DNA from: Burkholderia metallica
Lineage (GTDB): Bacteria; Pseudomonadota; Gammaproteobacteria; Burkholderiales; Burkholderiaceae
Assembly (NCBI RefSeq): GCF_902832845.1
Contig: NZ_CADFDB010000002.1
Coordinates: 62,001 to 126,000 of the forward strand
Length of the DNA stretch: 64,000 bases
Direction: 5' to 3'
Shown here: piece by piece, positions 1 to 64,000 of the stretch
How positions within the stretch are numbered: the first letter of the stretch is position 1
How the letters are laid out: each line of letters begins with the position of its first letter
Notes under the pieces: model-generated
Databases searched by the model: none
Seen by the model: only the letters and a program-made list of their open reading frames with translations
What the model was told of the DNA's origin: nothing
Made by a program: the position numbers and the translations under genes

Positions 1-717
1 GGCCCGATTTCGCCCGCCGAGTTCATTCCGCTCGCCGAGGAGAACGGCATGATCCTGGACATCGGCGAATGGGTGCTGCGCGAGGCATGCGCGCGGGCGG
101 CCGCGTGGGAGCCGCCTTATGCGGTCGCGGTAAACGTGTCGGCCGTGCAGTTCATGCACGCGGACCTGACGACGCTCGTGGCGGACGTGCTGGAAACCAC
201 CCACCTGCCGGCGTCGCGACTGCAGCTGGAGCTGACCGAATCGACGATCTTCGCCGGGCGCGAGCGCGCGCTGGACACGCTGCGGCAGATCAAGGCGCTG
301 GGCGTGAGCATCGCGCTCGACGATTTCGGCACCGGCTATTCGTCGCTCGACACGCTGCGCTCGTTCCCGTTCGACCGGATCAAGCTCGACCAGTCGTTCG
401 TCGCTGATGCGCAAGCCCGGCCGCAAGATCGCGCGATCATCCGCGCGGTGCTCGCGCTCGGCAAGAGCCTGGGCATTCCGATCCTCGCCGAAGGCATCGA
501 GACACGCGCCCAACTCGCGCTGCTGGCCGACGAGGGCTGCGACGAAGCGCAGGGCTTCCTGCTCGGCCGGCCCGCCCCCTTGAGCGAGATCGTCGGCAGC
601 GGGCAGATCGCGCTGACCGGGGGCAACCGCGCCGGCGCGCCGGCCGCCGCGTCCGGAACGATCGCCGCAGCCGTCGAGACCGTCGACGCCGACGCGGAAC
701 CGGACCCGCGCGGCTAG
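1..717 (+). CDS. EAL-domain c-di-GMP phosphodiesterase, C-terminal part
   Basis: The frame is open from the first base, so the gene starts upstream of the window; 238 C-terminal residues are visible. They form most of an EAL domain, which hydrolyses cyclic di-GMP to pGpG. Seen motifs are the metal-binding LELTES, the loop-6 segment LDDFGTGYSSL, the FDRIKLDQSFV strand with the catalytic Lys, and AEGIET. All catalytic elements visible here are intact, so this part is probably active. The EAL signature itself and any sensor or GGDEF domain lie outside the window. The tail after the domain (about 40 residues) is Ala/Gly/Asp rich and looks disordered. It is followed at once by a decaying signalling pseudogene. 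Confidence 0.93.
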   Translation, partial: GPISPAEFIPLAEENGMILDIGEWVLREACARAAAWEPPYAVAVNVSAVQFMHADLTTLVADVLETTHLPASRLQLELTESTIFAGRERALDTLRQIKALGVSIALDDFGTGYSSLDTLRSFPFDRIKLDQSFVADAQARPQDRAIIRAVLALGKSLGIPILAEGIETRAQLALLADEGCDEAQGFLLGRPAPLSEIVGSGQIALTGGNRAGAPAAASGTIAAAVETVDADAEPDPRG

Positions 718-758
718 CCGCCGACGCCGGCCACGGCAACCCGAACGCGGGTTGCAGC

Positions 759-1522
759 ATGCACGCTCACATGAAAGCCCATTACGCACGGATCGCAAGA
801 CTGGCGCGCATTGCCGCGCCGGCCCGCAACCCGGCGCTGCTCGCGGCGCAATTCCGGGTATTCGCCGGGCAGCTCCCGGTGATGTATCTGATCCTCATCT
901 CGAGCACCTGGAGCCTCGCCGTCACGCACCTGGGCAGCACGCCGTGGTGGCTGTCGGTCGCGATGCCGGCCGCGATGATGCTCACGGTCACGAACTGGCT
1001 GGTGATCCCGATCGCGGCGACGTTCACCACGTGGGCGCTGCTGCTGTTTCCGTACGGCGACGCGTGGCAAAAGGCGCAGGTCGCGTTCTTCCTGTCGACG
1101 CACGAGCCGACGCTCGTCGCCACCGCGATCAACATGGCCTGCAGCAGCGCCGCCTGCTCGCCGATCCGGCGAACCTGCCGCATTGCGCCCGCGTCCGGCT
1201 AGGGCCCGAAGTGCTCGACATCCAGGTCTCGGGCGTGCGCGATGCGGAAGGGGGCTACATCGGCCCGATGCTGTCGTGGTCGATCGTCACGCAGCAGGCC
1301 GAGGCGGAAGCGCGCATCCAGCAGCTCCCGCATCACGATTCGCTCACCGGCCTGCCGAACCGCGCGACCTTTCTGGCCGAACTCAACGCGAGCCTGCGCC
1401 GCCCGGACACGACGCTCGCCATCTACGTGAGCAAGCTGCGCACGAGCCTGGGGCTGAGGCCGAAGAACGGGCTCGCGATCACGACCGTCTACAACTATGG
1501 GTATCGACTCGAGCGTACGTGA
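759..1522 (+). pseudogene. Mosaic signalling pseudogene (MASE-like / PAS / GGDEF / OmpR-wHTH pieces)
   Basis: Four scraps lie head to tail. Bases 759-about 1140 encode a hydrophobic N-terminus with about three membrane segments, resembling the membrane sensor region of GGDEF/EAL proteins. Near 1140 the reading frame changes, and about 1160-1305 encodes a PAS-like piece ending in PMLSWSIVTQQ, as in methyl-accepting chemotaxis proteins. Bases 1334-1410 encode the canonical beginning of a GGDEF domain (HDSLTGLPNR), with no GGDEF motif after it. From 1421 the same frame encodes the end of an OmpR-type winged helix (IYVSKLRTSLG, then ITTVYNYGYRLE). No single intact protein fits. I infer deletions and fusions between several signalling genes. 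Confidence 0.72.
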
Positions 1523-1761
1523 GCGTCGTGGCACCGTGACGCCGCTCGTCAAGTTGACGGTGTCACGGAACTCGAACGGTTCCCTGGAGTCCATGAAGGA
1601 TTGCTTGCTGGCGTGCCGGCGCCACCGCGCTGCACGGCGATAGGGTGGCGAAGGATTCGCGTCGCCCGCCGCGTCATCGCAGCGACATCTTTCTCGCGTA
1701 CATCTATGTCCATGGCACTTCGCCAGTCTGCGGGGTGTCGAATTTTCAAGGAATACCGACC

Positions 1762-1950
1762 ATGGCGGCAAAACGTCTTCGCATCAACATGATTACCCGT
1801 CGCCAGTCGACGTTCGATGGCCGACATCTCGACAACGAAGCAGTCCGCCGTTTCGATGCACACGTGCAGGACGCGGTTCCCGCGCACCTGAAAGGCACGC
1901 AGGGCGCCGAGGCGGAGTGGCTGCCGCGCGTGAAGGTCAGCCAGCGGTAA
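1762..1950 (+). CDS. Small hypothetical protein
   Basis: A 62-codon ORF begins at an ATG preceded by AAGGAA with about 7 bases of spacing, a plausible ribosome binding site. The product is basic (MAAKRLRINMITRRQST at the start) with no membrane segment, signal or motif that I recognise. An in-frame extension to 1645 exists but lacks a ribosome binding site. It lies in degraded DNA, so it may be a remnant. Confidence 0.35.
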   Translation: MAAKRLRINMITRRQSTFDGRHLDNEAVRRFDAHVQDAVPAHLKGTQGAEAEWLPRVKVSQR

Positions 1951-2320
1951 TCTGCTTGCTCGATCTCGCCGCCCGGCCGTTCGCACTGTGTCGATCGACA
2001 TGAAACGCGACCGCCGGAGGGCGGGCGCATGACGGCGCGATGAGTGCGTCTTTTCGCCGGTCAATGATTTGCCGCCGGCCGGTTCTGCTGAGGGAACCTT
2101 TACGACGGGTGCCAAACCGCTTACGCGCGGGTGCGCCGTCAGTATTTGACGGCACCGTTCCATTTGTGCGAACGCTCGCGCCCGTCATTCCACCGCATGT
2201 ACAGGCTTCAAGCCTGTGTTCACCACCACCGCCAGTTCCCGATACACGCGCTCGACGCGTTAATGATTGTTTCGCCTGCCTTCCCGGCGAAGCATCACGT
2301 ACACGCGGGGCGCACCGTAC
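1951..2320. other. Gene-poor stretch
   Basis: No ORF with convincing composition or a ribosome binding site is visible on either strand. It sits between the small ORF and a biotin-carboxylase scrap, and looks like decayed sequence. Confidence 0.5.
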
Positions 2321-2443
2321 CGACGTGTCGACACCGTCGATCACGATCTCGTCCAAGGCGACGCGCATCCGTGCGATGGCCTCGTCACGTGTACGGCCGT
2401 GAGCGAGCAGCTTCGCTATCGGCGAATCGTAGGCAATGGGCTG
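2321..2443 (-). pseudogene. accC: Biotin carboxylase C-terminal fragment
   Basis: About 40 codons on the minus strand encode a clear piece of the C-terminal domain of biotin carboxylase: YDSPIAKLLAHGRTRDEAI followed by ARMRVALDEIVIDGVDTS. It matches the family pattern YDSMIGKLIAYG..R..AIARM..AL.E....G..T. Nothing on either side continues the enzyme, and the ATP-grasp and biotin-binding parts are absent. It is a relic of an acetyl- or propionyl-CoA carboxylase-type gene, or of a biotin-dependent fusion enzyme. Confidence 0.75.
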
Positions 2444-2653
2444 GATCGGCAGGCCCGGCTCGGCGTCAGCCGGTCTGGATGTCAATGAACTGCTCGCGCG
2501 CCCGGTCGTCTCGATGAGCCGTGGATCGCAGCCCTATCTCGTACGCCGGGACGTCTTTAAGCGGGCGGACGTGCCGATGGGTACCCGTGCCGTTCTCGCA
2601 GGGTTGAACATTGCAGTCGAAGCATCCGGGCAGGTCACTGGCACGCAGATGGT

Positions 2654-3568
2654 TCAGAGGCGGCGGGTCGCCTGCTTTTTCAACGAAGCAACGACTTCGT
2701 CGACCATCGGGTGGTAGCGGTTCGAGTTCCATACCAGTGCCGCCGTCACCACCATCACCCTTTCTTTCAAGGGTCTCACGACGACGTTTCCGGGTACCAG
2801 CTTGCGCATTGACGACGGCACCAGGGCAACACCCTGTCCGCAACCGACGTAGGCCACCTGCGACGTAATCGATCGGACCTCATGCATGACACGCGGTGCC
2901 AACCCGTGAGATCGGCAAACGGACATCAGCAAGTCGAAATAGTCCGGGGCGACCTGTCGCGAGGAAACGACCATTTGCTCACCCGCCAAGGATCGCAATC
3001 GTACTCTCGGCAAGGACGCAAGCGCGTGATCTTTGGGAAGCGCGACGGCCAGGCGATCTTCGGCAAGCGGCATCGTCAGGATGCCGTTTCCGATTTCCTT
3101 GTCGACGCGCACGAATGCGAGGTCAAGCTCTCCCGCTTCGAGTGCGGGAATTGCGTCGACGCTGTCAATTTCCTTCACGAAGACCGTCAGGTCCGGATAC
3201 GCGCGCTTGAGCTCGTCCAGCAGCGGCGGGACGGTTTCGAGCATCGCGGAAGTAATGGCTCCCACGTGCAGGACACCGGACCGTCCTGATGCGACCTCAC
3301 GGACGACGCGCTCCAGCCGTTCGACCTGACTCGTGAATTGTCGTACGGCAGGCAGGATCGCGGCGCCAGCGGGGCTGAGCTGCGTGCCCTGGCGGGAGCG
3401 ATAAAAAAGCTGAAGCCCTAGCGATTGCTCGAGAATCTTTATCTGGGCCGTCAATGGCGGCTGAGATACGTTCAAGCGTTTCGCCGCTCGTCCGAAGTGC
3501 TGTTCTTCGGCGACGGCCAGGAACATCCACAGCTGGCGAATTAGCCTGAAGTCGATCGTATTGCTCAT
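2654..3568 (-). CDS. LysR-family transcriptional regulator
   Basis: This is a 304-residue LysR regulator. Residues about 5-64 form the winged helix (FGRAAKRLNVSQPPLTAQIK, then EQSLGLQLFYR), followed by a linker helix and a periplasmic-binding-protein-like effector domain to about residue 295. I chose the start at 3568 because GGAG lies 8 bases upstream; the longer ORF to 3808 would run through the divergent promoter. It is transcribed away from the aldolase operon at 3759 and, by family habit, controls that operon and itself. The palindrome at 3675-3689 in the shared gap fits the T-N11-A LysR box. The inducer is unknown. Confidence 0.93.
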   Translation of the reverse strand: MSNTIDFRLIRQLWMFLAVAEEQHFGRAAKRLNVSQPPLTAQIKILEQSLGLQLFYRSRQGTQLSPAGAAILPAVRQFTSQVERLERVVREVASGRSGVLHVGAITSAMLETVPPLLDELKRAYPDLTVFVKEIDSVDAIPALEAGELDLAFVRVDKEIGNGILTMPLAEDRLAVALPKDHALASLPRVRLRSLAGEQMVVSSRQVAPDYFDLLMSVCRSHGLAPRVMHEVRSITSQVAYVGCGQGVALVPSSMRKLVPGNVVVRPLKERVMVVTAALVWNSNRYHPMVDEVVASLKKQATRRL

Positions 3569-3674
3569 GCGGGTATCTCCGTCCTCGATGTTCGGCGATA
3601 GACCAGATGTGCCGAAGGCGGATATTTTCCGCCTGCGTGGCCCCAAAGCACTGTTTTTCGCTGATCCGAAAATG

Positions 3675-3689
3675 GTATCAGGCAGATAC
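3675..3689. promoter_or_regulatory. LysR-type box between LysR gene and aldolase operon
   Basis: GTATC-AGGCA-GATAC is a perfect 5-bp inverted repeat that satisfies T-N11-A. It lies 106 bp from the LysR start and 70 bp from the first operon start. A second palindrome, TGACACCTGTCA at 3732-3743, sits 15 bp before the operon's first ATG. Confidence 0.5.
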
Positions 3690-3758
3690 GAAATTAGAAA
3701 TTTACAGATCAACGCGGCAACGCGACGATTGTGACACCTGTCAACGAACGCTACCGCG

Positions 3759-4418
3759 ATGAACTTCACCTCCATCCTCGATCGCCTTGCCGCGCTCGAC
3801 ACCAACACCGTTTCCGATGCGCTCGATTTTCTCGATCTCCCGGGGGCGACTTACGGCCTTCGCCCGCTGTGGGACTGCCCGAAGATCGTCGGTCGCGCGA
3901 GTACGATTCAGCTCGTCCCGAAAGTGGATGCCGGGCCTACCGTGCATTTGATCTCGCCTGTCATCGACGCGGTGACCACGACCGACCGAGTGTTGGTGAT
4001 CGCCGGCGGTGCCGACGGAATTTCCTGCTGGGGCGACATCCTGGCCAATGCCGCCACGGCGAAACAAATCCGCGGGTCGGTGATCGACGGCCTGAGCCGC
4101 GACATCGAGGGCAGCGAGTCGATCGGCTACCCGGTCTACGGCCGTGGCGTGACGATGATCAGCGCGCGCAATCGCGTGATCCAGGTCGACTCGGGCAAAG
4201 CAGTCCAGATGGCGGGCGTCACCGTGCTCGACGGGGACTACGTCATTGCCGACCGCTGCGGCACGGTGTTTGTACCGGCAGCGCGTATCGACGAGGTGCT
4301 GGATTTCGGCGAGCGCATTGCGCGTCGGCAGGATGGGATGGTCGCCGCCGTGCGCGCAGGCCGCTCCGTTGCCGAGGTCATGCACGACAAGGAATTCGAG
4401 GCCATCGCGGCCCGCTGA
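3759..4418 (+). CDS. RraA-family / HMG-aldolase-like protein 1
   Basis: The 219-residue product has the RraA / 4-hydroxy-4-methyl-2-oxoglutarate (HMG) aldolase fold. Seen marks: WGDI at 91-94, then SVIDGLSRD with R114-D115, the Arg-Asp pair that binds the carboxylate and Mg2+ in HMG/CHA aldolases, and a late ADRCGTVFVP strand. Family members either cleave 4-hydroxy-2-oxo acids to pyruvate or, as RraA proper, inhibit RNase E. First gene of a LysR-linked operon; the next two genes are paralogues. The 'DG' of the usual D-DGVVVIP strand is replaced by CG, so substrate or activity may differ. No obvious Shine-Dalgarno sequence precedes the ATG. Confidence 0.85.
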   Translation: MNFTSILDRLAALDTNTVSDALDFLDLPGATYGLRPLWDCPKIVGRASTIQLVPKVDAGPTVHLISPVIDAVTTTDRVLVIAGGADGISCWGDILANAATAKQIRGSVIDGLSRDIEGSESIGYPVYGRGVTMISARNRVIQVDSGKAVQMAGVTVLDGDYVIADRCGTVFVPAARIDEVLDFGERIARRQDGMVAAVRAGRSVAEVMHDKEFEAIAAR

Positions 4419-4446
4419 TTCGACACCATTCGGGGAGCGTTTTCAT

Positions 4447-5127
4447 ATGAAAAATCCGAACAGGGCGAGCGCGGAAGATCGGGAATGGGTGTCGTTGTTC
4501 GCCGGGCTGGACACCCCCGGTATCTCCGACGCCATGGACAAATTGGGCTTGCACGGGCAGTCGCTGGGCATCATGCCGCTGGCGAACTATACGAAGGTCG
4601 TCGTAGGGCCGGCATTCACCGTCAAGTACGTGCCGGCCAGCAATCCGCCCGGCACCGTGGGGGACTTCATTGATGACGTCGCTGAAGGCGACGTAGTCGT
4701 GATCGACAACGACGGTCGCACCGATTGCACGGTCTGGGGCGACATCATGACCCAGTACGCCGGGCTGCGCGAGATCGCCGGCACCGTGATCGACGGTGTC
4801 TGCCGCGACGTGAACAAGGCGCTGGCCGACAACTATCCGCTATTCACGGCTGGTCGCTTCATGCGGACAGGCAAGGACCGCGTGCAGGTCGAATCGGTGA
4901 ATACCACGGTGGGGATTGGAACCGTGCGCGTTGCAGCGCGGGACATCGTGGTGGCAGACGCGAACGGCGTCGTCGTCGTGCCGCGCGGCCGCGCCCGCGA
5001 AGTAGCCGAAATCGCCCGCAAGATCGAGGAAGTCGAGCTGCGCATCCGCGAGCAGATCGCGGAAGGCAAGTCTCTCGGTGACGCGCGCGCCGCACTGGGC
5101 TATCACACACTTCAAACCAAGGACTGA
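4447..5127 (+). CDS. RraA-family / HMG-aldolase-like protein 2
   Basis: 226 residues; the start at 4447 follows GGGGAG. The RraA/HMG-aldolase core is present: WGDI at 97-100, TVIDGVCRD with R120-D121, and ADANGVVVVP near the end. Expected chemistry is divalent-metal-dependent retro-aldol cleavage of a 4-hydroxy-4-substituted 2-oxo acid, or oxaloacetate decarboxylation. It lies 28 bp after paralogue 1 and 3 bp before paralogue 3, so they are co-transcribed. Charged C-terminal helices (about 185-226) may shape the trimer or hexamer interface. The exact substrate is not deducible. Confidence 0.88.
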   Translation: MKNPNRASAEDREWVSLFAGLDTPGISDAMDKLGLHGQSLGIMPLANYTKVVVGPAFTVKYVPASNPPGTVGDFIDDVAEGDVVVIDNDGRTDCTVWGDIMTQYAGLREIAGTVIDGVCRDVNKALADNYPLFTAGRFMRTGKDRVQVESVNTTVGIGTVRVAARDIVVADANGVVVVPRGRAREVAEIARKIEEVELRIREQIAEGKSLGDARAALGYHTLQTKD

Positions 5128-5130
5128 GTC

Positions 5131-5775
5131 ATGACCCACGCTCGTTCGTACGACCCGCTTCTGCTGGCGCAAGCGTGCACGCTTGGTACATCGACGCTGC
5201 ACGAAGCGTCCGGTCTCGCCACTAGCTCGGTCGATCCCGCGATTCGCACGGTATGGCGGGGGGCCTCGATTGCCGGGCCTGCGTATCCGCTCGAATGTTC
5301 CCCCGGCGACAACCTGTCTATCCACATCGCGATGGAACAGGTGCCGACGGGGAGCGTGCTCGTCGTGTCGACCGGCGGTTTCGTGTCGGGCTACTGGGGC
5401 GAAGTGCTGACCGTGGCGGCCGAAGCTGCCGGCGTCGTCGGCCTGGTCATCGACGGAGGCGTGCGTGACATCGCGGCCCTGATCAATCGGCGGTTTCCCG
5501 TGTTTACCCGCGGCATCTGCATGCGCGGCACGATCAAGGCCAGCGCACCGTCGGTCGGGCAGCCGATCAGCTTTGCCGGCACGCCGGTGGCGCCCGGGGA
5601 TCTGGTCGTTGCCGACGACGACGGTGTCCTCGTCATTCCGGCGGCGCACGTCGAGGGGACGCTCGCTCAGGGGCAGATCCGTGCCGACAAGGAAGCGAAG
5701 ATGATGAATGCGTTGCGTGAAGGCCGCAGCACGCTGGAACTGATGGGGCTCACCAGCTGGAGGGCGGCGCAATGA
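5131..5775 (+). CDS. RraA-family / HMG-aldolase-like protein 3
   Basis: 214 residues with the most canonical aldolase signature of the three: YWGEVLT at 88-94, VIDGGVRD with R112-D113, and ADDDGVLVIP towards the end. A full Arg-Asp pair and the WGE loop point to a 4-hydroxy-2-oxo-acid aldolase giving pyruvate. AAGGA precedes the start. Its stop overlaps the aminotransferase start by 4 bp (ATGA), implying translational coupling. Best candidate for the catalytic aldolase of this operon. Confidence 0.9.
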   Translation: MTHARSYDPLLLAQACTLGTSTLHEASGLATSSVDPAIRTVWRGASIAGPAYPLECSPGDNLSIHIAMEQVPTGSVLVVSTGGFVSGYWGEVLTVAAEAAGVVGLVIDGGVRDIAALINRRFPVFTRGICMRGTIKASAPSVGQPISFAGTPVAPGDLVVADDDGVLVIPAAHVEGTLAQGQIRADKEAKMMNALREGRSTLELMGLTSWRAAQ

Positions 5776-6989
5776 CCGTATCGGCAGACGTTCTGAATCG
5801 CTTCCTGGCCGAAGCCCGTCCGTCGGCCACCTATATGGTGATGGATCGGGTGGCCGCGCGGCGCGCCAGCGGTGCGGCGGCGATTTCGCTGAGCGCCGGC
5901 GAGCCGGATTTCGATACTCCGGAACACATTCGCGAAGCCGGCATCGCCGCGATCCGGGCGGGCCATACGCGCTACACGCAGGTGGCGGGGTTGCGCGCGC
6001 TGCGCGAGGCCATCGCCGCGAAGTTTCAGCGCGAGAACGGCCTGAATGTCGAATGGCGCGACACGCTCGTGTGCAATGGTGGCAAGCAAGTGATCTTCAA
6101 TGCATTGGCAGCCACGCTTAACGAGGGCGACGAGGTGGTGGTGCCGGCGCCGTATTGGGTCAGCTACCCTGAAATCGTGCAACTCTGCGGCGCGAAGTCA
6201 GTGATCGTTCCATGCGGGGCGGAAAGCGGTTTCAAGCTTACGGCCGACGCGCTGCAAGCGGCGATCACGCAGCGTACGCGCTGGCTGATTCTGAATTCGC
6301 CGTCGAACCCGACAGGCGCGGTCAACAGCCGTGCGGAACTGCTGGCATTGGCGGAGGTGTTGCTCGCGCACCCGGGGGTGCTGGTGCTCTCCGATGACAT
6401 CTACGAGCATTTGATTTTCGACGGCATCGAGTTTTGTACGCTCGCCCAGGTCGAACCGCGTCTACGCGATCGCGTGCTGACGATGAACGGCGTATCCAAA
6501 GCCTATGCGATGACGGGCTGGCGCATCGGCTTCGGCACCGGTCCCGGCTGGTTGATCGAAGCGATGGAGAAGCTGCAAGGGCAGCAGACGTCGGGTGCAT
6601 CGACCATATCGCAGCATGCCGCTGTCGCGGCATTGACGGGGCCGCAAGACTTCATCCAGCGCTCGCGCATCGCATTCCAGCGCCGGCGTGATCTGGTCAT
6701 TGAACGGCTCGCCGAAGCGCCGGGCCTGCATTGCGCGGTACCGCAGGGCGCGTTCTACGTATTTGCGTCATGTGAAGACCTGATCGGCAAGACGACGCGT
6801 GCGGGCGTACGGCTCGACAGCGACGAGACAGTGGTCAATGCGTTGCTCGACGACGCTGGTGTCGCCACGGTGCATGGCAGCGCGTTCGGGCTCGGGCCTT
6901 ACATTCGCATCGCATATGCGCTTGACGACAAGTCCCTGGCGCGCGCTTGCGCTGCCATTCGGGATTTCTGCGCGACGCTGGCGGATTGA
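5772..6989 (+). CDS. Class I PLP-dependent aminotransferase
   Basis: 405 residues, fold type I, close to aspartate aminotransferase subgroup Igamma. Seen: SAGEPDFDTPEHI near the N-terminus, SPSNPTGAV around 176-184, SDDIYEHLIFDG, and the PLP lysine K243 in NGVSKAYAMTGWRIGF. It would convert an alpha-amino acid to its 2-oxo acid. The coupling to RraA-type aldolases suggests a route in which a 4-hydroxy-4-substituted glutamate is transaminated and the 2-oxo acid then cleaved; that is inference. It overlaps the preceding aldolase gene by 4 bp. Confidence 0.92.
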   Translation: MTVSADVLNRFLAEARPSATYMVMDRVAARRASGAAAISLSAGEPDFDTPEHIREAGIAAIRAGHTRYTQVAGLRALREAIAAKFQRENGLNVEWRDTLVCNGGKQVIFNALAATLNEGDEVVVPAPYWVSYPEIVQLCGAKSVIVPCGAESGFKLTADALQAAITQRTRWLILNSPSNPTGAVNSRAELLALAEVLLAHPGVLVLSDDIYEHLIFDGIEFCTLAQVEPRLRDRVLTMNGVSKAYAMTGWRIGFGTGPGWLIEAMEKLQGQQTSGASTISQHAAVAALTGPQDFIQRSRIAFQRRRDLVIERLAEAPGLHCAVPQGAFYVFASCEDLIGKTTRAGVRLDSDETVVNALLDDAGVATVHGSAFGLGPYIRIAYALDDKSLARACAAIRDFCATLAD

Positions 6990-7069
6990 ACGTAGTCGCA
7001 GTGCGCGGGCCCGGTTACCTTCAGTGACTCGAGGCCGCGCCGCGGCGATATTGGTGCAAGGTGATTGAG

Positions 7070-7876
7070 ATGACTCGTGAATTTACCCGGTCGCAGTTTC
7101 GGTTCAACGTCGACGGCACGGTGCTGGACGTTTCGGCCATTCATCGCGACGGAAAAAAAGCACCGATCGTGTTCCTGCACGGCTTCGGTTCCACGAAAGA
7201 GGACTATGCCGACATCGTGCGTCATGCCGCATTTGACGGGCATCCGTTCATTGCATACGACGCACCGGGGTGCGGCGAGACCCGTTGTGCCGATCTGTCG
7301 CAGATCAATATCCCGTTTCTGGTGAAAACTGCGCGGGCTGTCCTGGGCCATATCGGTTTCGATCGGTTTCATCTAATCGGGCATTCGATGGGCGGGCTGA
7401 CCTCGTTGATGCTCGCGCACCAGCAACCGGAGCGTGTTCTGAGCTTTGTCGATATCGAAGGAAACATTGCCCCGGAAGATTGCTTTCTCAGCCGACAGAT
7501 CGTCGACCATGCACGGGACGACGCGCAACGGTTCTTCGACGACTTTATCGAACGGACGCTGCACTCGCCCGCCTATGCGAGCGCGCTTTACTCGGCGAGT
7601 CTGCGTCACAAGGTTCGCGCCGAAGCCGTCGGCGGGATCTTTCGGTCGATGGTCGATCTGTCGGATAACGGTGACCTTATGGCGAAGTTCCTCGGTCTGC
7701 CGATGCCTCGGATGTTTATGTACGGCGAGCAGAATGCATCGCTTTCCTATCTGAAGCGCATACAAGAGAACGGCGTTGAACTGGCCGAAATCCCGGATTG
7801 CGGACATTTTCCGATGTATTCGAATCCGGTGTCGATGTGGGAGGCGATTGCAGCATTTCAAAACCGATCAAGCTGA
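7070..7876 (+). CDS. Alpha/beta hydrolase
   Basis: 268 residues. FLHGFGSTK (oxyanion HG), the nucleophile elbow GHSMGG with S106, and a C-terminal PDCGHFP His mark an alpha/beta hydrolase; the acid residue is probably in the MFMYGEQN region. I used ATG 7070, with AAGGTG upstream; a GTG at 7061 is an alternative. It is the last gene of the aldolase/aminotransferase operon, 80 bp after the aminotransferase, and may hydrolyse an ester, amide or lactone precursor of the substrate. No signal peptide, so cytoplasmic. Confidence 0.88.
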   Translation: MTREFTRSQFRFNVDGTVLDVSAIHRDGKKAPIVFLHGFGSTKEDYADIVRHAAFDGHPFIAYDAPGCGETRCADLSQINIPFLVKTARAVLGHIGFDRFHLIGHSMGGLTSLMLAHQQPERVLSFVDIEGNIAPEDCFLSRQIVDHARDDAQRFFDDFIERTLHSPAYASALYSASLRHKVRAEAVGGIFRSMVDLSDNGDLMAKFLGLPMPRMFMYGEQNASLSYLKRIQENGVELAEIPDCGHFPMYSNPVSMWEAIAAFQNRSS

Positions 7877-7991
7877 AACAACAGCTGTTCGCGGTGTTTC
7901 GGGATGTGATCGAGGCAGCCACGGCACACGGTGCGGCAGATGTGCGCCGGGAATATCCGTCATTGCACCGCGCAATGGCATGCTGCGACGG

Positions 7992-8726
7992 CTATCGTGC
8001 CGACGAAGCTGGTGTCGATCTGCCGTAGAACCGTTCGCAGAATGCCGAACTCGCGCCGAGCCGGCGGGACAGATCGGCAGCCGCATCCAGCTGCAGGCGA
8101 TCCAGCTCACCCGTTTCGTGGGCCGAACTCAGACGCGATGCGGGTCCCGAAAGAGTGAGGGCTGCCATGAACTTGTCGCCGACACCGAAGACAGGCGTTG
8201 CGAACGCCGCCGTATGGACATCGCGCGCGCCGGCGGTGAACATCGGCAGTGCAGGCGGCTCGTCATAGATCGGCTCGTCGAGTCCCCAGTAACGGATCAC
8301 CTGGCTGATGGCCGTGTCGTCGAGCGGCAGTATCGTCCCCGCGAGCCGCGTTTCACGTAGCCCTTCGGACGGCTCGGCCCGAAACAGGCAAAGCCGCTGA
8401 CCGTTGTCGTGCACGTAGTACGATGCGCTTTCCTTCGTCAGCGCGGCCAGCGCATGCAGCGCCGGTTCCACCACCGTCGACAGATGGAAGGACTGCTCGT
8501 ACAGCTTGCCGAGGTACAGCACGCGATGTCCGAGCGAATAGTTGCCGGACTGCGCGCGCACGGCATAGCCCATTCGCTCCAGCGAGTTCATCAGCCGATA
8601 GACCGTCGTCTTGTGCATGCCGGATGCCTGCGACAGCATCGCGAGCGACTGCGATTCGGCGCCGGGCTTGAAGCAGTCCAGCAGCGAAAGCGCCTTTTCC
8701 ACAGCAACCACGCCGTCATTTCCCAT
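7992..8726 (-). CDS. IclR-family transcriptional regulator
   Basis: 244 residues. The N-terminal winged helix (VAVEKALSLLDCF, then HKTTVYRLMNSLERMGY) spans about 8-65, followed by an IclR effector domain. I chose ATG 8726 because GGGAGAG stands 5-6 bases upstream; the in-frame extension to 8810 would run through operator-like repeats. It is divergent from the operon starting at 8892, and the 165-bp gap carries four copies of a TTNTAC-N3-GTANAA-like site. IclR members usually respond to a small carboxylate or sugar acid intermediate. Confidence 0.93.
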   Translation of the reverse strand: MGNDGVVAVEKALSLLDCFKPGAESQSLAMLSQASGMHKTTVYRLMNSLERMGYAVRAQSGNYSLGHRVLYLGKLYEQSFHLSTVVEPALHALAALTKESASYYVHDNGQRLCLFRAEPSEGLRETRLAGTILPLDDTAISQVIRYWGLDEPIYDEPPALPMFTAGARDVHTAAFATPVFGVGDKFMAALTLSGPASRLSSAHETGELDRLQLDAAADLSRRLGASSAFCERFYGRSTPASSAR

Positions 8727-8756
8727 TCTTTCTCTCCCGTCGACACTCTCAGGGAA

Positions 8757-8791
8757 TTGTACAGAGTAAAACGCTGGTTTACCACGTAAAA
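8757..8791. promoter_or_regulatory. Operator pair, IclR-proximal
   Basis: Two copies of the same dyad: TTGTAC-AGA-GTAAAA at 8757-8771 and GTTTAC-CAC-GTAAAA at 8777-8791. They are 20 bp apart, so on the same face of the helix. A further GTTTACC/GGTAAAC repeat spans 8777-8799. Likely autoregulatory sites of the IclR protein. Confidence 0.55.
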
Positions 8792-8835
8792 GGGTAAACG
8801 CCAGTGCCATGACGTATGTCCTCTGGTTATAGTGA

Positions 8836-8872
8836 TTTCACCACGTACACCATCGTTGTACACAGTACAACG
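8836..8872. promoter_or_regulatory. Operator pair upstream of aldolase/dehydrogenase operon
   Basis: TTTCAC-CAC-GTACAC at 8836-8850 and the perfect palindrome CGTTGTACACAGTACAACG at 8854-8872 (8-bp arms, 3-bp centre). The cores are 21 bp apart, mirroring the pair near the IclR gene. The palindrome ends 19 bp before ATG 8892, so a bound protein would block initiation or act from near the start site. Confidence 0.6.
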
Positions 8873-8891
8873 ACCAACCCAAGGTCGAATC

Positions 8892-9590
8892 ATGAGCCAG
8901 CCATCCGTCAGCCCTTCTCCGATCAATCGCGACATAGAACGCGTGTCTCCCGAACTCGTCCAGGCCGCCGCGCGCTTTCAAGCCGCGATCCTGGCCGATG
9001 TCGCCGGCCGCCGCGGCACGGTGCATGGCCGCGTGCGGCCGCTGTCGCCGAAGATGAAGGTCGCCGGCCCCGCAGTCACGGTCGAAGTCCGTGTGGGCGA
9101 CAACCTGGCGATCCATGCGGCGCTTGCCGTCGCGAAGCCGGGCGACGTCGTCGTGGTCGACGGCAAGGGCGACATCTCGTGCGCGCTGCTCGGCGAAATC
9201 ATGGCGACGCAGGCGAAGGCGAGCGGTATCGCCGGCATCGTTATCGACGGCGCGGTGCGCGACGCACACGAACTGGCCAACGGCGACTATCCGGTCTTCT
9301 CGGCCGGCCTCAATCCGTGCGGCCCGACCAAAAGCGTGGCAGGGCGCGTGAATGCGCCGATCTCGCTGGGCGGCACCGCGGTCAATCCGGGCGACCTGGT
9401 GGTCGGCGACACCGACGGCGTCGTCGTCATTCCGCGCGCCGACGTCGCGCGCATCGTCGAGCTTGCGCAGAAAAAACTCGACGCCGAAACCGCGCGTATC
9501 GCCGCGATCCACAAGGGCGACGTTCGTCCGGGCTGGATCGAGAAGGAACTGCGCGCAGTGGGGATGCTGGCCGAAGGCGAGGCACTCTGA
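8892..9590 (+). CDS. RraA-family / HMG-CHA-aldolase-like protein 4
   Basis: 232 residues. The Arg-Asp pair is R123-D124 in IVIDGAVRDAHEL, the same numbers as the catalytic pair reported for the Pseudomonas putida HMG/CHA aldolase. GEIMATQA precedes it (the usual Trp of WGE is Leu), and GDTDGVVVIP follows. Expected activity is pyruvate-releasing cleavage of a 4-hydroxy-2-oxo dicarboxylate. ATG 8892 begins the operon; its stop TGA shares one base with the next start (TGATG), so the dehydrogenase is coupled. Fourth member of this family within 6 kb. Confidence 0.9.
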   Translation: MSQPSVSPSPINRDIERVSPELVQAAARFQAAILADVAGRRGTVHGRVRPLSPKMKVAGPAVTVEVRVGDNLAIHAALAVAKPGDVVVVDGKGDISCALLGEIMATQAKASGIAGIVIDGAVRDAHELANGDYPVFSAGLNPCGPTKSVAGRVNAPISLGGTAVNPGDLVVGDTDGVVVIPRADVARIVELAQKKLDAETARIAAIHKGDVRPGWIEKELRAVGMLAEGEAL

Positions 9591-10537
9591 TGCAGGCCGG
9601 TTCGCATAAACCCGTCATTCTCGTGACCGCCGCCGACCTCGCGCCGCAAGCGCTCGACATGCTTGCGCAGTTCGACGTCGTGTTCGCCGGCAGGCAACCG
9701 ACCGAAGACGACATCGCGGCGCTCTGCACCCAGCACAAGCCGGTCGCGATCATCGTCCGGTACGGCAAGATCAACGCACGCATCATGGACGCCGCCGAAA
9801 ACCTGCAGGTGATTTCGAAGCACGGCAGCGGCATCGACGTGATCGATCAGGACGCTGCCGCCGCGCGCGGCATCGCGGTGCGCGCCGCGGTCGGCGCGAA
9901 TGCGGCCGCCGTCGCCGAGCACGCATGGGCGCTGCTGCTCGCCTGTGCGAAGTCGGTTCCGCAGCTCGATATCCGCATGCGCGAAGGCCATTGGGACAAG
10001 TCGACGCACAAGTCGGTCGAACTCGACGGACGCACGCTCGGCCTCGTCGGACTCGGCGCGATCGGCCGGCGCGTGGCCGCGATCGGCACGGCGTTCGGCA
10101 TGAAGGTACTCGCGTTCGATCCGTTCGCGAAGGAAGCGCCTGCCGGTGTGAAGCGGGTGCCGCTCGACACGCTGTACGCGGAGTCGGACTTCGTGTCGCT
10201 GCATTGTCCGTTGACGGCCGACAACCGCCGGATGCTCAACCGCGACACGCTCGCGCATTTCAGGCGCGGCGCGATTCTCGTCAATACCGCACGCGGCGGG
10301 TTGATCGACGAAGCCGCGCTCGCCGACGCGCTGGCGAGCGGCCAGTTGCGCGCGGCCGGGCTCGACAGCTTCGACGTCGAGCCGATGACGGCGCCGCACC
10401 CGTTCCAGCAGATCCCCAACGTGATTCTGTCTCCGCATATCGGCGGCGTGAGCGATGCCGCGTACGTGAACATGGGGAAGGGCGCCGCCGCCAACATTCT
10501 CGCGGCGCTCGACGAACGCGCGCACAGCGCGGCCTGA
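9590..10537 (+). CDS. D-isomer-specific 2-hydroxyacid dehydrogenase
   Basis: 315 residues of the NAD(P)-dependent D-2-hydroxyacid dehydrogenase family. Seen: the Rossmann motif GLGAIG at 154-159, catalytic R235 (NTARGGLID), E264 (DSFDVEP) and H283 (SPHIGG). It would interconvert a 2-oxo acid and a D-2-hydroxy acid. Its start overlaps the aldolase stop, so both probably act on neighbouring 2-oxo/2-hydroxy acids, for example oxidising a hydroxy acid before cleavage or reducing a cleavage product. Confidence 0.93.
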   Translation: MQAGSHKPVILVTAADLAPQALDMLAQFDVVFAGRQPTEDDIAALCTQHKPVAIIVRYGKINARIMDAAENLQVISKHGSGIDVIDQDAAAARGIAVRAAVGANAAAVAEHAWALLLACAKSVPQLDIRMREGHWDKSTHKSVELDGRTLGLVGLGAIGRRVAAIGTAFGMKVLAFDPFAKEAPAGVKRVPLDTLYAESDFVSLHCPLTADNRRMLNRDTLAHFRRGAILVNTARGGLIDEAALADALASGQLRAAGLDSFDVEPMTAPHPFQQIPNVILSPHIGGVSDAAYVNMGKGAAANILAALDERAHSAA

Positions 10538-10558
10538 ACCCCGAACATCGAGGTACGC

Positions 10559-11488
10559 ATGTTTTATCTGACGAGTCCCGAAGTGCGCGAAGCCGACCTG
10601 TTCACGCGCATGCCGGAGAAGTTTCGCAAGCCGGATGTCCGCACGGAATGGGCGCGCGCGAACCGCGGCGGCATGGTTACGGATTCCTTTCTCGAAGGGC
10701 CGGTGTGGGATCCGGACGGCTATCTGTTCGTGACCGACATTCCGCACGGGCGCATCTTCCGCATTTCGCCGTCGGGCGACTGGGATCTCGTCGTCGAATA
10801 CGACGGCGAACCCAACGGGATGAAGCGCTTCGACGCATCGCACCTGATCATCACCGACTACCGGAACGGCCTGATGCTGCTCGATATCGAGCGCGGTGAA
10901 ATTCGTCCGTATCTCGAGCGCCGCAACACCGAGCGCTTCAAGGGCGTGAACGACCTGACGTTCGACTCGGCCGGCAACATCTACTTCACCGACCAGGGGC
11001 AGACCGGGCTGCACGATCCGACGGGCCGCGTGTATCGGCTGTCGCCCGACGGCAAGCTCGACATGCTGCTTGGCACCTGCCCGAGCCCGAACGGGCTCGT
11101 CCTGTCGCGCGACGAGAAGGTGCTGTTCGTCGCGATGACGCGCGGCAATGCCGTGTGGCGCATGCCGCTGCAGGCCGACGGGTCGGTCACCAAGGTCAGC
11201 CAGTTCTTCACGTCCTACGGACCGAGCGGCCCCGACGGCCTCACCGTCGATCTCGAAGGCCGCCTGTTCGTCGCGAATCCGGGGCTCGGCCGCGTGTGGG
11301 TGCTCAATCACTGCGCGGAGCCCGTCGAGATCCTGACCGGACCGAAAGGGGCGTCGCTCACGAGCGTGTGCTTCGGCGGCCCGGACATGAAGACGCTTTT
11401 CATCACCGAATCGACGTCCGGTTCGGTCCTGAAAGCGGAGATGGCCATTGCCGGTCCGCTGCCGAAACAGGCCGCGAAGAAGGACTGA
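10559..11488 (+). CDS. SMP-30/gluconolactonase-family lactonase
   Basis: 309 residues with the six-bladed SMP-30 propeller signatures. Likely metal ligands are E in LEGPVWDPDG, N in FKGVNDLTFD, N in CPSPNGL and D in SGPDGLTVD. The enzyme family hydrolyses sugar-acid lactones (glucono-, xylono-, fucono-lactone). GAGG precedes the ATG. No signal peptide, so cytoplasmic. With an aldolase, a dehydrogenase and sugar-acid-type carriers it suggests lactone opening in a sugar-acid-like or aromatic ring-cleavage pathway. Confidence 0.92.
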   Translation: MFYLTSPEVREADLFTRMPEKFRKPDVRTEWARANRGGMVTDSFLEGPVWDPDGYLFVTDIPHGRIFRISPSGDWDLVVEYDGEPNGMKRFDASHLIITDYRNGLMLLDIERGEIRPYLERRNTERFKGVNDLTFDSAGNIYFTDQGQTGLHDPTGRVYRLSPDGKLDMLLGTCPSPNGLVLSRDEKVLFVAMTRGNAVWRMPLQADGSVTKVSQFFTSYGPSGPDGLTVDLEGRLFVANPGLGRVWVLNHCAEPVEILTGPKGASLTSVCFGGPDMKTLFITESTSGSVLKAEMAIAGPLPKQAAKKD

Positions 11489-11579
11489 GACCCACGAGCC
11501 GAACCGGGAAGCCGCTCGCCGGCTTCCCGCCCGCCTGCCGATAGATCGCGCCGCCAGCCGCGCGACGAAGGAGACAAGC

Positions 11580-12959
11580 ATGACCATTTCGCACGCGCTG
11601 CATGCCGGCGACGACGCACCGCGCGCCGACGCGCCAAGCGCGGAGCGCCTGGCCGGCGACGATTACGCGGCCAGCGAGCGCACGCTCGCCAAGGCGTTCC
11701 GGCGCATTCTGCCGTTCATCTTCGCCTGCTACGTGATCAGCTATCTCGACAGAACCAACGTCGGTTTTGCCGCGCTCACGATGAACAAGGATCTCGGTCT
11801 CACGGCCGAGCAGTTCGGTTTGGGCGCCGGCCTCTTCTTCATCGGCTACTTCCTGTTCGAGATCCCGAGCAACCTGATCATGCAGAAGGTCGGGGCGCGC
11901 GTGTGGATCGCGAGAATCATGATCACGTGGGGCCTGTTCTCGATGGCGACGGCGTTCGTCGTCGGGCCGAAGAGCTTTGCGGCTGCGCGTTTTATGCTCG
12001 GGCTCGCCGAGGCGGGGTTCACGCCCGGCATCTACCTGTATTTCACGCACTGGTTTCCCGGCAAGTGGCGGGCGAAGGTGACGGCCGCCTTCCTCGTCGG
12101 CATTCCCGTCGCGAACATGATCGGCTCGCCGATTTCCGGTGCGCTGCTCGAATTCGGCGGCCTGCATGGGCTGCGCAGCTGGCAGTGGCTGCTGCTGATC
12201 GAAGGCATCCCTGCGGTGCTGCTCGGCATCGCGTGCCTGTTCGTGCTGGCCGACCGTCCCGAGAAAGCTGCATGGCTCAGTGACGAAGAGAAGGCATCGC
12301 TCGCGAAGCGACTTGCGTTCGAGCAGCGCGACATCGGTGCGAAGCACGGCAGCAACCTGCGCGACGCGATGACGAACTGGCGCGTGTTCGTGCTCGCGTT
12401 CGTCAACTTCTGCGGGATCGTCGGCTCGCTTGGCGTCGGCTTGTGGATGCCGCAGATCATCAAGCAGTTCGGCGTCGAACACGCGGTGGTCGGCTGGCTG
12501 ACGGCCATTCCGTATGCGATCGGCGCCGTCGCGATGCTCTGGTGGGCGCGTCTCGCCAATCGCGCGGCCAACCGCATTCCGTACGTCGCCGGTGCGCTGG
12601 CCATCGCCGCCGTCGCGTTGTGCGCGAGCGCCTTCATTCATGCGCCGGCTTTCAAGCTGATCGCACTGTGCGTCACGGTGAGCGGGGTCCTCGCGTTCCA
12701 GGCGACGTACTGGGCGATTCCGTCCGGATTCCTCACCGGCCGGGCCGCCGCGGGCGGACTCGCGCTGATCGTGTCGGTCGGCAATCTCGGCGGCTTCGTC
12801 GGGCCGTCGATGATCGGTGCGCTCAAGCAATTTTCCGGCGGCTTCACCGCGCCGCTCATCGCCGTGTCGAGTGTGCTGCTGCTCGGCGCGTTGACCATCG
12901 CGTGGCTCGGCGATCCGGGCTCGGGCGCCGGCGAAGCGCCTGCCGCCCGCGAGCCATGA
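11580..12959 (+). CDS. MFS transporter, anion:cation symporter type
   Basis: 459 residues, twelve predicted membrane segments. FIFACYVISYLDRTNVGFAA and the EIPSNLIMQKVGARVWIAR loop are typical of the ACS family (tartrate, glucarate, phthalate and hydroxyphenylacetate carriers). I chose ATG 11580 with GAAGGAGA upstream; the longer frame to 11448 is out of context. The 40-residue N-terminal tail is cytosolic and acidic. It probably imports the anionic substrate of this operon. A second ACS-type carrier is encoded at 17739. Confidence 0.93.
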   Translation: MTISHALHAGDDAPRADAPSAERLAGDDYAASERTLAKAFRRILPFIFACYVISYLDRTNVGFAALTMNKDLGLTAEQFGLGAGLFFIGYFLFEIPSNLIMQKVGARVWIARIMITWGLFSMATAFVVGPKSFAAARFMLGLAEAGFTPGIYLYFTHWFPGKWRAKVTAAFLVGIPVANMIGSPISGALLEFGGLHGLRSWQWLLLIEGIPAVLLGIACLFVLADRPEKAAWLSDEEKASLAKRLAFEQRDIGAKHGSNLRDAMTNWRVFVLAFVNFCGIVGSLGVGLWMPQIIKQFGVEHAVVGWLTAIPYAIGAVAMLWWARLANRAANRIPYVAGALAIAAVALCASAFIHAPAFKLIALCVTVSGVLAFQATYWAIPSGFLTGRAAAGGLALIVSVGNLGGFVGPSMIGALKQFSGGFTAPLIAVSSVLLLGALTIAWLGDPGSGAGEAPAAREP

Positions 12960-13006
12960 ATTTTCGTTCGTCGGATCCACCCACAAAAAAACAGTTTGGA
13001 GACTCC

Positions 13007-14158
13007 ATGTTGTCGAATCAGGCCCGCCAGAATGCCCTCCCGTCATCCCGTTTCGTGCTGGGCGCCGTCACCGTCGCGAGCGCGACCTTGTGGTGCGGTG
13101 CCGCGCATGCGCAAAGCAGCGTCACGCTGTACGGCATCGTCGACGTCGGCATCGAGCACATCAACAACACGAGTACCGGCGGCGCGCAGACGCGCGAAGC
13201 GTCGGGCAACCTGTCCGGTTCGCGCTGGGGACTGAAGGGCGTCGAGGATCTCGGCGGCGGCATGAAGGCCATTTTCCAGCTGGAGAGCGGCTTCAACGTC
13301 AATGACGGCACGACTGCGCAGTCGACGAAAGGCCTCGGTTCGAACGCCGCCACGACGTCGCGAATTTTCGGGCGGCAGGCGTGGGTCGGGCTGTCGTACC
13401 GAGGTCAGCAACTGACGTTCGGCCGCCAGAACTCGCTCTTCTACGAACAGGCCGTGGCCTTCGACCCGATGGGCGCGTCGTCGCGATACTCGGTGCTGTC
13501 GCTCGACTACGCGGCGGCCGCGCGGATCGACAATTCGGCGAAGTACACCGGCGTGTTCGGTCCGCTGACGGCGCAGGCCATGTATAGCACCCGCTACGAC
13601 ACCGGATACGGCGCCGAGGTGCCGGGCGCGCAACTCACCGGCCGCTTCTTCAGCGGGGCGTTGAGTTTCGCGCAAGGGCCGCTCGCCGCGAGCGTGTCGT
13701 ACGAGCAGCGCAACAGCAACACCGTCGCGACGAACACGGGCACCGAGCGACGCGCCACGGCCGCCGCGTCGTATGCGATCGGACCGGTGAAGGGATTCGC
13801 CGGTTATCGCTACCTGCGTGCGTCGAACGCGTTCCTGCCGGCGAATCCGATCCGTGTCGGTAACGGCGCCGAAGCCAGCGCGGCGAACCTGTACTGGGCC
13901 GGCGCGCAATACACGGTGTCGCCGGCGTTCGTGGTCACGGCAACGGCTTATTACCAGGACGTGCATTCGACCAATGCCGATCCATGGCTTGCCGTGCTCT
14001 GTGCGGACTATCTGCTGTCGAAGCGCACCGATATCTACGCGACGGCGGCTTTCGCGCGCAACAAGGGCGGCTCCGCGCTGGGCGTGAACGGCTACGGCAC
14101 GGTCGCACCCGATCACAACCAGACGGGCGTGGTGATCGGCATGCGCCAGAAGTTCTGA
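13007..14158 (+). CDS. General (OmpC-like) porin
   Basis: 383 residues. A signal peptide ends at AAHA-QSSVTLYG, the typical N-terminus of the Gram-negative porin_4 family, and the chain ends with the outer-membrane C-terminal Phe (MRQKF). GGAG precedes the ATG. It forms a trimeric beta-barrel for small hydrophilic solutes. It sits inside the IclR-linked operon between a carrier and an amidohydrolase, so it probably serves uptake of the same substrate. Confidence 0.93.
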   Translation: MLSNQARQNALPSSRFVLGAVTVASATLWCGAAHAQSSVTLYGIVDVGIEHINNTSTGGAQTREASGNLSGSRWGLKGVEDLGGGMKAIFQLESGFNVNDGTTAQSTKGLGSNAATTSRIFGRQAWVGLSYRGQQLTFGRQNSLFYEQAVAFDPMGASSRYSVLSLDYAAAARIDNSAKYTGVFGPLTAQAMYSTRYDTGYGAEVPGAQLTGRFFSGALSFAQGPLAASVSYEQRNSNTVATNTGTERRATAAASYAIGPVKGFAGYRYLRASNAFLPANPIRVGNGAEASAANLYWAGAQYTVSPAFVVTATAYYQDVHSTNADPWLAVLCADYLLSKRTDIYATAAFARNKGGSALGVNGYGTVAPDHNQTGVVIGMRQKF

Positions 14159-14168
14159 GGCGAGTGCG

Positions 14169-15215
14169 ATGCAGACCGTTCATGCGCCCCATCTGCCCGT
14201 CAGGCCCGAGTGGCTCGCATTGCGCGACGAGCCCGTGCTCGAACCCGAGCTGGCCATCGTCGACGCCCACCATCACCTGTGGGACCGCCAGACCGGGCGC
14301 TATCTCGCGGACGAGTTCGGCGCGGACGTGCATAGCGGCCATCGGGTCGTGTCGACGGTCTACGTGCAGTGTCGATCGATGTTGCGCGCAAGCGGGCCCG
14401 ACGCGTTCAAGCCGGTCGGCGAAGTGCAATTCGCGAGCGGCATCGCCGCGATGTTCGACAGCGGCGCGTACGGCCCCGCGCGATGCTGCGAGGCCATCGT
14501 CGGCGGCGCCGATCTGTCGCTCGGCGCGGAACTCGACGCGGTGCTCGACACGATGCTGCAGGTGTCCGGCGGGCGATTGCGCGGAATCCGCAATCCGCTC
14601 GCGTGGCATGCGAGCCCCGACGTGCGATCGAGCCCGGTGACGCCGCCGCGCGACCGGATGTCGGATCCGGCTTTCCGGCGGGGCGTGACGACGCTCGGCC
14701 GTTACGGGCTGTCGCTGGACGCGTGGGTCTATCACACGCAGCTCGACGACCTGTACGAACTCGCGCGCGCATGCGAGCACGTCATCGTCGTCATCGACCA
14801 TTTCGGCGGCCCGGTCGGCGTGGGTCCGCACGCCGGCCGGCGTGCCGAAGTGCATGCGCAATGGAAGCGGCAACTCGAGCGTCTCGCCGCGCTGCCGAAC
14901 ACGCGCATGAAGCTCGGCGGCGCGGGCATGACCGTGTTCGGTTTCGACTTCGCCGCGCGCGCGCTGCCGCCGTCGTCGCAGGAACTGGCCGCGGCGTGGC
15001 AGCCCTGTTTCGACACCTGCGTCGAACTTTTCGGCGTCGATCGCTGCATGTTCGAGAGCAACTTCCCCGTTGACAAGGGGATGTTCGGCTATCGCGTGCT
15101 GTGGAACGCCTTCAAACGACTTGCGTCCGCGATGTCGGCCGATGAAAAGGCCGCGCTGTTCAGCCGCACGGCCGCATCGACGTATCGCATCGCGATTCCC
15201 GGAGACAACCCATGA
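14169..15215 (+). CDS. Amidohydrolase family 2 (TIM barrel) hydrolase
   Basis: 348 residues. The HxH metal motif is in IVDAHHHLWD (H34 and H36), with later conserved VVIDHFGG and FESNFPVDKG (catalytic Asp). This clan (COG3618) includes L-fuconolactone, L-rhamnonolactone and 2-pyrone-4,6-dicarboxylate lactonases. It begins 10 bp after the porin and overlaps the next MFS gene by 4 bp. A lactonase role fits the neighbouring SMP-30 protein, but the substrate cannot be read from sequence. Confidence 0.9.
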   Translation: MQTVHAPHLPVRPEWLALRDEPVLEPELAIVDAHHHLWDRQTGRYLADEFGADVHSGHRVVSTVYVQCRSMLRASGPDAFKPVGEVQFASGIAAMFDSGAYGPARCCEAIVGGADLSLGAELDAVLDTMLQVSGGRLRGIRNPLAWHASPDVRSSPVTPPRDRMSDPAFRRGVTTLGRYGLSLDAWVYHTQLDDLYELARACEHVIVVIDHFGGPVGVGPHAGRRAEVHAQWKRQLERLAALPNTRMKLGGAGMTVFGFDFAARALPPSSQELAAAWQPCFDTCVELFGVDRCMFESNFPVDKGMFGYRVLWNAFKRLASAMSADEKAALFSRTAASTYRIAIPGDNP

Positions 15216-16492
15216 AGACGAGTGCAACCGTAGCGACGCAGGAGAGGGCGTCCGCGGCCGCGGAAAAAGCGCTCACGCGCGTGACCGGTATCGAGTGGCG
15301 TTCGCTGTCGCTCGCGGGGCTCGGCTGGACGTTCGAGAGCTACGATTCGTTCCTGCTTTCGCTGCTGCTGCCGACGCTCGCGCTGCAGTTCGGATTGAGC
15401 AAGGCGCAGCTCGGCATTTTCACGAGCGTAACGGCGGCCGGCCAGATCGTCGGCGGCATTCTGTTCGGCTTCGTGTCGGACCGGATCGGGCGCGTGCGCA
15501 CCGCGCTGCTGTGCGTCGGCATCTACTCGCTGTTCTCCGGCCTGATCGCGTTTGCGCCCGACGCGCACTGGTTTGCCGCGCTGCGCTTTTTCGGCGCGCT
15601 CGGCATGGGCGGAACCTGGACCGCCGGCGCGGCGCTCATCGCGGAGACCTGGCATCCGAGCCGGCGCGGCAAGGGTGGCGCGCTGATGCAGATGGGCTTG
15701 CCGATCGGCGCGATTCTCGCGATCGCGATCTCGGGCATCGTCGGTGCCGCGCATGGCGGATTGGCCGGCGACAGCTGGCGTCTGCTGTTCCTGATCGGTG
15801 CGTCGCCGTTCTTCATTCTGTTCTGGGTCGCGCGCAAGACGCCGGAATCGCCGATCTGGCTCGAACGCAGGCACGCGAAATCGCAGGCGCGCAAGCTCGA
15901 CAACGCAAGTCACGAGAAGCTGAACGTGCGCGGCCTGCTCACCGCCTTCTGCTTCATCTTCTTTCTGCAGTACCTCTACTGGGGCGTATTCACGTGGACG
16001 CCGACGTTCCTCGTCACGGTGAAGCACCTCGACTTCGTGCATAGCCTGAAGTTCGTGCTGGCGCTCCAGTTCGGCGCGATCGCCGGGTTCCTGCTGTTCT
16101 CGGCATGGGTCGACCGGCTCGGTCGGCGGCCGATGTTTCTGGCGTACCTGCTGGTCGGCGCGATGGCCGTCGGCGTGTACATCGTGTCGGCGAATCCGTT
16201 GCTGCTGATGGCCGCGATCTTTCTGACCGGGTTCAGCGTGAACGGCATCTTCGCGGGTGCCGGCCCGTTCCTCGCGGAGATCATCGGCAATACCGCATCG
16301 CGCGGGTTCTTCATGGGCCTCGCGTACAACGGCGGCCGGCTCGGCGGCTTCATCGCGCCGCTGGTCATCGGTGCGCTGGCGTCGACGCCGGACGGCTTCG
16401 TGCTCGGACTCGCGACGACGATCGTGGCGTTCGTCGCCGCGGCCGCTGTCGTGCTGTTCGCGCCCGAAACGCGCGGAAAGGCGCTGTCATGA
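15212..16492 (+). CDS. MFS transporter, aromatic-acid/sialate-like
   Basis: 426 residues with twelve membrane segments and the MFS motif A repeats GFVSDRIGRV and SAWVDRLGRRPM. The N-terminal region (WTFESYDSFLLSLLLP) resembles proton-symporting sialate and aromatic-acid carriers. It is translationally coupled to the amidohydrolase before it and the next MFS gene after it (4-bp ATGA overlaps at both ends). A second import route for the operon substrate is the simplest reading. Confidence 0.92.
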   Translation: MKTSATVATQERASAAAEKALTRVTGIEWRSLSLAGLGWTFESYDSFLLSLLLPTLALQFGLSKAQLGIFTSVTAAGQIVGGILFGFVSDRIGRVRTALLCVGIYSLFSGLIAFAPDAHWFAALRFFGALGMGGTWTAGAALIAETWHPSRRGKGGALMQMGLPIGAILAIAISGIVGAAHGGLAGDSWRLLFLIGASPFFILFWVARKTPESPIWLERRHAKSQARKLDNASHEKLNVRGLLTAFCFIFFLQYLYWGVFTWTPTFLVTVKHLDFVHSLKFVLALQFGAIAGFLLFSAWVDRLGRRPMFLAYLLVGAMAVGVYIVSANPLLLMAAIFLTGFSVNGIFAGAGPFLAEIIGNTASRGFFMGLAYNGGRLGGFIAPLVIGALASTPDGFVLGLATTIVAFVAAAAVVLFAPETRGKALS

Positions 16493-17727
16493 GCGTGGCA
16501 ACTGAAGCAGGGTGGGTGAGCCGGCTGTTTCCCGCGCTGTCGGAAGCATCGCTGCGGCGCTACCTGAGCGGACAGGTCGCGTCGGTGCTCGGCAGCTGGA
16601 CGCAGAACGTCACGCTCAATCTGCTGATCTATCACCTGTCCGGCTCGGGCGCGATCCTCGCGCTGCTCAACTTCCTGCTGTACGGGCCGCAACTGATCGT
16701 CGCGCCGGTGGCGGGCTCCCGCATCGGCTCGGCCAACGCGCGCCGCGTGACGCTATGCGTGCTGACGACGTCGCTGCTGCTGACGGGCAGCCTCTTCACG
16801 TTGTCGCTGCTCGGCCTGCTCGGCGTGAAGCTGATCCTCGCGCATGCGCTGGCGATCGGCGTGTCGAGCGCGGTCGAAACGCCCGCGCGGCAGGTGCTGC
16901 TTCTGACGAGCCTCCAGGATGCGACGCACACCTCCAACGCGGTCGCGATGAACACGATGGTCTACAACGTCGGGCGCATGGTCGGCCCGACCATCGCCGG
17001 CTTCGTCTATCCGACGCTCGGGCCCAGGACGTCGTTTGCGATCTATGCGCTCGCGCTGTGCTTCATGGCGGCGTGCGTGCGGTCGATCCGGACCGCGTCG
17101 GCGAACCGCCCGTCGCGCGCGGAGAGCGGCCTGCGCGACGCGGTCGGCTACGTGATGTCCGATGCGTTCTCGGCCCGCTATCTGCCGATTCTCGCGTGCA
17201 TCGGCCTGTTCGCCGGCAGCTACCAGACGCTCGTGCCGCTGCTCGCGGACCAGGGCTTTCACGACGCGGCGCACTTTACCGGCGTGTTCTTCGCGTGCGC
17301 CGGCGCCGGCTCGTTGAGTGCGGCGGTGCTGCTGTCGTCGGCGTTCGGGCCGCGCGCGTCGCACCGGTTCATCGCATACGCGCCGTGGACCGCGGTCGGC
17401 GCGCTGGCCGTGCTGGCCGCGACGACCGGTGCGGCGGGATCGATTCCCGCGTTCTATGCACTCGGCTTCAGCCTCACGTTCGCGGCCACGTCGACGAACG
17501 CGACCATTCAGCGCCAGTGTCCGGAACACGTGCGCGGCGGGCTCGTCGGGATGTACGGCATGGCCTACAACGGCACGATGCCGTTCGGTTACCTGCTCGT
17601 CGGAAGCGCATCGGAGGCGCTCGGCGTGCGACACACCTTCGCCGCCATGGCGTCCGTGCTCGCGTGCGGCGTCGTTGCGGTTATCGCATGGCAACGGTTC
17701 ACAGGAACGCGCTCAGGCGCACAATAA
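16489..17727 (+). CDS. MFS transporter, TMS5/EntS-like (possible exporter)
   Basis: 412 residues. The N-terminus (YLSGQVASVLGSWTQNV) and the NTMVYNVGRMVGPTIAGF segment are typical of the TMS5/DUF894 branch, which includes the enterobactin exporter EntS. It differs from the operon's other MFS proteins and may export an intermediate or toxic product. The start overlaps the preceding stop by 4 bp. Confidence 0.9.
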   Translation: MSVATEAGWVSRLFPALSEASLRRYLSGQVASVLGSWTQNVTLNLLIYHLSGSGAILALLNFLLYGPQLIVAPVAGSRIGSANARRVTLCVLTTSLLLTGSLFTLSLLGLLGVKLILAHALAIGVSSAVETPARQVLLLTSLQDATHTSNAVAMNTMVYNVGRMVGPTIAGFVYPTLGPRTSFAIYALALCFMAACVRSIRTASANRPSRAESGLRDAVGYVMSDAFSARYLPILACIGLFAGSYQTLVPLLADQGFHDAAHFTGVFFACAGAGSLSAAVLLSSAFGPRASHRFIAYAPWTAVGALAVLAATTGAAGSIPAFYALGFSLTFAATSTNATIQRQCPEHVRGGLVGMYGMAYNGTMPFGYLLVGSASEALGVRHTFAAMASVLACGVVAVIAWQRFTGTRSGAQ

Positions 17728-17738
17728 ACGGAGACAAC

Positions 17739-19061
17739 ATGCAAACGGGTTTCATGGACGCGTCCGCGATCGAGCGCCGGACCATACGAAAGGTCGTCTG
17801 GCGACTCGTTCCCTTTTTGATGATCTGCTACCTGCTTGCCTTCATCGACCGGGGCAACGTGGGGATGGCGTCGCTGCAGATGAACGAGGACCTCGGGATG
17901 TCGGCGAAGGTCTTCGGCTTCGGCAGCAGCCTGTTCTTCATTTCGTATTTCTTTTGCGAAGTGCCGAGCAACCTCGCGCTGCAGAAATACGGCGCGCGGA
18001 TCTGGATTGCCCGGATCATGATCACGTGGGGCATCGTGTCGGCGGCGACCGCGCTCGTACACAACGCGACGACGTTCTACGTGCTGCGCTTTCTGCTGGG
18101 CGCGGCCGAGGCCGGCTTCTTTCCGGGCGTGCTGCTTTATCTGTCGTACTGGATTCCCGCGCAGTATCGTGCGCGGATCGTCGCGACGTTCATGGTCGCG
18201 ATTCCGGCCGCGAGCTTCATCGGCTCGCCGCTCTCCGCGCTGCTGTTGCAGATGGACGGCGTCTGGGGCCTGCGTGGATGGCACTGGCTGTTCATCCTCG
18301 AAGGCATTCCGACCGTGCTGCTCGGCGTCGCATGCCTGTTCATACTGACGAACAAGCCGGAAAACGCGACGTGGCTCGACGACGACGAGCGCGCGTGGCT
18401 CTCGGGCGCGCTGGCAGCCGGCAACAAGACCCGCAAGAAGGTGCTGTCGCTGCCGCTCACGCAACTGTTCCGCAATCGCTACGTGCTGTGTCTCGCGCTC
18501 GTCGACACGTGCGCTTCCGCGGCAGGCAGCACGCTGTCGGTGTGGCAGCCGCAGCTGCTGAAGTCGTTCGGCCTGACCGTCATGCAGACCGGCCTGCTGA
18601 ACTCGGTGCCGTATGCGCTGGCCTCCATCCTGATGGTCTACTGGGGCCGGCGCTCGGACCGCGTCGGCGAGCGGCGCTGGCACACGGTCGTGCCGATGCT
18701 GCTGATCGGCGTGGGCCTGTTCGCGACGTCGCTGAGCGGATCGCTGCTGCCCACGATCTGCATGCTCTGCGCGGTGCTGGTCGGCGCGTATTCGTTCAAG
18801 GGCCCGTTCTGGGCACTCGCCACCGACATGCTGTCCAACAGCACCGTGGCGGCCGGGCTCGCGACGGTCAACGCGATCGCGAACCTGCTCGGCGGCGGGC
18901 TGATGGTGAACGTGTACGGGTGGGTGAAGGCGGCGACGGGCAGCTACGCGCTCGCGTTGATGCCGCTCGCGATCCTCACGCTCGTGAGCGTCGCGACGCT
19001 GTTGCTGCTCACGCGCAATCATGCGGCCGGCAAGCTGGTCGGCAAGACGGAGACCATCTGA
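17739..19061 (+). CDS. MFS transporter, anion:cation symporter type
   Basis: 440 residues. FLMICYLLAFIDRGNVGMAS and CEVPSNLALQKYGARIWIAR are ACS-family signatures, as in the carrier encoded at 11580. GGAGA precedes the ATG. The four MFS genes of this operon are not simple duplicates: two ACS-type, one aromatic/sialate-like and one TMS5-like. Probably imports an organic anion. The following amidohydrolase gene starts 2 bp after its stop. Confidence 0.92.
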   Translation: MQTGFMDASAIERRTIRKVVWRLVPFLMICYLLAFIDRGNVGMASLQMNEDLGMSAKVFGFGSSLFFISYFFCEVPSNLALQKYGARIWIARIMITWGIVSAATALVHNATTFYVLRFLLGAAEAGFFPGVLLYLSYWIPAQYRARIVATFMVAIPAASFIGSPLSALLLQMDGVWGLRGWHWLFILEGIPTVLLGVACLFILTNKPENATWLDDDERAWLSGALAAGNKTRKKVLSLPLTQLFRNRYVLCLALVDTCASAAGSTLSVWQPQLLKSFGLTVMQTGLLNSVPYALASILMVYWGRRSDRVGERRWHTVVPMLLIGVGLFATSLSGSLLPTICMLCAVLVGAYSFKGPFWALATDMLSNSTVAAGLATVNAIANLLGGGLMVNVYGWVKAATGSYALALMPLAILTLVSVATLLLLTRNHAAGKLVGKTETI

Positions 19062-19063
19062 TC

Positions 19064-19996
19064 ATGGCGCGCATCGCGAGACGCGGATTCCTCCGGATCG
19101 CCGGCGCGACGCTCGCTTCGGCTGCATTGCCGAGGCCGGCCGCCGCCGGCGAAACGTGGTCGAGCGGCACCGGGCGGCCGGCGTTCCGGCTGCCCGAAGG
19201 GGCGATCGACTGTCACATGCACATCTACGACGACCGGTTCCCGGTCGCGCCTGGCACGACGCTGCGACCGCCGAATGCGACCGTCGCGCAATATCGGAGC
19301 GTGCAGGCGCGCATCGGCGTGAAGCGCAACGTGGTCGTGACGCCGTCGACGTACGGGACCGACAATCGCTGCACGCTGGCCGCGATCGCGCAGTTCGGCG
19401 CCGACGCGCGCGGCGTGGCCGTCGTCGACGGCACCGTGAGCGACGACGAACTTCGGGCGCTCGATCGCGGCGGTATCCGCGCGATCCGGTTCAACCTGAG
19501 CTATCCGGGCGCGACGACGCTCGACATGCTGGCGCCGCTCGCCGCACGCATCGCGAACCTCGGATGGCATATCGAGCTGGTGGTTCAGGGCGCGCGGCTG
19601 CCGGAGCTGGAGCCGCATCTTGCGGCGCTGCCTTGTCCGCTCGTCATCGACCATATCGCGCATGTGCCGCAGCCCGGCGGGCTGGCGTCGGCCGCGTTTC
19701 GTACCGCGCAACGCCTCGTTGAAAAGGGCAATACGTGGATCACGTTGTCGGGGCCGTATGTCGACAGCAAGACGGGCGCGCCTGCGTACGATGACGTCGC
19801 ACCGATCGCGAAGGCGCTGATCGACATGGCGCCGGAACGCATGCTCTGGGGCACCGACTGGCCGCACCCGACGCAGAAGACGGACAAGCCGGACGACGCA
19901 GGCATGCTGGACGTGATCGCCGGCTGGATCGGGCGTCCGGACTGGCAACGAATGATATTCGTCGCTAATCCGGAGCAGTTGTACCGCTGGAACTGA
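19064..19996 (+). CDS. Exported amidohydrolase family 2 hydrolase (PDC-lactonase-like)
   Basis: 310 residues. The N-terminus has a twin-arginine-like signal (ARRGFLRIAG, then a hydrophobic stretch ending PRPAAA), suggesting export of a folded enzyme. The barrel has HxH in IDCHMHIYDD and the catalytic Asp in WGTDWPHPTQ, as in 2-pyrone-4,6-dicarboxylate lactonase and sulfomuconolactone hydrolase relatives. If exported it would open a lactone in the periplasm before uptake. It ends the operon. Confidence 0.88.
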   Translation: MARIARRGFLRIAGATLASAALPRPAAAGETWSSGTGRPAFRLPEGAIDCHMHIYDDRFPVAPGTTLRPPNATVAQYRSVQARIGVKRNVVVTPSTYGTDNRCTLAAIAQFGADARGVAVVDGTVSDDELRALDRGGIRAIRFNLSYPGATTLDMLAPLAARIANLGWHIELVVQGARLPELEPHLAALPCPLVIDHIAHVPQPGGLASAAFRTAQRLVEKGNTWITLSGPYVDSKTGAPAYDDVAPIAKALIDMAPERMLWGTDWPHPTQKTDKPDDAGMLDVIAGWIGRPDWQRMIFVANPEQLYRWN

Positions 19997-20164
19997 AGGC
20001 TGATCGCACAGTCGCTTTTTTGATTCGCATGGACCGCGAATCGATCCTCGAACAAGAAGTCGCGATGCGCTCTCGGGGAGGAAATCTTCGGAAACTGGAC
20101 GTCGTCCTCGCCGTCGATCTCGATCCACTTCGCCAGCTTGGCCGGATTTCGCTGCCTTCGTCTT

Positions 20165-21280
20165 CTAGAAACGATCGATCATCCCGAACTGGATGCCTCT
20201 CACCGATGCCCCCGGCCACGACGGCGGGAGGCCGGTCACGTTGACGCCTTTCAGCGTGAACGACGCGTGGCCGCGGTTACGCAGCCACGCGGCGCTCGCA
20301 TACAGCAGGATCCGCTTCGACACGTCGTACTCGCATGCGGCGCTGAACTGGTCGACGTCGTTGTCGCCGCCCGAGCGGTCGCGCAGCCACGTGTAACCCA
20401 GCGACGTGCGAAAGCGCGCATTCACCGCGTAGCGCGCCGACGCCGACACGCCGTCGTTGTGATATCGGGGCGTTCCGCCGTCGCCGTTGAAATACGACAG
20501 GAAGGCGGTCACCGGGCCGAATGCGTAGGACACGCCGCCGAGGTTGGCGCGCAGCGCGCCGCTGCCGTGGGTTTGCTGATGCGCGTACGAAACGCGCAGC
20601 GGGCCGCCATGCCACGAGAACGTCTCGATGTGCCCCGCGAGGCCGTTGCCGTCGCCGTCCGTTGCGTCGCGCAACGACGCCATGATCGTGGTCGAGAAGC
20701 CGTGGACTTCCGGCGAAAGATACGTGATCGCATTGCTTGCGTACGGCGTGATTTTCGACAGGTTGTCGAGCCCCGACGCGATCGTGCCCGCGCCGAACGC
20801 ATCGAGCTGCCCCTTGAACGGGATATAGATCGGCGAATACTGGCGGCCGACCCGCACCGTGCCGTAGCGCGAACTCACGCCGATCCATGCCTGGCGGTTG
20901 AACACCGTATTGGCGACGGCCTGCGTGCCGTTAGTCGAGCCGAAGCCGCTTTCGAGGTCGAACAGGATCTTGACGCCGTTGCCGATATCCTCGGCGCCGC
21001 GCATGCCGATGCGCGAACCGCGATATGCGCCGGAATCCATCCGCGCGACGTAGCCCGCGCCGGGATTCGTGAGTTCGATGCTCGTGTCGATCGCACCGTA
21101 CAGCGTCACGCTGCCTTGCGCGTGGGCCGGCGACGGATGCGCGGCCACGATCGTTGCGGCCGCACCGATATGCGCGGCGAAGCGGATGCGGGCGACCGAC
21201 CGGCGTGGCGGGCGCGGTCGGCCGTTTCCCGACGCGACGTCGTGGTAGTCGGGATGGGAGGCGGGACAGGAATGACTCAT
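20165..21280 (-). CDS. General (OmpC-like) porin
   Basis: 371 residues from ATG 21280. After a long, Pro/Arg-rich leader the signal peptide ends AHA-QGSVTLYG; the barrel ends in MIDRF with terminal Phe. The leader before the hydrophobic core is unusually long (about 33 residues), so the real start could be further in, or at an alternative codon. It converges on the amidohydrolase gene and lies downstream of the PQQ dehydrogenase, separated by a strong hairpin. Confidence 0.88.
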   Translation of the reverse strand: MSHSCPASHPDYHDVASGNGRPRPPRRSVARIRFAAHIGAAATIVAAHPSPAHAQGSVTLYGAIDTSIELTNPGAGYVARMDSGAYRGSRIGMRGAEDIGNGVKILFDLESGFGSTNGTQAVANTVFNRQAWIGVSSRYGTVRVGRQYSPIYIPFKGQLDAFGAGTIASGLDNLSKITPYASNAITYLSPEVHGFSTTIMASLRDATDGDGNGLAGHIETFSWHGGPLRVSYAHQQTHGSGALRANLGGVSYAFGPVTAFLSYFNGDGGTPRYHNDGVSASARYAVNARFRTSLGYTWLRDRSGGDNDVDQFSAACEYDVSKRILLYASAAWLRNRGHASFTLKGVNVTGLPPSWPGASVRGIQFGMIDRF

Positions 21281-21326
21281 GGGGAAGGCAGGGATGGCGC
21301 CGCAGCAGCGGCATGACGCGCCGGAT

Positions 21327-21363
21327 GCGGCGTGGCGCGGCAACCTTCGCCGCGCCACGCCGC
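21327..21363 (-). terminator. Strong GC hairpin downstream of PQQ dehydrogenase
   Basis: Two perfect 15-base arms (GCGGCGTGGCGCGGC and its complement) enclose a 7-base loop, 24 bp after the dehydrogenase stop. No T-run follows, so it may act as an RNA-stabilising or Rho-assisted end, or as an attenuator before the porin gene. Confidence 0.6.
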
Positions 21364-21387
21364 GCATGATCCGGCCGGATCGCGCGC

Positions 21388-23814
21388 TTACTTGTTGTCG
21401 GGCAATGCGTAGGCGATCACGTAGTCGCCGCGATCGGGCGACTGGCGCGCACCGCCCGCCGAGATGACGATGTACTGCTTGCCGTCGATCGTGTAGCTCA
21501 TCGGCGTGCCCTGGCTGCCCACCGGCAGGCGTGCCTTCCACAGTTCCTTGCCCGTCGAGCTGTCGAACGCTCGCAGGTAGTAGTCCTGCGTCGCCGCGAA
21601 GAACACGAGACCGCCGCCGGTCGCGAGCGAGCCGCCGATGGTGGGCATGCCGATCGGTGACGGCATGTGCATCTGCACGCCGTAGAGGCGCGTGTCCTTC
21701 ACCGTGCCGAGCGGCACTTGCCATGCGATGCTGCGCGTCTTCAGGTCGACCGCGGTGAGGCTGCCGAACGGCGGCTTCTGGCACGGAATCCCGAGCGGCG
21801 AGAAGAAGCGGTCCTTCAGCACCGAGTACGGTGTGCCGCCGAGCGGCACCGCGCCCATGCCCGCATTCACCGATTCGTTGCCGTCGGACGTGCCGCTACG
21901 GTTCTTTTCCTTCTCCAGATGGACCCAGAGGCCGAGCCGCATGTCGTTCACGTAGATCACGCCGGCGTTCGGATCGTACGACAGGCCGCCCCAGTTCATC
22001 CCGCCGAGCGAGCCGGGGAAGCTGAGCGAGCGATCGGTGTCCGGCGCGGTGAAAAGACCGTCGTAGCGCATCCCGCGGAAGATCACGCGGCACATCAGCT
22101 GGTCGATCGGCGTGACGCCCCACATGTCCGAATCCTTCAGCACCTCGGCGCCGATCTGCGGCATGCCGACCGACAGCGGCTGGGTTTTCGAATACGGCTC
22201 GTTCGGAATCGACGCGGTCTTGACCGGATGCTCGACGACCTTCGTCAGCGGCTGGCCGGTTGCGCGGTCGAGCACGAACAGCTGGCCCATCTTGGTGCCG
22301 ACGATCAGCGCAGGCACGTGCTTGCCGTCTTCCATCGGGAAGTCGACCAGCGTCGGCTGCATCGGCACGTCGTAGTCCCAGAGGTCGTGATGCACGGTCT
22401 GGAAGTGCCACTTCTCCGCACCCGTCGTCGCATCGAGCGCGAGGATCGATGCGCCGTACTTTTCGTCGAGCGCGGTGCGCTTGACGCCCCACAGGTCGAT
22501 CGCTGCGTTGCCGACCGGCATGTAGATCGTGTTCGACGTCGCGTCGTAGGTCATCGGCGCCCACACGTTCGGTGTCGAGCGTGTGAAGAGCTTGCCTTGG
22601 GCCGGCTCGGCGTGATCGTCCGGATTGCCCGGATCGAATGCCCACTTCATCTTGCCCGTCATCACGTCGAAGCCGCGGATCACGCCGCCGGGCATGTCGA
22701 GCGACACGTTGTCGGCGACCCGGCCGCCCGTGACCACGGTGGTGCCCGCCACCGTCGGCGGCGACGTGAGTTCGTACAGCGGGCTTTTCGCGTTACCGAG
22801 GCCGGCCTTCAGGTCGATGACGCCATGATCGCCGAAGTCGTCGCACAGCTTGCCCGTGTCGGCATCGAGCGCGACGAGCTTCGCGTCGATCGTGTTCATG
22901 AAGATGCGGCGGCGGCACATGGCCGGATCGCCGGACGCGGCGATCGGCGACACCGGCGTCGAGCCGGCGACGCTCGGCTGCACGAGCGGTTTGTCGGCGT
23001 CGAAGTACGCGAGGCCGCGGCAGCGCACCCAGACCGTCGTCTTGGTCGGGAACGCGTGGCGCCATTTTTCCGTGCCCGTCGCGGCATCCACGGCGATCAC
23101 GGTGTTGTGCGGCGAGCACAGGAACAGCGTCTTGCCGACCTGCAGCGGCGTTTCCTGATCTTCCGAGCCGCCGCCGTCCGGGCTGAGCGGCGTGTCGCCG
23201 GTGCGGAACGTCCACGCGACCTGCAGGTTCTTCACGGTGTCGCGATTGATCTGCGCGGCGCCCGCGAAGCGGTCGCCGCCGGCGGAGCGCCCATAAGCGG
23301 TCCAGTCGTCGGTGCCGGCGTGGCTGGCTGCCGGGAGCGGCGCTTCGGTGCCGAACGTGCCGTGCGGCACGAACATGCCGTAGACGAACGCGCCGTTGCA
23401 TGCGAGCAGCACGGCGGCGATGCCCCAGGCCGCGCCGCGGGCGGGCGCCTTGCCTTCGGCACGGCGCAGCAGCGGCCACGCCGCCGCGAGCAGCATGCCG
23501 ATCATCGAGAACATGAAGATCCTCGTGTTGAGCGGCCAGAAATCGAAGCCGGCCTCCCACACGGCCCACAGCGCGGTGGCGATCAGCATCACGAGGTAGA
23601 TCGGGACCGCACTGGAGCGGCGTCGCGCGAGCTGGACGCCGGTCGCGCACAACGCAAGCCCGGCCAGCAGGTAATACCAGCTGCCGCCGCGTGCGATGAG
23701 CATGCCGCCGCCGATCGCGAAATAGATCCCTAGAAGCACGCAGGCCAGTCCGGCGAGGGCAAACCCGATTCGGGCCGCACCGCGAACGGGCGCTGGATGT
23801 GATTGGATGGACAT
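21388..23814 (-). CDS. gcd: Membrane-bound PQQ-dependent glucose/quinate dehydrogenase
   Basis: 808 residues. The first 150 carry about five membrane segments, as in the glucose/quinate/shikimate PQQ dehydrogenases. The periplasmic eight-bladed propeller follows (WTAYGRSAGGDRFAG, ETPLQVG, NVWAPMTYD, GTPMSYTIDGKQYIV). It oxidises an aldose or polyol in the periplasm and passes electrons to ubiquinone. ATG 23814 follows GAGAAG. Substrate choice between glucose, quinate and another polyol cannot be settled from sequence. Transcribed divergently from the TPP-enzyme operon across 759 bp. Confidence 0.9.
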   Translation of the reverse strand: MSIQSHPAPVRGAARIGFALAGLACVLLGIYFAIGGGMLIARGGSWYYLLAGLALCATGVQLARRRSSAVPIYLVMLIATALWAVWEAGFDFWPLNTRIFMFSMIGMLLAAAWPLLRRAEGKAPARGAAWGIAAVLLACNGAFVYGMFVPHGTFGTEAPLPAASHAGTDDWTAYGRSAGGDRFAGAAQINRDTVKNLQVAWTFRTGDTPLSPDGGGSEDQETPLQVGKTLFLCSPHNTVIAVDAATGTEKWRHAFPTKTTVWVRCRGLAYFDADKPLVQPSVAGSTPVSPIAASGDPAMCRRRIFMNTIDAKLVALDADTGKLCDDFGDHGVIDLKAGLGNAKSPLYELTSPPTVAGTTVVTGGRVADNVSLDMPGGVIRGFDVMTGKMKWAFDPGNPDDHAEPAQGKLFTRSTPNVWAPMTYDATSNTIYMPVGNAAIDLWGVKRTALDEKYGASILALDATTGAEKWHFQTVHHDLWDYDVPMQPTLVDFPMEDGKHVPALIVGTKMGQLFVLDRATGQPLTKVVEHPVKTASIPNEPYSKTQPLSVGMPQIGAEVLKDSDMWGVTPIDQLMCRVIFRGMRYDGLFTAPDTDRSLSFPGSLGGMNWGGLSYDPNAGVIYVNDMRLGLWVHLEKEKNRSGTSDGNESVNAGMGAVPLGGTPYSVLKDRFFSPLGIPCQKPPFGSLTAVDLKTRSIAWQVPLGTVKDTRLYGVQMHMPSPIGMPTIGGSLATGGGLVFFAATQDYYLRAFDSSTGKELWKARLPVGSQGTPMSYTIDGKQYIVISAGGARQSPDRGDYVIAYALPDNK

Positions 23815-24573
23815 GGTTGTCTTCTCTCGGTTTGCGCCGGGCGGGGAGCGAAGGGGAGACGCTCGCGGCACGGGAGTGCGGCCGCGCATGCACCCCGGAG
23901 CGACATGCGGCGTTGCACGCATGCCTTCACAGGCTCCGGAGGCGAACCTTCTCTTTCCCGACGTCGAGTTAGTTCAGGAAATTAACCAAATAGTGCATTT
24001 TATATCAATCGACGAATTGCTTCATGTTTTAACTATCTGACGAGACGATGACGATGGCGCGCGCGGAGGGGATGCCGGGTTCTTCGCGGCACGCGCGCGA
24101 ACTGCGCGGCGGTTACGCCGAGCCGTTCGGTCGCACGTCCACGCATCAAGCCCGTGCCCACCCCACACAGCCTTGGATTACCTTGAGTCGATCAGGCTCT
24201 CGCATCGTCAGTGTCACCCATCCGGATGGCTGCATGGTCGGCTCCGCGCTCGCTCAACGAGCCGTCCAGCATGCCAGACGCATTTGCAATCGAAGGGCGA
24301 TGGTGCCGCGTCCATGGCGAAGTGGCCGGCAACGGGGTGGCGGGCGAAGCGTCGGCTCGATTGGGGAATCATAAAATTCCGAATAACGGGAATAGCGATA
24401 ATTTTTTGGGGATGCCGCTGGAATCGTGGATGTACGGAATTCCATGAAATTGTGAGGAATGGATCGGGTAAACGTGTGTGCGACAAACGTGACGTCGACG
24501 TTTTGCTGTTTGACAAATCCCGTAATTCGGGATTACAGTAAAACCCATCCCATTCAAACCGTCGAGCGGCCGC
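23815..24573. promoter_or_regulatory. Long divergent intergenic region with operator-like dyads
   Basis: 759 bp without a convincing gene, partly AT-rich. It holds the promoter of the TPP-enzyme operon. TTGACA (24510-24515) and TACAGT (24534-24539) form a sigma70-like pair with an 18-bp spacer, and the spacer contains AATCCCGTAATTCGGGATT (24516-24534). A weaker relative, ATTCCGAATAACGGGAAT, lies at 24376-24393. Confidence 0.5.
24516..24534. promoter_or_regulatory. Operator-like palindrome inside promoter spacer
   Basis: AATCCCGTAATTCGGGATT has perfect 7-base arms around TAATT and lies between -35 and -10 hexamers, 39 bp before ATG 24574. A bound protein would exclude RNA polymerase, so a repressor is expected; the operon-linked IclR protein (33684-34412) is the obvious candidate. 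Confidence 0.55.
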
Positions 24574-26154
24574 ATGAACATCCCACAGTTGGACACCGAT
24601 ACCGGAACCCGAAGCGGGGCGAGCGTCGTGCTCGAGACGGCGCGCGACGCCGGCGTCGACGTCTGTTTCGCCAATCCCGGCACCACCGAGATGCCGTTCG
24701 TCGGTGCGCTCGACACCGTGGCGGGCATGCGCTCGATCCTCGGGCTGTTCGAAGGCGTGTGCACGGGCGCCGCGGACGGCTACGGCCGCATGACCGGCAA
24801 GCCCGCGATGACGTTGCTGCATCTCGGGCCGGGCCACGCAAACGGCATCGCCAACCTGCACAATGCGCGCCGTGCGCGCACGCCGATCCTGAACATCGTC
24901 GGCGATCACACGCGCGATCATCTGAAGTACGACGCGCCGCTCACGTCGGACATCGAGTCGCTCGCCCGCCCCGTTTCGGTGTGGTATCGCAGCGTCGCGC
25001 GCGATACGGATCTCGCGACGGATACGGCCGACGCGATTTCGGCCGCGATGGGCGCGCAGCGCGGCGTATCGACGCTCGTGCTGCCGGTCGACCTCCAGTC
25101 GGCCAAGGTGCGCAATGCGGCGTCGCCCGCCGTCGTTCGCCCGGCCACGGTGTCGTTCGACCCCGCGCAGGTCGGGCGGGTCGCGGATCTGCTGCTCAGC
25201 GGCCATCGCGCGGTGCTGCTGATGGGCGGCCGTGCGTTGTCGGCGCGCGGGCAGCGCGCGGCGGCGCGCATCGCGGCGGCGACCGGCGCGACCTGCTTCA
25301 GCGAAACCTTCCCGGCGCGCGCCGAGCGCGGCGGCGGCCTGCCGGACATCGACCGGCTGCCTTACTTCCCCGAGCCGGCGCTGGCCGCGCTGGCCAGCCG
25401 GCGCGTGGTGCTGGCGGGCGCGCTCGCGCCCGTCACCTACTTCGGCTACGAAGGCATTCCAGGCGAACTCGCGCGCCCTGAAGACATCGTGACGCTCGCC
25501 GCGCCGGGCGACGCTGCCGACGATGCGCTCGAAGCGCTGGCGGATCGCATTGGCGCACCGGAGCACGCCGACGGCGTGCCAGTCGAATGCTGGCAGGTCG
25601 AGGAGGGGTCGCTGACGCCGCAGGCCGTCGGCCGCGTGCTGGCGAATGCGTTGCCGGACGACGCGATCGTGTCGATCGAGGGCGGCACGTGCGGCTATCC
25701 ATTCGTCACCGCGTCGGCGCGCGCCCGCCGTCACACGATCCTCACGAATACGGGCGGCGCGATCGGCCAGGGTTTGCCGGTGGCGCTCGGCGCCGCCGTC
25801 GCGTGCCCGGACCGCCGCGTGTTCGCGCTGCAGTCCGACGGCAGTGCGCAGTACACGATCCAGGCGTTGTGGACGATGGCGCGCGAGCGTTTGCCGGTCG
25901 TCGTGCTGATCGCGTCGAACCGGCGCTACGGCATCCTGCAGACCGAACTCGCGCGCAGCGGCTTGCCGGCCGACACGCCGCACGCCAGCCGCCTGACGCT
26001 GCTGGACGATCCGCCGATCGACTGGCTCGCGCTGTCGCGCGGCTACGGCGTGCCGGCCGAGCGCGCGAGCACGACGCAAGCGTTGGTGCAGGCGCTCGAC
26101 GACGCGCTCACGTATGCCGACGGGCCGACGCTCATCGAAATGTGCGTGGCCTGA
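24574..26154 (+). CDS. Thiamine-diphosphate-dependent enzyme (acetolactate synthase / benzoylformate decarboxylase superfamily)
   Basis: 526 residues in the three-domain PYR-middle-PP layout. The cofactor-activating glutamate is E60 in LFEGVCTGAADGYGRMTG, and the ThDP/Mg site is SDGSAQYTIQALWT...N at 421-449. CFANPGTTEMPFV near the N-terminus is typical of catabolic decarboxylases and C-C lyases. It would decarboxylate a 2-oxo acid or join or cleave a C-C bond. First gene of a nine-gene operon with an aldehyde dehydrogenase at its end, which could oxidise the aldehyde a decarboxylase makes. Confidence 0.9.
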   Translation: MNIPQLDTDTGTRSGASVVLETARDAGVDVCFANPGTTEMPFVGALDTVAGMRSILGLFEGVCTGAADGYGRMTGKPAMTLLHLGPGHANGIANLHNARRARTPILNIVGDHTRDHLKYDAPLTSDIESLARPVSVWYRSVARDTDLATDTADAISAAMGAQRGVSTLVLPVDLQSAKVRNAASPAVVRPATVSFDPAQVGRVADLLLSGHRAVLLMGGRALSARGQRAAARIAAATGATCFSETFPARAERGGGLPDIDRLPYFPEPALAALASRRVVLAGALAPVTYFGYEGIPGELARPEDIVTLAAPGDAADDALEALADRIGAPEHADGVPVECWQVEEGSLTPQAVGRVLANALPDDAIVSIEGGTCGYPFVTASARARRHTILTNTGGAIGQGLPVALGAAVACPDRRVFALQSDGSAQYTIQALWTMARERLPVVVLIASNRRYGILQTELARSGLPADTPHASRLTLLDDPPIDWLALSRGYGVPAERASTTQALVQALDDALTYADGPTLIEMCVA

Positions 26155-26202
26155 TCGCGCACCCGCTTTCCCCTTCAATCCGGACTCTCACCTTTCATCG
26201 CT

Positions 26203-27015
26203 ATGGATCTGCAACTCCACGGAAAAGCCGCGTTCATCACCGGCGGCAGCATGGGCATCGGCAAGGCCGTCGCGCTCGAGCTGGCCCGCGAAGGCGTCGA
26301 TGTCACCCTCGCCGCGCGGCGCATCGAACATCTCGAAGCGGCCGCCGCCGAGCTTCGCGCGGAACTCGCGCCGCTGGGCGACACGGCGGGTGCGATCCTG
26401 CCCGTCACGTTGGACACGACCGACATGGCGTCCGTCGAAGCGGCGATGGCCGCGAGCGTCGAGCGCTTCGGCCGGCTCGACATCCTGCTGAACGGCGCCG
26501 CGCATCCGGGCGGCCTCGTGCGGGCCGAGCTGGAACACGCCGACCCGCAGGGGCTGCTTCAGGACATCGACATCAAGGTGGTCGGCTACCTGCGCTGCGC
26601 GAAGGCGGCCGCGCCCTACATGCGGCGCAACGGCTTCGGCCGGATCGTCAACATCGGCGGCCTCACGGGCCGCGGCAGCAAGCAGCTGTCCGGCATGCGC
26701 AACGTCGCGATCGTGCACCTGACCAAGACGCTGTCCGACCAGCTCGGCCCGTTCGGCATCACGGTCAACACGATTCACCCGGGCGTCGTCGAGACGCCGC
26801 ACATCCACGAACTCTACGAGAAAGAGGCGCAGAAGCAGGGGCTCACGGCCGCGGAGGTCGAGGCGAACTACGTGAAGGTCACGCCGATCCGGCGCGTGCT
26901 GCAGCCGGAAGAAATGGGGTGGATCGTCGCGTTTCTCGCATCGCCGAAATCCGGCTCGATCACCGGCGAGTCGATCGGCTGCGACGGCGGCCTCACGCGC
27001 GGCATTTTTCTCTGA
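26203..27015 (+). CDS. SDR-fold protein lacking the canonical catalytic triad
   Basis: 270 residues. The cofactor end is canonical (TGGSMGIGKA at 13-22), and NGAA replaces NNAG. At the active site, where Ser-Tyr-x-x-x-Lys is expected, I read G152/G153, S163 and N167 in NIGGLTGRGSKQLSGMRNVA. So all three catalytic residues appear changed, although the surrounding HLTKTLSDQLGPFGITVN and HPGVVETP are well kept. It may be a divergent dehydratase-, epimerase- or binding-type SDR. The ATG has no clear Shine-Dalgarno sequence. Confidence 0.87.
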   Translation: MDLQLHGKAAFITGGSMGIGKAVALELAREGVDVTLAARRIEHLEAAAAELRAELAPLGDTAGAILPVTLDTTDMASVEAAMAASVERFGRLDILLNGAAHPGGLVRAELEHADPQGLLQDIDIKVVGYLRCAKAAAPYMRRNGFGRIVNIGGLTGRGSKQLSGMRNVAIVHLTKTLSDQLGPFGITVNTIHPGVVETPHIHELYEKEAQKQGLTAAEVEANYVKVTPIRRVLQPEEMGWIVAFLASPKSGSITGESIGCDGGLTRGIFL

Positions 27016-27030
27016 CACGAGGAGCATTTC

Positions 27031-28068
27031 ATGACCGCAACCGTACTGGTCGCCACGGCCGGGCAAGGCATCCTGCGCTCGAACGACGACGGCAAGACCT
27101 GGCATCGCCTCGGGCTCGCCGAGCCGATCGAATTCGACGGCATCGTCCGTGCGCTCGCAGTGGACCCCGCGACCCCGTCGCGCGTCTATGCCGGCGCCGA
27201 TGCGGGGCTGTGCATCAGCGAGGACGGCGGCGCGCACTGGTTTCGTCCGGAGAACCTGCTGAACGGGCAGACGGTCTGGTCCATCGCGATCGATCCGGCG
27301 AACCCCGCGGTGCTCTATGCGGGCACCGGCGCACCGTCGCGCGCCGCGCTGTACAAGTCGAGCGACGCGGGCCTGACGTGGGAGAGAACGGCGCCCGAGT
27401 TCCCCGAGTTCTGCGCGGGCGTCAATCGCCCGCGGTTACTGACGATCTGCGTGGATCCGGACGACGGCCGCAACGTCTGGTACGGCGTGGAGGAGGGCGG
27501 CGCGTGGCGCAGCCGCGATGCCGGCGCGAGCTGGGCGCGCGTGGACGGCCCCGGCACGGCGATCCGCAACAGCGACATCCATGCGATCGCCGTGCTGTCC
27601 GCCACGGCGGACCGGCCGAAAACCACGGTGCTGCTGACGGTCAACGCGGTGTACGTGAGCGAGGACGACGGGCAGACCTGGGATGCCAGACAGTCGCGCG
27701 ACCGCTTCGACGGGCTGTACTACACGCGCACGGTCGTGCAGCTGCCGGAGCCGGAAGGCGACCTGCTGATGGCGATCGGCGACGGCACGCCCGGCACCCG
27801 CAGCCGCATCTACCGGTCGACCGATCGCGGCTACGCGTGGCACGAGACGGACCTGCAGACGCCGCCGAATTCCACGTTCTGGGCGTTCGGCGTCCATGCG
27901 GCCCGGCCGGCGCTCGTCTATGCGGGCACCAAGTACGGGCACCTGTTCCGTTCGCGCGACGGCGGCCGGAACTGGGCCAAGGAGTGGCGCGATTTCAGCG
28001 AGATCACGGCCGTCGCGTGGACGCCGTTCGAAGCACCGCTCGTGGCGCACGCGCAGTCGATCAATTGA
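27031..28068 (+). CDS. Seven-Asp-box (BNR) beta-propeller protein
   Basis: 345 residues built almost wholly of Asp-box repeats S-x-D-x-G-x-x-W: residues 17-24, 63-70, 110-117, 161-168, 210-217, 263-270 and 308-315, spaced about 45-52 residues. Seven boxes imply a seven-bladed propeller, as in sialidase-like and photosystem-assembly relatives. There is no signal peptide, so it is probably cytoplasmic, unusual for this fold. A strong ACGAGGAG site precedes the ATG. Its position inside a catabolic operon suggests a lactonase, isomerase or scaffold role; no catalytic assignment is possible. Confidence 0.88.
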   Translation: MTATVLVATAGQGILRSNDDGKTWHRLGLAEPIEFDGIVRALAVDPATPSRVYAGADAGLCISEDGGAHWFRPENLLNGQTVWSIAIDPANPAVLYAGTGAPSRAALYKSSDAGLTWERTAPEFPEFCAGVNRPRLLTICVDPDDGRNVWYGVEEGGAWRSRDAGASWARVDGPGTAIRNSDIHAIAVLSATADRPKTTVLLTVNAVYVSEDDGQTWDARQSRDRFDGLYYTRTVVQLPEPEGDLLMAIGDGTPGTRSRIYRSTDRGYAWHETDLQTPPNSTFWAFGVHAARPALVYAGTKYGHLFRSRDGGRNWAKEWRDFSEITAVAWTPFEAPLVAHAQSIN

Positions 28069-28080
28069 GGGGAGCGAACG

Positions 28081-28596
28081 ATGACACCGTCCGACATCCA
28101 GCGGCACGCCGAGCGCGCGAACGCGAGCGGATTGCCGCTGCCGACCCCGCGCGTCCAGCGCACCCACCTGTCGCTGTTCGTGCGCGACCCCGTGCGCTCG
28201 AGCACCTGGTACGCCGAAGTGCTCGGCATGACGGAAACCGCGCGCGGCGAGCAGTGGGTGTTCATGTCCTTCGGCCAGAAGCACCATGACATCGCACTGA
28301 TCCGCGCGGCGTCCGACGCGGAGCTCGGCACGATCGGCCTGCAGCACTACGGGCTCGAGATCGCCGGCGGACTGACCGCACTGCGTCGCCTGTACGGCAT
28401 GCTGATTCGCCGCAACGTGCCGATCGTCAAGATCACCGATCACAAGGTCGGGATCGGCGTGTACTTCACGGACCCGGACGGCAACCGCCTCGAATTCTTC
28501 TGCGAAACCGTCACCGACGACGAAGAGGGCAAGCGCGTGCTGCACCGGTACAACGCACCGAGCGACCCCGCGCAACTCGATCCGCTGTTCGACTGA
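28081..28596 (+). CDS. VOC-superfamily protein (extradiol dioxygenase/glyoxalase-like)
   Basis: 171 residues, one vicinal-oxygen-chelate module pair. Likely metal ligands are H29 (QRTHLSLFV), H89 (GLQHYGLEI) and E138 (DPDGNRLEFF). The His-His-Glu set and YFTDPDGN strand fit extradiol ring-cleavage dioxygenases and related Fe/Mn enzymes, though such dioxygenases usually have two such units. GAGGGGAG precedes the start. With a flavin monooxygenase and an MhpC-like hydrolase downstream, meta-cleavage of a dihydroxylated ring is a reasonable guess. Confidence 0.85.
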   Translation: MTPSDIQRHAERANASGLPLPTPRVQRTHLSLFVRDPVRSSTWYAEVLGMTETARGEQWVFMSFGQKHHDIALIRAASDAELGTIGLQHYGLEIAGGLTALRRLYGMLIRRNVPIVKITDHKVGIGVYFTDPDGNRLEFFCETVTDDEEGKRVLHRYNAPSDPAQLDPLFD

Positions 28597-28646
28597 CGCG
28601 CCGGTCTTCCATTTCCCCATAGCCGACATTTAACAGAGGATTCCTG

Positions 28647-29252
28647 ATGAGCAAGATCGCCAATCTCGAAGGGTTTCATATCCGCAAGTGGTATACGCAG
28701 ATCGAGGATTCGCTCGCGAACGAATCCGGCCAGCTCGCGGACGGCGAGCCGCTGCGCAAGATCGTGATCGCCGCGGCCGTTCACAACCCGTATGCGGGGC
28801 GCTTCAGCGAAAACCTCGACGACCTGGTGCGTCCGTCGCCCGCGCTCGGCAAAGAGTTCGCGCGGCGTATCGAAGCGCTCGCCGCGGACCGTGCGATCGA
28901 GAGTTACGGCAAGGCCTGCCTGGTCGGCTCGGCCGGCGAATACGAACACGGCAACGCGTTCCTGACGTCGATCTTCGCGGAGCCGATCCGGGCGGCGCTG
29001 GGCGGCGGGAAGTCGTGGGTGCCGTCGAGCGGCAAGCGCGGCCCGGTCAATACCGTGATCGACGTGCCGCTCGCGCACAAGGATGCGCTCTACGTGCGCT
29101 CGCACTACGACACGGTGACGTGTCTGTTCCCCGATGCGCCCAACGACGACGAAGTGCTGGTGATCTTCGCGTTCGCGACGCGCGGCCGCCTGCATGCGCG
29201 GCTCGGCGGGCTGAAGGCAAGCGAGATCGTCGGCAACGACGGTCTGGTCTGA
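28647..29252 (+). CDS. DUF1185 / 'amino acid synthesis' family protein
   Basis: 201 residues of the AA_synth (DUF1185) family. Seen: MSKIANLEGFHIRKWYT, IAAAVHNPYAGRF, SYGKACLVGSAGEYEHGNAF and VIDVPLAHKDALYVRSHYD. The biochemical role of the family is not established to my knowledge; it recurs in aromatic and amino-acid catabolic operons. AGAGGA precedes the ATG. The conserved His, Glu and Tyr residues in EYEHGNA suggest an enzyme rather than a structural protein. Confidence 0.82.
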   Translation: MSKIANLEGFHIRKWYTQIEDSLANESGQLADGEPLRKIVIAAAVHNPYAGRFSENLDDLVRPSPALGKEFARRIEALAADRAIESYGKACLVGSAGEYEHGNAFLTSIFAEPIRAALGGGKSWVPSSGKRGPVNTVIDVPLAHKDALYVRSHYDTVTCLFPDAPNDDEVLVIFAFATRGRLHARLGGLKASEIVGNDGLV

Positions 29253-29279
29253 TCGCCGATGCAGGCCGGGGAGGAGAGG

Positions 29280-30158
29280 ATGAATACGGCATCCGTGAAG
29301 GATGGGTGGGTCGACAGCGACGGGCTGCGGCTGCGCTACGTGAGCTGGGGGCGCGACGATGCACCGGCCGTGGTGATGCTGCACGGGTTGCGCAGCTACG
29401 CGCACACGTGGGAGCCCGTCGCCGACGCGCTGGTCGACCGCTACCGGGTCGTGGCGCTCGATCAGCGCGGCCGCGGGCTGAGCGACTGGGATCCGCAGCG
29501 GGACTATTACGCGACGGCCTACGTGCGCGATCTCGACGCGCTGGTGCGCGCGCTCGGCCTGCAACGATTCGTGCTGGTCGGGCACTCGATGGGCGGCGCC
29601 AATGCGTTCGTCTATGCCGCAGCGCAGCCGGAACGGCTCGCCGGCCTCGTGATCGAGGACATGGGCCCCGGTGCGTCGGCCGGTTCGCAGGGTTCGGAGC
29701 GCATCAAGCGCGAGCTGAAGGAAACGCCGGACGCGTTCGCGTCGTGGGACGACGCGCGCGCGTTCTGGCGACGCCAGCGGCCGAACATCGCGGAATCCAC
29801 GCTCGATTCGCGCGTCGCGTACTCGCTGAAAGAGGATGCGCAAGGGCGGATCGTGTGGCGGCACGACGCCGACGGGATTGCGGCAGCGCGGCTCGCCGCG
29901 ACGCCGGAGCAACTCGTCCATCTGTGGCCGCTGGTCCTCAACCTGCACGTGCCGACGCTGCTGTTGCGCGGCGGCGCATCGGATTTCCTGTCCGCGGACG
30001 TGGCGGCCGAAATGGTCGCGGCCAATGCCGGAATCGACCGGATCGACATTCCCGGCGCGACGCACTACGTGCATGACGATCAACCCGCCGCGTTCAACCG
30101 CGCATTGCGCACGTGGCTCGATCGTCTCGACGATCCGGCGTGGCGCACGGGAGGCTGA
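29280..30158 (+). CDS. Alpha/beta hydrolase (MhpC-like)
   Basis: 292 residues. VMLHGLRSYAHTWEP, the GHSMGG elbow with S103, and a late GATHYVHDD His fit C-C bond or ester hydrolases of aromatic meta-cleavage pathways. The strong site GGGGAGGAG precedes ATG 29280. Gene spacing to the flavin monooxygenase is 3 bp. If the operon degrades an aromatic ring, this is the candidate ring-fission-product hydrolase. Confidence 0.9.
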   Translation: MNTASVKDGWVDSDGLRLRYVSWGRDDAPAVVMLHGLRSYAHTWEPVADALVDRYRVVALDQRGRGLSDWDPQRDYYATAYVRDLDALVRALGLQRFVLVGHSMGGANAFVYAAAQPERLAGLVIEDMGPGASAGSQGSERIKRELKETPDAFASWDDARAFWRRQRPNIAESTLDSRVAYSLKEDAQGRIVWRHDADGIAAARLAATPEQLVHLWPLVLNLHVPTLLLRGGASDFLSADVAAEMVAANAGIDRIDIPGATHYVHDDQPAAFNRALRTWLDRLDDPAWRTGG

Positions 30159-30161
30159 CGC

Positions 30162-31793
30162 ATGAGCGCGAACCAACCGGAACGGACCTCGGTCGCGATC
30201 GTCGGCGCGGGGCCGAACGGCGCGGCGATGGCGAACCTGCTCGGACTCTATGGCGTCGCGACGGTGATCATCGAGAAGGCGCCGCAGATCGTCGAGTTTC
30301 CGCGCGCGGTCGGCATCGACGACGAGGCGCTGCGGCTGTTCCAGACCGCCGGCCTCGCCGACGAACTGAGCCGCGACATCATCCAGAACGTGCCGCTGCG
30401 GATGTTCAAGGCGAACGGCGAATGCTTCGCCGACATCCGCCCGTCGATGCGCGAATTCGGCTGGTGGCGGCGCAACATCTTCATGCAGCAGCTGGCCGAG
30501 CGAACGCTGCGCGACGGGCTGGCTCGCTACCCGCATGTGTCGCTGCGGACCGGCGAAGAAGTGGTCGGTGTCGCACAGGACGACGAACGCGTCACACTGC
30601 AGGTGCGCCGCGCCGACGGGCGGCACTACGCGCTCGAGGCCGACTACGTGGTGGCGGCCGACGGCGGCCGCAGCCCGATGCGCGAGTGGCTCGGCATCAA
30701 GCTGGCCGGCACCACCCATCCGATGAAGTGGGTGGTGGTCGACGTGAAGAACGCCGGGCTCGACCAGCCGTGCACCGCGCTGAACTGCGACCCGCGCCGT
30801 CCGAACGTCTGCATCTACCTGCCGTTCAATTTCCGGCGCTGGGAGTTTCTCGTGTTCCCGCACGAGGATGAAGAAGCGATCGCGCGGCCGGAATCGATCC
30901 GCGCGTTGATCGCGCCGTACGTCGACGATGTCGAGCGCCTCGAGATCGTGCGCGCGCGGACCTATACGCACCATTCGCGCATCGCCGAGCGCTTCGTCGT
31001 CGGCCGCGTGGCGCTCGTCGGCGATGCGGCCCACCTGACGCCGCCGTGGATCGGCCAGGGCCTGAATGCGGGCTTGCGCGACGTCGGCAATCTCGCGTGG
31101 AAACTGGCGGGCGTCGTCAACGGTGCGTTGCATCCCGGCGTGATCCACACGTACGAATCGGAGCGGCGCGATCACGCGAAGGCGATGATCGACCTCGCGG
31201 ACACGTTCGGCGCGATGCTGATGCCGACCAGCCGGCTCGTCGCGTTCCTGCGCGATCGTTTCCTCGGGCTCGCGCGGTTTGCGCCCGGCCTGAAGGACTA
31301 CATCCTGCAGATGCGTTTCAAGCCAATGCCGAGCTATACGCGGGGCGTCGTGCTGCCGGGGGTGCCGGATGGTGCAGTCGGCAGGATGATCGCGCAGCCC
31401 GACGTCGAGACGGCCGACGGCGTGCGCCGCAAGCTCGACGACGTGCTCGGCCTGTGGTTCTCGATCGTCGGCTGGCAATGCGATCCGCAGGCGTGCCTGA
31501 GCGACGACGACCGCGCGTACTGGGCAGCGCTGGGCGCAACGTTCATTCAGGTCAATCGTTCGCGCAGCGGCACCGGCCGAGCGGGCCGGTTGGCCAGCGG
31601 CTACGGCAGCACGTGCGTCGAAGACGTCGACAACGCACTGGCGACCTGGTTCGACCGCCATCCGGGCCCGCTCGTGGTGGTGCGCCCGGATCGCTACGTG
31701 GCCGCGCAGACGGATGCCGCGGGGATCGCCGGTGTGACCGCGGCCTTTCAGGCGTTCGCGCCGCGACAACGGGAGGAAGTCGATGTTTGTTGA
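30162..31793 (+). CDS. FAD-dependent aromatic monooxygenase (MhpA/PheA-type)
   Basis: 543 residues. The FAD dinucleotide fold has GAGPNG at 15-20, the middle motif AADGGRSPMR, and GDAAHLTPPWIGQGLN at 287-302. These three motifs define group A flavoprotein hydroxylases such as 3-(3-hydroxyphenyl)propionate hydroxylase. It would hydroxylate a phenolic ring with NAD(P)H and O2. GGGAGG precedes the ATG. Its stop overlaps the NIPSNAP gene by 11 bp. Confidence 0.92.
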   Translation: MSANQPERTSVAIVGAGPNGAAMANLLGLYGVATVIIEKAPQIVEFPRAVGIDDEALRLFQTAGLADELSRDIIQNVPLRMFKANGECFADIRPSMREFGWWRRNIFMQQLAERTLRDGLARYPHVSLRTGEEVVGVAQDDERVTLQVRRADGRHYALEADYVVAADGGRSPMREWLGIKLAGTTHPMKWVVVDVKNAGLDQPCTALNCDPRRPNVCIYLPFNFRRWEFLVFPHEDEEAIARPESIRALIAPYVDDVERLEIVRARTYTHHSRIAERFVVGRVALVGDAAHLTPPWIGQGLNAGLRDVGNLAWKLAGVVNGALHPGVIHTYESERRDHAKAMIDLADTFGAMLMPTSRLVAFLRDRFLGLARFAPGLKDYILQMRFKPMPSYTRGVVLPGVPDGAVGRMIAQPDVETADGVRRKLDDVLGLWFSIVGWQCDPQACLSDDDRAYWAALGATFIQVNRSRSGTGRAGRLASGYGSTCVEDVDNALATWFDRHPGPLVVVRPDRYVAAQTDAAGIAGVTAAFQAFAPRQREEVDVC

Positions 31794-32115
31794 GCAACGC
31801 ACGTACACGCTGGTGCCGGGCGGCGTCGCCGATTATCTGCGGCTGTACGCGGAATGCGGCCGCAAGGCGCAGGAGCAGGCGCTCGGCACGATGGTCGGCT
31901 GCTTTGCGACGGAAGTCGGGCCGCTGAACCAGCTCGTCTATCTGTGGGCGTTCGATTCGCTGGACGATCGCGCGCGGCGACGTGCCGTGCTGATGGCCGA
32001 TCCCGAGTTCAGGACGTTTCGCGGCAAGGTCCGGCATCTGCTCGTCAGACAGGAAAACCAGATTCTCCGGCAGGAAATCGGCGGCCTGTTGCGTGCGCCG
32101 AACCCGGCCGCGTGA
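31783..32115 (+). CDS. NIPSNAP-family protein
   Basis: 110 residues, a single ferredoxin-like alpha/beta domain. MFVEQRTYTLVPGGVADYLRLY and LVYLWAFDSLDDRARRRA are typical of NIPSNAP proteins. Small bacterial members often sit in aromatic-degradation operons with an unresolved role. It overlaps the monooxygenase gene by 11 bp, and GGGAGGA precedes the ATG, so it is probably made in proportion to that enzyme, perhaps as an accessory. Confidence 0.87.
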   Translation: MFVEQRTYTLVPGGVADYLRLYAECGRKAQEQALGTMVGCFATEVGPLNQLVYLWAFDSLDDRARRRAVLMADPEFRTFRGKVRHLLVRQENQILRQEIGGLLRAPNPAA

Positions 32116-32169
32116 TGCGGTCGTCGCACCGTCCGCGCCCATCGTGCAGTCTCTACCGAGGTATCCGTC

Positions 32170-33651
32170 TTGATTCCGTTTACACCGTTGACGTCGCCTG
32201 TGACGCCCGACGCGCCACGCGATTACGCGCCGCTCCATCTGTATGTCGATGGCCGGTTCCTGCAGGCCGACGGCCGGCGCACGCAGCCCGTTCTCGATCC
32301 GGGAACCGGCCGCGTGCTCGGCGCGCTGCCGCATGCGACACCGGAAGATATCGACGCCGCGGTGCACGCCGCGCACCGCGCATTCGCGGCGTGGCGGCGC
32401 GAGTCGCCGCTCGTGCGCTCGGACATCCTGCGCCGCGCCGCCGCGCTCGTGCGGGAGCGGGCCGAAACGATCGGCCGTCACATCACGATGGACCAGGGCA
32501 AGCCGCTTCGCGAGGCGATCGCCGAGGTCGCGTCGTCGGCCGAACAGCTCGAATGGCACGCGGAGGAGGGGCGCCGCACCTACGGCCGCGTCGTTCCATC
32601 GCGTTCTCCCGACGTCGCGCAGACGGTATTGCGGGAACCGATCGGCGTGTGCGCGGCGTTTTCTCCGTGGAATTTCCCGTTCAGCCAGGCCATGCACAAG
32701 ATTGCGGCCGCGCTCGCGTGCGGGTGCACGCTGGTACTGAAAGGGCCCGAGGAATCGCCGAGCGCGATCGTCGCGCTCGCACGCATCTTTCACGATGCCG
32801 GATTGCCCCCGGGGTGCCTGAACATCGTCTGGGGCGTACCGGGCGAAGTATCGAAGCAACTGATCGAGTCGCCGCTGGTACGAAAGATTTCGTTCACCGG
32901 CTCGGTGCCGGTCGGCAAGCAACTGGCCGCGCTTGCCGCGTCGTACATGAAGCGCATGACCATGGAACTGGGCGGGCATGCGCCGGTGCTCGTCTGCGCG
33001 GATGCGGACATCGCGCGCGCCGCGCCGATGCTGGCCGCGTACAAGTTTCGCAATGCCGGGCAGGTCTGCGTGTCGCCGACCCGGTTTTTCGTGCAACGCC
33101 CGGTGTTCGAGCGGTTCGTCGCCGCGTATCTCGAGGCGGTCGGCAAGATTCGCGTCGGCTACGGGCTGGAAGAGGCGACCACGATGGGGCCGCTCGCGCA
33201 TGCGCGACGGGTATCCGAGATCGACGCGTTCGTCGCCGACGCCCGGGCGAAAGGGGCGGAGATTGCCGCGGGCGGAACGGCGCTGCGGGGACCGGGGCAC
33301 TATTTCGCACCGACGGTCGTGCTGGGCCCGGCGCGCGACACGCGCCTGATGAACGACGAACCGTTCGGTCCGATCGTCGGGATCGTGCCGTTCGACGCGC
33401 TCGACGACGCGCTCACCGAAGCCAACCGCTTGCCGTTCGGCCTCGCGTCGTATGCGTTCACCGAATCCGCACGCAACGCGCACCGGATCAGCCGCTCGCT
33501 CGAAGCCGGCATGGTCAACATCAATCACTTCGGGATGGGGCCGGCCGAGATCCCGTTCGGCGGCGTGAAGGACAGCGGCTTCGGCAGCGAGGGCGGAACG
33601 GAGACGTTCGACGGTTACCTGGTCACCAAGTTCGTCACGCAGATGAATTGA
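32170..33651 (+). CDS. NAD(P)-dependent aldehyde dehydrogenase
   Basis: 493 residues starting at a TTG codon with GAGG upstream. Catalytic C300 ([11 protein letters not shown]), general-base E266 ([10 protein letters not shown]) and the oxyanion Asn region FSPWNFP are present. It resembles succinate-semialdehyde and aromatic aldehyde dehydrogenases. It would oxidise the aldehyde formed by the TPP enzyme or by ring-fission chemistry. It is the last gene of the operon and faces the IclR gene tail to tail. Confidence 0.92.
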
Positions 33652-33683
33652 CCGTGGGCACGTCGGCCTTCACGCGCGGCGCG

Positions 33684-34412
33684 TCAGATGGCGTCGCCGA
33701 TCCGGGCGGTGGCGTCGATCAGGAGTTTGCCGAGCACGCGCTCGTCGAACAGCGCGAAGTGTTCGGCGCGAAAGACGAGCGACAGGCTGCTGTTGATTTC
33801 GCCGCTGCTGGCAGTGCGGATCGGCGCGGCGATGCCGACGAACCCGGCGTCGAGCTCGCCGCGCGAGATCCAGTATCCCGCGTCGGCGATCTGCTGGCAG
33901 GCGCGCCAGAACTGCGTCCAGTCGGCCGCGAACTCGCCGAGTTCGTCGTTGTGCCGTTCGTGCAGGCGCTTCAGGCGCGCACGCGACATCGCGGCGACGA
34001 TCACTTTCGACGACGCACCCAGGAACAGCGGCATGATGCGGCCGCGACCGAAACCCAGCTGCAGGTTATCCGCGCCGGTTTCGTGCATGACGTTGATGAT
34101 CTGCTCGTCAAACAGCGTCGACACGAGCGCATCGCCGCCGGTGACCTGAACCAGCTTCTGGATGACGGGTTTCGCGGCGGTGAGCATCGGGTCCGACTGC
34201 CGCATGTTGTAGTCGAGATGGATGATGCGCGGGCCCAGCGTATAGCGGCCGTTGCTGCCGACGAGCAGGCCGACGGACGCCAGTTCCTTCACGTAGCGGT
34301 AGCAGGTGGTCCGCGAAAAGCCCATGTGTTCGGCGATTTCCTCGGCCGTCATCGACGTCGCGGACGAAGAGAAGACGTCGAGGATGGACAGCATTTTGGT
34401 GAGGCTCGACAT
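33684..34412 (-). CDS. IclR-family transcriptional regulator
   Basis: 242 residues. The N-terminal helix-turn-helix is MTAEEIAEHMGFSRTTCYRYV, followed by an IclR effector domain to the end. It is convergent with the catabolic operon and divergent from the porin gene at 34727. It probably controls both; the palindrome at 24516-24534 is a candidate target. The inducer is unknown. Confidence 0.92.
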   Translation of the reverse strand: MSSLTKMLSILDVFSSSATSMTAEEIAEHMGFSRTTCYRYVKELASVGLLVGSNGRYTLGPRIIHLDYNMRQSDPMLTAAKPVIQKLVQVTGGDALVSTLFDEQIINVMHETGADNLQLGFGRGRIMPLFLGASSKVIVAAMSRARLKRLHERHNDELGEFAADWTQFWRACQQIADAGYWISRGELDAGFVGIAAPIRTASSGEINSSLSLVFRAEHFALFDERVLGKLLIDATARIGDAI

Positions 34413-34726
34413 GACGTGATCCGGGATTCAGGCGGCTTGCGGCAATGAAACGAGAAGGACGAACGCGGTTCGCGCGGCCGGGTTGCGGCATGGCGTGCGG
34501 CACCGCGACAGACAGGGTCGTAGTCTAACTTAAGTCGAGCTGGCGGGAACCGGAGCCGTGTCGGCGAATGCTCGGGAAGCAGGCCGGCCGAGGTGCAGCG
34601 GATCGCCGGGCCGTCTATTGATATGGATTCCTATTTTAACCGGAAAGGTCGTGCCGGATCGATGTCGTTGCCGTGGCGATCGGCTCACGCGCGCATCGGC
34701 CGGGAAAATTCGATGAGGAGAAGACG
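34413..34726. other. Intergenic region between IclR and porin genes
   Basis: 314 bp holding the divergent promoters of the IclR gene and the porin. There is a short AT-rich patch near 34615-34640. I see no ORF or convincing operator here. Confidence 0.45.
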
Positions 34727-35782
34727 ATGAAAGCGTGGTTCCGGATGGTGGCATTGTGCGGATGCGGTGCCGTTGCGCCGACGTTCGCACAATCGAGCGT
34801 GACGCTCTACGGTTCGCTGGACACGGGGGTGACCTATACGAGCGACGTGGCAGCTGCGCCACGCGGCGGGCGCCAGCTCGCGCTGCAGGCGGGCGTGTCG
34901 CGCAACGACGTGTGGGGCCTGACGGGCAGGGAGGAACTCGGCGGCGCCAATTTCGCCGTGTTCCGGCTCGAAAGCCAGTTCCAGACGTCGGACGGGACGC
35001 TGACCGTGCCGGGCGCCGCGTTCAGTTCGCAAGCGTACGTCGGGCTCGGCGGCGACTGGGGCACCGTGACGCTCGGCCGCCAGTTCGATTTCGTCGGCGA
35101 TCTCATGCCGTCGTTCGCGATCGGCGCGAACACGCCGGCCGGCCTGCTCGCGTGGGGGTTGCCGGCGAATGCGTCGGCCGGCGGCGCACTCGACAACCGC
35201 GTGTGGGGCGTCCAGGTGAACAACGCGGTGAAGTATGTGAGTCCGACGTTCGGCGGTATCGCGTTCGGCGGTATGTGGGGGTTCGGCAACGTGCCCGGCT
35301 CGGTCGCGCGCAGCAGCGTGCAGAGCGCGATGCTGTCCTACACGCAGGGCGCGTTCAGCGCCGCGCTCGCCTATTTCGGCCAGCACGACGTGACCGCCGG
35401 CGGCAATCTTCGCAATTTCTCGGGCGGAGCCGGCTACAACTTCGACCGGCTTCGCGTCTTCGGCATGGTGTCGGACGTGCGGATCGGCGCAGCCGCACCG
35501 TTGCGGGCCACCACCTACGACGCCGGGCTGACCTATTCGGTCACGCCGTCGTTGCAACTGGGCGGCGGCTTCCAGTTCCAGCAGCGCGGCGGCGACATCG
35601 GTTCGGCCAATCAGGTCACGTTGAGTGCCGATTATTCGCTGTCGAAGCGTACCGGCCTGTACGCGGTGCTCGCACGCGGGCACGACAGCGCGTACGGTGC
35701 CCAGGTCGAGGCCGCGCTCGGCGGCGCGGCGGCCGGCTCGACGCAGACTGCGGTGCGCGTCGGCGTGCGGCATCAATTCTGA
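34727..35782 (+). CDS. General (OmpC-like) porin
   Basis: 351 residues. A 21-residue signal ends PTFA-QSSVTLYGSLDTG, and the chain ends RVGVRHQF with the terminal Phe needed for barrel assembly. GAGGAGAAG precedes ATG 34727. Placed next to the IclR gene of the nine-gene operon, so it may be its outer-membrane entry route. Confidence 0.92.
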   Translation: MKAWFRMVALCGCGAVAPTFAQSSVTLYGSLDTGVTYTSDVAAAPRGGRQLALQAGVSRNDVWGLTGREELGGANFAVFRLESQFQTSDGTLTVPGAAFSSQAYVGLGGDWGTVTLGRQFDFVGDLMPSFAIGANTPAGLLAWGLPANASAGGALDNRVWGVQVNNAVKYVSPTFGGIAFGGMWGFGNVPGSVARSSVQSAMLSYTQGAFSAALAYFGQHDVTAGGNLRNFSGGAGYNFDRLRVFGMVSDVRIGAAAPLRATTYDAGLTYSVTPSLQLGGGFQFQQRGGDIGSANQVTLSADYSLSKRTGLYAVLARGHDSAYGAQVEAALGGAAAGSTQTAVRVGVRHQF

Positions 35783-35850
35783 CGGCACGGCGCCGCACGG
35801 GCTGCCGCGACCACGACATGACGCGCGAGCCCGTGCGTCACCCGCCCGGT

Positions 35851-36999
35851 TCAGAACCGATGCATCATCCCGACGCGCAAGGTCAGCTGATTGCGGCCCG
35901 ACGACTGCCCGGCGGTGCCGAGCACGTGCGCATCGTCGAAATCGGTACCGGTGTTGCCGGTTGCATGCTGGTACGCGGCCTGGATGTACGTCGAGGTCCG
36001 CTTGCTGAGATCGTAGTCGAGCATCGTCGACAACTGGTGCCAGCTCGGCGATGCGTCGCCCGCCGCCGTCGTGACATGGGCGTGCGTGTAGGTGTACGCC
36101 GCGCCGAGCCAGACGTCCGGCCGGAAGAAGTACTGGCCGTTGACCTCGAAGTTGTCGAATTTCCACGCGTGCTGCGAGCCCGCCGCAGGCTGGTTCGCGA
36201 AGTAGAGATTCGACTCGGGCCGATACACGTCGACGTGCGAATACGCGGCGGACAGCGTCAGCTTGTCGCTGAACTTGTACGACGCGCCGGCATCGATGTT
36301 CTGCTGCGCGCGGCCGCTGAAGACCGTATCGTCGCTCGACAATGCGCCGCCCGCGTTCGCGCCGCCGTTGCTGGCCTTCAGGTACGCGACGGCCGCGGAG
36401 AACGCGCCCATCTGATATTGCAGCGCGGCACTGTGCACCCGGTTCCGGGCGAAGCCGCCCGCCTGGTTCGAGAGCCCGTAGAGCACTTCGCCCTTGAAGC
36501 CGGCGTACGCGGGCGACACGTACTTGATGCTGTTCTGGATGCGGTAGTCCCAGTCGGCATTGTCGTTGTCGTACGGGTGCGCGCCGAAATCGCCGAGCCA
36601 GTTGCCGGTGGCCGTGAACGGGCTCCACATGTCGAGCGTGGGATCGTACTGGCGGCCGAGCGTGAGCGTGCCGAATCGGTCGGAATCGAGCCCGACGTAC
36701 GCCTGCCTGCCGAACATCCGCGACGTCACGCCGAGCGCCCCGGTGCTCGCGTTGAAGCCGTTCTCGAGCTGGAACAACGCTCTCAGGCCGCCGCCGAGGT
36801 CTTCCGTGCCTTTCAGCCCCCAGTTGCTGCCGACGGTGTCGCCGCTCACCATCTGGTAGGCCTTGCCGCCGCCCGCGTTGCTCGTGAAATTGACGCCTTC
36901 GTCGATCAGGCCATAGAGCGTCACGGTGCTTTGTGCATGGGCAGTGAGGCCGAATCCCATGGCGCCGGCGGTCGAAACGACCGCGATCATCTTCTTCAT
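35851..36999 (-). CDS. General (OmpC-like) porin
   Basis: 382 residues. The signal peptide ends GLTAHA-QSTVTLYGLIDEG and the C-terminus is RVGMMHRF. GGAG precedes ATG 36999. It converges with the porin gene at 34727 and lies downstream of the cytochrome b561 gene, from which a terminator separates it. Confidence 0.92.
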   Translation of the reverse strand: MKKMIAVVSTAGAMGFGLTAHAQSTVTLYGLIDEGVNFTSNAGGGKAYQMVSGDTVGSNWGLKGTEDLGGGLRALFQLENGFNASTGALGVTSRMFGRQAYVGLDSDRFGTLTLGRQYDPTLDMWSPFTATGNWLGDFGAHPYDNDNADWDYRIQNSIKYVSPAYAGFKGEVLYGLSNQAGGFARNRVHSAALQYQMGAFSAAVAYLKASNGGANAGGALSSDDTVFSGRAQQNIDAGASYKFSDKLTLSAAYSHVDVYRPESNLYFANQPAAGSQHAWKFDNFEVNGQYFFRPDVWLGAAYTYTHAHVTTAAGDASPSWHQLSTMLDYDLSKRTSTYIQAAYQHATGNTGTDFDDAHVLGTAGQSSGRNQLTLRVGMMHRF

Positions 37000-37113
37000 T
37001 GTCGATCTCCAGGTGCGTGCCGGTATGGCGGTGCGGTACCATTCCCGACGGCGTGCCGGTGCCCCGGACGGCCGGGACGGTCCGCATATAGTTAGCAAAA
37101 CGAAATGTATGGA

Positions 37114-37149
37114 TCAAAAGAAACCGGGCGCCACGATCGGGCGGCCCGG
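37114..37149 (-). terminator. Rho-independent terminator after cytochrome b561
   Basis: Read on the minus strand, CCGGGC and GCCCGG arms (37149-37124) are followed by TTTCTTTT. It lies 43 bp past the cytochrome b561 stop and before the porin promoter. Confidence 0.6.
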
Positions 37150-37192
37150 GTGCCGAACGTCGCCGGGAAACCGGCAACGGGCCGGGGCGGCG

Positions 37193-37756
37193 TTACAGCA
37201 TGCGCCGCAGTACGTCGTTGTCGCGGTTCGAGTCGAGGAACCGGTGTTTCAGCGCGGCGAGAATATGCAGCACGACGAGCACGAGCAGTGTGTAGGCCAG
37301 TGTCCGGTGCAGCCACTGGAATGCCGCGAACCAGTGGTCGTTCTTCGGCAGCAGCTCGGGGACGCGGACGAAGAAGAACGGCACGCCGTCGCTCTGCGTA
37401 TACGTGCTGGACATCGAATAGCCCATCAGCGGCACGATGATCGCGAGCGCATACAGCAGGTAGTGCGCGATCTTGGCGAGCTTGCGGTCCAGCTTCGGCA
37501 GGCTCGACGGCAGCGGCGGCAGCGGCTTCATCGACCGGATCGCCAGTTGCGTCAGGACCACCAGCAGCGTGAGCACGCCGAACTCCTTGTGCGTCGGGTA
37601 GTACCAGTCGAACTTGGCCGGCAGGTTGTCGTCGAGCCGGACCATCGTCCATCCGGTCCAGAGCTGCGCGCCGATCAGGATCGCCCTGACCCAGTGCAGC
37701 ACCCGCAGCACGAGCGGATATTTCTCGACCGTGAATGCAATGGCCTGGTTTTCCAT
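37193..37756 (-). CDS. Cytochrome b561 family protein
   Basis: 187 residues with four membrane helices. Candidate haem-ligand histidines are in VLRVLHWVRA, YYPTHKEFG, KIAHYLLYAL and LVVLHILAALKHRF, the usual bacterial b561 pattern (PF01292). It probably passes electrons between quinone and a periplasmic partner, or protects against superoxide as in E. coli CybB. It follows the aminotransferase gene on the same strand, about 160 bp downstream. Confidence 0.9.
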   Translation of the reverse strand: MENQAIAFTVEKYPLVLRVLHWVRAILIGAQLWTGWTMVRLDDNLPAKFDWYYPTHKEFGVLTLLVVLTQLAIRSMKPLPPLPSSLPKLDRKLAKIAHYLLYALAIIVPLMGYSMSSTYTQSDGVPFFFVRVPELLPKNDHWFAAFQWLHRTLAYTLLVLVVLHILAALKHRFLDSNRDNDVLRRML

Positions 37757-37917
37757 GTGGCTAGTCTTCCTTGAAAGCGAAATTGCGACGGGCGGCACGC
37801 CCATCGTCGACGTCGATGCCCCGCGGCGACCTTCGTCGAGCCGGGGCCCGGGCTGAGCCGGATGGCGGTGCGCACGAACCCGCGACGAAAGATCCGTGCG
37901 CCCGGCTGTCCGCGCGG

Positions 37918-39282
37918 TCAGGCGATCGATCGCGAATCCGCACAGCACTCCTGCAGCGCCTCGCGCAACGTCGCCGCGATGAAGTCGGCCTCGCTCTGCT
38001 GCAGCGTCAACGGCGGCGACATCACGACCTTGTTGGCGATCGCCCGGACCAGGACCCCGCGCCGGCGCGCGGCATCGGCCACGCGTGCCGCGAACCCGTT
38101 GCCCGGGTCGAGCGGCGTGCGGCTGGCCTTGTCGGTGACGAGATCGAGCGCCAGCATCAGCCCCTTGCCGCGGACGTCGCCGACGGTCTCGAAGTCGGCC
38201 TTCAGCGGCAGCAGCTGCTCGAGCAGCCGCTGGCCGACCCGTGCCGCGTTACCGGGCAGATCCTCGGCTTCGACGATGTCGAGCACCGCGAGCGACGCGG
38301 CGCACGCGAGCGGATGCCCGCTGTACGTATAGCCGTGCATGATCACGTGCGAGAAGCCCGCGCCCTGTTCGATCGCCTGCGCGATGCGCCCGTTGTACAG
38401 CGTCGCGCCGAGCGGTACGTAGCCGGCGGAAATGCCCTTGGCGACACACAGGATATCCGCGGCGACACCCCATCCGCGGCTACCGAGCAGGCTGCCGGTG
38501 CGGCCGAAACCGGTGACCACCTCGTCGGCGATCAGCAGGATGCCGTTGCGGTCGCACACGGCGCGCACGCGCGCCCAGTAGTCGGCGGGCGGCACGATCA
38601 GCCCGCCTGCGCCCTGTACCGGCTCCGCGACGAACGCGGCGATGGTCTGCGGGCCATGGAACGCGATCGTTTCCTCGAGCTGCCGGATGCAATGCTCGAC
38701 GAGTTGCTGCGGATCGTCGCAGTTCCACGGGTTGCGATAGAGCCACGGCGTGTCGAGCAGCACGCAGCCGGGCAGCAGCGGACCGTGATTATAGTGATAG
38801 ACGCCGTTGCCGCCGATCGACGTGCCGCCGACGTGCACGCCATGGTAGCCGTTGCGCAGCGACAGGAATTTCGTGCGCGACGGCTCGCCTGCGGCGACCC
38901 AATACTGGCGCGCCATCTTGAGCGCCGTCTCGATCGCGTCGGAGCCGCCGCTGCCGAACATCACCCGCTGCATGTCCTCCTGCGCGAACATCGCGCACAG
39001 GCGGTCGGCCAGGTCGTACACGCGCGGATGGGCGACGCCGTCGAAGGTCTGGTAGTACGACAGCTCGTCCATCTGGCGGGCGATCGCGGCCTTCACTTCC
39101 GGCCGGTTGTGGCCGACGTTGACGTTCCAGAGTCCGCCGACGCCGTCGAGCATGCGGTGGCCCTCGACGTCGTACACGTAGTTGCCGTCGCCGCGCTCGA
39201 TGATCACGGTGGGGGTCGTGTGCCCGGCGGCTGCCGAGCTCATCGGGTGCCAGAATCGCTTTTGTCGCTTTTGGTAGTCCAT
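37918..39282 (-). CDS. Class III omega-aminotransferase
   Basis: 454 residues of the class III PLP aminotransferase family. K282 in ILCVAKGISAGY binds PLP and D253 in LIADEVVTGFGRTG holds the pyridine N; GSGGSDAIETALKM binds phosphate. It would move the omega-amino group of an amine or omega-amino acid to pyruvate or 2-oxoglutarate, giving an aldehyde. The aldehyde dehydrogenase gene lies just upstream in the same operon and the APC permease before that: uptake, transamination, oxidation. Confidence 0.93.
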   Translation of the reverse strand: MDYQKRQKRFWHPMSSAAAGHTTPTVIIERGDGNYVYDVEGHRMLDGVGGLWNVNVGHNRPEVKAAIARQMDELSYYQTFDGVAHPRVYDLADRLCAMFAQEDMQRVMFGSGGSDAIETALKMARQYWVAAGEPSRTKFLSLRNGYHGVHVGGTSIGGNGVYHYNHGPLLPGCVLLDTPWLYRNPWNCDDPQQLVEHCIRQLEETIAFHGPQTIAAFVAEPVQGAGGLIVPPADYWARVRAVCDRNGILLIADEVVTGFGRTGSLLGSRGWGVAADILCVAKGISAGYVPLGATLYNGRIAQAIEQGAGFSHVIMHGYTYSGHPLACAASLAVLDIVEAEDLPGNAARVGQRLLEQLLPLKADFETVGDVRGKGLMLALDLVTDKASRTPLDPGNGFAARVADAARRRGVLVRAIANKVVMSPPLTLQQSEADFIAATLREALQECCADSRSIA

Positions 39283-39337
39283 GGTGTATCTCTCACGAAG
39301 TGCTTGAAGACAGTGCGGCGCGGCGTGCGCCGCGGAA

Positions 39338-40783
39338 TCACAGGGCTGCGCTGATGATCTTTTCCTCGAGGTACGAGTCGAGCGCGGCCTTCGACAGGTC
39401 GCGCCCGATCCCGCTCTGCTTGGTGCCGCCCCAGGGCAGGCGCGCATCGATGGGGCTCCATGCGTTGATGGCGACCGCGCCGACGTCGAGCCGTTCGGCG
39501 ACGCGGTGCGCGGTGCCGACGTCCTGCGTCCAGACCGAAGCGGACAGGCCGAACGGCGTGTCGTTGGCGACGCGGACGGCCTCGTCCTCGGTGTCGAACG
39601 GCATGACCATGCCGACGGGGCCGAACACTTCGTCGCGGGCGATCCGCATGCCCGGATGCACGCCGCCGAGGATCGTCGGACGCATGAAGCAGCCGCGCGG
39701 CGGCACCTGCTCATCGCCCGCGAGCATGACCGCGCCTTCGGCGAGCGCGCCTTCCACGTGCGCGCGCACGCGTGCGAGGTGACGCGGGTTGATGAGCGCG
39801 CCCATCTGCACACCCGGCTCCGACGGCGGGCCGACGCGCATGGCGCGGGCGGCCTCGGCGAGCCGCTCCTCGAGTGCGTGCGCGATCGAGCGGTGTGCGA
39901 GCACGCGCGAGCCGGCCGCGCACGTCTGGCCCTGGTTCGCGAACATGCCGGCCATCAGCGACGGGATCGCACGGTCGAGATCGGCATCCGCGAAGACGAT
40001 CTGCGCGGCCTTGCCGCCGAGCTCCAGCGTGACGCGCTTGAAAGTCCGGGCCGCTTCGGCGGCGATCGTCCGGCCGACTTCGGTGCTGCCCGTGAAGCTG
40101 ATCTTGCTCACGAGCGGGTGCGCGACCAGCGCGGCGCCGACTTCGGCCCCGACGCCGTGGACGATGTTGACGACGCCGGCGGGCAGCCCGGCTTCGCAGA
40201 CGAGTTCGCCGAGACGGGCGAGCGCGAGCGGCGTGTCCTCGGACGGCTTGACGACCACCGGGCAGCCGGCCGCGAGCGCCGGTGCGAGTTTCCACACGGC
40301 GATCATCAGCGGCGCGTTCCACGGGATGATCTGCGCGGCGACGCCGACCGGCGCGCGCCGGGTGTAGTTGAGGGTCGGGCGGCCCATGAAGCCGTCGGTC
40401 GGAATCGTGCGGCCCTCGAGCTTGTCGGCCCAGCCGGCGAAGTAGCGCAGCGTGTCGATGCTCATCGGGACGTCCATCATGCGCATCTCGACAAGCGGGC
40501 GTCCTTGTTCGACGGCCAGGCATTCCGCCAGCGCGTCGCGGTCGCGCTCGATCAGGTCGGCCAGCCGGAGCAGCCAGCGCGCCCGGGCCGCTCCGCCCGC
40601 GCGTGCCCATGCATCATCGTGCAGCGCGCCGTGTGCGGCGCGTACCGCGCGATCGACGTCTTCGACGGTCGACGCCGGCACGGCGGCGACGTAGTCGCCG
40701 GTCGCCGGCGCCAGCTTTTCGAAGGTACGGCCGGCAGATGCATCGCAATGCCGGCCGCCGATCAGGTTCTGAATTTTCATCAT
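39338..40783 (-). CDS. Aldehyde dehydrogenase
   Basis: 481 residues. E254 (TLELGGKAA), C288 (ANQGQTCAAG) and N156 (PWNAP) complete the catalytic set. It probably oxidises the (semi)aldehyde formed by the neighbouring class III aminotransferase. The start may be either of two adjacent ATGs (40783, 40780). A conserved cis element lies at 40897-40946. Confidence 0.93.
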   Translation of the reverse strand: MMKIQNLIGGRHCDASAGRTFEKLAPATGDYVAAVPASTVEDVDRAVRAAHGALHDDAWARAGGAARARWLLRLADLIERDRDALAECLAVEQGRPLVEMRMMDVPMSIDTLRYFAGWADKLEGRTIPTDGFMGRPTLNYTRRAPVGVAAQIIPWNAPLMIAVWKLAPALAAGCPVVVKPSEDTPLALARLGELVCEAGLPAGVVNIVHGVGAEVGAALVAHPLVSKISFTGSTEVGRTIAAEAARTFKRVTLELGGKAAQIVFADADLDRAIPSLMAGMFANQGQTCAAGSRVLAHRSIAHALEERLAEAARAMRVGPPSEPGVQMGALINPRHLARVRAHVEGALAEGAVMLAGDEQVPPRGCFMRPTILGGVHPGMRIARDEVFGPVGMVMPFDTEDEAVRVANDTPFGLSASVWTQDVGTAHRVAERLDVGAVAINAWSPIDARLPWGGTKQSGIGRDLSKAALDSYLEEKIISAAL

Positions 40784-40896
40784 GATGTCCGTGTTTCACA
40801 GGGGCGAGTCGTCGGGCCGCGCCGGTTGCGGCGGTGAGGGCGGTTGCGGCACGGCTTCGACGTCGGGTTCACTGTATGTCGCTGAAACGGCGGGCC

Positions 40897-40946
40897 TTGT
40901 CCGCTATCGGCAATCGTTGCCGCGTGACCGGGATAGGGAATACCCG
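40897..40946. promoter_or_regulatory. Shared cis element, copy 1 (upstream of aldehyde dehydrogenase)
   Basis: TTGTCCGCTATCGGCAAT at 40897-40914 and GGGAATACCCG at 40936-40946. The same two blocks with the same spacing recur at 42702-42750 upstream of the permease. It is a candidate binding site for the EutR-like AraC regulator encoded at 42779. Confidence 0.6.
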
Positions 40947-41022
40947 CGCAGGGCCGTGCCGGCGGGATGCAGCGACGCATCGCGCGCCGGTCGTGGAGCA
41001 GCGGCGGGGTGGGGCAAGACGA

Positions 41023-41048
41023 TGCCGGCGCCGCGAGCGGCGCCGGCA
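41023..41048 (-). terminator. GC-rich hairpin after APC permease
   Basis: TGCCGGCGCCGC and its perfect complement around a GA loop, 9 bp beyond the permease stop. No long T-run follows. Confidence 0.5.
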
Positions 41049-41057
41049 GGGCGGCGG

Positions 41058-42497
41058 TTACGGCGTGGCGCGTCCGAGTTCGCGATACAGGTCGGGATCG
41101 CTGCGCTTCAATCGCAAGGCCGCGCGGACGCCGAGCGCGCCGACGGCGACCAGGAAATACGGAAACATCGCGACGAAGGCCGAATCCGAGCCGCTCAGCA
41201 CGGACAGGTTGCGCACGACCAGCACGAGGCACGCGCCGAGCGCGATCACGCTGACGAGCGGCGCGATCAGGCGGTGCACGAGACCGGCGTCCCGGTGATC
41301 GCGCGCGAAGAACGCGATCACCGAGGCCGCCACGAGGATCTGCACCGCGATGATGCCGATCGTGGCCAGCGCGCTCATCAACGAGAACACGACCGCGAAC
41401 GGATCGAGCCGGCACGCGGCGGAGCCGACGATAGCCGCGAGTGCGATCAGCGTCTGCACTTTCCCGGCGACGTCGGGGCAGCGATGCACGGGGCACGTAT
41501 GGCCGAGTTTGCGCCACAGCACGCGTTCACGGCCCATCGCGTAGAAATAGCGTGTGATCGTGTTGTGGAACGACAGGATCGCCGCGAACAGGCTCGTGAC
41601 GAGCAACACGTTCATCGCATCCGTCGCGATGCCGCCGAGCAGCCGGCCGCTGACGGCAAACCAGAGATTGGCCGGATCGCGGGCCGCTTGCGCGGCGATC
41701 CGGCTCTCGCCCCACGCCTCGACGATTGCCCACGACGACAGCGCGTAGAACGCCATGATGAGGATCACGGCCACGTACGTGGCGCGCGGGATCGTGCGTT
41801 TCGGGTCGCGGGCCTCCTCGGAGAAGATCGCCGTTGCCTCGAAGCCCATGTACGAGCCGAGCACGAACACCAGCGCGGTGCCGAGCCCGGGTGCGAACAC
41901 CATCGCGGGGCTGAACGGCTTCGCGCTGAAGCCGCCGGTGCTCGCGCCATGCGCGACGATCGCGAGATCGAGCAGCATCACGATCGCGATCTCGCCGATC
42001 ATCAGCATCCCGAGCAGCCGGCCGCTGAACTCGATGCGCCGCGCGCCGCAGAAGTGGACGGCGACGACGCAGGCGAGCGCGAACGCCCACCACGGCACGT
42101 CGACGCCGTAGTGCCGCTGGATGCTGTCGTTCAGGAAGAAGCCGAACATGCAGTAGATCGCGATCTGCACGGCGTTGTACGCGACGATCGCGACGAACGC
42201 GCCGCCCACGCCGGCAGGACGCCCGAGCCCGTTCGCGATGTATGCATAGAACGCGCCCGCATTGGCGATGTGCCGGCTCATTGCCGCGTAGCCGATGCTG
42301 AAGATCAGGTACATGACGCCCGCCAGCACGAATACGCCGGGCACGCCGGCACCGTTGCCGAGCGAGAACGCGGCGGGGGTCGCGCCGACCATCGCGGTGA
42401 GCGGCGCCGCTGCCGCGACGACGAAGAAGACGATGTGGGAAAGTCCGACGGCGTTCCTGCTGAGGCCCGCTTCGGGCCGGGGTGACGATTCGTTCAT
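41058..42497 (-). CDS. APC-family amino acid/amine permease
   Basis: 479 residues with about twelve membrane segments. AVGLSHIVFFVVAAAAPLTA and GFEATAIFSEEARDPKRTIP are typical of the APC superfamily. It probably imports the amine or amino acid used by the aminotransferase and aldehyde dehydrogenase. The Shine-Dalgarno sequence is weak. The 281-bp leader contains copy 2 of the shared cis element. Confidence 0.92.
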   Translation of the reverse strand: MNESSPRPEAGLSRNAVGLSHIVFFVVAAAAPLTAMVGATPAAFSLGNGAGVPGVFVLAGVMYLIFSIGYAAMSRHIANAGAFYAYIANGLGRPAGVGGAFVAIVAYNAVQIAIYCMFGFFLNDSIQRHYGVDVPWWAFALACVVAVHFCGARRIEFSGRLLGMLMIGEIAIVMLLDLAIVAHGASTGGFSAKPFSPAMVFAPGLGTALVFVLGSYMGFEATAIFSEEARDPKRTIPRATYVAVILIMAFYALSSWAIVEAWGESRIAAQAARDPANLWFAVSGRLLGGIATDAMNVLLVTSLFAAILSFHNTITRYFYAMGRERVLWRKLGHTCPVHRCPDVAGKVQTLIALAAIVGSAACRLDPFAVVFSLMSALATIGIIAVQILVAASVIAFFARDHRDAGLVHRLIAPLVSVIALGACLVLVVRNLSVLSGSDSAFVAMFPYFLVAVGALGVRAALRLKRSDPDLYRELGRATP

Positions 42498-42701
42498 GAG
42501 TAGTCCCGCTGACCGGATCGTCCATCGGGAATCGACACCGGCATGCCTGATCAATATCCCCGTGCCGCGGGCCGATCCTGACGAACCGGCCATCGATGCC
42601 GACGTGCGCCGACGGCACAGGGCTGCGCTTGGACGGCCGCCCGGTGCAGTGCGATGCGGAACAGGCCGACGACAAAATTTACGGTGCCGAAAAAGCAGGC
42701 G

Positions 42702-42750
42702 TTGTCCGCTTTCGGCAATCCGCATGCGCCGGGCGGCAGGGGATTACCCG
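42702..42750. promoter_or_regulatory. Shared cis element, copy 2 (upstream of permease)
   Basis: TTGTCCGCTTTCGGCAAT at 42702-42719 (17 of 18 bases identical to copy 1) and GGGATTACCCG at 42740-42750 (10 of 11 identical). Orientation relative to the downstream gene is the same as in copy 1. Confidence 0.6.
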
Positions 42751-42778
42751 GATGCGCGGCCGCGACGCGTTCGCGGAC

Positions 42779-43723
42779 TCAGCTCAGGCGCGGCGTGTGC
42801 GACGGCAGTTCGTGGAAATGTTGCTGGTAGTACGCGGAAAAACGCCCGAAATGGCAGAAGCCGAATTGCGCTGCAGCGTCGCCAATCCGCATCGTGTCGG
42901 GCGTCGTCATCAGGAAGCGCCGCACGGCGTTCAGCCGGATCGAGCGGAGGTAGGCCGTCGGCGTGGTGCCGACGACGTTCTGGAAGCTGTATTGCAGCGT
43001 GCGGCGGCTGATTCGAAGGTGATGGCAGAGATCGATCACCGTCGGCACATCGTCGCTTTCCAGTGCGATCTCCTGGCTGCGGCGAACGATATAGCTTTGC
43101 GTCGATGCCGACGGCAGCGCGCCGGCCTCCGGATCGTCGGACTGCACGAGGTCGAGCAGGATGCCGACGACACTGTGCGCGAGCACGCGCTCGTCGAACC
43201 CGTCGCGCGCCGTGAGCGAACCCCTGTCGAGTGCCTGGCAGAGCACGCGTTCGAGGCCGTCCAGCGCATCGCGGTAGCGCGCGGGCGAGATCGGGAGCAC
43301 CGGCTGCTTCAGCACGCGGGCGGGCAGGTTCGCGAGTTCGTCCAGTTCGCGATCGGCCGTGAGCGTGCGGTCGATCGTGAAGGCGAGCACTTCCGTGTCG
43401 CACGGCAGGTGGGCGACGAACTCCTCGCCGCCGCGCAAGGTCAGCAGGCTCGGGCGCTCGACGGTGCGCCCCTGGACCACCGGCGCGACGGTGCCGGCAA
43501 TCGGCAGCGCGAAGCAAAGGCGGTCGCGCGGCGCCAGGCCGTGCTGCATCACGCGCTGGTTGATGCGTTCGCGAAAGACGTGAAAGCGCTGGCCGGCGAC
43601 CTGGCGCAGCGTGGTCGTGGCCGTGCCCGGACTGATCTGGTCGTAGTGCTGCGACCAGTTCACGATCGCCTGGGAATGGAGGAACACATCCGAGAAGCAC
43701 AGTGTTTCAGCGTGCAGGTTCAT
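42779..43723 (-). CDS. AraC-family regulator (EutR-like)
   Basis: 314 residues. The C-terminal double helix-turn-helix (VIDLCHHLRISRRTLQYSF, then IGDAAAQFGFCHFGRFSAYY) defines AraC/XylS. The N-terminal sensor region resembles EutR (NWSQHYDQISPG, FHVFRERINQ). It is followed on the same strand by the permease, aldehyde dehydrogenase and aminotransferase genes and probably activates them through the repeated element at 40897 and 42702. The inducer is likely the amine substrate. Confidence 0.9.
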   Translation of the reverse strand: MNLHAETLCFSDVFLHSQAIVNWSQHYDQISPGTATTTLRQVAGQRFHVFRERINQRVMQHGLAPRDRLCFALPIAGTVAPVVQGRTVERPSLLTLRGGEEFVAHLPCDTEVLAFTIDRTLTADRELDELANLPARVLKQPVLPISPARYRDALDGLERVLCQALDRGSLTARDGFDERVLAHSVVGILLDLVQSDDPEAGALPSASTQSYIVRRSQEIALESDDVPTVIDLCHHLRISRRTLQYSFQNVVGTTPTAYLRSIRLNAVRRFLMTTPDTMRIGDAAAQFGFCHFGRFSAYYQQHFHELPSHTPRLS

Positions 43724-44181
43724 GGTGTGGCTAATGCATCCCGTCTCGAAATCGATGCTGGCCGAAGCCGGCTCATGCTGCCCGGGCGCGGTAGTACGAC
43801 CGCGTCATGCGCGATCCGCCTGGGTGACTTCCGGTCGGTGCGGTGCAACACGCCGGGCCCCGCTGACGATCATATCCAGAAAAAAACACCGGGTGACGCG
43901 GAAGACACACCGCGTTGCCGCTCACCGGGCGGGCGCGCCTTTGCATGGCGATGGTTTTGTAGCGGAGATGAAAGACAACCCGTAATTCAGGACTGTGGCA
44001 AATATTTGTTGGAGCTAGGTGCGCACAATATATATATAATCCCATTATAAGGGATTTTGATTCGTTCGTAGAGGGAGTTTACGCAGGGGGCCGCCCGATG
44101 CGACGAGCACGAAAACCGCGCACAGGCGAGGCGCCCATGCGTCGGTCGATCCAGGTCGACTTTCCGCGCGCCGGCCCGTCG
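43724..44181. other. Intergenic region with AATCCC-N7-GGGATT dyad
   Basis: 458 bp with no gene. AATCCCATTATAAGGGATT at 44038-44056 has the same AATCCC-N7-GGGATT form as the operator at 24516-24534, and ACCCGTAATTC at 43978-43988 is a related half. On the minus strand the dyad contains TATAAT, so it may mark a promoter for the AraC gene. Confidence 0.4.
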
Positions 44182-45474
44182 CTAGAGGGCCGAGAGCGCG
44201 TCGAACGTGCCGGCTTCCGGGAGCCGCGCCCACGATTCCGGTCCCGCGCCGATTTCCTCGACGGTCAGCAGGCACGCGTCGAGTTCGCGCCGCAATCGCT
44301 CGCCATCGATCGCTTGCCCGATGAATACGATCTCCTGCCGACAGTCGCCAACCGGCTCCTCCCATTTGTTCAGCACACCGTCGCGGCGATAGTCGTCGCG
44401 CGGCCAGTCCGACTGCGGGACGAACCGCCACCAGCGGCCGACATAGCCCCATCGGAACCGTCCCCCCGTCTGCACCAGCATGCCGATCTCGGCATGTCGG
44501 TGCGCGGCCCACAGGTAGCCCTTGCAGCGCAGCAGCCGGCCGTTGGTCCACGGCCGACTGAGCCACGCGAGCAGGCGTGCCGGGTGAAACGGCGCACGTT
44601 CCCGATAGACCCACGACGCGATCCCGTACGACTCCGACTCGGACGGCCGTTCATCGATGTGCATCCGTTGCATCCACCCCGGAGATTCCACGAGTGCTGG
44701 AAGATCGAAACGTCGCGTATTCAGGATCACGGACGCGTCGATTTCTCCGTTTCGCATGGGCAGGATCTGCGCGGACGGGTTCAGCGACGCAAGCACTACG
44801 CGGAGCCGGTCGAACTGTGCGTCACCGATCCGGTCGACCCGGCTGACGAGAATCACGTTCGCATGCTCGACCTGCTCGATCAGCAGATCCGACAACGGGC
44901 GCGTCGCCGCGGTATCGCCATCATCCGGGTTGCGCGCATCTTGCGCGACGCCGTTCGTGACCGTCTGCGTCGACGCGATCCTCGCCTCGAAGGTCTCGCC
45001 GTCGACGACCGTCACGAGCGTGTCGAGCCTCGCGAGTTCGCTGAGGCTGAAGCCGTCGCGATCAAGGAACGCGAACGTCTCCGCGACCGGCATCGGCTCC
45101 GAAATCCCGCTGGATTCGATCAGCAAGTAATCGAAGCGCCGTTGCCGCGCGAGCGCGCTGATCCGCTCGAGCAGATCGGCACGCAGCGTGCAGCAGATAC
45201 AGCCATTGCTCATCTCGACCAACTCGTCGTCGCCGCGATGCAGCTCGACGTTCCGGCGCACGTCGTCCGCGTCGAGGTTCACGTCGCTCATGTCGTTGAC
45301 GATCACGGCGACCTTCAGCCCCGCGCGATTGCGCAACACGTGATTCAGCAGCGTCGTCTTGCCGGCACCGAGAAAGCCGGACAACACTGTCACCGGAATA
45401 CGCGCAGGCGGTTCGACCGGCCTGACGCGGGCGTCGGCAATCGCGGTCCCGGCCGTGCCGGCCTGCGCGTTCAC
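44182..45474 (-). CDS. CobW/P47K-type GTPase, nitrile hydratase activator
   Basis: 430 residues, GTG start overlapping the nthB stop by 4 bp (GTGA) with GGAG upstream. G3E GTPase signatures are [14 protein letters not shown] (33-46), the metal-binding GCICC (91-95) and ESSGISEP. Homologues beside Fe-type nitrile hydratases (P47K of Pseudomonas chlororaphis) are needed for active enzyme, probably by delivering iron to the alpha subunit. The coupled overlap and Fe-type cluster fit that role. Confidence 0.93.
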
Positions 45475-46163
45475 GCTGGGGTCTCCACCGCGTGGGACGC
45501 GGTACGTGAATCGGCAGCGCGCGCTGGCGCGCGTTTCAGATAGCCCTCGAAAAGGTCGACGACGACATAGCCGTCGTCGGCCGCATCGCCCCACAGATCC
45601 GTCGTGCGGAACTCGACGTGATAGGTCGGTTGACGGACCGCGCGCGTGTCGCCGTGGCCGATGGTATCCGGGAACGGCCAGGATTCCGTCGTCCGGTGCA
45701 GCACGACGCCTTCCTTGCCGCGCACGTAGCCCGGGGCGCGGATGTGCCCGCTCACGTATTCGTCGCGGACGACGACGCGGTCGCCGACTTCGAAGTGCGT
45801 GACGCCGACCGGCGCCGGGCGGCCAGTCGAATGCGGCGGGTTCGCGAGCTTGAAGTGCGAGCCGAGCGCGGCGTCGAGCTCCGCCTGTGTCAGCACGCCG
45901 GTCTCGACGAGCAGCGTCGCGGTCGCGATCACGTAGCGCTCGTAATACCGGGTACCGACATGCTGGCGCACATCGATCCGCTCGACCGCGTGACGCACCT
46001 CGTCGACACTGAATTTCTTCAGATGATCGACGCCGACGAACATCAGGCTGTAGGCGAGATGCTCCCAGTCTTCCTTGAATACCGGCTTGTAGCCGAGGCT
46101 GTTGATCGTGTGCGGAACGGGGCCGAAGCCCTGGAATCCGCCGAGGTCGTGAAAGCCGTCCAT
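45471..46163 (-). CDS. nthB: Nitrile hydratase beta subunit
   Basis: 230 residues starting [16 protein letters not shown], the family's hallmark N-terminus. [10 protein letters not shown] and the C-terminal beta-barrel ([28 protein letters not shown]) that packs on the alpha subunit are intact. With NthA it hydrates nitriles to amides. It follows nthA by 39 bp; the activator gene overlaps its end. Confidence 0.96.
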
Positions 46164-46202
46164 TGAAGTCTCCGAAACGAATATCGAGGGTAGAGGCGCG
46201 GG

Positions 46203-46802
46203 TCAGCCGACGCGCGGCAGCGCGACGCCGATCAGCACGTCCTTCGTGATGAGCGCCTGCAGTTGCGCCTCGCTCATCCCGTCGGTGCCGGCCGGACGCA
46301 CCGGCAGCACCAGATAGCGGCTCTCGGCCGTGGTGTCCCAGACCTTCACGACGACGTCGTCCGGCAAATTCGTGCCGAGCTCCCGCAGCACCGTTCGGCC
46401 TTCGCGCACCAGCCGCGCGCGGTACTCGAAGCCCTTGTACCACTCGGGCGGCAGGCCGAGAACCGGCCAGTTCGTGCACGAGCACAGGCTGCAGACGATC
46501 ACGTTCTTCAGTGTCGGCGTGTCCTCGAGCGCGACGATGTATTCGCCTTGCGGGCCGGTGTAGCCGAACTGCGCACACGCGGCGGTGCCGTCCTTCAGCA
46601 GCAGTTCGCGGAATGCCGGATCGACCCAGGCGCGCGCGACGACGCGCGCGCCGTTCGCCGGATCGAACTGTTCCGACATCAGTTGCGTCATTCCTTCGAC
46701 GTAGCCGTCGGGGATCAGGTTCTTCTCTTGCATCACGCGGAACAGCGCCCATGCTCTTTCGCCGGGCGTCGACGTCGTGTCGGTGGAGGGTGTCGCGCTC
46801 AT
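46203..46802 (-). CDS. nthA: Nitrile hydratase alpha subunit, Fe-type
   Basis: 199 residues. The metal claw is C104-S-L-C107-S108-C109 followed by Thr (VCSLCSCT), the iron-type pattern; cobalt-type enzymes have CTLCSCY. C107 and C109 would be oxidised to sulfinate and sulfenate. [20 protein letters not shown] follows, as in Fe enzymes. Start ATG 46802. First gene of the nthA-nthB-activator operon, divergent from the channel, aldoxime dehydratase, amidase and AraC genes. Confidence 0.96.
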
Positions 46803-47354
46803 TATTGGAACTCCTTGACATGGTTCGGAACGACCGCGTTCGCGATGCCACGCAGCCGTCGGACGGAGCGTGGCGCGTCCACATCGTGCGGTCACGCTCC
46901 ACGAGCAGGGTAAGAAGAGAAAAAGCGCGCTTCTGTGCCGTGTCGGATCAGAAACTGTGCTGGGGCGGAAGCGTGAGAAGGCGCGGTATCCGGCAGCACG
47001 AAATACGATGCCGCCGCTGTATACAGGCGACCCCGCCTCCGTGCGCCGCGTCGTCGCGAGCGACTTCGGCGTGTCTGCATGCCTGTCCTCGCGTCTTTCC
47101 GACCTGCTGCCGTCAGCGGGATGGCATTCCGATGACGCCGCGCGCGGAGGCCCACCACAGTCAAATTTTTGTTCCGCTACGAAACAGAAACGCGCATTTT
47201 GCCTTTCTATTCTCCCCTCAAGCGATGTCTGTCACGGGCGCCGCCAACCGGTGGCGCGCATCGCGCGTCGCCAGACAACAGCCACGCAACGCACCTCGAT
47301 ACCGGCGTCCGGTGTGACGTGTCGAGGAGGTGTCTGCACATCCATGTCAGGGGA
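46803..47354. promoter_or_regulatory. Divergent control region of the nitrile/aldoxime cluster
   Basis: 552 bp without a convincing gene. Two copies of one element face outwards: ACAGAAGCGCGCTTTTTC... on the minus strand (46936-46911), 108 bp from nthA, and ACAGAAACGCGCATTTTG... on the plus strand (47184-47209), 145 bp from the channel gene. They match at 20 of 26 positions without gaps. Confidence 0.6.
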
Positions 47355-48251
47355 ATGATGGAATCCGTTAACCGCACGAAACTGAAGCGGATCATGCGCG
47401 CGATCGGCGCGTCGGTGATGCTGATCGCGTCCCACTACGCAGGCGCGGTCGAAGTCGATCCGGGCGACTACGAGCAGTACCCGGTCGGGGCGACGATCGG
47501 TGTGCTGTACTACAACTACTCGGCGACCAACGCGTATTACGCCAACGGCAGCAAGACGTCGGACTTCGACCTGCAATCGAACATCGGCATCGCGCGTCTG
47601 CTGCACGTATTCGCACTGACCGACCGGCTGACGATCGATCCGCAGGTGCTGCTGCCGTTTGGGCACGTGAGCGGCTTCGGCAACGCGAGCGGGTTAGGCA
47701 GCACGAACGGCGTCGGCGACGTCATCTTGACCGCGCCGCTGAAGTTCCGCCTGAACGACGCGAAAGACGTCATCGCCGGGACCGTCTACTTGTATGCACC
47801 GACCGGCAGCTACGACCAGAACCGCGGCCTGAATCTCGGCGCGCATCGCTGGTCGCTCGACTTCCAGGCCGCATACGTCAAGCACTTCTCGCCGCAATGG
47901 GCCCTCGATCTGGTGGGCGATGCGATCTGGTACAGCAACAATACGTCGTACGGCACGAGCGGCGCGACGCTGCATCAGCGGATGAGCTATAGCGCGCAGG
48001 CGATGGTCCGCTACATGCCCGATCCGGGCACATCGTTCGGGATCGGCGTCACGCAGTTCTGGGGAGGTGCGACCAGCGTCGACGGCGTCGACAACCACGA
48101 TGCGTTGCGCACGACGCGTATGCGGCTCACCGCGTCGAAGTTCGTGACCAAGGCCGATCAGGTGCAGATCCAGCTCGGCACCGATCTCAGCGTACACAAC
48201 GGCCCGCGCGACAGCGTTCTCGTCGGGTTGCGCTACGCGCACATCTTTTGA
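47355..48251 (+). CDS. Outer-membrane channel, phenol meta-pathway (SphA/MetA) type
   Basis: 298 residues. A signal peptide (IGASVMLIASHYAGA) is followed by a beta-rich chain (QYPVGATIGVLYYNY, LLPFGHVSGFGN, YAPTGSYD) ending in LRYAHIF, typical of the MetA-pathway/FadL-like transporter family. These proteins carry hydrophobic small molecules across the outer membrane. It leads the plus-strand arm of the nitrile cluster and probably imports aldoximes or nitriles. ATG 47358 is an alternative start with better spacing to AGGGGA. Confidence 0.87.
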   Translation: MMESVNRTKLKRIMRAIGASVMLIASHYAGAVEVDPGDYEQYPVGATIGVLYYNYSATNAYYANGSKTSDFDLQSNIGIARLLHVFALTDRLTIDPQVLLPFGHVSGFGNASGLGSTNGVGDVILTAPLKFRLNDAKDVIAGTVYLYAPTGSYDQNRGLNLGAHRWSLDFQAAYVKHFSPQWALDLVGDAIWYSNNTSYGTSGATLHQRMSYSAQAMVRYMPDPGTSFGIGVTQFWGGATSVDGVDNHDALRTTRMRLTASKFVTKADQVQIQLGTDLSVHNGPRDSVLVGLRYAHIF

Positions 48252-48331
48252 CGCTGTGCATTGCACCGACACCCGGGCAACGCCTGTTCTTCTCTCGTCT
48301 TTATCAACCCGTCACCCCAGCGAGGCCATTC

Positions 48332-49390
48332 ATGGAATCCGCCATCGACAAACACCTGGTCTGTCCGCGTACGCTGTCGCGCCGCGTCGCCGACGATTAC
48401 CAACCGCCGTTCCCGATGTACGTCGCCCGGGCGGCCGAAGACCTGAACCAGGTCGTGATGGGCTACTTCGGCGTCCAGTATCGCGGCGCGGAACAACGTC
48501 CCGCCGCGCTCGCTGCGCTGCGCCGGATCGTCGCCGGCTTCGGCCTGCCCGACGGCCCCGGCAATCATGACCTGACGCAGCATACCGACAACCAGGGCTA
48601 CGACAACCTGATCGCGGTCGGCTACTGGCGCGACCCGAGCGCGTATGCACGCTGGATCGCGTCGCCGGACGTCGCCGGCTGGTGGGCGTCCGACGAACGG
48701 CTCGAGGATGGCCTGGGCTATTTCCGGGAGATCGTCGCGCCGCGTGCCGAGCAATTCGAGACGCTTTACGCGTTCAAGAGTGACTTTCCGGGCGTCGGCG
48801 CGGTGATGGACGGCGTCAGCAACGAAATCGAGGAGCACGGCTACTGGGGCTCGATGCGCGACCGCTTCCCGATCTCGCAGACCGACTGGATGCGCGCTCA
48901 CGGTGAACTGCAGATCGTCGCCGGCGACCCGGAGCAGGGCGGTCGCGTCGTCGTGCTCGCACACGACAACATCGCGCTGATCCGCTCCGGCCAGGACTGG
49001 CGCGCAGCCGAACGCGACGAACGGCGGCTGTATCTCGAAGAGATCGAACCGACGCTGCGCGCCGGCATGGACTTCCTGCGCGACAACGGCGCCGAGGTCG
49101 GTTGCTACAGTAACCGCTACGTGCAGTCGATAGACCTCGACGGCAATCTGCTCGACGAGAGCTACAACATCGGCCACTGGCGCTCGCTTGACCGCCTCGA
49201 ACGCTGGGCCGAGTCGCACCCGACCCATCTACGGATCTTCGTGACGTTCTTCCGCGTCGTGACTGGGCTCGAGAAGCTGCGGCTGTATCACGAGGTGTCC
49301 GTGTTCGATGCAAAAAATCAGGTGTACGAATACATCAATTGCCATCCGCGAACCGGGATGCTGCGCGACGCCGTCGCCGCGGCCCGCTGA
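48332..49390 (+). CDS. oxd: Aldoxime dehydratase (haem lyase)
   Basis: 352 residues, the usual length of OxdA/OxdB enzymes. Proximal haem ligand H299, distal H320 (RLYHEV), R178 and S219 all fall at the residue numbers reported for characterised enzymes, a strong family match. The enzyme dehydrates aldoximes to nitriles with ferrous haem. It feeds the nitrile hydratase encoded divergently. The Shine-Dalgarno sequence is weak (GCGAGG). Cytoplasmic. Confidence 0.95.
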   Translation: MESAIDKHLVCPRTLSRRVADDYQPPFPMYVARAAEDLNQVVMGYFGVQYRGAEQRPAALAALRRIVAGFGLPDGPGNHDLTQHTDNQGYDNLIAVGYWRDPSAYARWIASPDVAGWWASDERLEDGLGYFREIVAPRAEQFETLYAFKSDFPGVGAVMDGVSNEIEEHGYWGSMRDRFPISQTDWMRAHGELQIVAGDPEQGGRVVVLAHDNIALIRSGQDWRAAERDERRLYLEEIEPTLRAGMDFLRDNGAEVGCYSNRYVQSIDLDGNLLDESYNIGHWRSLDRLERWAESHPTHLRIFVTFFRVVTGLEKLRLYHEVSVFDAKNQVYEYINCHPRTGMLRDAVAAAR

Positions 49391-49447
49391 CGTGCCCCAC
49401 GCGCCGTGCGACGTGCCCGGCGCCGCCTCAACGAACAGGAGAATGTC

Positions 49448-50974
49448 ATGGCGATCAAGCGCCCAACCCGCACACAACTTTCCGATATCGCGGCCGGATT
49501 TGGCTTCCATGTCGACGAACGGCAACTGGCCGATTATGACGACGCATTGCAGGCGAACTTCGACGCATACGACGCGATCGATGCGTTGCCCGACTATTTG
49601 CCCACGGTCATGTATTCGCGCACGCCCGGTTATCGGCCCGAAGGCGACGAGAACCGCTACGGCGCGTGGGCGCGCAAGAGCACGATCCACGGTGCGCCGG
49701 ACGGCAAACTGCACGGCCGGACCATTGCGATCAAGGACAACATCAGTGTCGCCGGCGTGCCGATGCGCAATGGCGCAAGCACGTTCGAGGGCTACGTGCC
49801 GGATGTCGACGCCACGGTCGTCACGCGCTTGCTCGATGCGGGCGCGACGATTGCCGGCAAATCGACCTGCGAGTACTACTGCTTTTCCGGTGGCTCGCAC
49901 ACCAGCGCCTCGGGTCCGGTAGAAAACCCGCGCAAGGCCGGTCATTCGTCCGGCGGCTCGTCGTCGGGGAGTGCCGCGCTGGTGGCGGCGAGCGAGGTCG
50001 ACATGGCGCTTGGCAGCGATCAGGGCGGCTCGGTGCGGATTCCGTCCGCGTATTGCGGTGTCTACGGCATGAAGCCGACGCATGGGCTCGTGCCCTACAC
50101 CGGTGCAATGCCGATCGAAGCGACCGTCGATCATCTCGGCCCGCTGACGCGCAGCGTGCTCGACAACGCGCGGTTGCTCGACGTGATCGCCGGCGACGAC
50201 GGGCTCGACCCGCGTCAGCGTGCGCTGCCGCCACGTGGCGATTTCCTCGACGGGATCGACAAGGGTGTCGCCGGGCTGCGGATCGGTATTCTGCGCGAAG
50301 GTTTCGGGCTTGCGAATTCGGAGTCGGTCGTCGACGAGACTGTGCTCGTCGCCGCGCACCGGCTGCGCCAGCTCGGCGCGCTCGTCGACGAGGTGTCGGT
50401 GCCGCTGCACGCGTCTGGCACCGCCATCTGGCTGCCGATCGCGGCCGAAGGTGCGACGCAGCAGATGATGAAGGGCAACAGCCACGGCTTCAACTGGAAA
50501 GGGCTGTACATGACCGGGATGATCGACCATCACGCAGGCTGGCGCGAGCGCGCCGACGAACTGCCGGACACGGTGAAGGTTACGATGTTGCTCGGCGAAT
50601 ACTTCACGAGCCGCTATCGCGGCCGCTACTACGCGAAGTGCCAGAATCTCGCGCGGCGGCTGCGCGCCGAATACGACGCAGCGCTGCAATCGTTCGATCT
50701 GCTGCTGATGCCTACCGTTCCAATCCGCGCGTCAAGGCTGCCGGAGCCGGGCTGCACGATGTCCGATTCGCTGACGCGCGCGTTCGAAATGCTTGCGAAC
50801 ACCGCGCCCTTCGACGTGTCCGGGCATCCGGCGATGTCGCTGCCTTGCGGGATCGCCGAAGACCTGCCGATCGGGCTGCAACTGGTTGGCCGGTGCTTCG
50901 ACGAAGCGACGATCTACCGGTGTGCGTTTGCGTATGAACAATCGTCCGACTGGAGCCAGACGACGTTCGCATAA
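49448..50974 (+). CDS. Amidase-signature amidase
   Basis: 508 residues. The catalytic Ser-cisSer-Lys set is K96 (TIAIKDNIS), S171 (SSGGSSSGSAA) and S195 (SDQGGSVRIPS). These positions equal those of the nitrile-hydratase-linked amidase of Rhodococcus N-771. It hydrolyses the amide made by nitrile hydratase to a carboxylic acid and ammonia. AGGAGA precedes ATG 49448, 57 bp after the aldoxime dehydratase stop. Confidence 0.96.
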   Translation: MAIKRPTRTQLSDIAAGFGFHVDERQLADYDDALQANFDAYDAIDALPDYLPTVMYSRTPGYRPEGDENRYGAWARKSTIHGAPDGKLHGRTIAIKDNISVAGVPMRNGASTFEGYVPDVDATVVTRLLDAGATIAGKSTCEYYCFSGGSHTSASGPVENPRKAGHSSGGSSSGSAALVAASEVDMALGSDQGGSVRIPSAYCGVYGMKPTHGLVPYTGAMPIEATVDHLGPLTRSVLDNARLLDVIAGDDGLDPRQRALPPRGDFLDGIDKGVAGLRIGILREGFGLANSESVVDETVLVAAHRLRQLGALVDEVSVPLHASGTAIWLPIAAEGATQQMMKGNSHGFNWKGLYMTGMIDHHAGWRERADELPDTVKVTMLLGEYFTSRYRGRYYAKCQNLARRLRAEYDAALQSFDLLLMPTVPIRASRLPEPGCTMSDSLTRAFEMLANTAPFDVSGHPAMSLPCGIAEDLPIGLQLVGRCFDEATIYRCAFAYEQSSDWSQTTFA

Positions 50975-51017
50975 CGAGCGCGGAGCGGCAGCGCGCGGTA
51001 AGCTGTCGAGTCGGTTT

Positions 51018-51040
51018 GACAACGCGTTTTTGACCCAGAA
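51018..51040 (+). promoter_or_regulatory. Possible third copy of cluster element
   Basis: ACAACGCGTTTTTGACC, 34 bp before the AraC start, resembles the ACAGAAACGCGCATTTTGCC element at 47184 after allowing small gaps. The match is weaker than between the two divergent copies. Confidence 0.3.
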
Positions 51041-51073
51041 CCCTACCGGCTGGCTGGTTCTTCCATTTGGGGC

Positions 51074-52129
51074 ATGATGATGACGATGCTTCCTTTCCCT
51101 CGCGTCGGGAGCAGCGATGGTCCCGGCCGGGACTCCGACGGCGCACCGGCCGACTGGAGGGACGCGTCGATCCAGGTTGCGACCCAGGGCACCGTGAGCC
51201 AGCGCATCGAGTTCTGGCGCGAAGCGATCCTGCGTTTGTTCGCGGACGTGGAGATCGCCGCCGTACAGAAAGACGATTTCTTCGGCCGGGTGCGGCAGCG
51301 CAAGTGCGACAGGATGCGGATCTCCGAAATTTACGCGAGCGAGCAGGCGGTGACCCGGCGTTATCGCCAGGCGCGGGACGAGTACGAGGACAAGTATTTT
51401 GCGATATTGATGCTCGAGGGTAGCCAGTCAATCGAGCAGGACGGGAAAATCGTCACGCTGAATCCCGGGGATTTTGCGATTTATGACGCGACCCGGCCGC
51501 ATCACCTGCAGTTCGGGCAATCGTGGCGCGAGATCGTCGTCAGCATTCCGCGCGCGACGCTGAACCAGCTCGTCGTCGGGATGGAACAACGCACTGCGTG
51601 CCGGATTCAGACCGGGCAGGGCGTCAGCAACATCATGCGTGTGTTTCTCGAGCAGATGCTGTCGCAGATTCGTCATGTGTCCGACGCCGATATGCTGCAA
51701 CTGTCGGATACCGCGATCTCTCTCATCGCGATGACGCTAGGAAGCCTGCAGCGCAACGACATCACCCAGTCGCGGATGAAAGCGCTGACGCTGACGCGCG
51801 TGAAGCGGCATCTGCTTGAGCACTTGCGCGACCCGGAACTGAATCCGCTCATGATCGAGCAGGCGACCGGAATTTCTTCGCGTTACATCAACAAATTGTT
51901 CGAGGCTGAAAATACGTCGCTGATGCGTTACGTGTGGAATCTGCGGCTCGAGCGGTGCGCGGAAGATCTCGCGAATCCCATGTATGCGGTGATGAGGGTG
52001 TCTGACATCGCATTGCGCTGGGGCTTCAACGACATGTCGCACTTCAGTCGCGTGTTCCGTGAGCGGTTTGCGATGTCGCCGCGGGAATGGCGAGAATTGC
52101 GACGTGCGGGTGGCGGCTCTTCTGCATGA
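51074..52129 (+). CDS. AraC-family regulator of the aldoxime/nitrile cluster
   Basis: 351 residues. An AraC-binding-like N-terminal domain (about 45-220; LEGSQSIEQDGKIVTLNPGDF) precedes the C-terminal HTH (MIEQATGISSRYINKLFEA, VSDIALRWGFNDMSHFSRVF). OxdR- and NhR-type regulators of known nitrile clusters belong to this group. Likely induced by the aldoxime, nitrile or amide, acting on the divergent region 46803-47354. The start may be any of three clustered ATGs at 51074-51085. Confidence 0.9.
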   Translation: MMMTMLPFPRVGSSDGPGRDSDGAPADWRDASIQVATQGTVSQRIEFWREAILRLFADVEIAAVQKDDFFGRVRQRKCDRMRISEIYASEQAVTRRYRQARDEYEDKYFAILMLEGSQSIEQDGKIVTLNPGDFAIYDATRPHHLQFGQSWREIVVSIPRATLNQLVVGMEQRTACRIQTGQGVSNIMRVFLEQMLSQIRHVSDADMLQLSDTAISLIAMTLGSLQRNDITQSRMKALTLTRVKRHLLEHLRDPELNPLMIEQATGISSRYINKLFEAENTSLMRYVWNLRLERCAEDLANPMYAVMRVSDIALRWGFNDMSHFSRVFRERFAMSPREWRELRRAGGGSSA

Positions 52130-52342
52130 ATTCCGCCGCACCCCCAGATGCGACATTACAACTTTGCTCCTACAATAAAAAGCTCGATCATACATATTAT
52201 GTAAAATATCAAGATACAATTAGCAGCGCGGTAGATTCGGGTGGCCATTGTGACACCCCTCTGCCAATTAACAGAGTCTGCGTCGTCTCTCGTTAATTTG
52301 GCGTCTTGAGTCAATCGCGGTGTTCGACGAATCAATGGATCA
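52130..52342. other. AT-rich gap
   Basis: Bases 52150-52225 are markedly AT-rich (for example TACATATTATGTAAAATATC), unlike the rest of the window. There is no gene. It separates the nitrile cluster from the ftsH remnant and may mark an insertion edge. Confidence 0.45.
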
Positions 52343-53208
52343 TCATCTGCGCTCACCGAGCCGTGCGCGTCGCCCGTAGAACGACACGATGCGCTGTACC
52401 GGAACACGCGCCGTCGCCTCCGCCCGCGTCGCCAGATCGGCATCGGCATCGGCCGACGGCGCAATCTGGGCCGCCAGCGTGTCGTGATCGATCGACTCTC
52501 CTGTTCCAGCAAGCATCGGGCAATCTGCTCGAGCGAGTCATGCTGCTTGCCGAGCGTTGACGCGACACGCATATGCGCATCGGCGAGCAGCGCGCGCACC
52601 TCGTTGTTGATCATCCGCCGTATGTTCGCTGCAACGCCCGTTACCCAGCATCCACAAGTCCGGCGGGCCGGCCTGTGGCGCGTCATCGTCGAACGTCGAT
52701 AGGCCGATCTGCGCAGCACGTAGCGGTCCTCGGTCGGGACCTGCTGCGTATAGCCGAGCGTCGCGACGCCGCGCGGAATGATGGATACCTCCTTCACGGG
52801 ATCGCAGTGTGCGCGGCTTTGTGCCACGAGCGCGTGCCCGGATTCGTGATGCGCGATGATACGCTTCTCCTGCTCGTTCATCACGCGGCTCCTGTGCTCG
52901 ATGCCCGTCATCGCGCGGTCGATCACCCCGGCGAAATCGGCCATGTCTATCGCCGGCTTGCCGAGTTCGGCCGCGTGCAGCGCGGCCTCGTTGACCACGT
53001 TTGCGAGATCCGCGCCGACGAAACAGGGCTTGCGCGACGCCAGTTCGGCAAGATCGACCTCCTGCGCAAGCTCCACACGTTTCGTATGCGCGGCGAGGAT
53101 CTGTTTTCGTCCGGTCAGGTCCGGCCGGTCGATCGCGATGTGACGGTCTGCGGCCCGGCCGCAGCAGCGCCAGGTCGAGGATCTCGGGCCGGTTGGCCGC
53201 GGCAACAG
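52343..53208 (-). pseudogene. ftsH: FtsH-type AAA+ zinc metalloprotease remnant
   Basis: The C-terminal half of an FtsH protein is readable but frame-broken. About 53205-53150 encodes NRPEILDLALLRPGR in one frame; a small deletion removes the FD that should follow. DRHIAIDRPDL and ADLANVVNEAALHAAELGK continue in another frame, through an intact zinc site HHESGH and VSIIPRGVATLGYTQQVPTEDRYVLR. Another break near 52730 deletes the YGMS region; NNEVRALLADAH and the C-terminus follow, and the tail shifts frame again to a stop at 52343. The N-terminal membrane part and Walker motifs are gone. Confidence 0.85.
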
Positions 53209-53625
53209 TCCGGGAATCGGTACGCTGGCATACCCATCAGGGAGCAGCCGTGATGCGTTCACATCGCGGGATGCGGCCGCCAATCGCCTTTTGCGGCGTT
53301 GTCGTGGTCTCAAGCGTCGATTGAAAATAGCATGCAGATCTTCGCCCCCAACACGGGCGTCGGCAATGGTGCATGCCCCTCCTCCCTCCGCATCCCCCGT
53401 CGCTGGGCCAAACGGGCAGCCGGTGCTTCGGTATTCATGTCGACGCGCTCCCATGCAATCTCTCATGCCAACCTTCGAGGCCGGACCTAGTCGTCGATCG
53501 GCATGCCAATCGATCCGTCTGAGTGCATACGAAGTCTAGTGTCGTGTGAACGATCCTTCTGTCCGCTACCGCGCCAAGCGTACGACCTTGTTCGCGGCAC
53601 ACGGCAGCGGGGCCCGGCCGGCCAT
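53209..53625. other. Gap between ftsH remnant and small gene
   Basis: 417 bp. No ORF here has supporting composition or a ribosome binding site, and no further FtsH sequence is recognisable. Confidence 0.45.
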
Positions 53626-53964
53626 CTAGAATGCGGGCGGTATGCTCGGTTCCGGCGAAATGCCGTCGGGCCCCGTGACGAGCATGCGGAGAATTTGCTG
53701 CAGTTGCAGCGCGCATCGACGTGCGTCCTCGGGCGCATTCGCATCAATCGCCTCGAAAAGGCTCACGAATGCAATGAGGAAGGAGTCGGAGACGGGCGTT
53801 TCGCGTTCACGCTCGCGCAGATAGGCGCTGTAGCTGAAGACGCACTTGATGAACTCGACCTGATGAGCAGCAAATTCGTCATCGTCCAATGAGGGCGGCA
53901 CAACGACGAGAGCACTGTCGGACAACGAGAGGGGGAGACGGATGTAGGACGGGTGATCACTCAT
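53626..53964 (-). CDS. Conserved-looking small hypothetical protein
   Basis: 112 residues from ATG 53964. The chain is acidic and probably helical (SLDDDEFAAHQVEFIKCVFS, FLIAFVSLFEAIDANAPEDA), cytoplasmic and without a recognised motif. Its composition is protein-like and unlike frame shadows. It is divergent from the XRE-CRP regulator gene across 180 bp carrying two palindromes, so it is probably under that regulator's control. Confidence 0.6.
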   Translation of the reverse strand: MSDHPSYIRLPLSLSDSALVVVPPSLDDDEFAAHQVEFIKCVFSYSAYLRERERETPVSDSFLIAFVSLFEAIDANAPEDARRCALQLQQILRMLVTGPDGISPEPSIPPAF

Positions 53965-54049
53965 GCAGGGTCTCGTGAAATGCACGAGCGCGGCGTGAAT
54001 GCCCGGAGCACGGACGCTATTTCACGACGGAAGGCGCCTATGCTATAAG

Positions 54050-54067
54050 TGTCATTTGGATTTGACA
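54050..54067. promoter_or_regulatory. Operator-like dyad, upstream copy
   Basis: TGTCATTTGGATTTGACA shares its TGTCA/TGACA ends and TTTGACA half with the larger palindrome 33 bp downstream. It lies in the divergent region between the small gene and the XRE-CRP gene. Confidence 0.5.
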
Positions 54068-54099
54068 TGCCAACTCTCACCGTATTCTTTCATTGGTCC

Positions 54100-54131
54100 G
54101 GTTTGTTGTCAAATCCATTTGACAACAAACC
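54100..54131. promoter_or_regulatory. 32-bp palindrome before XRE-CRP regulator
   Basis: Two perfect 15-base arms (GGTTTGTTGTCAAAT and its complement) flank a CC centre. It ends 13 bp before ATG 54145. Likely an autoregulatory operator or a strong leader hairpin. Confidence 0.65.
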
Positions 54132-54144
54132 TGGCTATCAAACC

Positions 54145-55167
54145 ATGCGATTTGATTGGAGTGAGCTGTTCGATGAACTGAAGCGTGAAGGGCAGTTCGG
54201 CAGCGACGCGCAACTGGCCGACAGCCTGGGGCTTACGCGCGCGCAAATCTCGGCATGGCGCAACGGCAAGAGTGATCTCGGCATTCTGACCAAGATCAAG
54301 ATCCTGGATGCATTGGGCCACGACACGCTGCGCACGTCGCTGTCGAGCTTGCTCCCCGAGAAAAACCGGGAGGCCCAGGCGGCGCAGCATGCAAGGCTCC
54401 TCGCGCGCATCGACAGAGTCAGATCGGGTGCGGCCGTCGCATCAGTGGAGCCCGAGGACTCGACCCATTCTGCCGCGGCCATGAACGATCTGCTTACCGA
54501 ACTACCGCGGGACGAGCTCAAGCGCATCGAGCCGCATTTGTCGTGGGTTACGCTACCGCTCGGGCATGTCGTGTACGAATCAGGCGATCACCTGAGCCAT
54601 GTCTATCTGCCCACGACCGCGATCATTTCGATGCTGTATGTCATGGAAAACGGCTCTTCCGCGGAGATTGCCGTAGTCGGGCGCGACGGATTGCTGGGCG
54701 TCGCGTTGTTCATGGGCGGCGAAACAATGCCGAACCGGGCCATCGTCCAGAGCGCGGGCGAAGCCTTTCGCCTCAGCGGAAAGGTCGTCAAGGAAGAATT
54801 CGCGCGCGGTGGCGCGTTGCAGCGCCTCTTCCTACGCTACACGCAGGCGCTTATCACCCAGATGGCACAGACGGCCGTCTGCAACCGTCACCACTCCATC
54901 GCGCAACAATTCTGCCGGTGGCTGCTGCTGAGTCTCGACCGCCTGGATTCGCATAACGTAAGGATGACGCAGGAACTGATTGCCGACATGCTCGGCGTGC
55001 GCAGGGCCAGCGTAACTGAAACCGCGAAGCGGTTGCAGGAAGAGGGCATTATCCGGTATTCGCGCGGGCTGATCGAAGTCGTCGACCGCAATGCCCTCGA
55101 GCGGCGCGTGTGCGAATGCTACATGGTGGTCAAGAAGGAAAGCGACAGGCTGTTGTTGGCCAAGTAG
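54145..55167 (+). CDS. XRE-HTH / CRP-FNR fusion transcriptional regulator
   Basis: 340 residues. Residues about 15-50 form a Cro/CI-type helix-turn-helix (DAQLADSLGLTRAQISAWRNG). After a 60-residue linker, residues about 110-335 form a complete CRP-like protein: cyclic-nucleotide-binding-type barrel (PLGHVVYESGDHLSHVYLPT), dimer helix, and C-terminal HTH (MTQELIADMLGVRRASVTE). No N-terminal Cys cluster, so not an Fe-S FNR. I chose 54145 because the longer GTG frame from 54049 would translate through two operator palindromes. The CRP part is closely similar to the protein encoded at 58740. Confidence 0.85.
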   Translation: MRFDWSELFDELKREGQFGSDAQLADSLGLTRAQISAWRNGKSDLGILTKIKILDALGHDTLRTSLSSLLPEKNREAQAAQHARLLARIDRVRSGAAVASVEPEDSTHSAAAMNDLLTELPRDELKRIEPHLSWVTLPLGHVVYESGDHLSHVYLPTTAIISMLYVMENGSSAEIAVVGRDGLLGVALFMGGETMPNRAIVQSAGEAFRLSGKVVKEEFARGGALQRLFLRYTQALITQMAQTAVCNRHHSIAQQFCRWLLLSLDRLDSHNVRMTQELIADMLGVRRASVTETAKRLQEEGIIRYSRGLIEVVDRNALERRVCECYMVVKKESDRLLLAK

Positions 55168-55815
55168 ACAGGCTCGAGCCCGAATCGCCCTGCCATTGAC
55201 ATTGCATGGGCTCCACACGATTGGCCGGCAAGGTCCGCTCGTCGCTCTTCATGAGTCAATTTGCTTGCCCGCCTCCCTCCGCCCTCTCCCAATCGTCCGC
55301 GTGGACAGCGTGCCAGCAACGGCCTGCTGCGTTGCCGTGAGCCGGCCGAAGATCGCATCGCGCATCCGCCTTACGTCTGCATCGGTACAACGTCAATCGA
55401 CGCCGCGCGAATCGTGGTTGCGCACGCTCGCGTGCCGCGGCCTGTCGCCGCTGCTCGATTGCAGGTCCGGGACGATCCTCGAGAAGAACTCCGTGCGCGC
55501 CGTCGGCAATCTCGGCTTTTTCGAATTCTCGTCGGGTTGTGGCGCCATCGATTCGCGGCGCACCTGAAACGCCGTGGCATATGCGAGGCTGACTCGATGC
55601 GCGGCACCAGTTCGAGCACTGCGTCGGCCTGATCGCGCCAGCGGGTGGCGCGTCGATCTTGGCATCGGTTACCCATGCCAGGCGGCGGGACTGCCGGGCC
55701 CTGCATATCGGCGCAGCACGCGAATTGCCGACACCAATGCCCTGCGCAACCATACCAACCCGCTACGCAGCGAAGCGGCTTGTCACACCAGCATCAGCCG
55801 GCCCGCCAGAGGCGC
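55168..55815. other. Gene-poor stretch
   Basis: 648 bp. A minus-strand ORF ending at 55393 (about 51 codons from ATG 55548, starting MAPQPDENSKKPRLPTARTE) has protein-like composition but no ribosome binding site, so I do not call it. Nothing else is supported. Confidence 0.4.
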
Positions 55816-56034
55816 TCAATGTGCGGTGGCCTTGCTCGCTCGACGCTCCAGCATGAGAAGGACCGCGATGAGGCTGACGAGATGCGCGCGCTCCTCCGGA
55901 ACCAAGCCGTCGCGCTCCAGGATCGATTCCAGCCGCGCTTTCCAGGTGGCCAATGGAGCCGGCTCGCCGAGCGTGACGCGCGCGATGAGCCGCTCAAGAG
56001 AACACAGGTCTCTCTCGATTTCCGTGTTGCCCAT
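55816..56034 (-). CDS. Small hypothetical protein
   Basis: 72 residues, start MGNTEIERDLCSLERLIARV. GGAG lies 7 bases before the ATG, and the sequence is mostly amphipathic helix (LATWKARLESILERDGLVPE, HLVSLIAVLLMLERRASKA). No known motif. Good ribosome binding site and composition argue for a real gene of unknown role, perhaps a small membrane-associated or regulatory protein. Confidence 0.6.
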   Translation of the reverse strand: MGNTEIERDLCSLERLIARVTLGEPAPLATWKARLESILERDGLVPEERAHLVSLIAVLLMLERRASKATAH

Positions 56035-56550
56035 GGAAACACTCCGTTCGTCACCTGGATCGAAGAACAGCTTATGGCACCGGATCGCATCGCTCTACCC
56101 TCTACCGTACATTGGGCACGCATTTCTCCATACGCTTCAGATGCGCGCGGGTGGCTGGATGCAACAGTCGAATGCGGTGCCATGCCAGCCCCCGAACGGA
56201 GAGGACTCGCAGCAAAACGGTTCGACCGCCATGTCGCCGTCCATGCACGCCTGCCGTCGATGCGGCCATGGCTTATCTTGGGAGCGGCTTTCAATCGATT
56301 GTCGGTCGGAGCCGAAACACATGGTGTAACGGCAACCCTCTTCGCGCGACGGTACCCGAAGCGAACCCTCCGCAGAGCAGGCGAACGAGTCCTTCTACAA
56401 CAGGCGGCGCGCAATCGGATGAAAAGCAAGCGTTCGGCACCGAACAGACATGCGGCACGAATAACCGCATTGGTGAGAGGCGGGCCGGCTCTGTCAGCCA
56501 GACCGTCCGCCACACCTAGACTCCCTGCCGAATCCTCCAGGAGATCCCTG
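56035..56550. other. Gene-poor stretch
   Basis: 516 bp between the 72-residue gene and the exported protein gene. Short ORFs on both strands lack a ribosome binding site or convincing composition. Confidence 0.4.
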
Positions 56551-56982
56551 ATGAAAACACCTGCACCCTTATTAATGCTCGCGCTCATTCTCGGCCCCAC
56601 ATTAGCCGGAATCGCCCCAGCAGCGGCCGACGGCGACCTCCCCCCGATGCAGCATGCCGATCAGGTTACCTATTTGTCAGGCGGCATTGGACTTGATCAA
56701 TCGATCGCCATCAAGGGCGTCATGCGCGACTATGCGCTCGTGCTCACCTTCGTGCGCCGCACCCGAGGCGCGAACGAATATTTGTCCGACGTCCGGGTGA
56801 CCATCACGGATATGAAAGGAAATACGGTTCTGGAGACGCCGTCCGATGGCCCGTTCATGCTGGCCAATCTGAAAAACGGACGTTATGTAATCAACGCCAG
56901 CTACAACGGCCGATCCGAACGATACATCGTGGACATTTCGGCATCCCATCATGCGCGTCATACATTCATCTGGTTCACGTAG
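56551..56982 (+). CDS. Exported carboxypeptidase-regulatory-like protein
   Basis: 143 residues. A signal peptide (MKTPAPLLMLALILGPTLAG, cleavage near APAAA-DG) leads to a beta-sandwich (VRVTITDMKGNTVLETPSDG, LKNGRYVINASYNGR) typical of carboxypeptidase regulatory-like domains. The strong site CAGGAGA precedes the ATG. It is probably periplasmic; the family usually binds or scaffolds rather than catalyses. It precedes the PRC-barrel and CRP genes in a stress-type neighbourhood. Confidence 0.82.
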   Translation: MKTPAPLLMLALILGPTLAGIAPAAADGDLPPMQHADQVTYLSGGIGLDQSIAIKGVMRDYALVLTFVRRTRGANEYLSDVRVTITDMKGNTVLETPSDGPFMLANLKNGRYVINASYNGRSERYIVDISASHHARHTFIWFT

Positions 56983-57474
56983 GCATCGGAACCCGCTCGT
57001 CTTCACACAGGCGGCTGTCGGTAAAACGGCATCTTGAGCCGGTACGGCCACATTTATCCGCCCGGCACGGCGCCCCGTTGTAATCGCCGATGAAGCGGCA
57101 ATCCGCACTGCGAGTGCGCCACGGCAAACAATCCGCATCGTCGAATGCCTGCATCGTCGGCTTCACATCGCGTCCGCGTCACGCGCCCGCGCTTGAAACG
57201 CTTCGACCTTTCCATTCGAGTCGGTTCGACACCCAGACCTGAATTGATTGGCGCGCACTCCGTACGCTTACGTACCGCGTCGATCGTTCATTGCCGGTAC
57301 CGTGTAAAGCATGCCGGATATTCGTCACGACGCCGCGCCAGACTGCGAACCGCATGAATGAGCGGGATCGGCACGAATCGCCCTTCGTCCACGGGCGAGT
57401 GACTGGACGCCACCGCACGGCACGCGATTCCGCCGGATCATCGGCATGCCGCGCATCGATCTGAAGAGAACATC
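56983..57474. other. Gap before PRC-barrel gene, duplicated leader
   Basis: 492 bp without a gene. The last about 130 bases resemble the sequence in front of the second PRC-barrel gene (up to 61437), including CTGGAYRCCACCGCACGGC and the final GACATCATG-like start context. Confidence 0.5.
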
Positions 57475-58293
57475 ATGTTACGAAGCACCAAGGCATTGCA
57501 CGGAAGTGCGGTCCGCGCAAAGGACGGCGACATCGGACACGTCAACCAAGCCTACTTTGACAACGACTGGTGCATCCGTTACCTCGTCGTCAAGACGGAG
57601 GACTGGCTGCACGAGAGGCAGGTGCTCATCTCGCCCTACTGCATCAAGCATACCGACTCCCGGTCCAGCACGCTGCATGTCGACCTCACGCGCCAGCAAG
57701 TGGGAGACAGCCCGGATCTGGACACACACAACCCGGTATCCCGCCAACACGAGATCGAATACCTGAGCTACTACCATTATCCGCGCTACTGGGATGGCCC
57801 GAACCGGTGGGGCATGGATGCATGCCCTACGTCCCGTTCTGGCACCCTGTCGCGAGAACTCGAGGCCGGTAATCCGCTCCCTCCCCTCACAATGCCCGCC
57901 GATGTGCCGGCCGATGCGCCGACGGATACGCATCTGCACGGCACCAGCAGCGTCAGGGGCTATCGGCTCGAAGCCACGGCCGGACGCATCGGCCGCGTGT
58001 CTGACTTCGTCTACGACGATGAAGCCTGGGTGATCCGCTACCTCGCAATCAGTACGCGGAACTGGTGGTTGACCAACAAGGAATTCCTGATCGCGACGCA
58101 CTGGCTCGACCGGGTGAACTGGGCCACGGAAACGGTATCCACTGCACTCAACCGCGACTCGATTCGCCGGAGTCCCGAATACGACGATTCGCAGCCCGTC
58201 TACCGAAGCGACGAGATTGCGCTGCATCTGTTTTACGGCAAGCGTGGCTACTGGCTGAATGCCGAATCGTCCACTGCCCACGAGACGCTTTGA
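57475..58293 (+). CDS. PRC-barrel domain protein, copy 1
   Basis: 272 residues with two PRC-barrel-like units: 1-110 (VRAKDGDIGHVNQAYFDNDW, IRYLVVKTEDWL) and 150-250 (GYRLEATAGRIGRVSDFVYD, WVIRYLAISTRNWW). PRC barrels bind or scaffold proteins (ribosome maturation, photosynthetic reaction centre); stand-alone copies are often stress-linked in proteobacteria. No signal peptide. A close paralogue with a similar leader is at 61438. Role unknown. Confidence 0.85.
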   Translation: MLRSTKALHGSAVRAKDGDIGHVNQAYFDNDWCIRYLVVKTEDWLHERQVLISPYCIKHTDSRSSTLHVDLTRQQVGDSPDLDTHNPVSRQHEIEYLSYYHYPRYWDGPNRWGMDACPTSRSGTLSRELEAGNPLPPLTMPADVPADAPTDTHLHGTSSVRGYRLEATAGRIGRVSDFVYDDEAWVIRYLAISTRNWWLTNKEFLIATHWLDRVNWATETVSTALNRDSIRRSPEYDDSQPVYRSDEIALHLFYGKRGYWLNAESSTAHETL

Positions 58294-58739
58294 TGCCGCC
58301 AGCATGATCCCCTGCGGCACTCGGGCTCGTCCATGCCGAACGCTTTATCGGTTCGTATCGGAAAAGTTACGTGTCCGCGTTCATGCCCGTCATCTCGGCC
58401 GCGCAATTCATCGAACGGGTCAATCCGCGCCTGCCGTTGCATCACGCGTTTAAGGCCGGGAATTTTCCGTCAACCGCGCAGTGAAATATCGGTTCCATAT
58501 CGAGCGCGCGTGATTGCGCGCACCTTGATGAGACATGTGCCGACACTATAATTTTTGAAGGCAGATCCGTATTCGAACGGTCATTCCGAACTCATCGAAA
58601 AAAGGACGCATTGGCGCCGCCATCCCGTCCGGTCGTGGGATCGGTAAAGTATGATGGTTGTCTCGTCCCGCTGATTCCCGCTGCGCCCATATCGGCCGGA
58701 TTCTCCATCATCTGCCGGGCGCGAGCGCAGGAGCCACGC
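58294..58739. other. Gap before CRP gene
   Basis: 446 bp. A 33-codon plus-strand ORF at 58384 (starting MPVISAAQFIERVN) is protein-like but unsupported. TTGATGAGACATG near 58530 does not match an FNR box. Confidence 0.35.
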
Positions 58740-59459
58740 ATGCTGGACAACCCGCCCATTACCGAAAATCACCTGCTTGCCGCACTGCCGGAAAACGAAC
58801 GCGCTCACCTCGCCCCCCACCTGACCCTTGTCGACATGCCGTTGGGAAACGTGCTGTACGAGTCGGGCGGCCAGATGCATCACGTCTATTTTCCGACCAC
58901 GTCGATCGTGTCGCTGCTGTATGTGATGGAGGATGGCTCATCCGCTGAAATCGCGATCGTCGGCCATGAGGGCATGATCGGCGTGTCGCTGTTCATGGGC
59001 GGCGAAACGACGCCGAGCCGCGCCGTCGTGCAAAGCGCGGGGCAGGCCTACCGGCTCGACGCGCGTATCCTGAAAGAAGAATTCCGGCGCGGCAATGCGA
59101 TGCAGCGCCTGTTGTTGCGCTATACCCAGGCGCTCATCACGCAGATGGCCCAGACCGCGGTGTGCAACCGGCATCACTCGATCGACCAGCAACTTTGCCG
59201 CTGGCTGCTGCTCAGCCTCGACCGCCTGCCTTCGAACCAGCTGCGCATGACGCAGGAACTGATCGCCAACATGCTGGGCGTGCGCAGGTCGGGCGTGACC
59301 GAAGCGGCATTGAAGCTGCAGGACGCGGGCCTCATCCGCTACAACTACGGCCATATCGAGGTGCTGGATCGCCCTGGGCTCGAAAAGCGCGTGTGCGAAT
59401 GCTACAGCGTGGTCAAACGCGAATTCGATCGCCTGCTTCCCGATCTGAAGCGACTCTAG
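58740..59459 (+). CDS. CRP/FNR-family transcriptional regulator
   Basis: 239 residues from ATG 58740 with GCAGGAG upstream. The effector barrel holds PLGNVLYESGGQMHHVYFPT and GSSAEIAIVGHEGMIGVSLF; the C-terminal HTH is MTQELIANMLGVRRSGVTE. No Cys cluster for an Fe-S centre. It is a paralogue of the CRP half of the 54145 fusion protein, sharing long identical blocks (RYTQALITQMAQTAVCNRHH, VCECY), but lacks the XRE domain. Likely regulates stress or low-oxygen genes nearby; ligand unknown. Confidence 0.92.
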   Translation: MLDNPPITENHLLAALPENERAHLAPHLTLVDMPLGNVLYESGGQMHHVYFPTTSIVSLLYVMEDGSSAEIAIVGHEGMIGVSLFMGGETTPSRAVVQSAGQAYRLDARILKEEFRRGNAMQRLLLRYTQALITQMAQTAVCNRHHSIDQQLCRWLLLSLDRLPSNQLRMTQELIANMLGVRRSGVTEAALKLQDAGLIRYNYGHIEVLDRPGLEKRVCECYSVVKREFDRLLPDLKRL

Positions 59460-59496
59460 CCGCTACTGCGCCGCATCGTACCGGCCTTTCCCGCAC

Positions 59497-60201
<705 letters not shown>

Positions 60202-60690
60202 ATGACATCCGCTCTCCTCGCCGCCCCCCGAAAGATTGCCTACGCGTTCTCCCTGGCGGCGACAGTCGCCCTCGGCGCAGCCGTCTTCCCCCAACTCTCG
60301 AAGGCCGCCGGACCCGCACCGGATCGGTCACCGCCCCACGTCATGACCGTGGCCGCCCAAAAGTCGGTCGACGGACGCATCAACAGCCTGCACCAGCGAC
60401 TTGGCATCACACCCGGCCAGGAATCCCTGTGGCAGCCAGTCGCGCAGGTGATGCGGGACAACGCGAAAGCGATGGAAACGCTCAGGAAGATCCGTAGCGA
60501 TCATGCGAGCAGCATGAGCGCGATGGACGATCTCCACTCCTATGGCGATGTCGCCAACGTGCACGCCGATGGCGTCAAAAAGCTGACCACGGCATTTCAG
60601 CCGCTGTACGACAGCATGTCCAATACGCAAAAGCAGAACGCGGATGCGATTTTCCGTGGCAACGACCACCACCTGATCAAGAAACAATAG
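60202..60690 (+). CDS. Exported Spy/CpxP-like (LTxxQ) protein
   Basis: 162 residues. The signal peptide (KIAYAFSLAATVALGAAVFP, then QLSKAAG) is followed by helical sequence with LGITPGQESLWQPVAQVM, resembling the LTxxQ region of Spy/CpxP periplasmic chaperone-type proteins. Residues 70-150 are charged and helical. A CAGGA site precedes the ATG. Probably periplasmic, coping with envelope stress. Confidence 0.75.
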   Translation: MTSALLAAPRKIAYAFSLAATVALGAAVFPQLSKAAGPAPDRSPPHVMTVAAQKSVDGRINSLHQRLGITPGQESLWQPVAQVMRDNAKAMETLRKIRSDHASSMSAMDDLHSYGDVANVHADGVKKLTTAFQPLYDSMSNTQKQNADAIFRGNDHHLIKKQ

Positions 60691-60766
60691 TTCCGAACCG
60701 TCCGCCGATACCGGCTGTCGATGGCAGTCACTGACCAGTGGATTCCGGATCCGTACACAGGAGAAC

Positions 60767-61087
60767 ATGATGGACGTTTCTATCGGACATGCACGTCGAA
60801 CCACAATGGCGCCGAGATCGGGCATGCGACTCGTCGGCCTGATAGTCGCGATCGGCTGCCTTTTCGCCGCACCGCCGTTGCATGCGGAGAGAATGAATCA
60901 CGGTTTGGACCAGGGCAATCACGCGCGCATGACACATCAGGATGGTCGTCACTACGGCCATTACCGGAACGGTGGCCACGACGGTTATGACGGCGACGAG
61001 GAGTATGCGTATGGCGCGCCTCCGATGGTTTACGCGCCGGTACCGGCACCGGGCATCTCGCTGTTCATGCCGCTGCGGCTGCGCTGA
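60767..61087 (+). CDS. Small exported His/Gly/Tyr-rich protein
   Basis: 106 residues (ATGs at 60767 and 60770; ACAGGAG upstream). A signal peptide (GMRLVGLIVAIGCLFAAPPL, then HAE) precedes a mature part rich in His, Gly, Tyr and Asp (GRHYGHYRNGGHDGYDGDEE), then PVPAPGISLFMPLRLR. The His/Asp-rich stretch could bind metal. Function unknown; it follows the Spy-like gene by 76 bp. Confidence 0.65.
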   Translation: MMDVSIGHARRTTMAPRSGMRLVGLIVAIGCLFAAPPLHAERMNHGLDQGNHARMTHQDGRHYGHYRNGGHDGYDGDEEYAYGAPPMVYAPVPAPGISLFMPLRLR

Positions 61088-61437
61088 GACACGAACCGAA
61101 TCCGGCAGCCTCGGTCGCCCGGCAGCCCGTCGACGTGTTGATCCTAACTGCTTCGCGATCCTGACGACGAAGACCGAGAGAATGTTCCGCGACATATCGG
61201 GAAGGACGGCCCGCCGCCGGATGGATCACCCCCGTGCTCGAGCGGCTGCATGCTTTGTACGGTTTCGTACCGCATCGGCCATTCAGCGCGTGTAGCGTTT
61301 CAACCATGTCGGCCATCCGAGGGGATGCGATCGGCAGGAATTGCTCCGCATCGGCGGACGAACGGCTGGATACCACCGCACGGCGGCCAGGCCAGCCTGA
61401 TCACCGACGTGCCGGGCATCGCTCTGGCGAGGACATC
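61088..61437. other. Gap with duplicated leader of PRC-barrel gene
   Basis: 350 bp without a gene. Its last about 130 bases match the leader of copy 1 (CTGGATACCACCGCACGGC, GTGCCGGGCATCGCTCTGG), so the duplication covered promoter and gene. Confidence 0.5.
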
Positions 61438-62223
61438 ATGTTGCGAAGCATTCGAAGGTTGCACGGAGACACGGTTCGAGCGAAGGACGGCGATATCGGC
61501 CACGTCCACCAAGCCTACTTCGACGATGGCAACTGGTGCATCCGTTACCTCGTCGTCGAGACGGGCGACTGGCTGCACGACAGGCAAGTGCTGGTCTCGC
61601 CATATTCCGTCACGCATGCCGATCCCGAGACCCGCACGCTATACGTCAGCCTCACGCAACAGCAGGTGAGGGACAGTCCGAATGTGGACACGCACAAGCC
61701 GGTATCGCGCCAGCACGAGATCGAGTACCTGCGTTACTACAACTACCCGACCTACTGGGGCGGCCCGAACCTTTGGGGAATGGGCGCATACCCTGCTTTC
61801 GATCCCGCCGGGCCGTCGCAGGACGCCGACGCGGGCGATCCGCTTCTCCCGCACACCGCGCCGGCCGGCGCAGCGGCGGATACGCATCTGCGCAGCACCG
61901 GCGAGGTCGACGGATATCGGCTCGAAGCCAAGGACGGACATATCGGTCACGTGTCCGACTTCATTTACGACGATGAAGCCTGGGTGATCCGCTATCTGGC
62001 AATCGACACGTCGAGCTGGTGGTCGACCGGCAAGGAAGTGCTGATCGCGACTCACTGGCTCGACCAGGTGGACTGGCCCACGGAAACGGTATCGACCACG
62101 CTCACGCGCGCCGCGATCCGCCAGAGCCCGCCATACGACGACTCGCAGCTCGTTCATCGCAGCTACGAGATCGAGTTGCACGAGTTCTACGGCAAGCACG
62201 GCTATTGGCACGGAGACCGATAA
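61438..62223 (+). CDS. PRC-barrel domain protein, copy 2
   Basis: 261 residues, closely similar along its whole length to the protein encoded at 57475: VRAKDGDIGHVHQAYFDDGN, SRQHEIEYLRYYNYPTYWGG, then GYRLEAKDGHIGHVSDFIYD, WVIRYLAIDTSSWW. Two PRC-barrel units. The linker (about 115-145) differs most. Role unknown; duplication with its own leader suggests dosage or differential control. Confidence 0.85.
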   Translation: MLRSIRRLHGDTVRAKDGDIGHVHQAYFDDGNWCIRYLVVETGDWLHDRQVLVSPYSVTHADPETRTLYVSLTQQQVRDSPNVDTHKPVSRQHEIEYLRYYNYPTYWGGPNLWGMGAYPAFDPAGPSQDADAGDPLLPHTAPAGAAADTHLRSTGEVDGYRLEAKDGHIGHVSDFIYDDEAWVIRYLAIDTSSWWSTGKEVLIATHWLDQVDWPTETVSTTLTRAAIRQSPPYDDSQLVHRSYEIELHEFYGKHGYWHGDR

Positions 62224-62304
62224 CGCTGACCCGCGCAACGGGTAGCCAACGCAACTACCCTTCCATGCGGGATATCGCGTGACAGGACGCCAGGGAGCAG
62301 CTGC

Positions 62305-64000
62305 ATGACCTCAACCGATTTCCCGACAACCGAAGGTTCGGCACTCGATGCGCTCTGCATCAATACGCTGCGCTTCCTGTCAATCGATGCCGTGCAGAAA
62401 GCAGCGAGCGGACATCCAGGCTTGCCGCTCGGCGCCGCACCGATGGCCTATGCGCTATGGATGCGCCATCTCAAGCATCACCCCGCCAATCCGGCGTGGC
62501 TCGATCGCGATCGCTTCATCCTGTCGGCCGGACATGGTTCGATGCTGCTGTACAGCCTGCTTCACCTCACCGGTTACGACCTGCCGCTCGATCAGATCGT
62601 CCGCTTCCGGCAATCGGGCAGCCTCACGCCCGGCCATCCGGAGCGTGGCCTCACGCCGGGCGTCGAGACGACCACCGGCCCGCTCGGCCAGGGCCTCGCC
62701 AACGCCGTCGGCATGGCGATGGCGGAAACGCGGCTCGCCGCGTGCTACAACCGCCCCGGTTTCGAGATCGTGGATCACCACACCTATGCACTCGTCAGCG
62801 ACGGCGACCTGATGGAAGGCGTCGCGGCGGAGGCCGCATCGCTTGCCGGCCATCTCCGGCTCGGCAAGCTGATCTGCCTGTACGACGACAATCGCGTCAC
62901 GCTATCCGCCGGCACCGCGATCACCTTCACCGAAGATCGCGCGCAACGGTTCGACGCCTACGGCTGGCATACGGAAACGGTCGACGACGGCAACGACCTT
63001 GCCGCCATCGACGCAGCGCTGCTCGCCGCACGTGCCGAGCAGCGGCGTCCGTCGTTGATCCTCGTGCGCACACATCTCGGCTACGGCTCGCCCAACCGGC
63101 AAGACACCTACCAGGCTCACGGATCGCCGCTCGGCAATGCCGAGGTGCGCCTGACCAAGCACAACCTCGGCTGGCCGCCCGATCCCGCGTTTCATATCCC
63201 CGCACCGGCGCTCGCGCATTTTCGCCGGGCACTGGCGGAGGGGCAAATACGGGAAGCGCACTGGAACACCTTGTTCGCAGCCTATGCGCGCGTGTTTCCC
63301 GAGCTGGCGGAGATGCTGCTGAGCTCGGTGCGCGGCGCGCTGCCCGACAGTTGGGACCGCGATATCCCGGTCTTTCCGGCCGATCCGAAAGGCATGGCGA
63401 CGCGGGTCGCATCCGGCAAGGTGCTGAACGCCCTCGCCCCCCGCGTCCCGTCGCTCATCGGCGGCTCCGCCGATCTGAATCCCTCCACCTTCACCGCGCT
63501 GACCGGGCACGGCGATTTCGAGGCCGCCGGCATGAACGCGCTCGACCGGCAAGGTTCCGACGGCGGCGGCTGGAGCCGCAGCGGCCGCAATCTGCATTTC
63601 GGCGTGCGCGAGCATGCAATGGGCGCGATCCTGAACGGCCTGGCGGCCCACGGCGGCATCCTGCCGTTCGGTGCGACCTTCCTGATCTTTTCCGACTACA
63701 TGCGTCCACCGATCCGGCTCGCCGCATTGATGCGTCTGCAGGTGATCTACGTGTTCACGCACGACAGCCTCGCCGTCGGCGAGGACGGTGCGACGCATCA
63801 GCCGATTGAACAGCTTGCCGGCCTGCGCGCGGTCCCGGGCCTGCTGGTGATTCGACCGGCCGATGCCAACGAAACGGCCGTCGCGTGGCGCGTGGCGCTC
63901 GAAGCGCGAGAACGGCCGACCGCGCTGATCCTGACCCGCCAGGACGTGCCGACCATCGATCGCCTCCGGTTCGCGCCGGCAGAGGGCTTGCGGCGCGGCG
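62305..64000 (+). CDS. tkt: Transketolase, 5' part
   Basis: The first 565 residues are visible; the frame is open to the window's end, where about 100 residues are missing. ThDP-binding and catalytic elements are intact: [58 protein letters not shown] and the pyrimidine-domain [20 protein letters not shown]. It transfers two-carbon units between ketoses and aldoses in the pentose phosphate or Calvin pathway. The gene starts at ATG 62305 after CAGGGAG. Probably an extra copy to the housekeeping one. Confidence 0.94.

Follow-up and report, generated by a model that had tools for sequence, protein, structure and literature searches.

A conserved Burkholderia operon and its neighbouring amine genes probably degrade an aromatic amine through nitrogen removal and ring opening

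The question raised by this locus is what compound is degraded by a run of nine genes that combines familiar catabolic enzymes with a beta-propeller, a DUF1185 protein and a NIPSNAP protein, and whether such a pathway has already been described. A preliminary description of the window (the whole 64,000-nucleotide stretch of Burkholderia metallica DNA analysed here) had proposed a nine-gene operon for an undescribed catabolic pathway. Gene layout and Pfam matches bear out the operon and its families: nine genes lie on the forward strand between 24574 and 33651, with intergenic gaps of 48, 15, 12, 50, 27, 3, -11 and 54 bases in order, and a convergent IclR gene lies 32 bases from the operon end (Table 1). 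The Pfam families of the operon and this regulator are TPP enzyme N/C, SDR, BNR/Sortilin, glyoxalase/VOC, AA_synth (PF06684, that is, DUF1185), alpha/beta hydrolase, FAD_binding_3, NIPSNAP, Aldedh and IclR. With the genes downstream, this conserved set probably degrades an aromatic amine, with loss of its nitrogen and cleavage of its ring.

Table 1. Coordinates of the operon, the downstream genes and the sequence sites in the window, with the evidence for each
Feature	Position	Strand	Evidence or remark
2-mismatch palindrome copy upstream of operon	24375..24393	.	copy at same place in loci L082 and L092
Sigma-70-like promoter TTGACA-18-TACAGT	24510..24539	+	just upstream of gene 1; chance alone would give about one such site in the scanned stretch
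Perfect palindrome AATCCCGTAATTCGGGATT inside operon promoter; probable operator	24516..24534	.	exact-pattern scan
TPP enzyme, PRK07586 type; proposed 2-oxo acid decarboxylase	24574..26154	+	NF005760, 710.5 bits
SDR-fold protein without catalytic Tyr/Lys (S163, N167)	26203..27015	+	Pfam, alignment, 72/72
Beta-propeller, seven Asp-boxes, many invariant residues	27031..28068	+	Pfam, motif counts
VOC protein, probable single-domain type I extradiol dioxygenase	28081..28596	+	H29, H69, H89, H121, Y128, E138
DUF1185/AA_synth protein (PF06684)	28647..29252	+	Pfam
Alpha/beta hydrolase	29280..30158	+	Pfam; GHSxGG, SDfL and HYvHDD kept
Class A flavin monooxygenase, PRK06183-5 (MhpA-like)	30162..31793	+	NF004831
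NIPSNAP protein	31783..32115	+	Pfam; 11-base overlap with monooxygenase gene
Aldehyde dehydrogenase of operon	32170..33651	+	TIGR01780, below cut-off
IclR-family regulator; possible reader of palindrome	33684..34412	-	Pfam; palindrome link inferred
Porin	34673..35782	+	kept in 14/15 Burkholderia loci
Porin	35851..37098	-	kept in 14/15 Burkholderia loci
Cytochrome b561-type protein	37193..37774	-	kept in 15/15 Burkholderia loci
Class III amine transaminase, PRK07481 type	37945..39279	-	NF005683; 5LH9; co-occurrence
Second aldehyde dehydrogenase, nearest to StyD	39338..40783	-	NF045736, below cut-off
APC-family amino acid/amine permease	41058..42494	-	kept in 15/15 Burkholderia loci
AraC-family regulator, nearest to EutR	42779..43723	-	kept in 14/15 Burkholderia loci
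2-mismatch palindrome copy, 315 bases upstream of AraC gene	44038..44056	.	mismatch scan

The operon is an accessory yet conserved gene set. The loci compared were the best 80 of 258 DUF1185 relatives, a sample that therefore favours this operon, and after 10 incomplete loci were set aside 70 fully covered relatives remained, in which neighbouring genes were found by greedy clustering of open reading frames (some antisense frames were picked) and rechecked by tblastn. In 62 of the 70, from Burkholderia and Pseudomonas to Streptomyces, seven operon genes fit into 8.5 kb, with the hydrolase gene about 8 kb away in four of these 62. The search for the same gene order in other genomes returned all nine genes together in 32 of the 70 relatives, and all 15 other Burkholderia loci compared retain the entire block; the less constant members are NIPSNAP (32/70) and the aldehyde dehydrogenase (57/70). 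A Bradyrhizobium locus (L036) has the propeller, DUF1185, hydrolase and TPP genes and lacks the SDR, VOC and monooxygenase genes, and DUF1185 stands alone in Collimonas and Glaciimonas. Because the order is conserved across phyla and no description of it was found in the open-licence literature searched, an undescribed pathway stays the best reading.

In Burkholderia, the functional unit exceeds nine genes. The nine-gene unit was drawn too small, because the class III transaminase is tied to the operon across the 65 Burkholderia genomes: the same 16 carry both, and the remaining 49 lack the transaminase. This co-occurrence is not independent of descent, which its Fisher tests ignore. The larger unit adds a transaminase, aldehyde dehydrogenase, APC permease and AraC module at 37945-43723. 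Nitrile hydratase genes beside this module were dropped from the unit, as 8 of 12 other Burkholderia stretches have an MFS gene on the far side of AraC. The transaminase passes NF005683, a model named hypothetical protein (758.9 bits against a cut-off of 575), and matches 5LH9 over its whole length with 774 bits. For the second aldehyde dehydrogenase, the best listed model is the phenylacetaldehyde dehydrogenase StyD (NF045736, 587 bits, under the cut-off of 800), and the AraC regulator scores 138 bits to EutR, under the cut-off of 319. A second genus was taken as Pseudomonas, as five of five stretches match named Pseudomonas loci best, with 87-96% DNA identity to the closest; among its 298 genomes the transaminase is present in 21, of which 19 carry the operon, and in 18 of these 19 the transaminase and operon genes lie at most 10 kb apart. 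In actinobacteria, 9 of 16 loci have a primary-amine oxidase gene close to the operon (one of the nine supplied the query), and the one such oxidase scored reached 873.9 bits on NF008559 against a cut-off of 651. Flanks reaching at most 10 kb from DUF1185 contain a transaminase or primary-amine oxidase gene in 24 of the 62 seven-gene loci.

The two gene sets are also connected by a palindrome. Its exact form, AATCCCG-N5-CGGGATT, occurs only in the 16 of 65 Burkholderia genomes with the operon, where all 19 exact sites fall in the operon/amine-module locus, before gene 1 in 15 genomes and at the AraC-side end of the amine module in only four; the window's own AraC-side copy carries two mismatches. 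Sites with two mismatches are not rare genome-wide, with 26 places in the window's own genome. Among 14 further Burkholderia loci with AraC, 12 have a site of at most two mismatches in the 700 bases upstream of that gene, the random comparison windows having been drawn from the same loci with true sites included. As the palindrome was first noticed in 2 of 16 sequences, the separate site scans serve as its test. Judged from this distribution, the copy before gene 1 is a probable operator, and the IclR protein is possibly its reader.

At the level of individual proteins, the chemistry that had been read from the families stands for hydroxylation and ring cleavage. Hydroxylation is backed by a curated family cut-off: the monooxygenase, correctly called MhpA-like, passes the PRK06183-type model NF004831 (850 bits against 546). 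Ring cleavage is backed by active-site residues of the VOC protein, of which the six listed in Table 1 are invariant in 12 of 12 sequences. H69, H121 and Y128 pair with H199, H246 and Y255 of catechol 2,3-dioxygenase 1MPY, its catalytic residues, and E138 pairs with E265, a residue of the 2-His-1-carboxylate metal site together with H214. H89 falls two columns off H214 because of an alignment gap, H29 is not covered by the alignment with the 1MPY catalytic domain, and each of the two pairs with a histidine of the VOC protein 9U42. A PROSITE-type extradiol signature is present in 71 of 74 VOC homologues, and the protein falls short of the catechol 2,3-dioxygenase model (37.6 bits against 320); taken together, its residues suggest that it is probably a single-domain type I extradiol dioxygenase. 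Matches of the VOC protein and of profiles to RecA were summed weak repeats and were set aside.

C-C hydrolysis by the alpha/beta hydrolase is only a candidate step. The hydrolase, loosely termed MhpC-like, retains the general alpha/beta-hydrolase motifs. Of 28 NCBIfam models 25 were listed, and it stays under the cut-off of every one of these, scoring 38.8 bits on the BphD-type model TIGR03343 (cut-off 462). Decarboxylation by the TPP enzyme is a step that we infer, since the model it passes, NF005760 (cut-off 363), is named acetolactate synthase large subunit. The operon aldehyde dehydrogenase is nearest to succinate-semialdehyde dehydrogenases, under the cut-off (TIGR01780, 446.6 bits against 646). 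The SDR was aptly called atypical: it keeps the glycine-rich nucleotide motif TGG...GIG and a conserved SG(M/L)RN site, S163 and N167 occupy the Tyr and Lys columns of four canonical SDRs (the Ser column aligned unclearly), and the canonical Tyr and Lys are lost in 72 of 72 family sequences, the window's own included. Seven S-x-D-x-G-x-x-W boxes were counted in the propeller, agreeing with the number first given, and the DUF1185 protein scores 222.9 bits on PF06684 (gathering score 27) and has the solved relatives 2QTP and 3BYQ.

There is about an even chance that the locus forms one regulon for catabolism of an aromatic primary amine via hydroxylation and extradiol cleavage; each reaction, its place in the order, the substrate and the regulator are proposals. 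The amine would be taken up by the porins and the APC permease, the class III transaminase would deaminate it with pyruvate or another oxo acid as the acceptor, and the second aldehyde dehydrogenase would convert the resulting arylacetaldehyde to the acid. The flavin monooxygenase would then hydroxylate the phenolic ring beside an OH, the single-domain VOC enzyme would open the ring in extradiol (meta) fashion, and the alpha/beta hydrolase would split or de-lactonise the product, joined at this stage in Pseudomonas by a 2-oxopent-4-enoate-hydratase-like enzyme, whose gene follows the monooxygenase there (127.6 bits, under the cut-off of 409). The TPP enzyme would decarboxylate a 2-oxo acid and the operon aldehyde dehydrogenase would oxidise the aldehyde, with intermediates handled in some manner by the propeller, DUF1185, NIPSNAP and the SDR-fold protein, which has ceased to be a standard dehydrogenase. 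One regulator, probably the IclR protein, would govern both gene sets via the shared palindrome. More tentatively, the middle enzymes may be unprecedented, with the SDR-fold SG(M/L)RN protein, propeller and DUF1185 acting on the extradiol product and the TPP decarboxylase/aldehyde dehydrogenase pair then replacing the usual aldolase end. For a gene set of Burkholderia, Pseudomonas, Achromobacter, Variovorax and Streptomyces, the regulon reading points to primary aromatic amines as the likely substrates, sets the limits of the regulon and supplies an operator-like site. It also brings the orphan families DUF1185, NIPSNAP, the Tyr/Lys-less SDR and the seven-Asp-box propeller into one testable pathway, in which DUF1185 is accompanied by a defined set of partner enzymes.

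The regulon reading, which may as easily prove wrong as right, is favoured by the transaminase co-occurrence in Burkholderia and the Pseudomonas-like genus, the actinobacterial amine oxidase, the exclusive palindrome, the StyD-like aldehyde dehydrogenase, the VOC residues and the Pseudomonas hydratase-like gene. Against it stand the name of the TPP model, the partial Bradyrhizobium set, the solitary DUF1185 genes and the scores of both aldehyde dehydrogenases and the hydrolase below curated cut-offs, as well as the 30 of 62 seven-gene loci with no transaminase, primary-amine oxidase or sulfatase in flanks within 10 kb of DUF1185 (14 of these have the APC permease) and 13 of the 32 operon genomes of the Pseudomonas-like genus without this transaminase at the threshold used. 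The same two counts suit a central phenolic-acid pathway with exchangeable feeders, in which the amine module, the actinobacterial amine oxidase or a sulfatase/TctC set supplies the acid, as do eight of the 62 loci (Achromobacter, Pigmentiphaga, Ramlibacter and a Burkholderiales MAG) whose flanks include a sulfatase and neither transaminase nor amine oxidase. We consider this somewhat unlikely, as operon and amine module are inseparable in Burkholderia (16/16) and the palindrome common to both has no further exact copy in the 65 genomes.

A mandelate-type start is considerably less probable. Here a beta-hydroxy amine such as octopamine would yield, after deamination, a hydroxymandelate and then an oxo acid for TPP decarboxylation and aldehyde oxidation, with ring hydroxylation and cleavage afterwards; among solved structures the TPP enzyme is indeed closest to benzoylformate decarboxylases, and the TPP and aldehyde dehydrogenase genes adjoin each other in Pseudomonas and Streptomyces loci. 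However, the TPP enzyme misses the benzoylformate decarboxylase model (NF005485, 213 bits against 493), the SDR needed for mandelate oxidation lacks Tyr and Lys, and mandelate dehydrogenase is not among the families of the operon or amine module. Least probable is flavonoid or coumarin degradation of the fde, ifc or hcd type, for which the accessible parts of the descriptions report the same trio of class A flavin monooxygenase, VOC-type ring dioxygenase and hydrolase, with a DUF1185 protein also in hcd; the operon lacks the ifc cupins and the hcd alcohol dehydrogenase, cupin and FMN reductase, and amine genes are not part of these clusters as far as those parts describe them. The naringenin and isoflavone (fde, ifc) and coumarin (hcd) systems were retained as analogues only.

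Related designs are already known. According to the portions of the reports available, a single inducible region of Pseudomonas mandelii 7HK4, hcd, serves 7-hydroxycoumarin degradation and encodes HcdA (flavin monooxygenase), HcdB (type I extradiol dioxygenase), HcdC (hydrolase) and HcdD (DUF1185 protein) (PMC6222606, PMC7913881). By description, with sequences not compared, hcd is set apart by a zinc alcohol dehydrogenase, cupin and FMN reductase, none of them among the operon Pfam families, and by an HcdC of the FAA family, unlike the alpha/beta hydrolase here; the operon side is set apart by its TPP enzyme, SDR, propeller, NIPSNAP, aldehyde dehydrogenase and amine genes. In the same portions, the stimulation proposed for HcdD could not be detected (PMC6222606, PMC7913881), in contrast to TgnF, which is reported to stimulate TgnE. 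The ifc (isoflavone, Variovorax V35) and fde (naringenin, Herbaspirillum) systems share an FAD monooxygenase, a glyoxalase-fold ring dioxygenase and an alpha/beta hydrolase with the operon; ifc has the cupins IfcD1/D2, and the excerpts of both descriptions, with sequences not compared, mention no TPP enzyme, propeller, DUF1185 or amine genes (PMC11069340, PMC11303751). The histamine (hin) pathway of Pseudomonas putida U was considered for its pattern of permease, transaminase, aldehyde dehydrogenase and FAD monooxygenase and was ruled out by its lower-pathway genes: as far as the accessible gene list goes, it uses amidases, aspartate ammonia-lyase and enamine deaminase, all missing from the operon and amine module, and includes no extradiol enzyme (PMC6467879). 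The transaminase 5LH9/5LHA comes from an uncultivated Pseudomonas and was studied as a biocatalyst, with no native pathway given in the part of the record available. Finally, the mhp pathway for 3-(3-hydroxyphenyl)propionate has an MhpA-like monooxygenase in common with the operon and an MhpD-like hydratase in common with the Pseudomonas version (below cut-off), whereas its extradiol enzyme belongs to a different family and it ends in an aldolase and acetaldehyde dehydrogenase, where the operon has the TPP enzyme and an aldehyde dehydrogenase.

The genome containing the window measures 7.55 Mb, and its DUF1185 protein is 96-99% identical to those of the closest named loci, which belong to Burkholderia (B. 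lata, B. cepacia, B. ambifaria and others). Family searches confirmed the nine genes of the operon together with the families assigned to them in the preliminary description. At 710.5 bits the TPP enzyme exceeds the cut-off of 363 for the PRK07586 model, which bears the name acetolactate synthase large subunit, and at 850 bits the monooxygenase exceeds that of 546 for PRK06183-5. For the hydrolase, aldehyde dehydrogenase (ALDH) and SDR, scores stayed below the curated cut-offs of all 25 top models listed per protein. The proposed catabolic type, aerobic meta-cleavage catabolism, is already known; its unusual components here are the SDR, propeller and DUF1185 proteins. The proposal that these genes form an undescribed catabolic pathway is supported, with a larger gene unit and a sharper substrate class than originally given, where undescribed means not found in open-licence literature: the available text of open-licence papers contained no description of this gene set.

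Features of the operon and its surroundings (window positions)
Feature	Position	Strand	Remark
PQQ-dependent dehydrogenase	21388-23820	-	just upstream of operon
Palindrome copy	24375		2 mismatches
Promoter-like site	24510-24539		upstream of operon
Palindrome AATCCCG-N5-CGGGATT	24516-24534		between promoter-like hexamers of operon
Nine-gene operon	24574-33651	+	intergenic gaps -11 to 54 bases
Palindrome copy	44038		2 mismatches; upstream of AraC
Nitrile hydratase alpha/beta and CobW-type gene stretch, directly beside amine module	44182-46895	-	
Nitrile hydratase beta	45471-46163	-	
Nitrile hydratase alpha	46203-46895	-	CSLCSC motif

Using the DUF1185 protein as query, a search of the genome collection identified 258 relatives, of which the best 80 were retained and 10 incomplete loci set aside, leaving 70. 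Among these 70 loci, drawn from the best 80 of 258, the TPP enzyme, SDR, propeller, VOC, DUF1185, hydrolase and monooxygenase genes lie within 8.5 kb of one another in 62 and all nine genes are present in 32. NIPSNAP was present in 32/70 and an ALDH in 57/70, and four of the 62 (L046, L062, L063, L078) have the hydrolase gene at a distance of some 8 kb. The operon is carried by, among others, Burkholderia, Pandoraea, Paraburkholderia, Trinickia, Janthinobacterium, Roseateles, Herbaspirillum, Achromobacter, Variovorax, Pseudomonas, Acinetobacter, Streptomyces and Nonomuraea. One of the Pseudomonas carriers is P. thivervalensis DSM 13194 (locus L065).

Eight of the 70 loci have an incomplete gene set. 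As five of these (L024, L049, L058, L066, L071) contain DUF1185 and none of the other six genes, DUF1185 by itself is no marker of the operon. The remaining three are L036, without SDR, VOC and monooxygenase, L035, without hydrolase and monooxygenase, and L061, without hydrolase. In Collimonas and Glaciimonas (L045, L049, L058, L066, L071; L045 being incomplete), a DUF1185 protein about 70% identical to that of the window was accompanied by no operon genes in the stretches examined. The L036 locus, from Bradyrhizobium, has propeller, DUF1185, hydrolase and TPP enzyme genes among several TctC genes (8930-18090); it represents a natural half-pathway that could separate two groups of functions.

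The propeller profile is the better operon marker. It matches 16/65 genomes of the window's genus and 32/298 of a second operon-carrying genus, represented by genome G350, and in a phylum-wide sample it matched 4/398 genomes, namely the window's own and three of the G350 genus. The VOC profile found the same 32 genomes of the G350 genus at E <1e-70, with the remaining matches no better than 6.9e-13. We take this genus to be Pseudomonas because named Pseudomonas loci were the best DNA matches for 5/5 stretches (87-96% identity to the closest). This gene set thus belongs to the accessory genome, with a patchy distribution.

The stretch next to the operon, down to position 43723, encodes porins and a cytochrome b561-type protein, together with a class III aminotransferase and a second ALDH, as well as an APC permease and an AraC regulator. 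The order of the nine genes, IclR, cytochrome, transaminase, second ALDH and permease is kept in all 15 other Burkholderia loci fetched, with porins in 14/15 and AraC in 14/15, the L099 stretch stopping where AraC would start. At E <1e-200, the 16/65 Burkholderia genomes with the transaminase are the same as those with the propeller, and the other 49 lack it. In the G350 genus, 21/298 genomes contain the transaminase (E <1e-190) and 19 of these 21 also contain the propeller, with the two gene starts 7.4 to 9.8 kb apart in 18/19; as this arrangement is unlike that in Burkholderia, the co-occurrence is not simply that of one inherited block. Of 16 actinobacterial loci, nine have a gene for a primary-amine oxidase close to the operon, eight of these also with the actinobacterial APC permease; the single amine oxidase that was scored exceeds the cut-off of its model (873.9 against 651 bits). 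Two unrelated means of primary amino-group removal, a transaminase in Burkholderia and the G350 genus and an amine oxidase in actinobacteria, therefore accompany the same core.

Other feeders than amine removal probably exist. The flanks of the 62 seven-gene loci contain a transaminase in 16, an amine oxidase in 8, a sulfatase in 8 and none of the three in 30, although a missing gene is weak evidence since these flanks span at most 10 kb from DUF1185; an APC permease is present in 14 of the 30. The operon has TctC genes and a sulfatase gene (PehA-like, scoring under the cut-off in L043) next to it in L043 (9332-11170), L038, L040, L042, L048, L054, L075 and L079, loci of Achromobacter, Pigmentiphaga and relatives, and such neighbours suggest a sulfate-ester feeder. 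Beyond AraC, an MFS transporter gene was found in 8/12 other Burkholderia stretches. In Burkholderia pyrrocinia, a TonB-dependent receptor takes the place of the PQQ-dependent dehydrogenase upstream of the operon.

The operon and the amine genes also share a palindrome. Across the 65 genomes of the genus, exact copies occur in exactly the 16 operon carriers, and no exact match to a reversed control pattern was found in any of the 65. Positioned by comparison with the propeller matches, all 19 exact occurrences fall in this locus, 15 directly ahead of the TPP gene, about 2.5 kb upstream of the propeller gene, and four at the amine-module end. Of 14 loci with AraC, 12 have a site with up to two mismatches in the 700 bases upstream of this gene, compared with 37/3000 random 700-base windows from the same sequences; outside the locus such sites mean little, as two mismatches yield 26 places in the window's own genome (one for the control pattern). 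Elsewhere, a one-mismatch copy precedes the TPP gene in Pandoraea, as do two-mismatch copies in Paraburkholderia kururiensis. The IclR protein is a candidate binder of the palindrome. A three-mismatch copy (34410-34428) extends over the IclR gene start, and the same or a near-identical site is present in 8 of the 15 Burkholderia loci retrieved as well as in B. pyrrocinia; this could reflect autoregulation or coding conservation only.

Ring opening would fall to the VOC protein, in which H29, H69, H89, H121, Y128 and E138 are invariant in 12/12 aligned sequences. Aligned with the catalytic domain of catechol 2,3-dioxygenase 1MPY, the VOC profile pairs H69, H121, Y128 and E138 with H199, H246, Y255 and E265, which we take to be active-site residues of that enzyme. 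H89 lies two columns from 1MPY H214, across a gap, and H29 falls outside the aligned stretch; each pairs with a histidine of another VOC protein, 9U42. Most of the extradiol active-site residues thus pair directly, and an extradiol-type metal site is plausible. The protein scores below the curated cut-off for catechol 2,3-dioxygenase. The monooxygenase gene of Pseudomonas is followed by one whose nearest match, under the cut-off, is 2-oxopent-4-enoate hydratase, which is what a meta-cleavage route would need.

The TPP enzyme has benzoylformate decarboxylases as its best solved relatives and scores below the cut-off of the corresponding model; it retains a Glu and a His of that type. The SDR is unlikely to be a standard dehydrogenase, judging from S163 and N167 at the standard Tyr and Lys positions in 72/72 sequences, within a strongly conserved NIGGLTGR...SG(M/L)RN stretch; the nucleotide motif is retained. 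Many invariant residues along the repeats of the propeller, which has seven Asp boxes, suggest that it provides an active site rather than a scaffold. The nearest solved relative of the transaminase is 5LH9. For the second ALDH the closest match is to phenylacetaldehyde dehydrogenases, whose cut-off it does not reach.

Among known systems, as far as the available text of the sources shows, the hcd cluster of Pseudomonas mandelii 7HK4 combines a flavin monooxygenase and a type I extradiol enzyme with a hydrolase and a DUF1185 protein; the gene of the last was induced, and attempts to demonstrate the stimulating effect proposed for this protein were unsuccessful (PMC6222606, PMC7913881). The ifc and fde clusters have in common with the operon a monooxygenase, a glyoxalase-fold dioxygenase and a hydrolase (PMC11069340, PMC11303751). 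In contrast to the operon, none of these three clusters is reported, in the same portions of text, to include the TPP enzyme, propeller, odd SDR, NIPSNAP or amine module. Histamine catabolism (hin) is alike in its front genes and differs in its lower genes, according to the accessible part of its description (PMC6467879).

In the most likely route, an aromatic amine would be taken up and its nitrogen removed, the side chain oxidised, the ring hydroxylated and then opened by extradiol cleavage, the cleavage product hydrolysed, and a 2-oxo acid decarboxylated before oxidation of the aldehyde. The first two steps are proposed from co-occurrence and family, ring opening from active-site residues and the end steps from family alone. 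A separate cluster in a genome of the G350 genus (L125, 3718-11268) combines a distant small VOC protein and flavin monooxygenase with an FAA-type protein and with E1- and E2-like proteins of the pyruvate-dehydrogenase kind, these three being assigned by eye from their sequences; the combination fits the idea that a 2-oxo acid needs processing after this ring cleavage.
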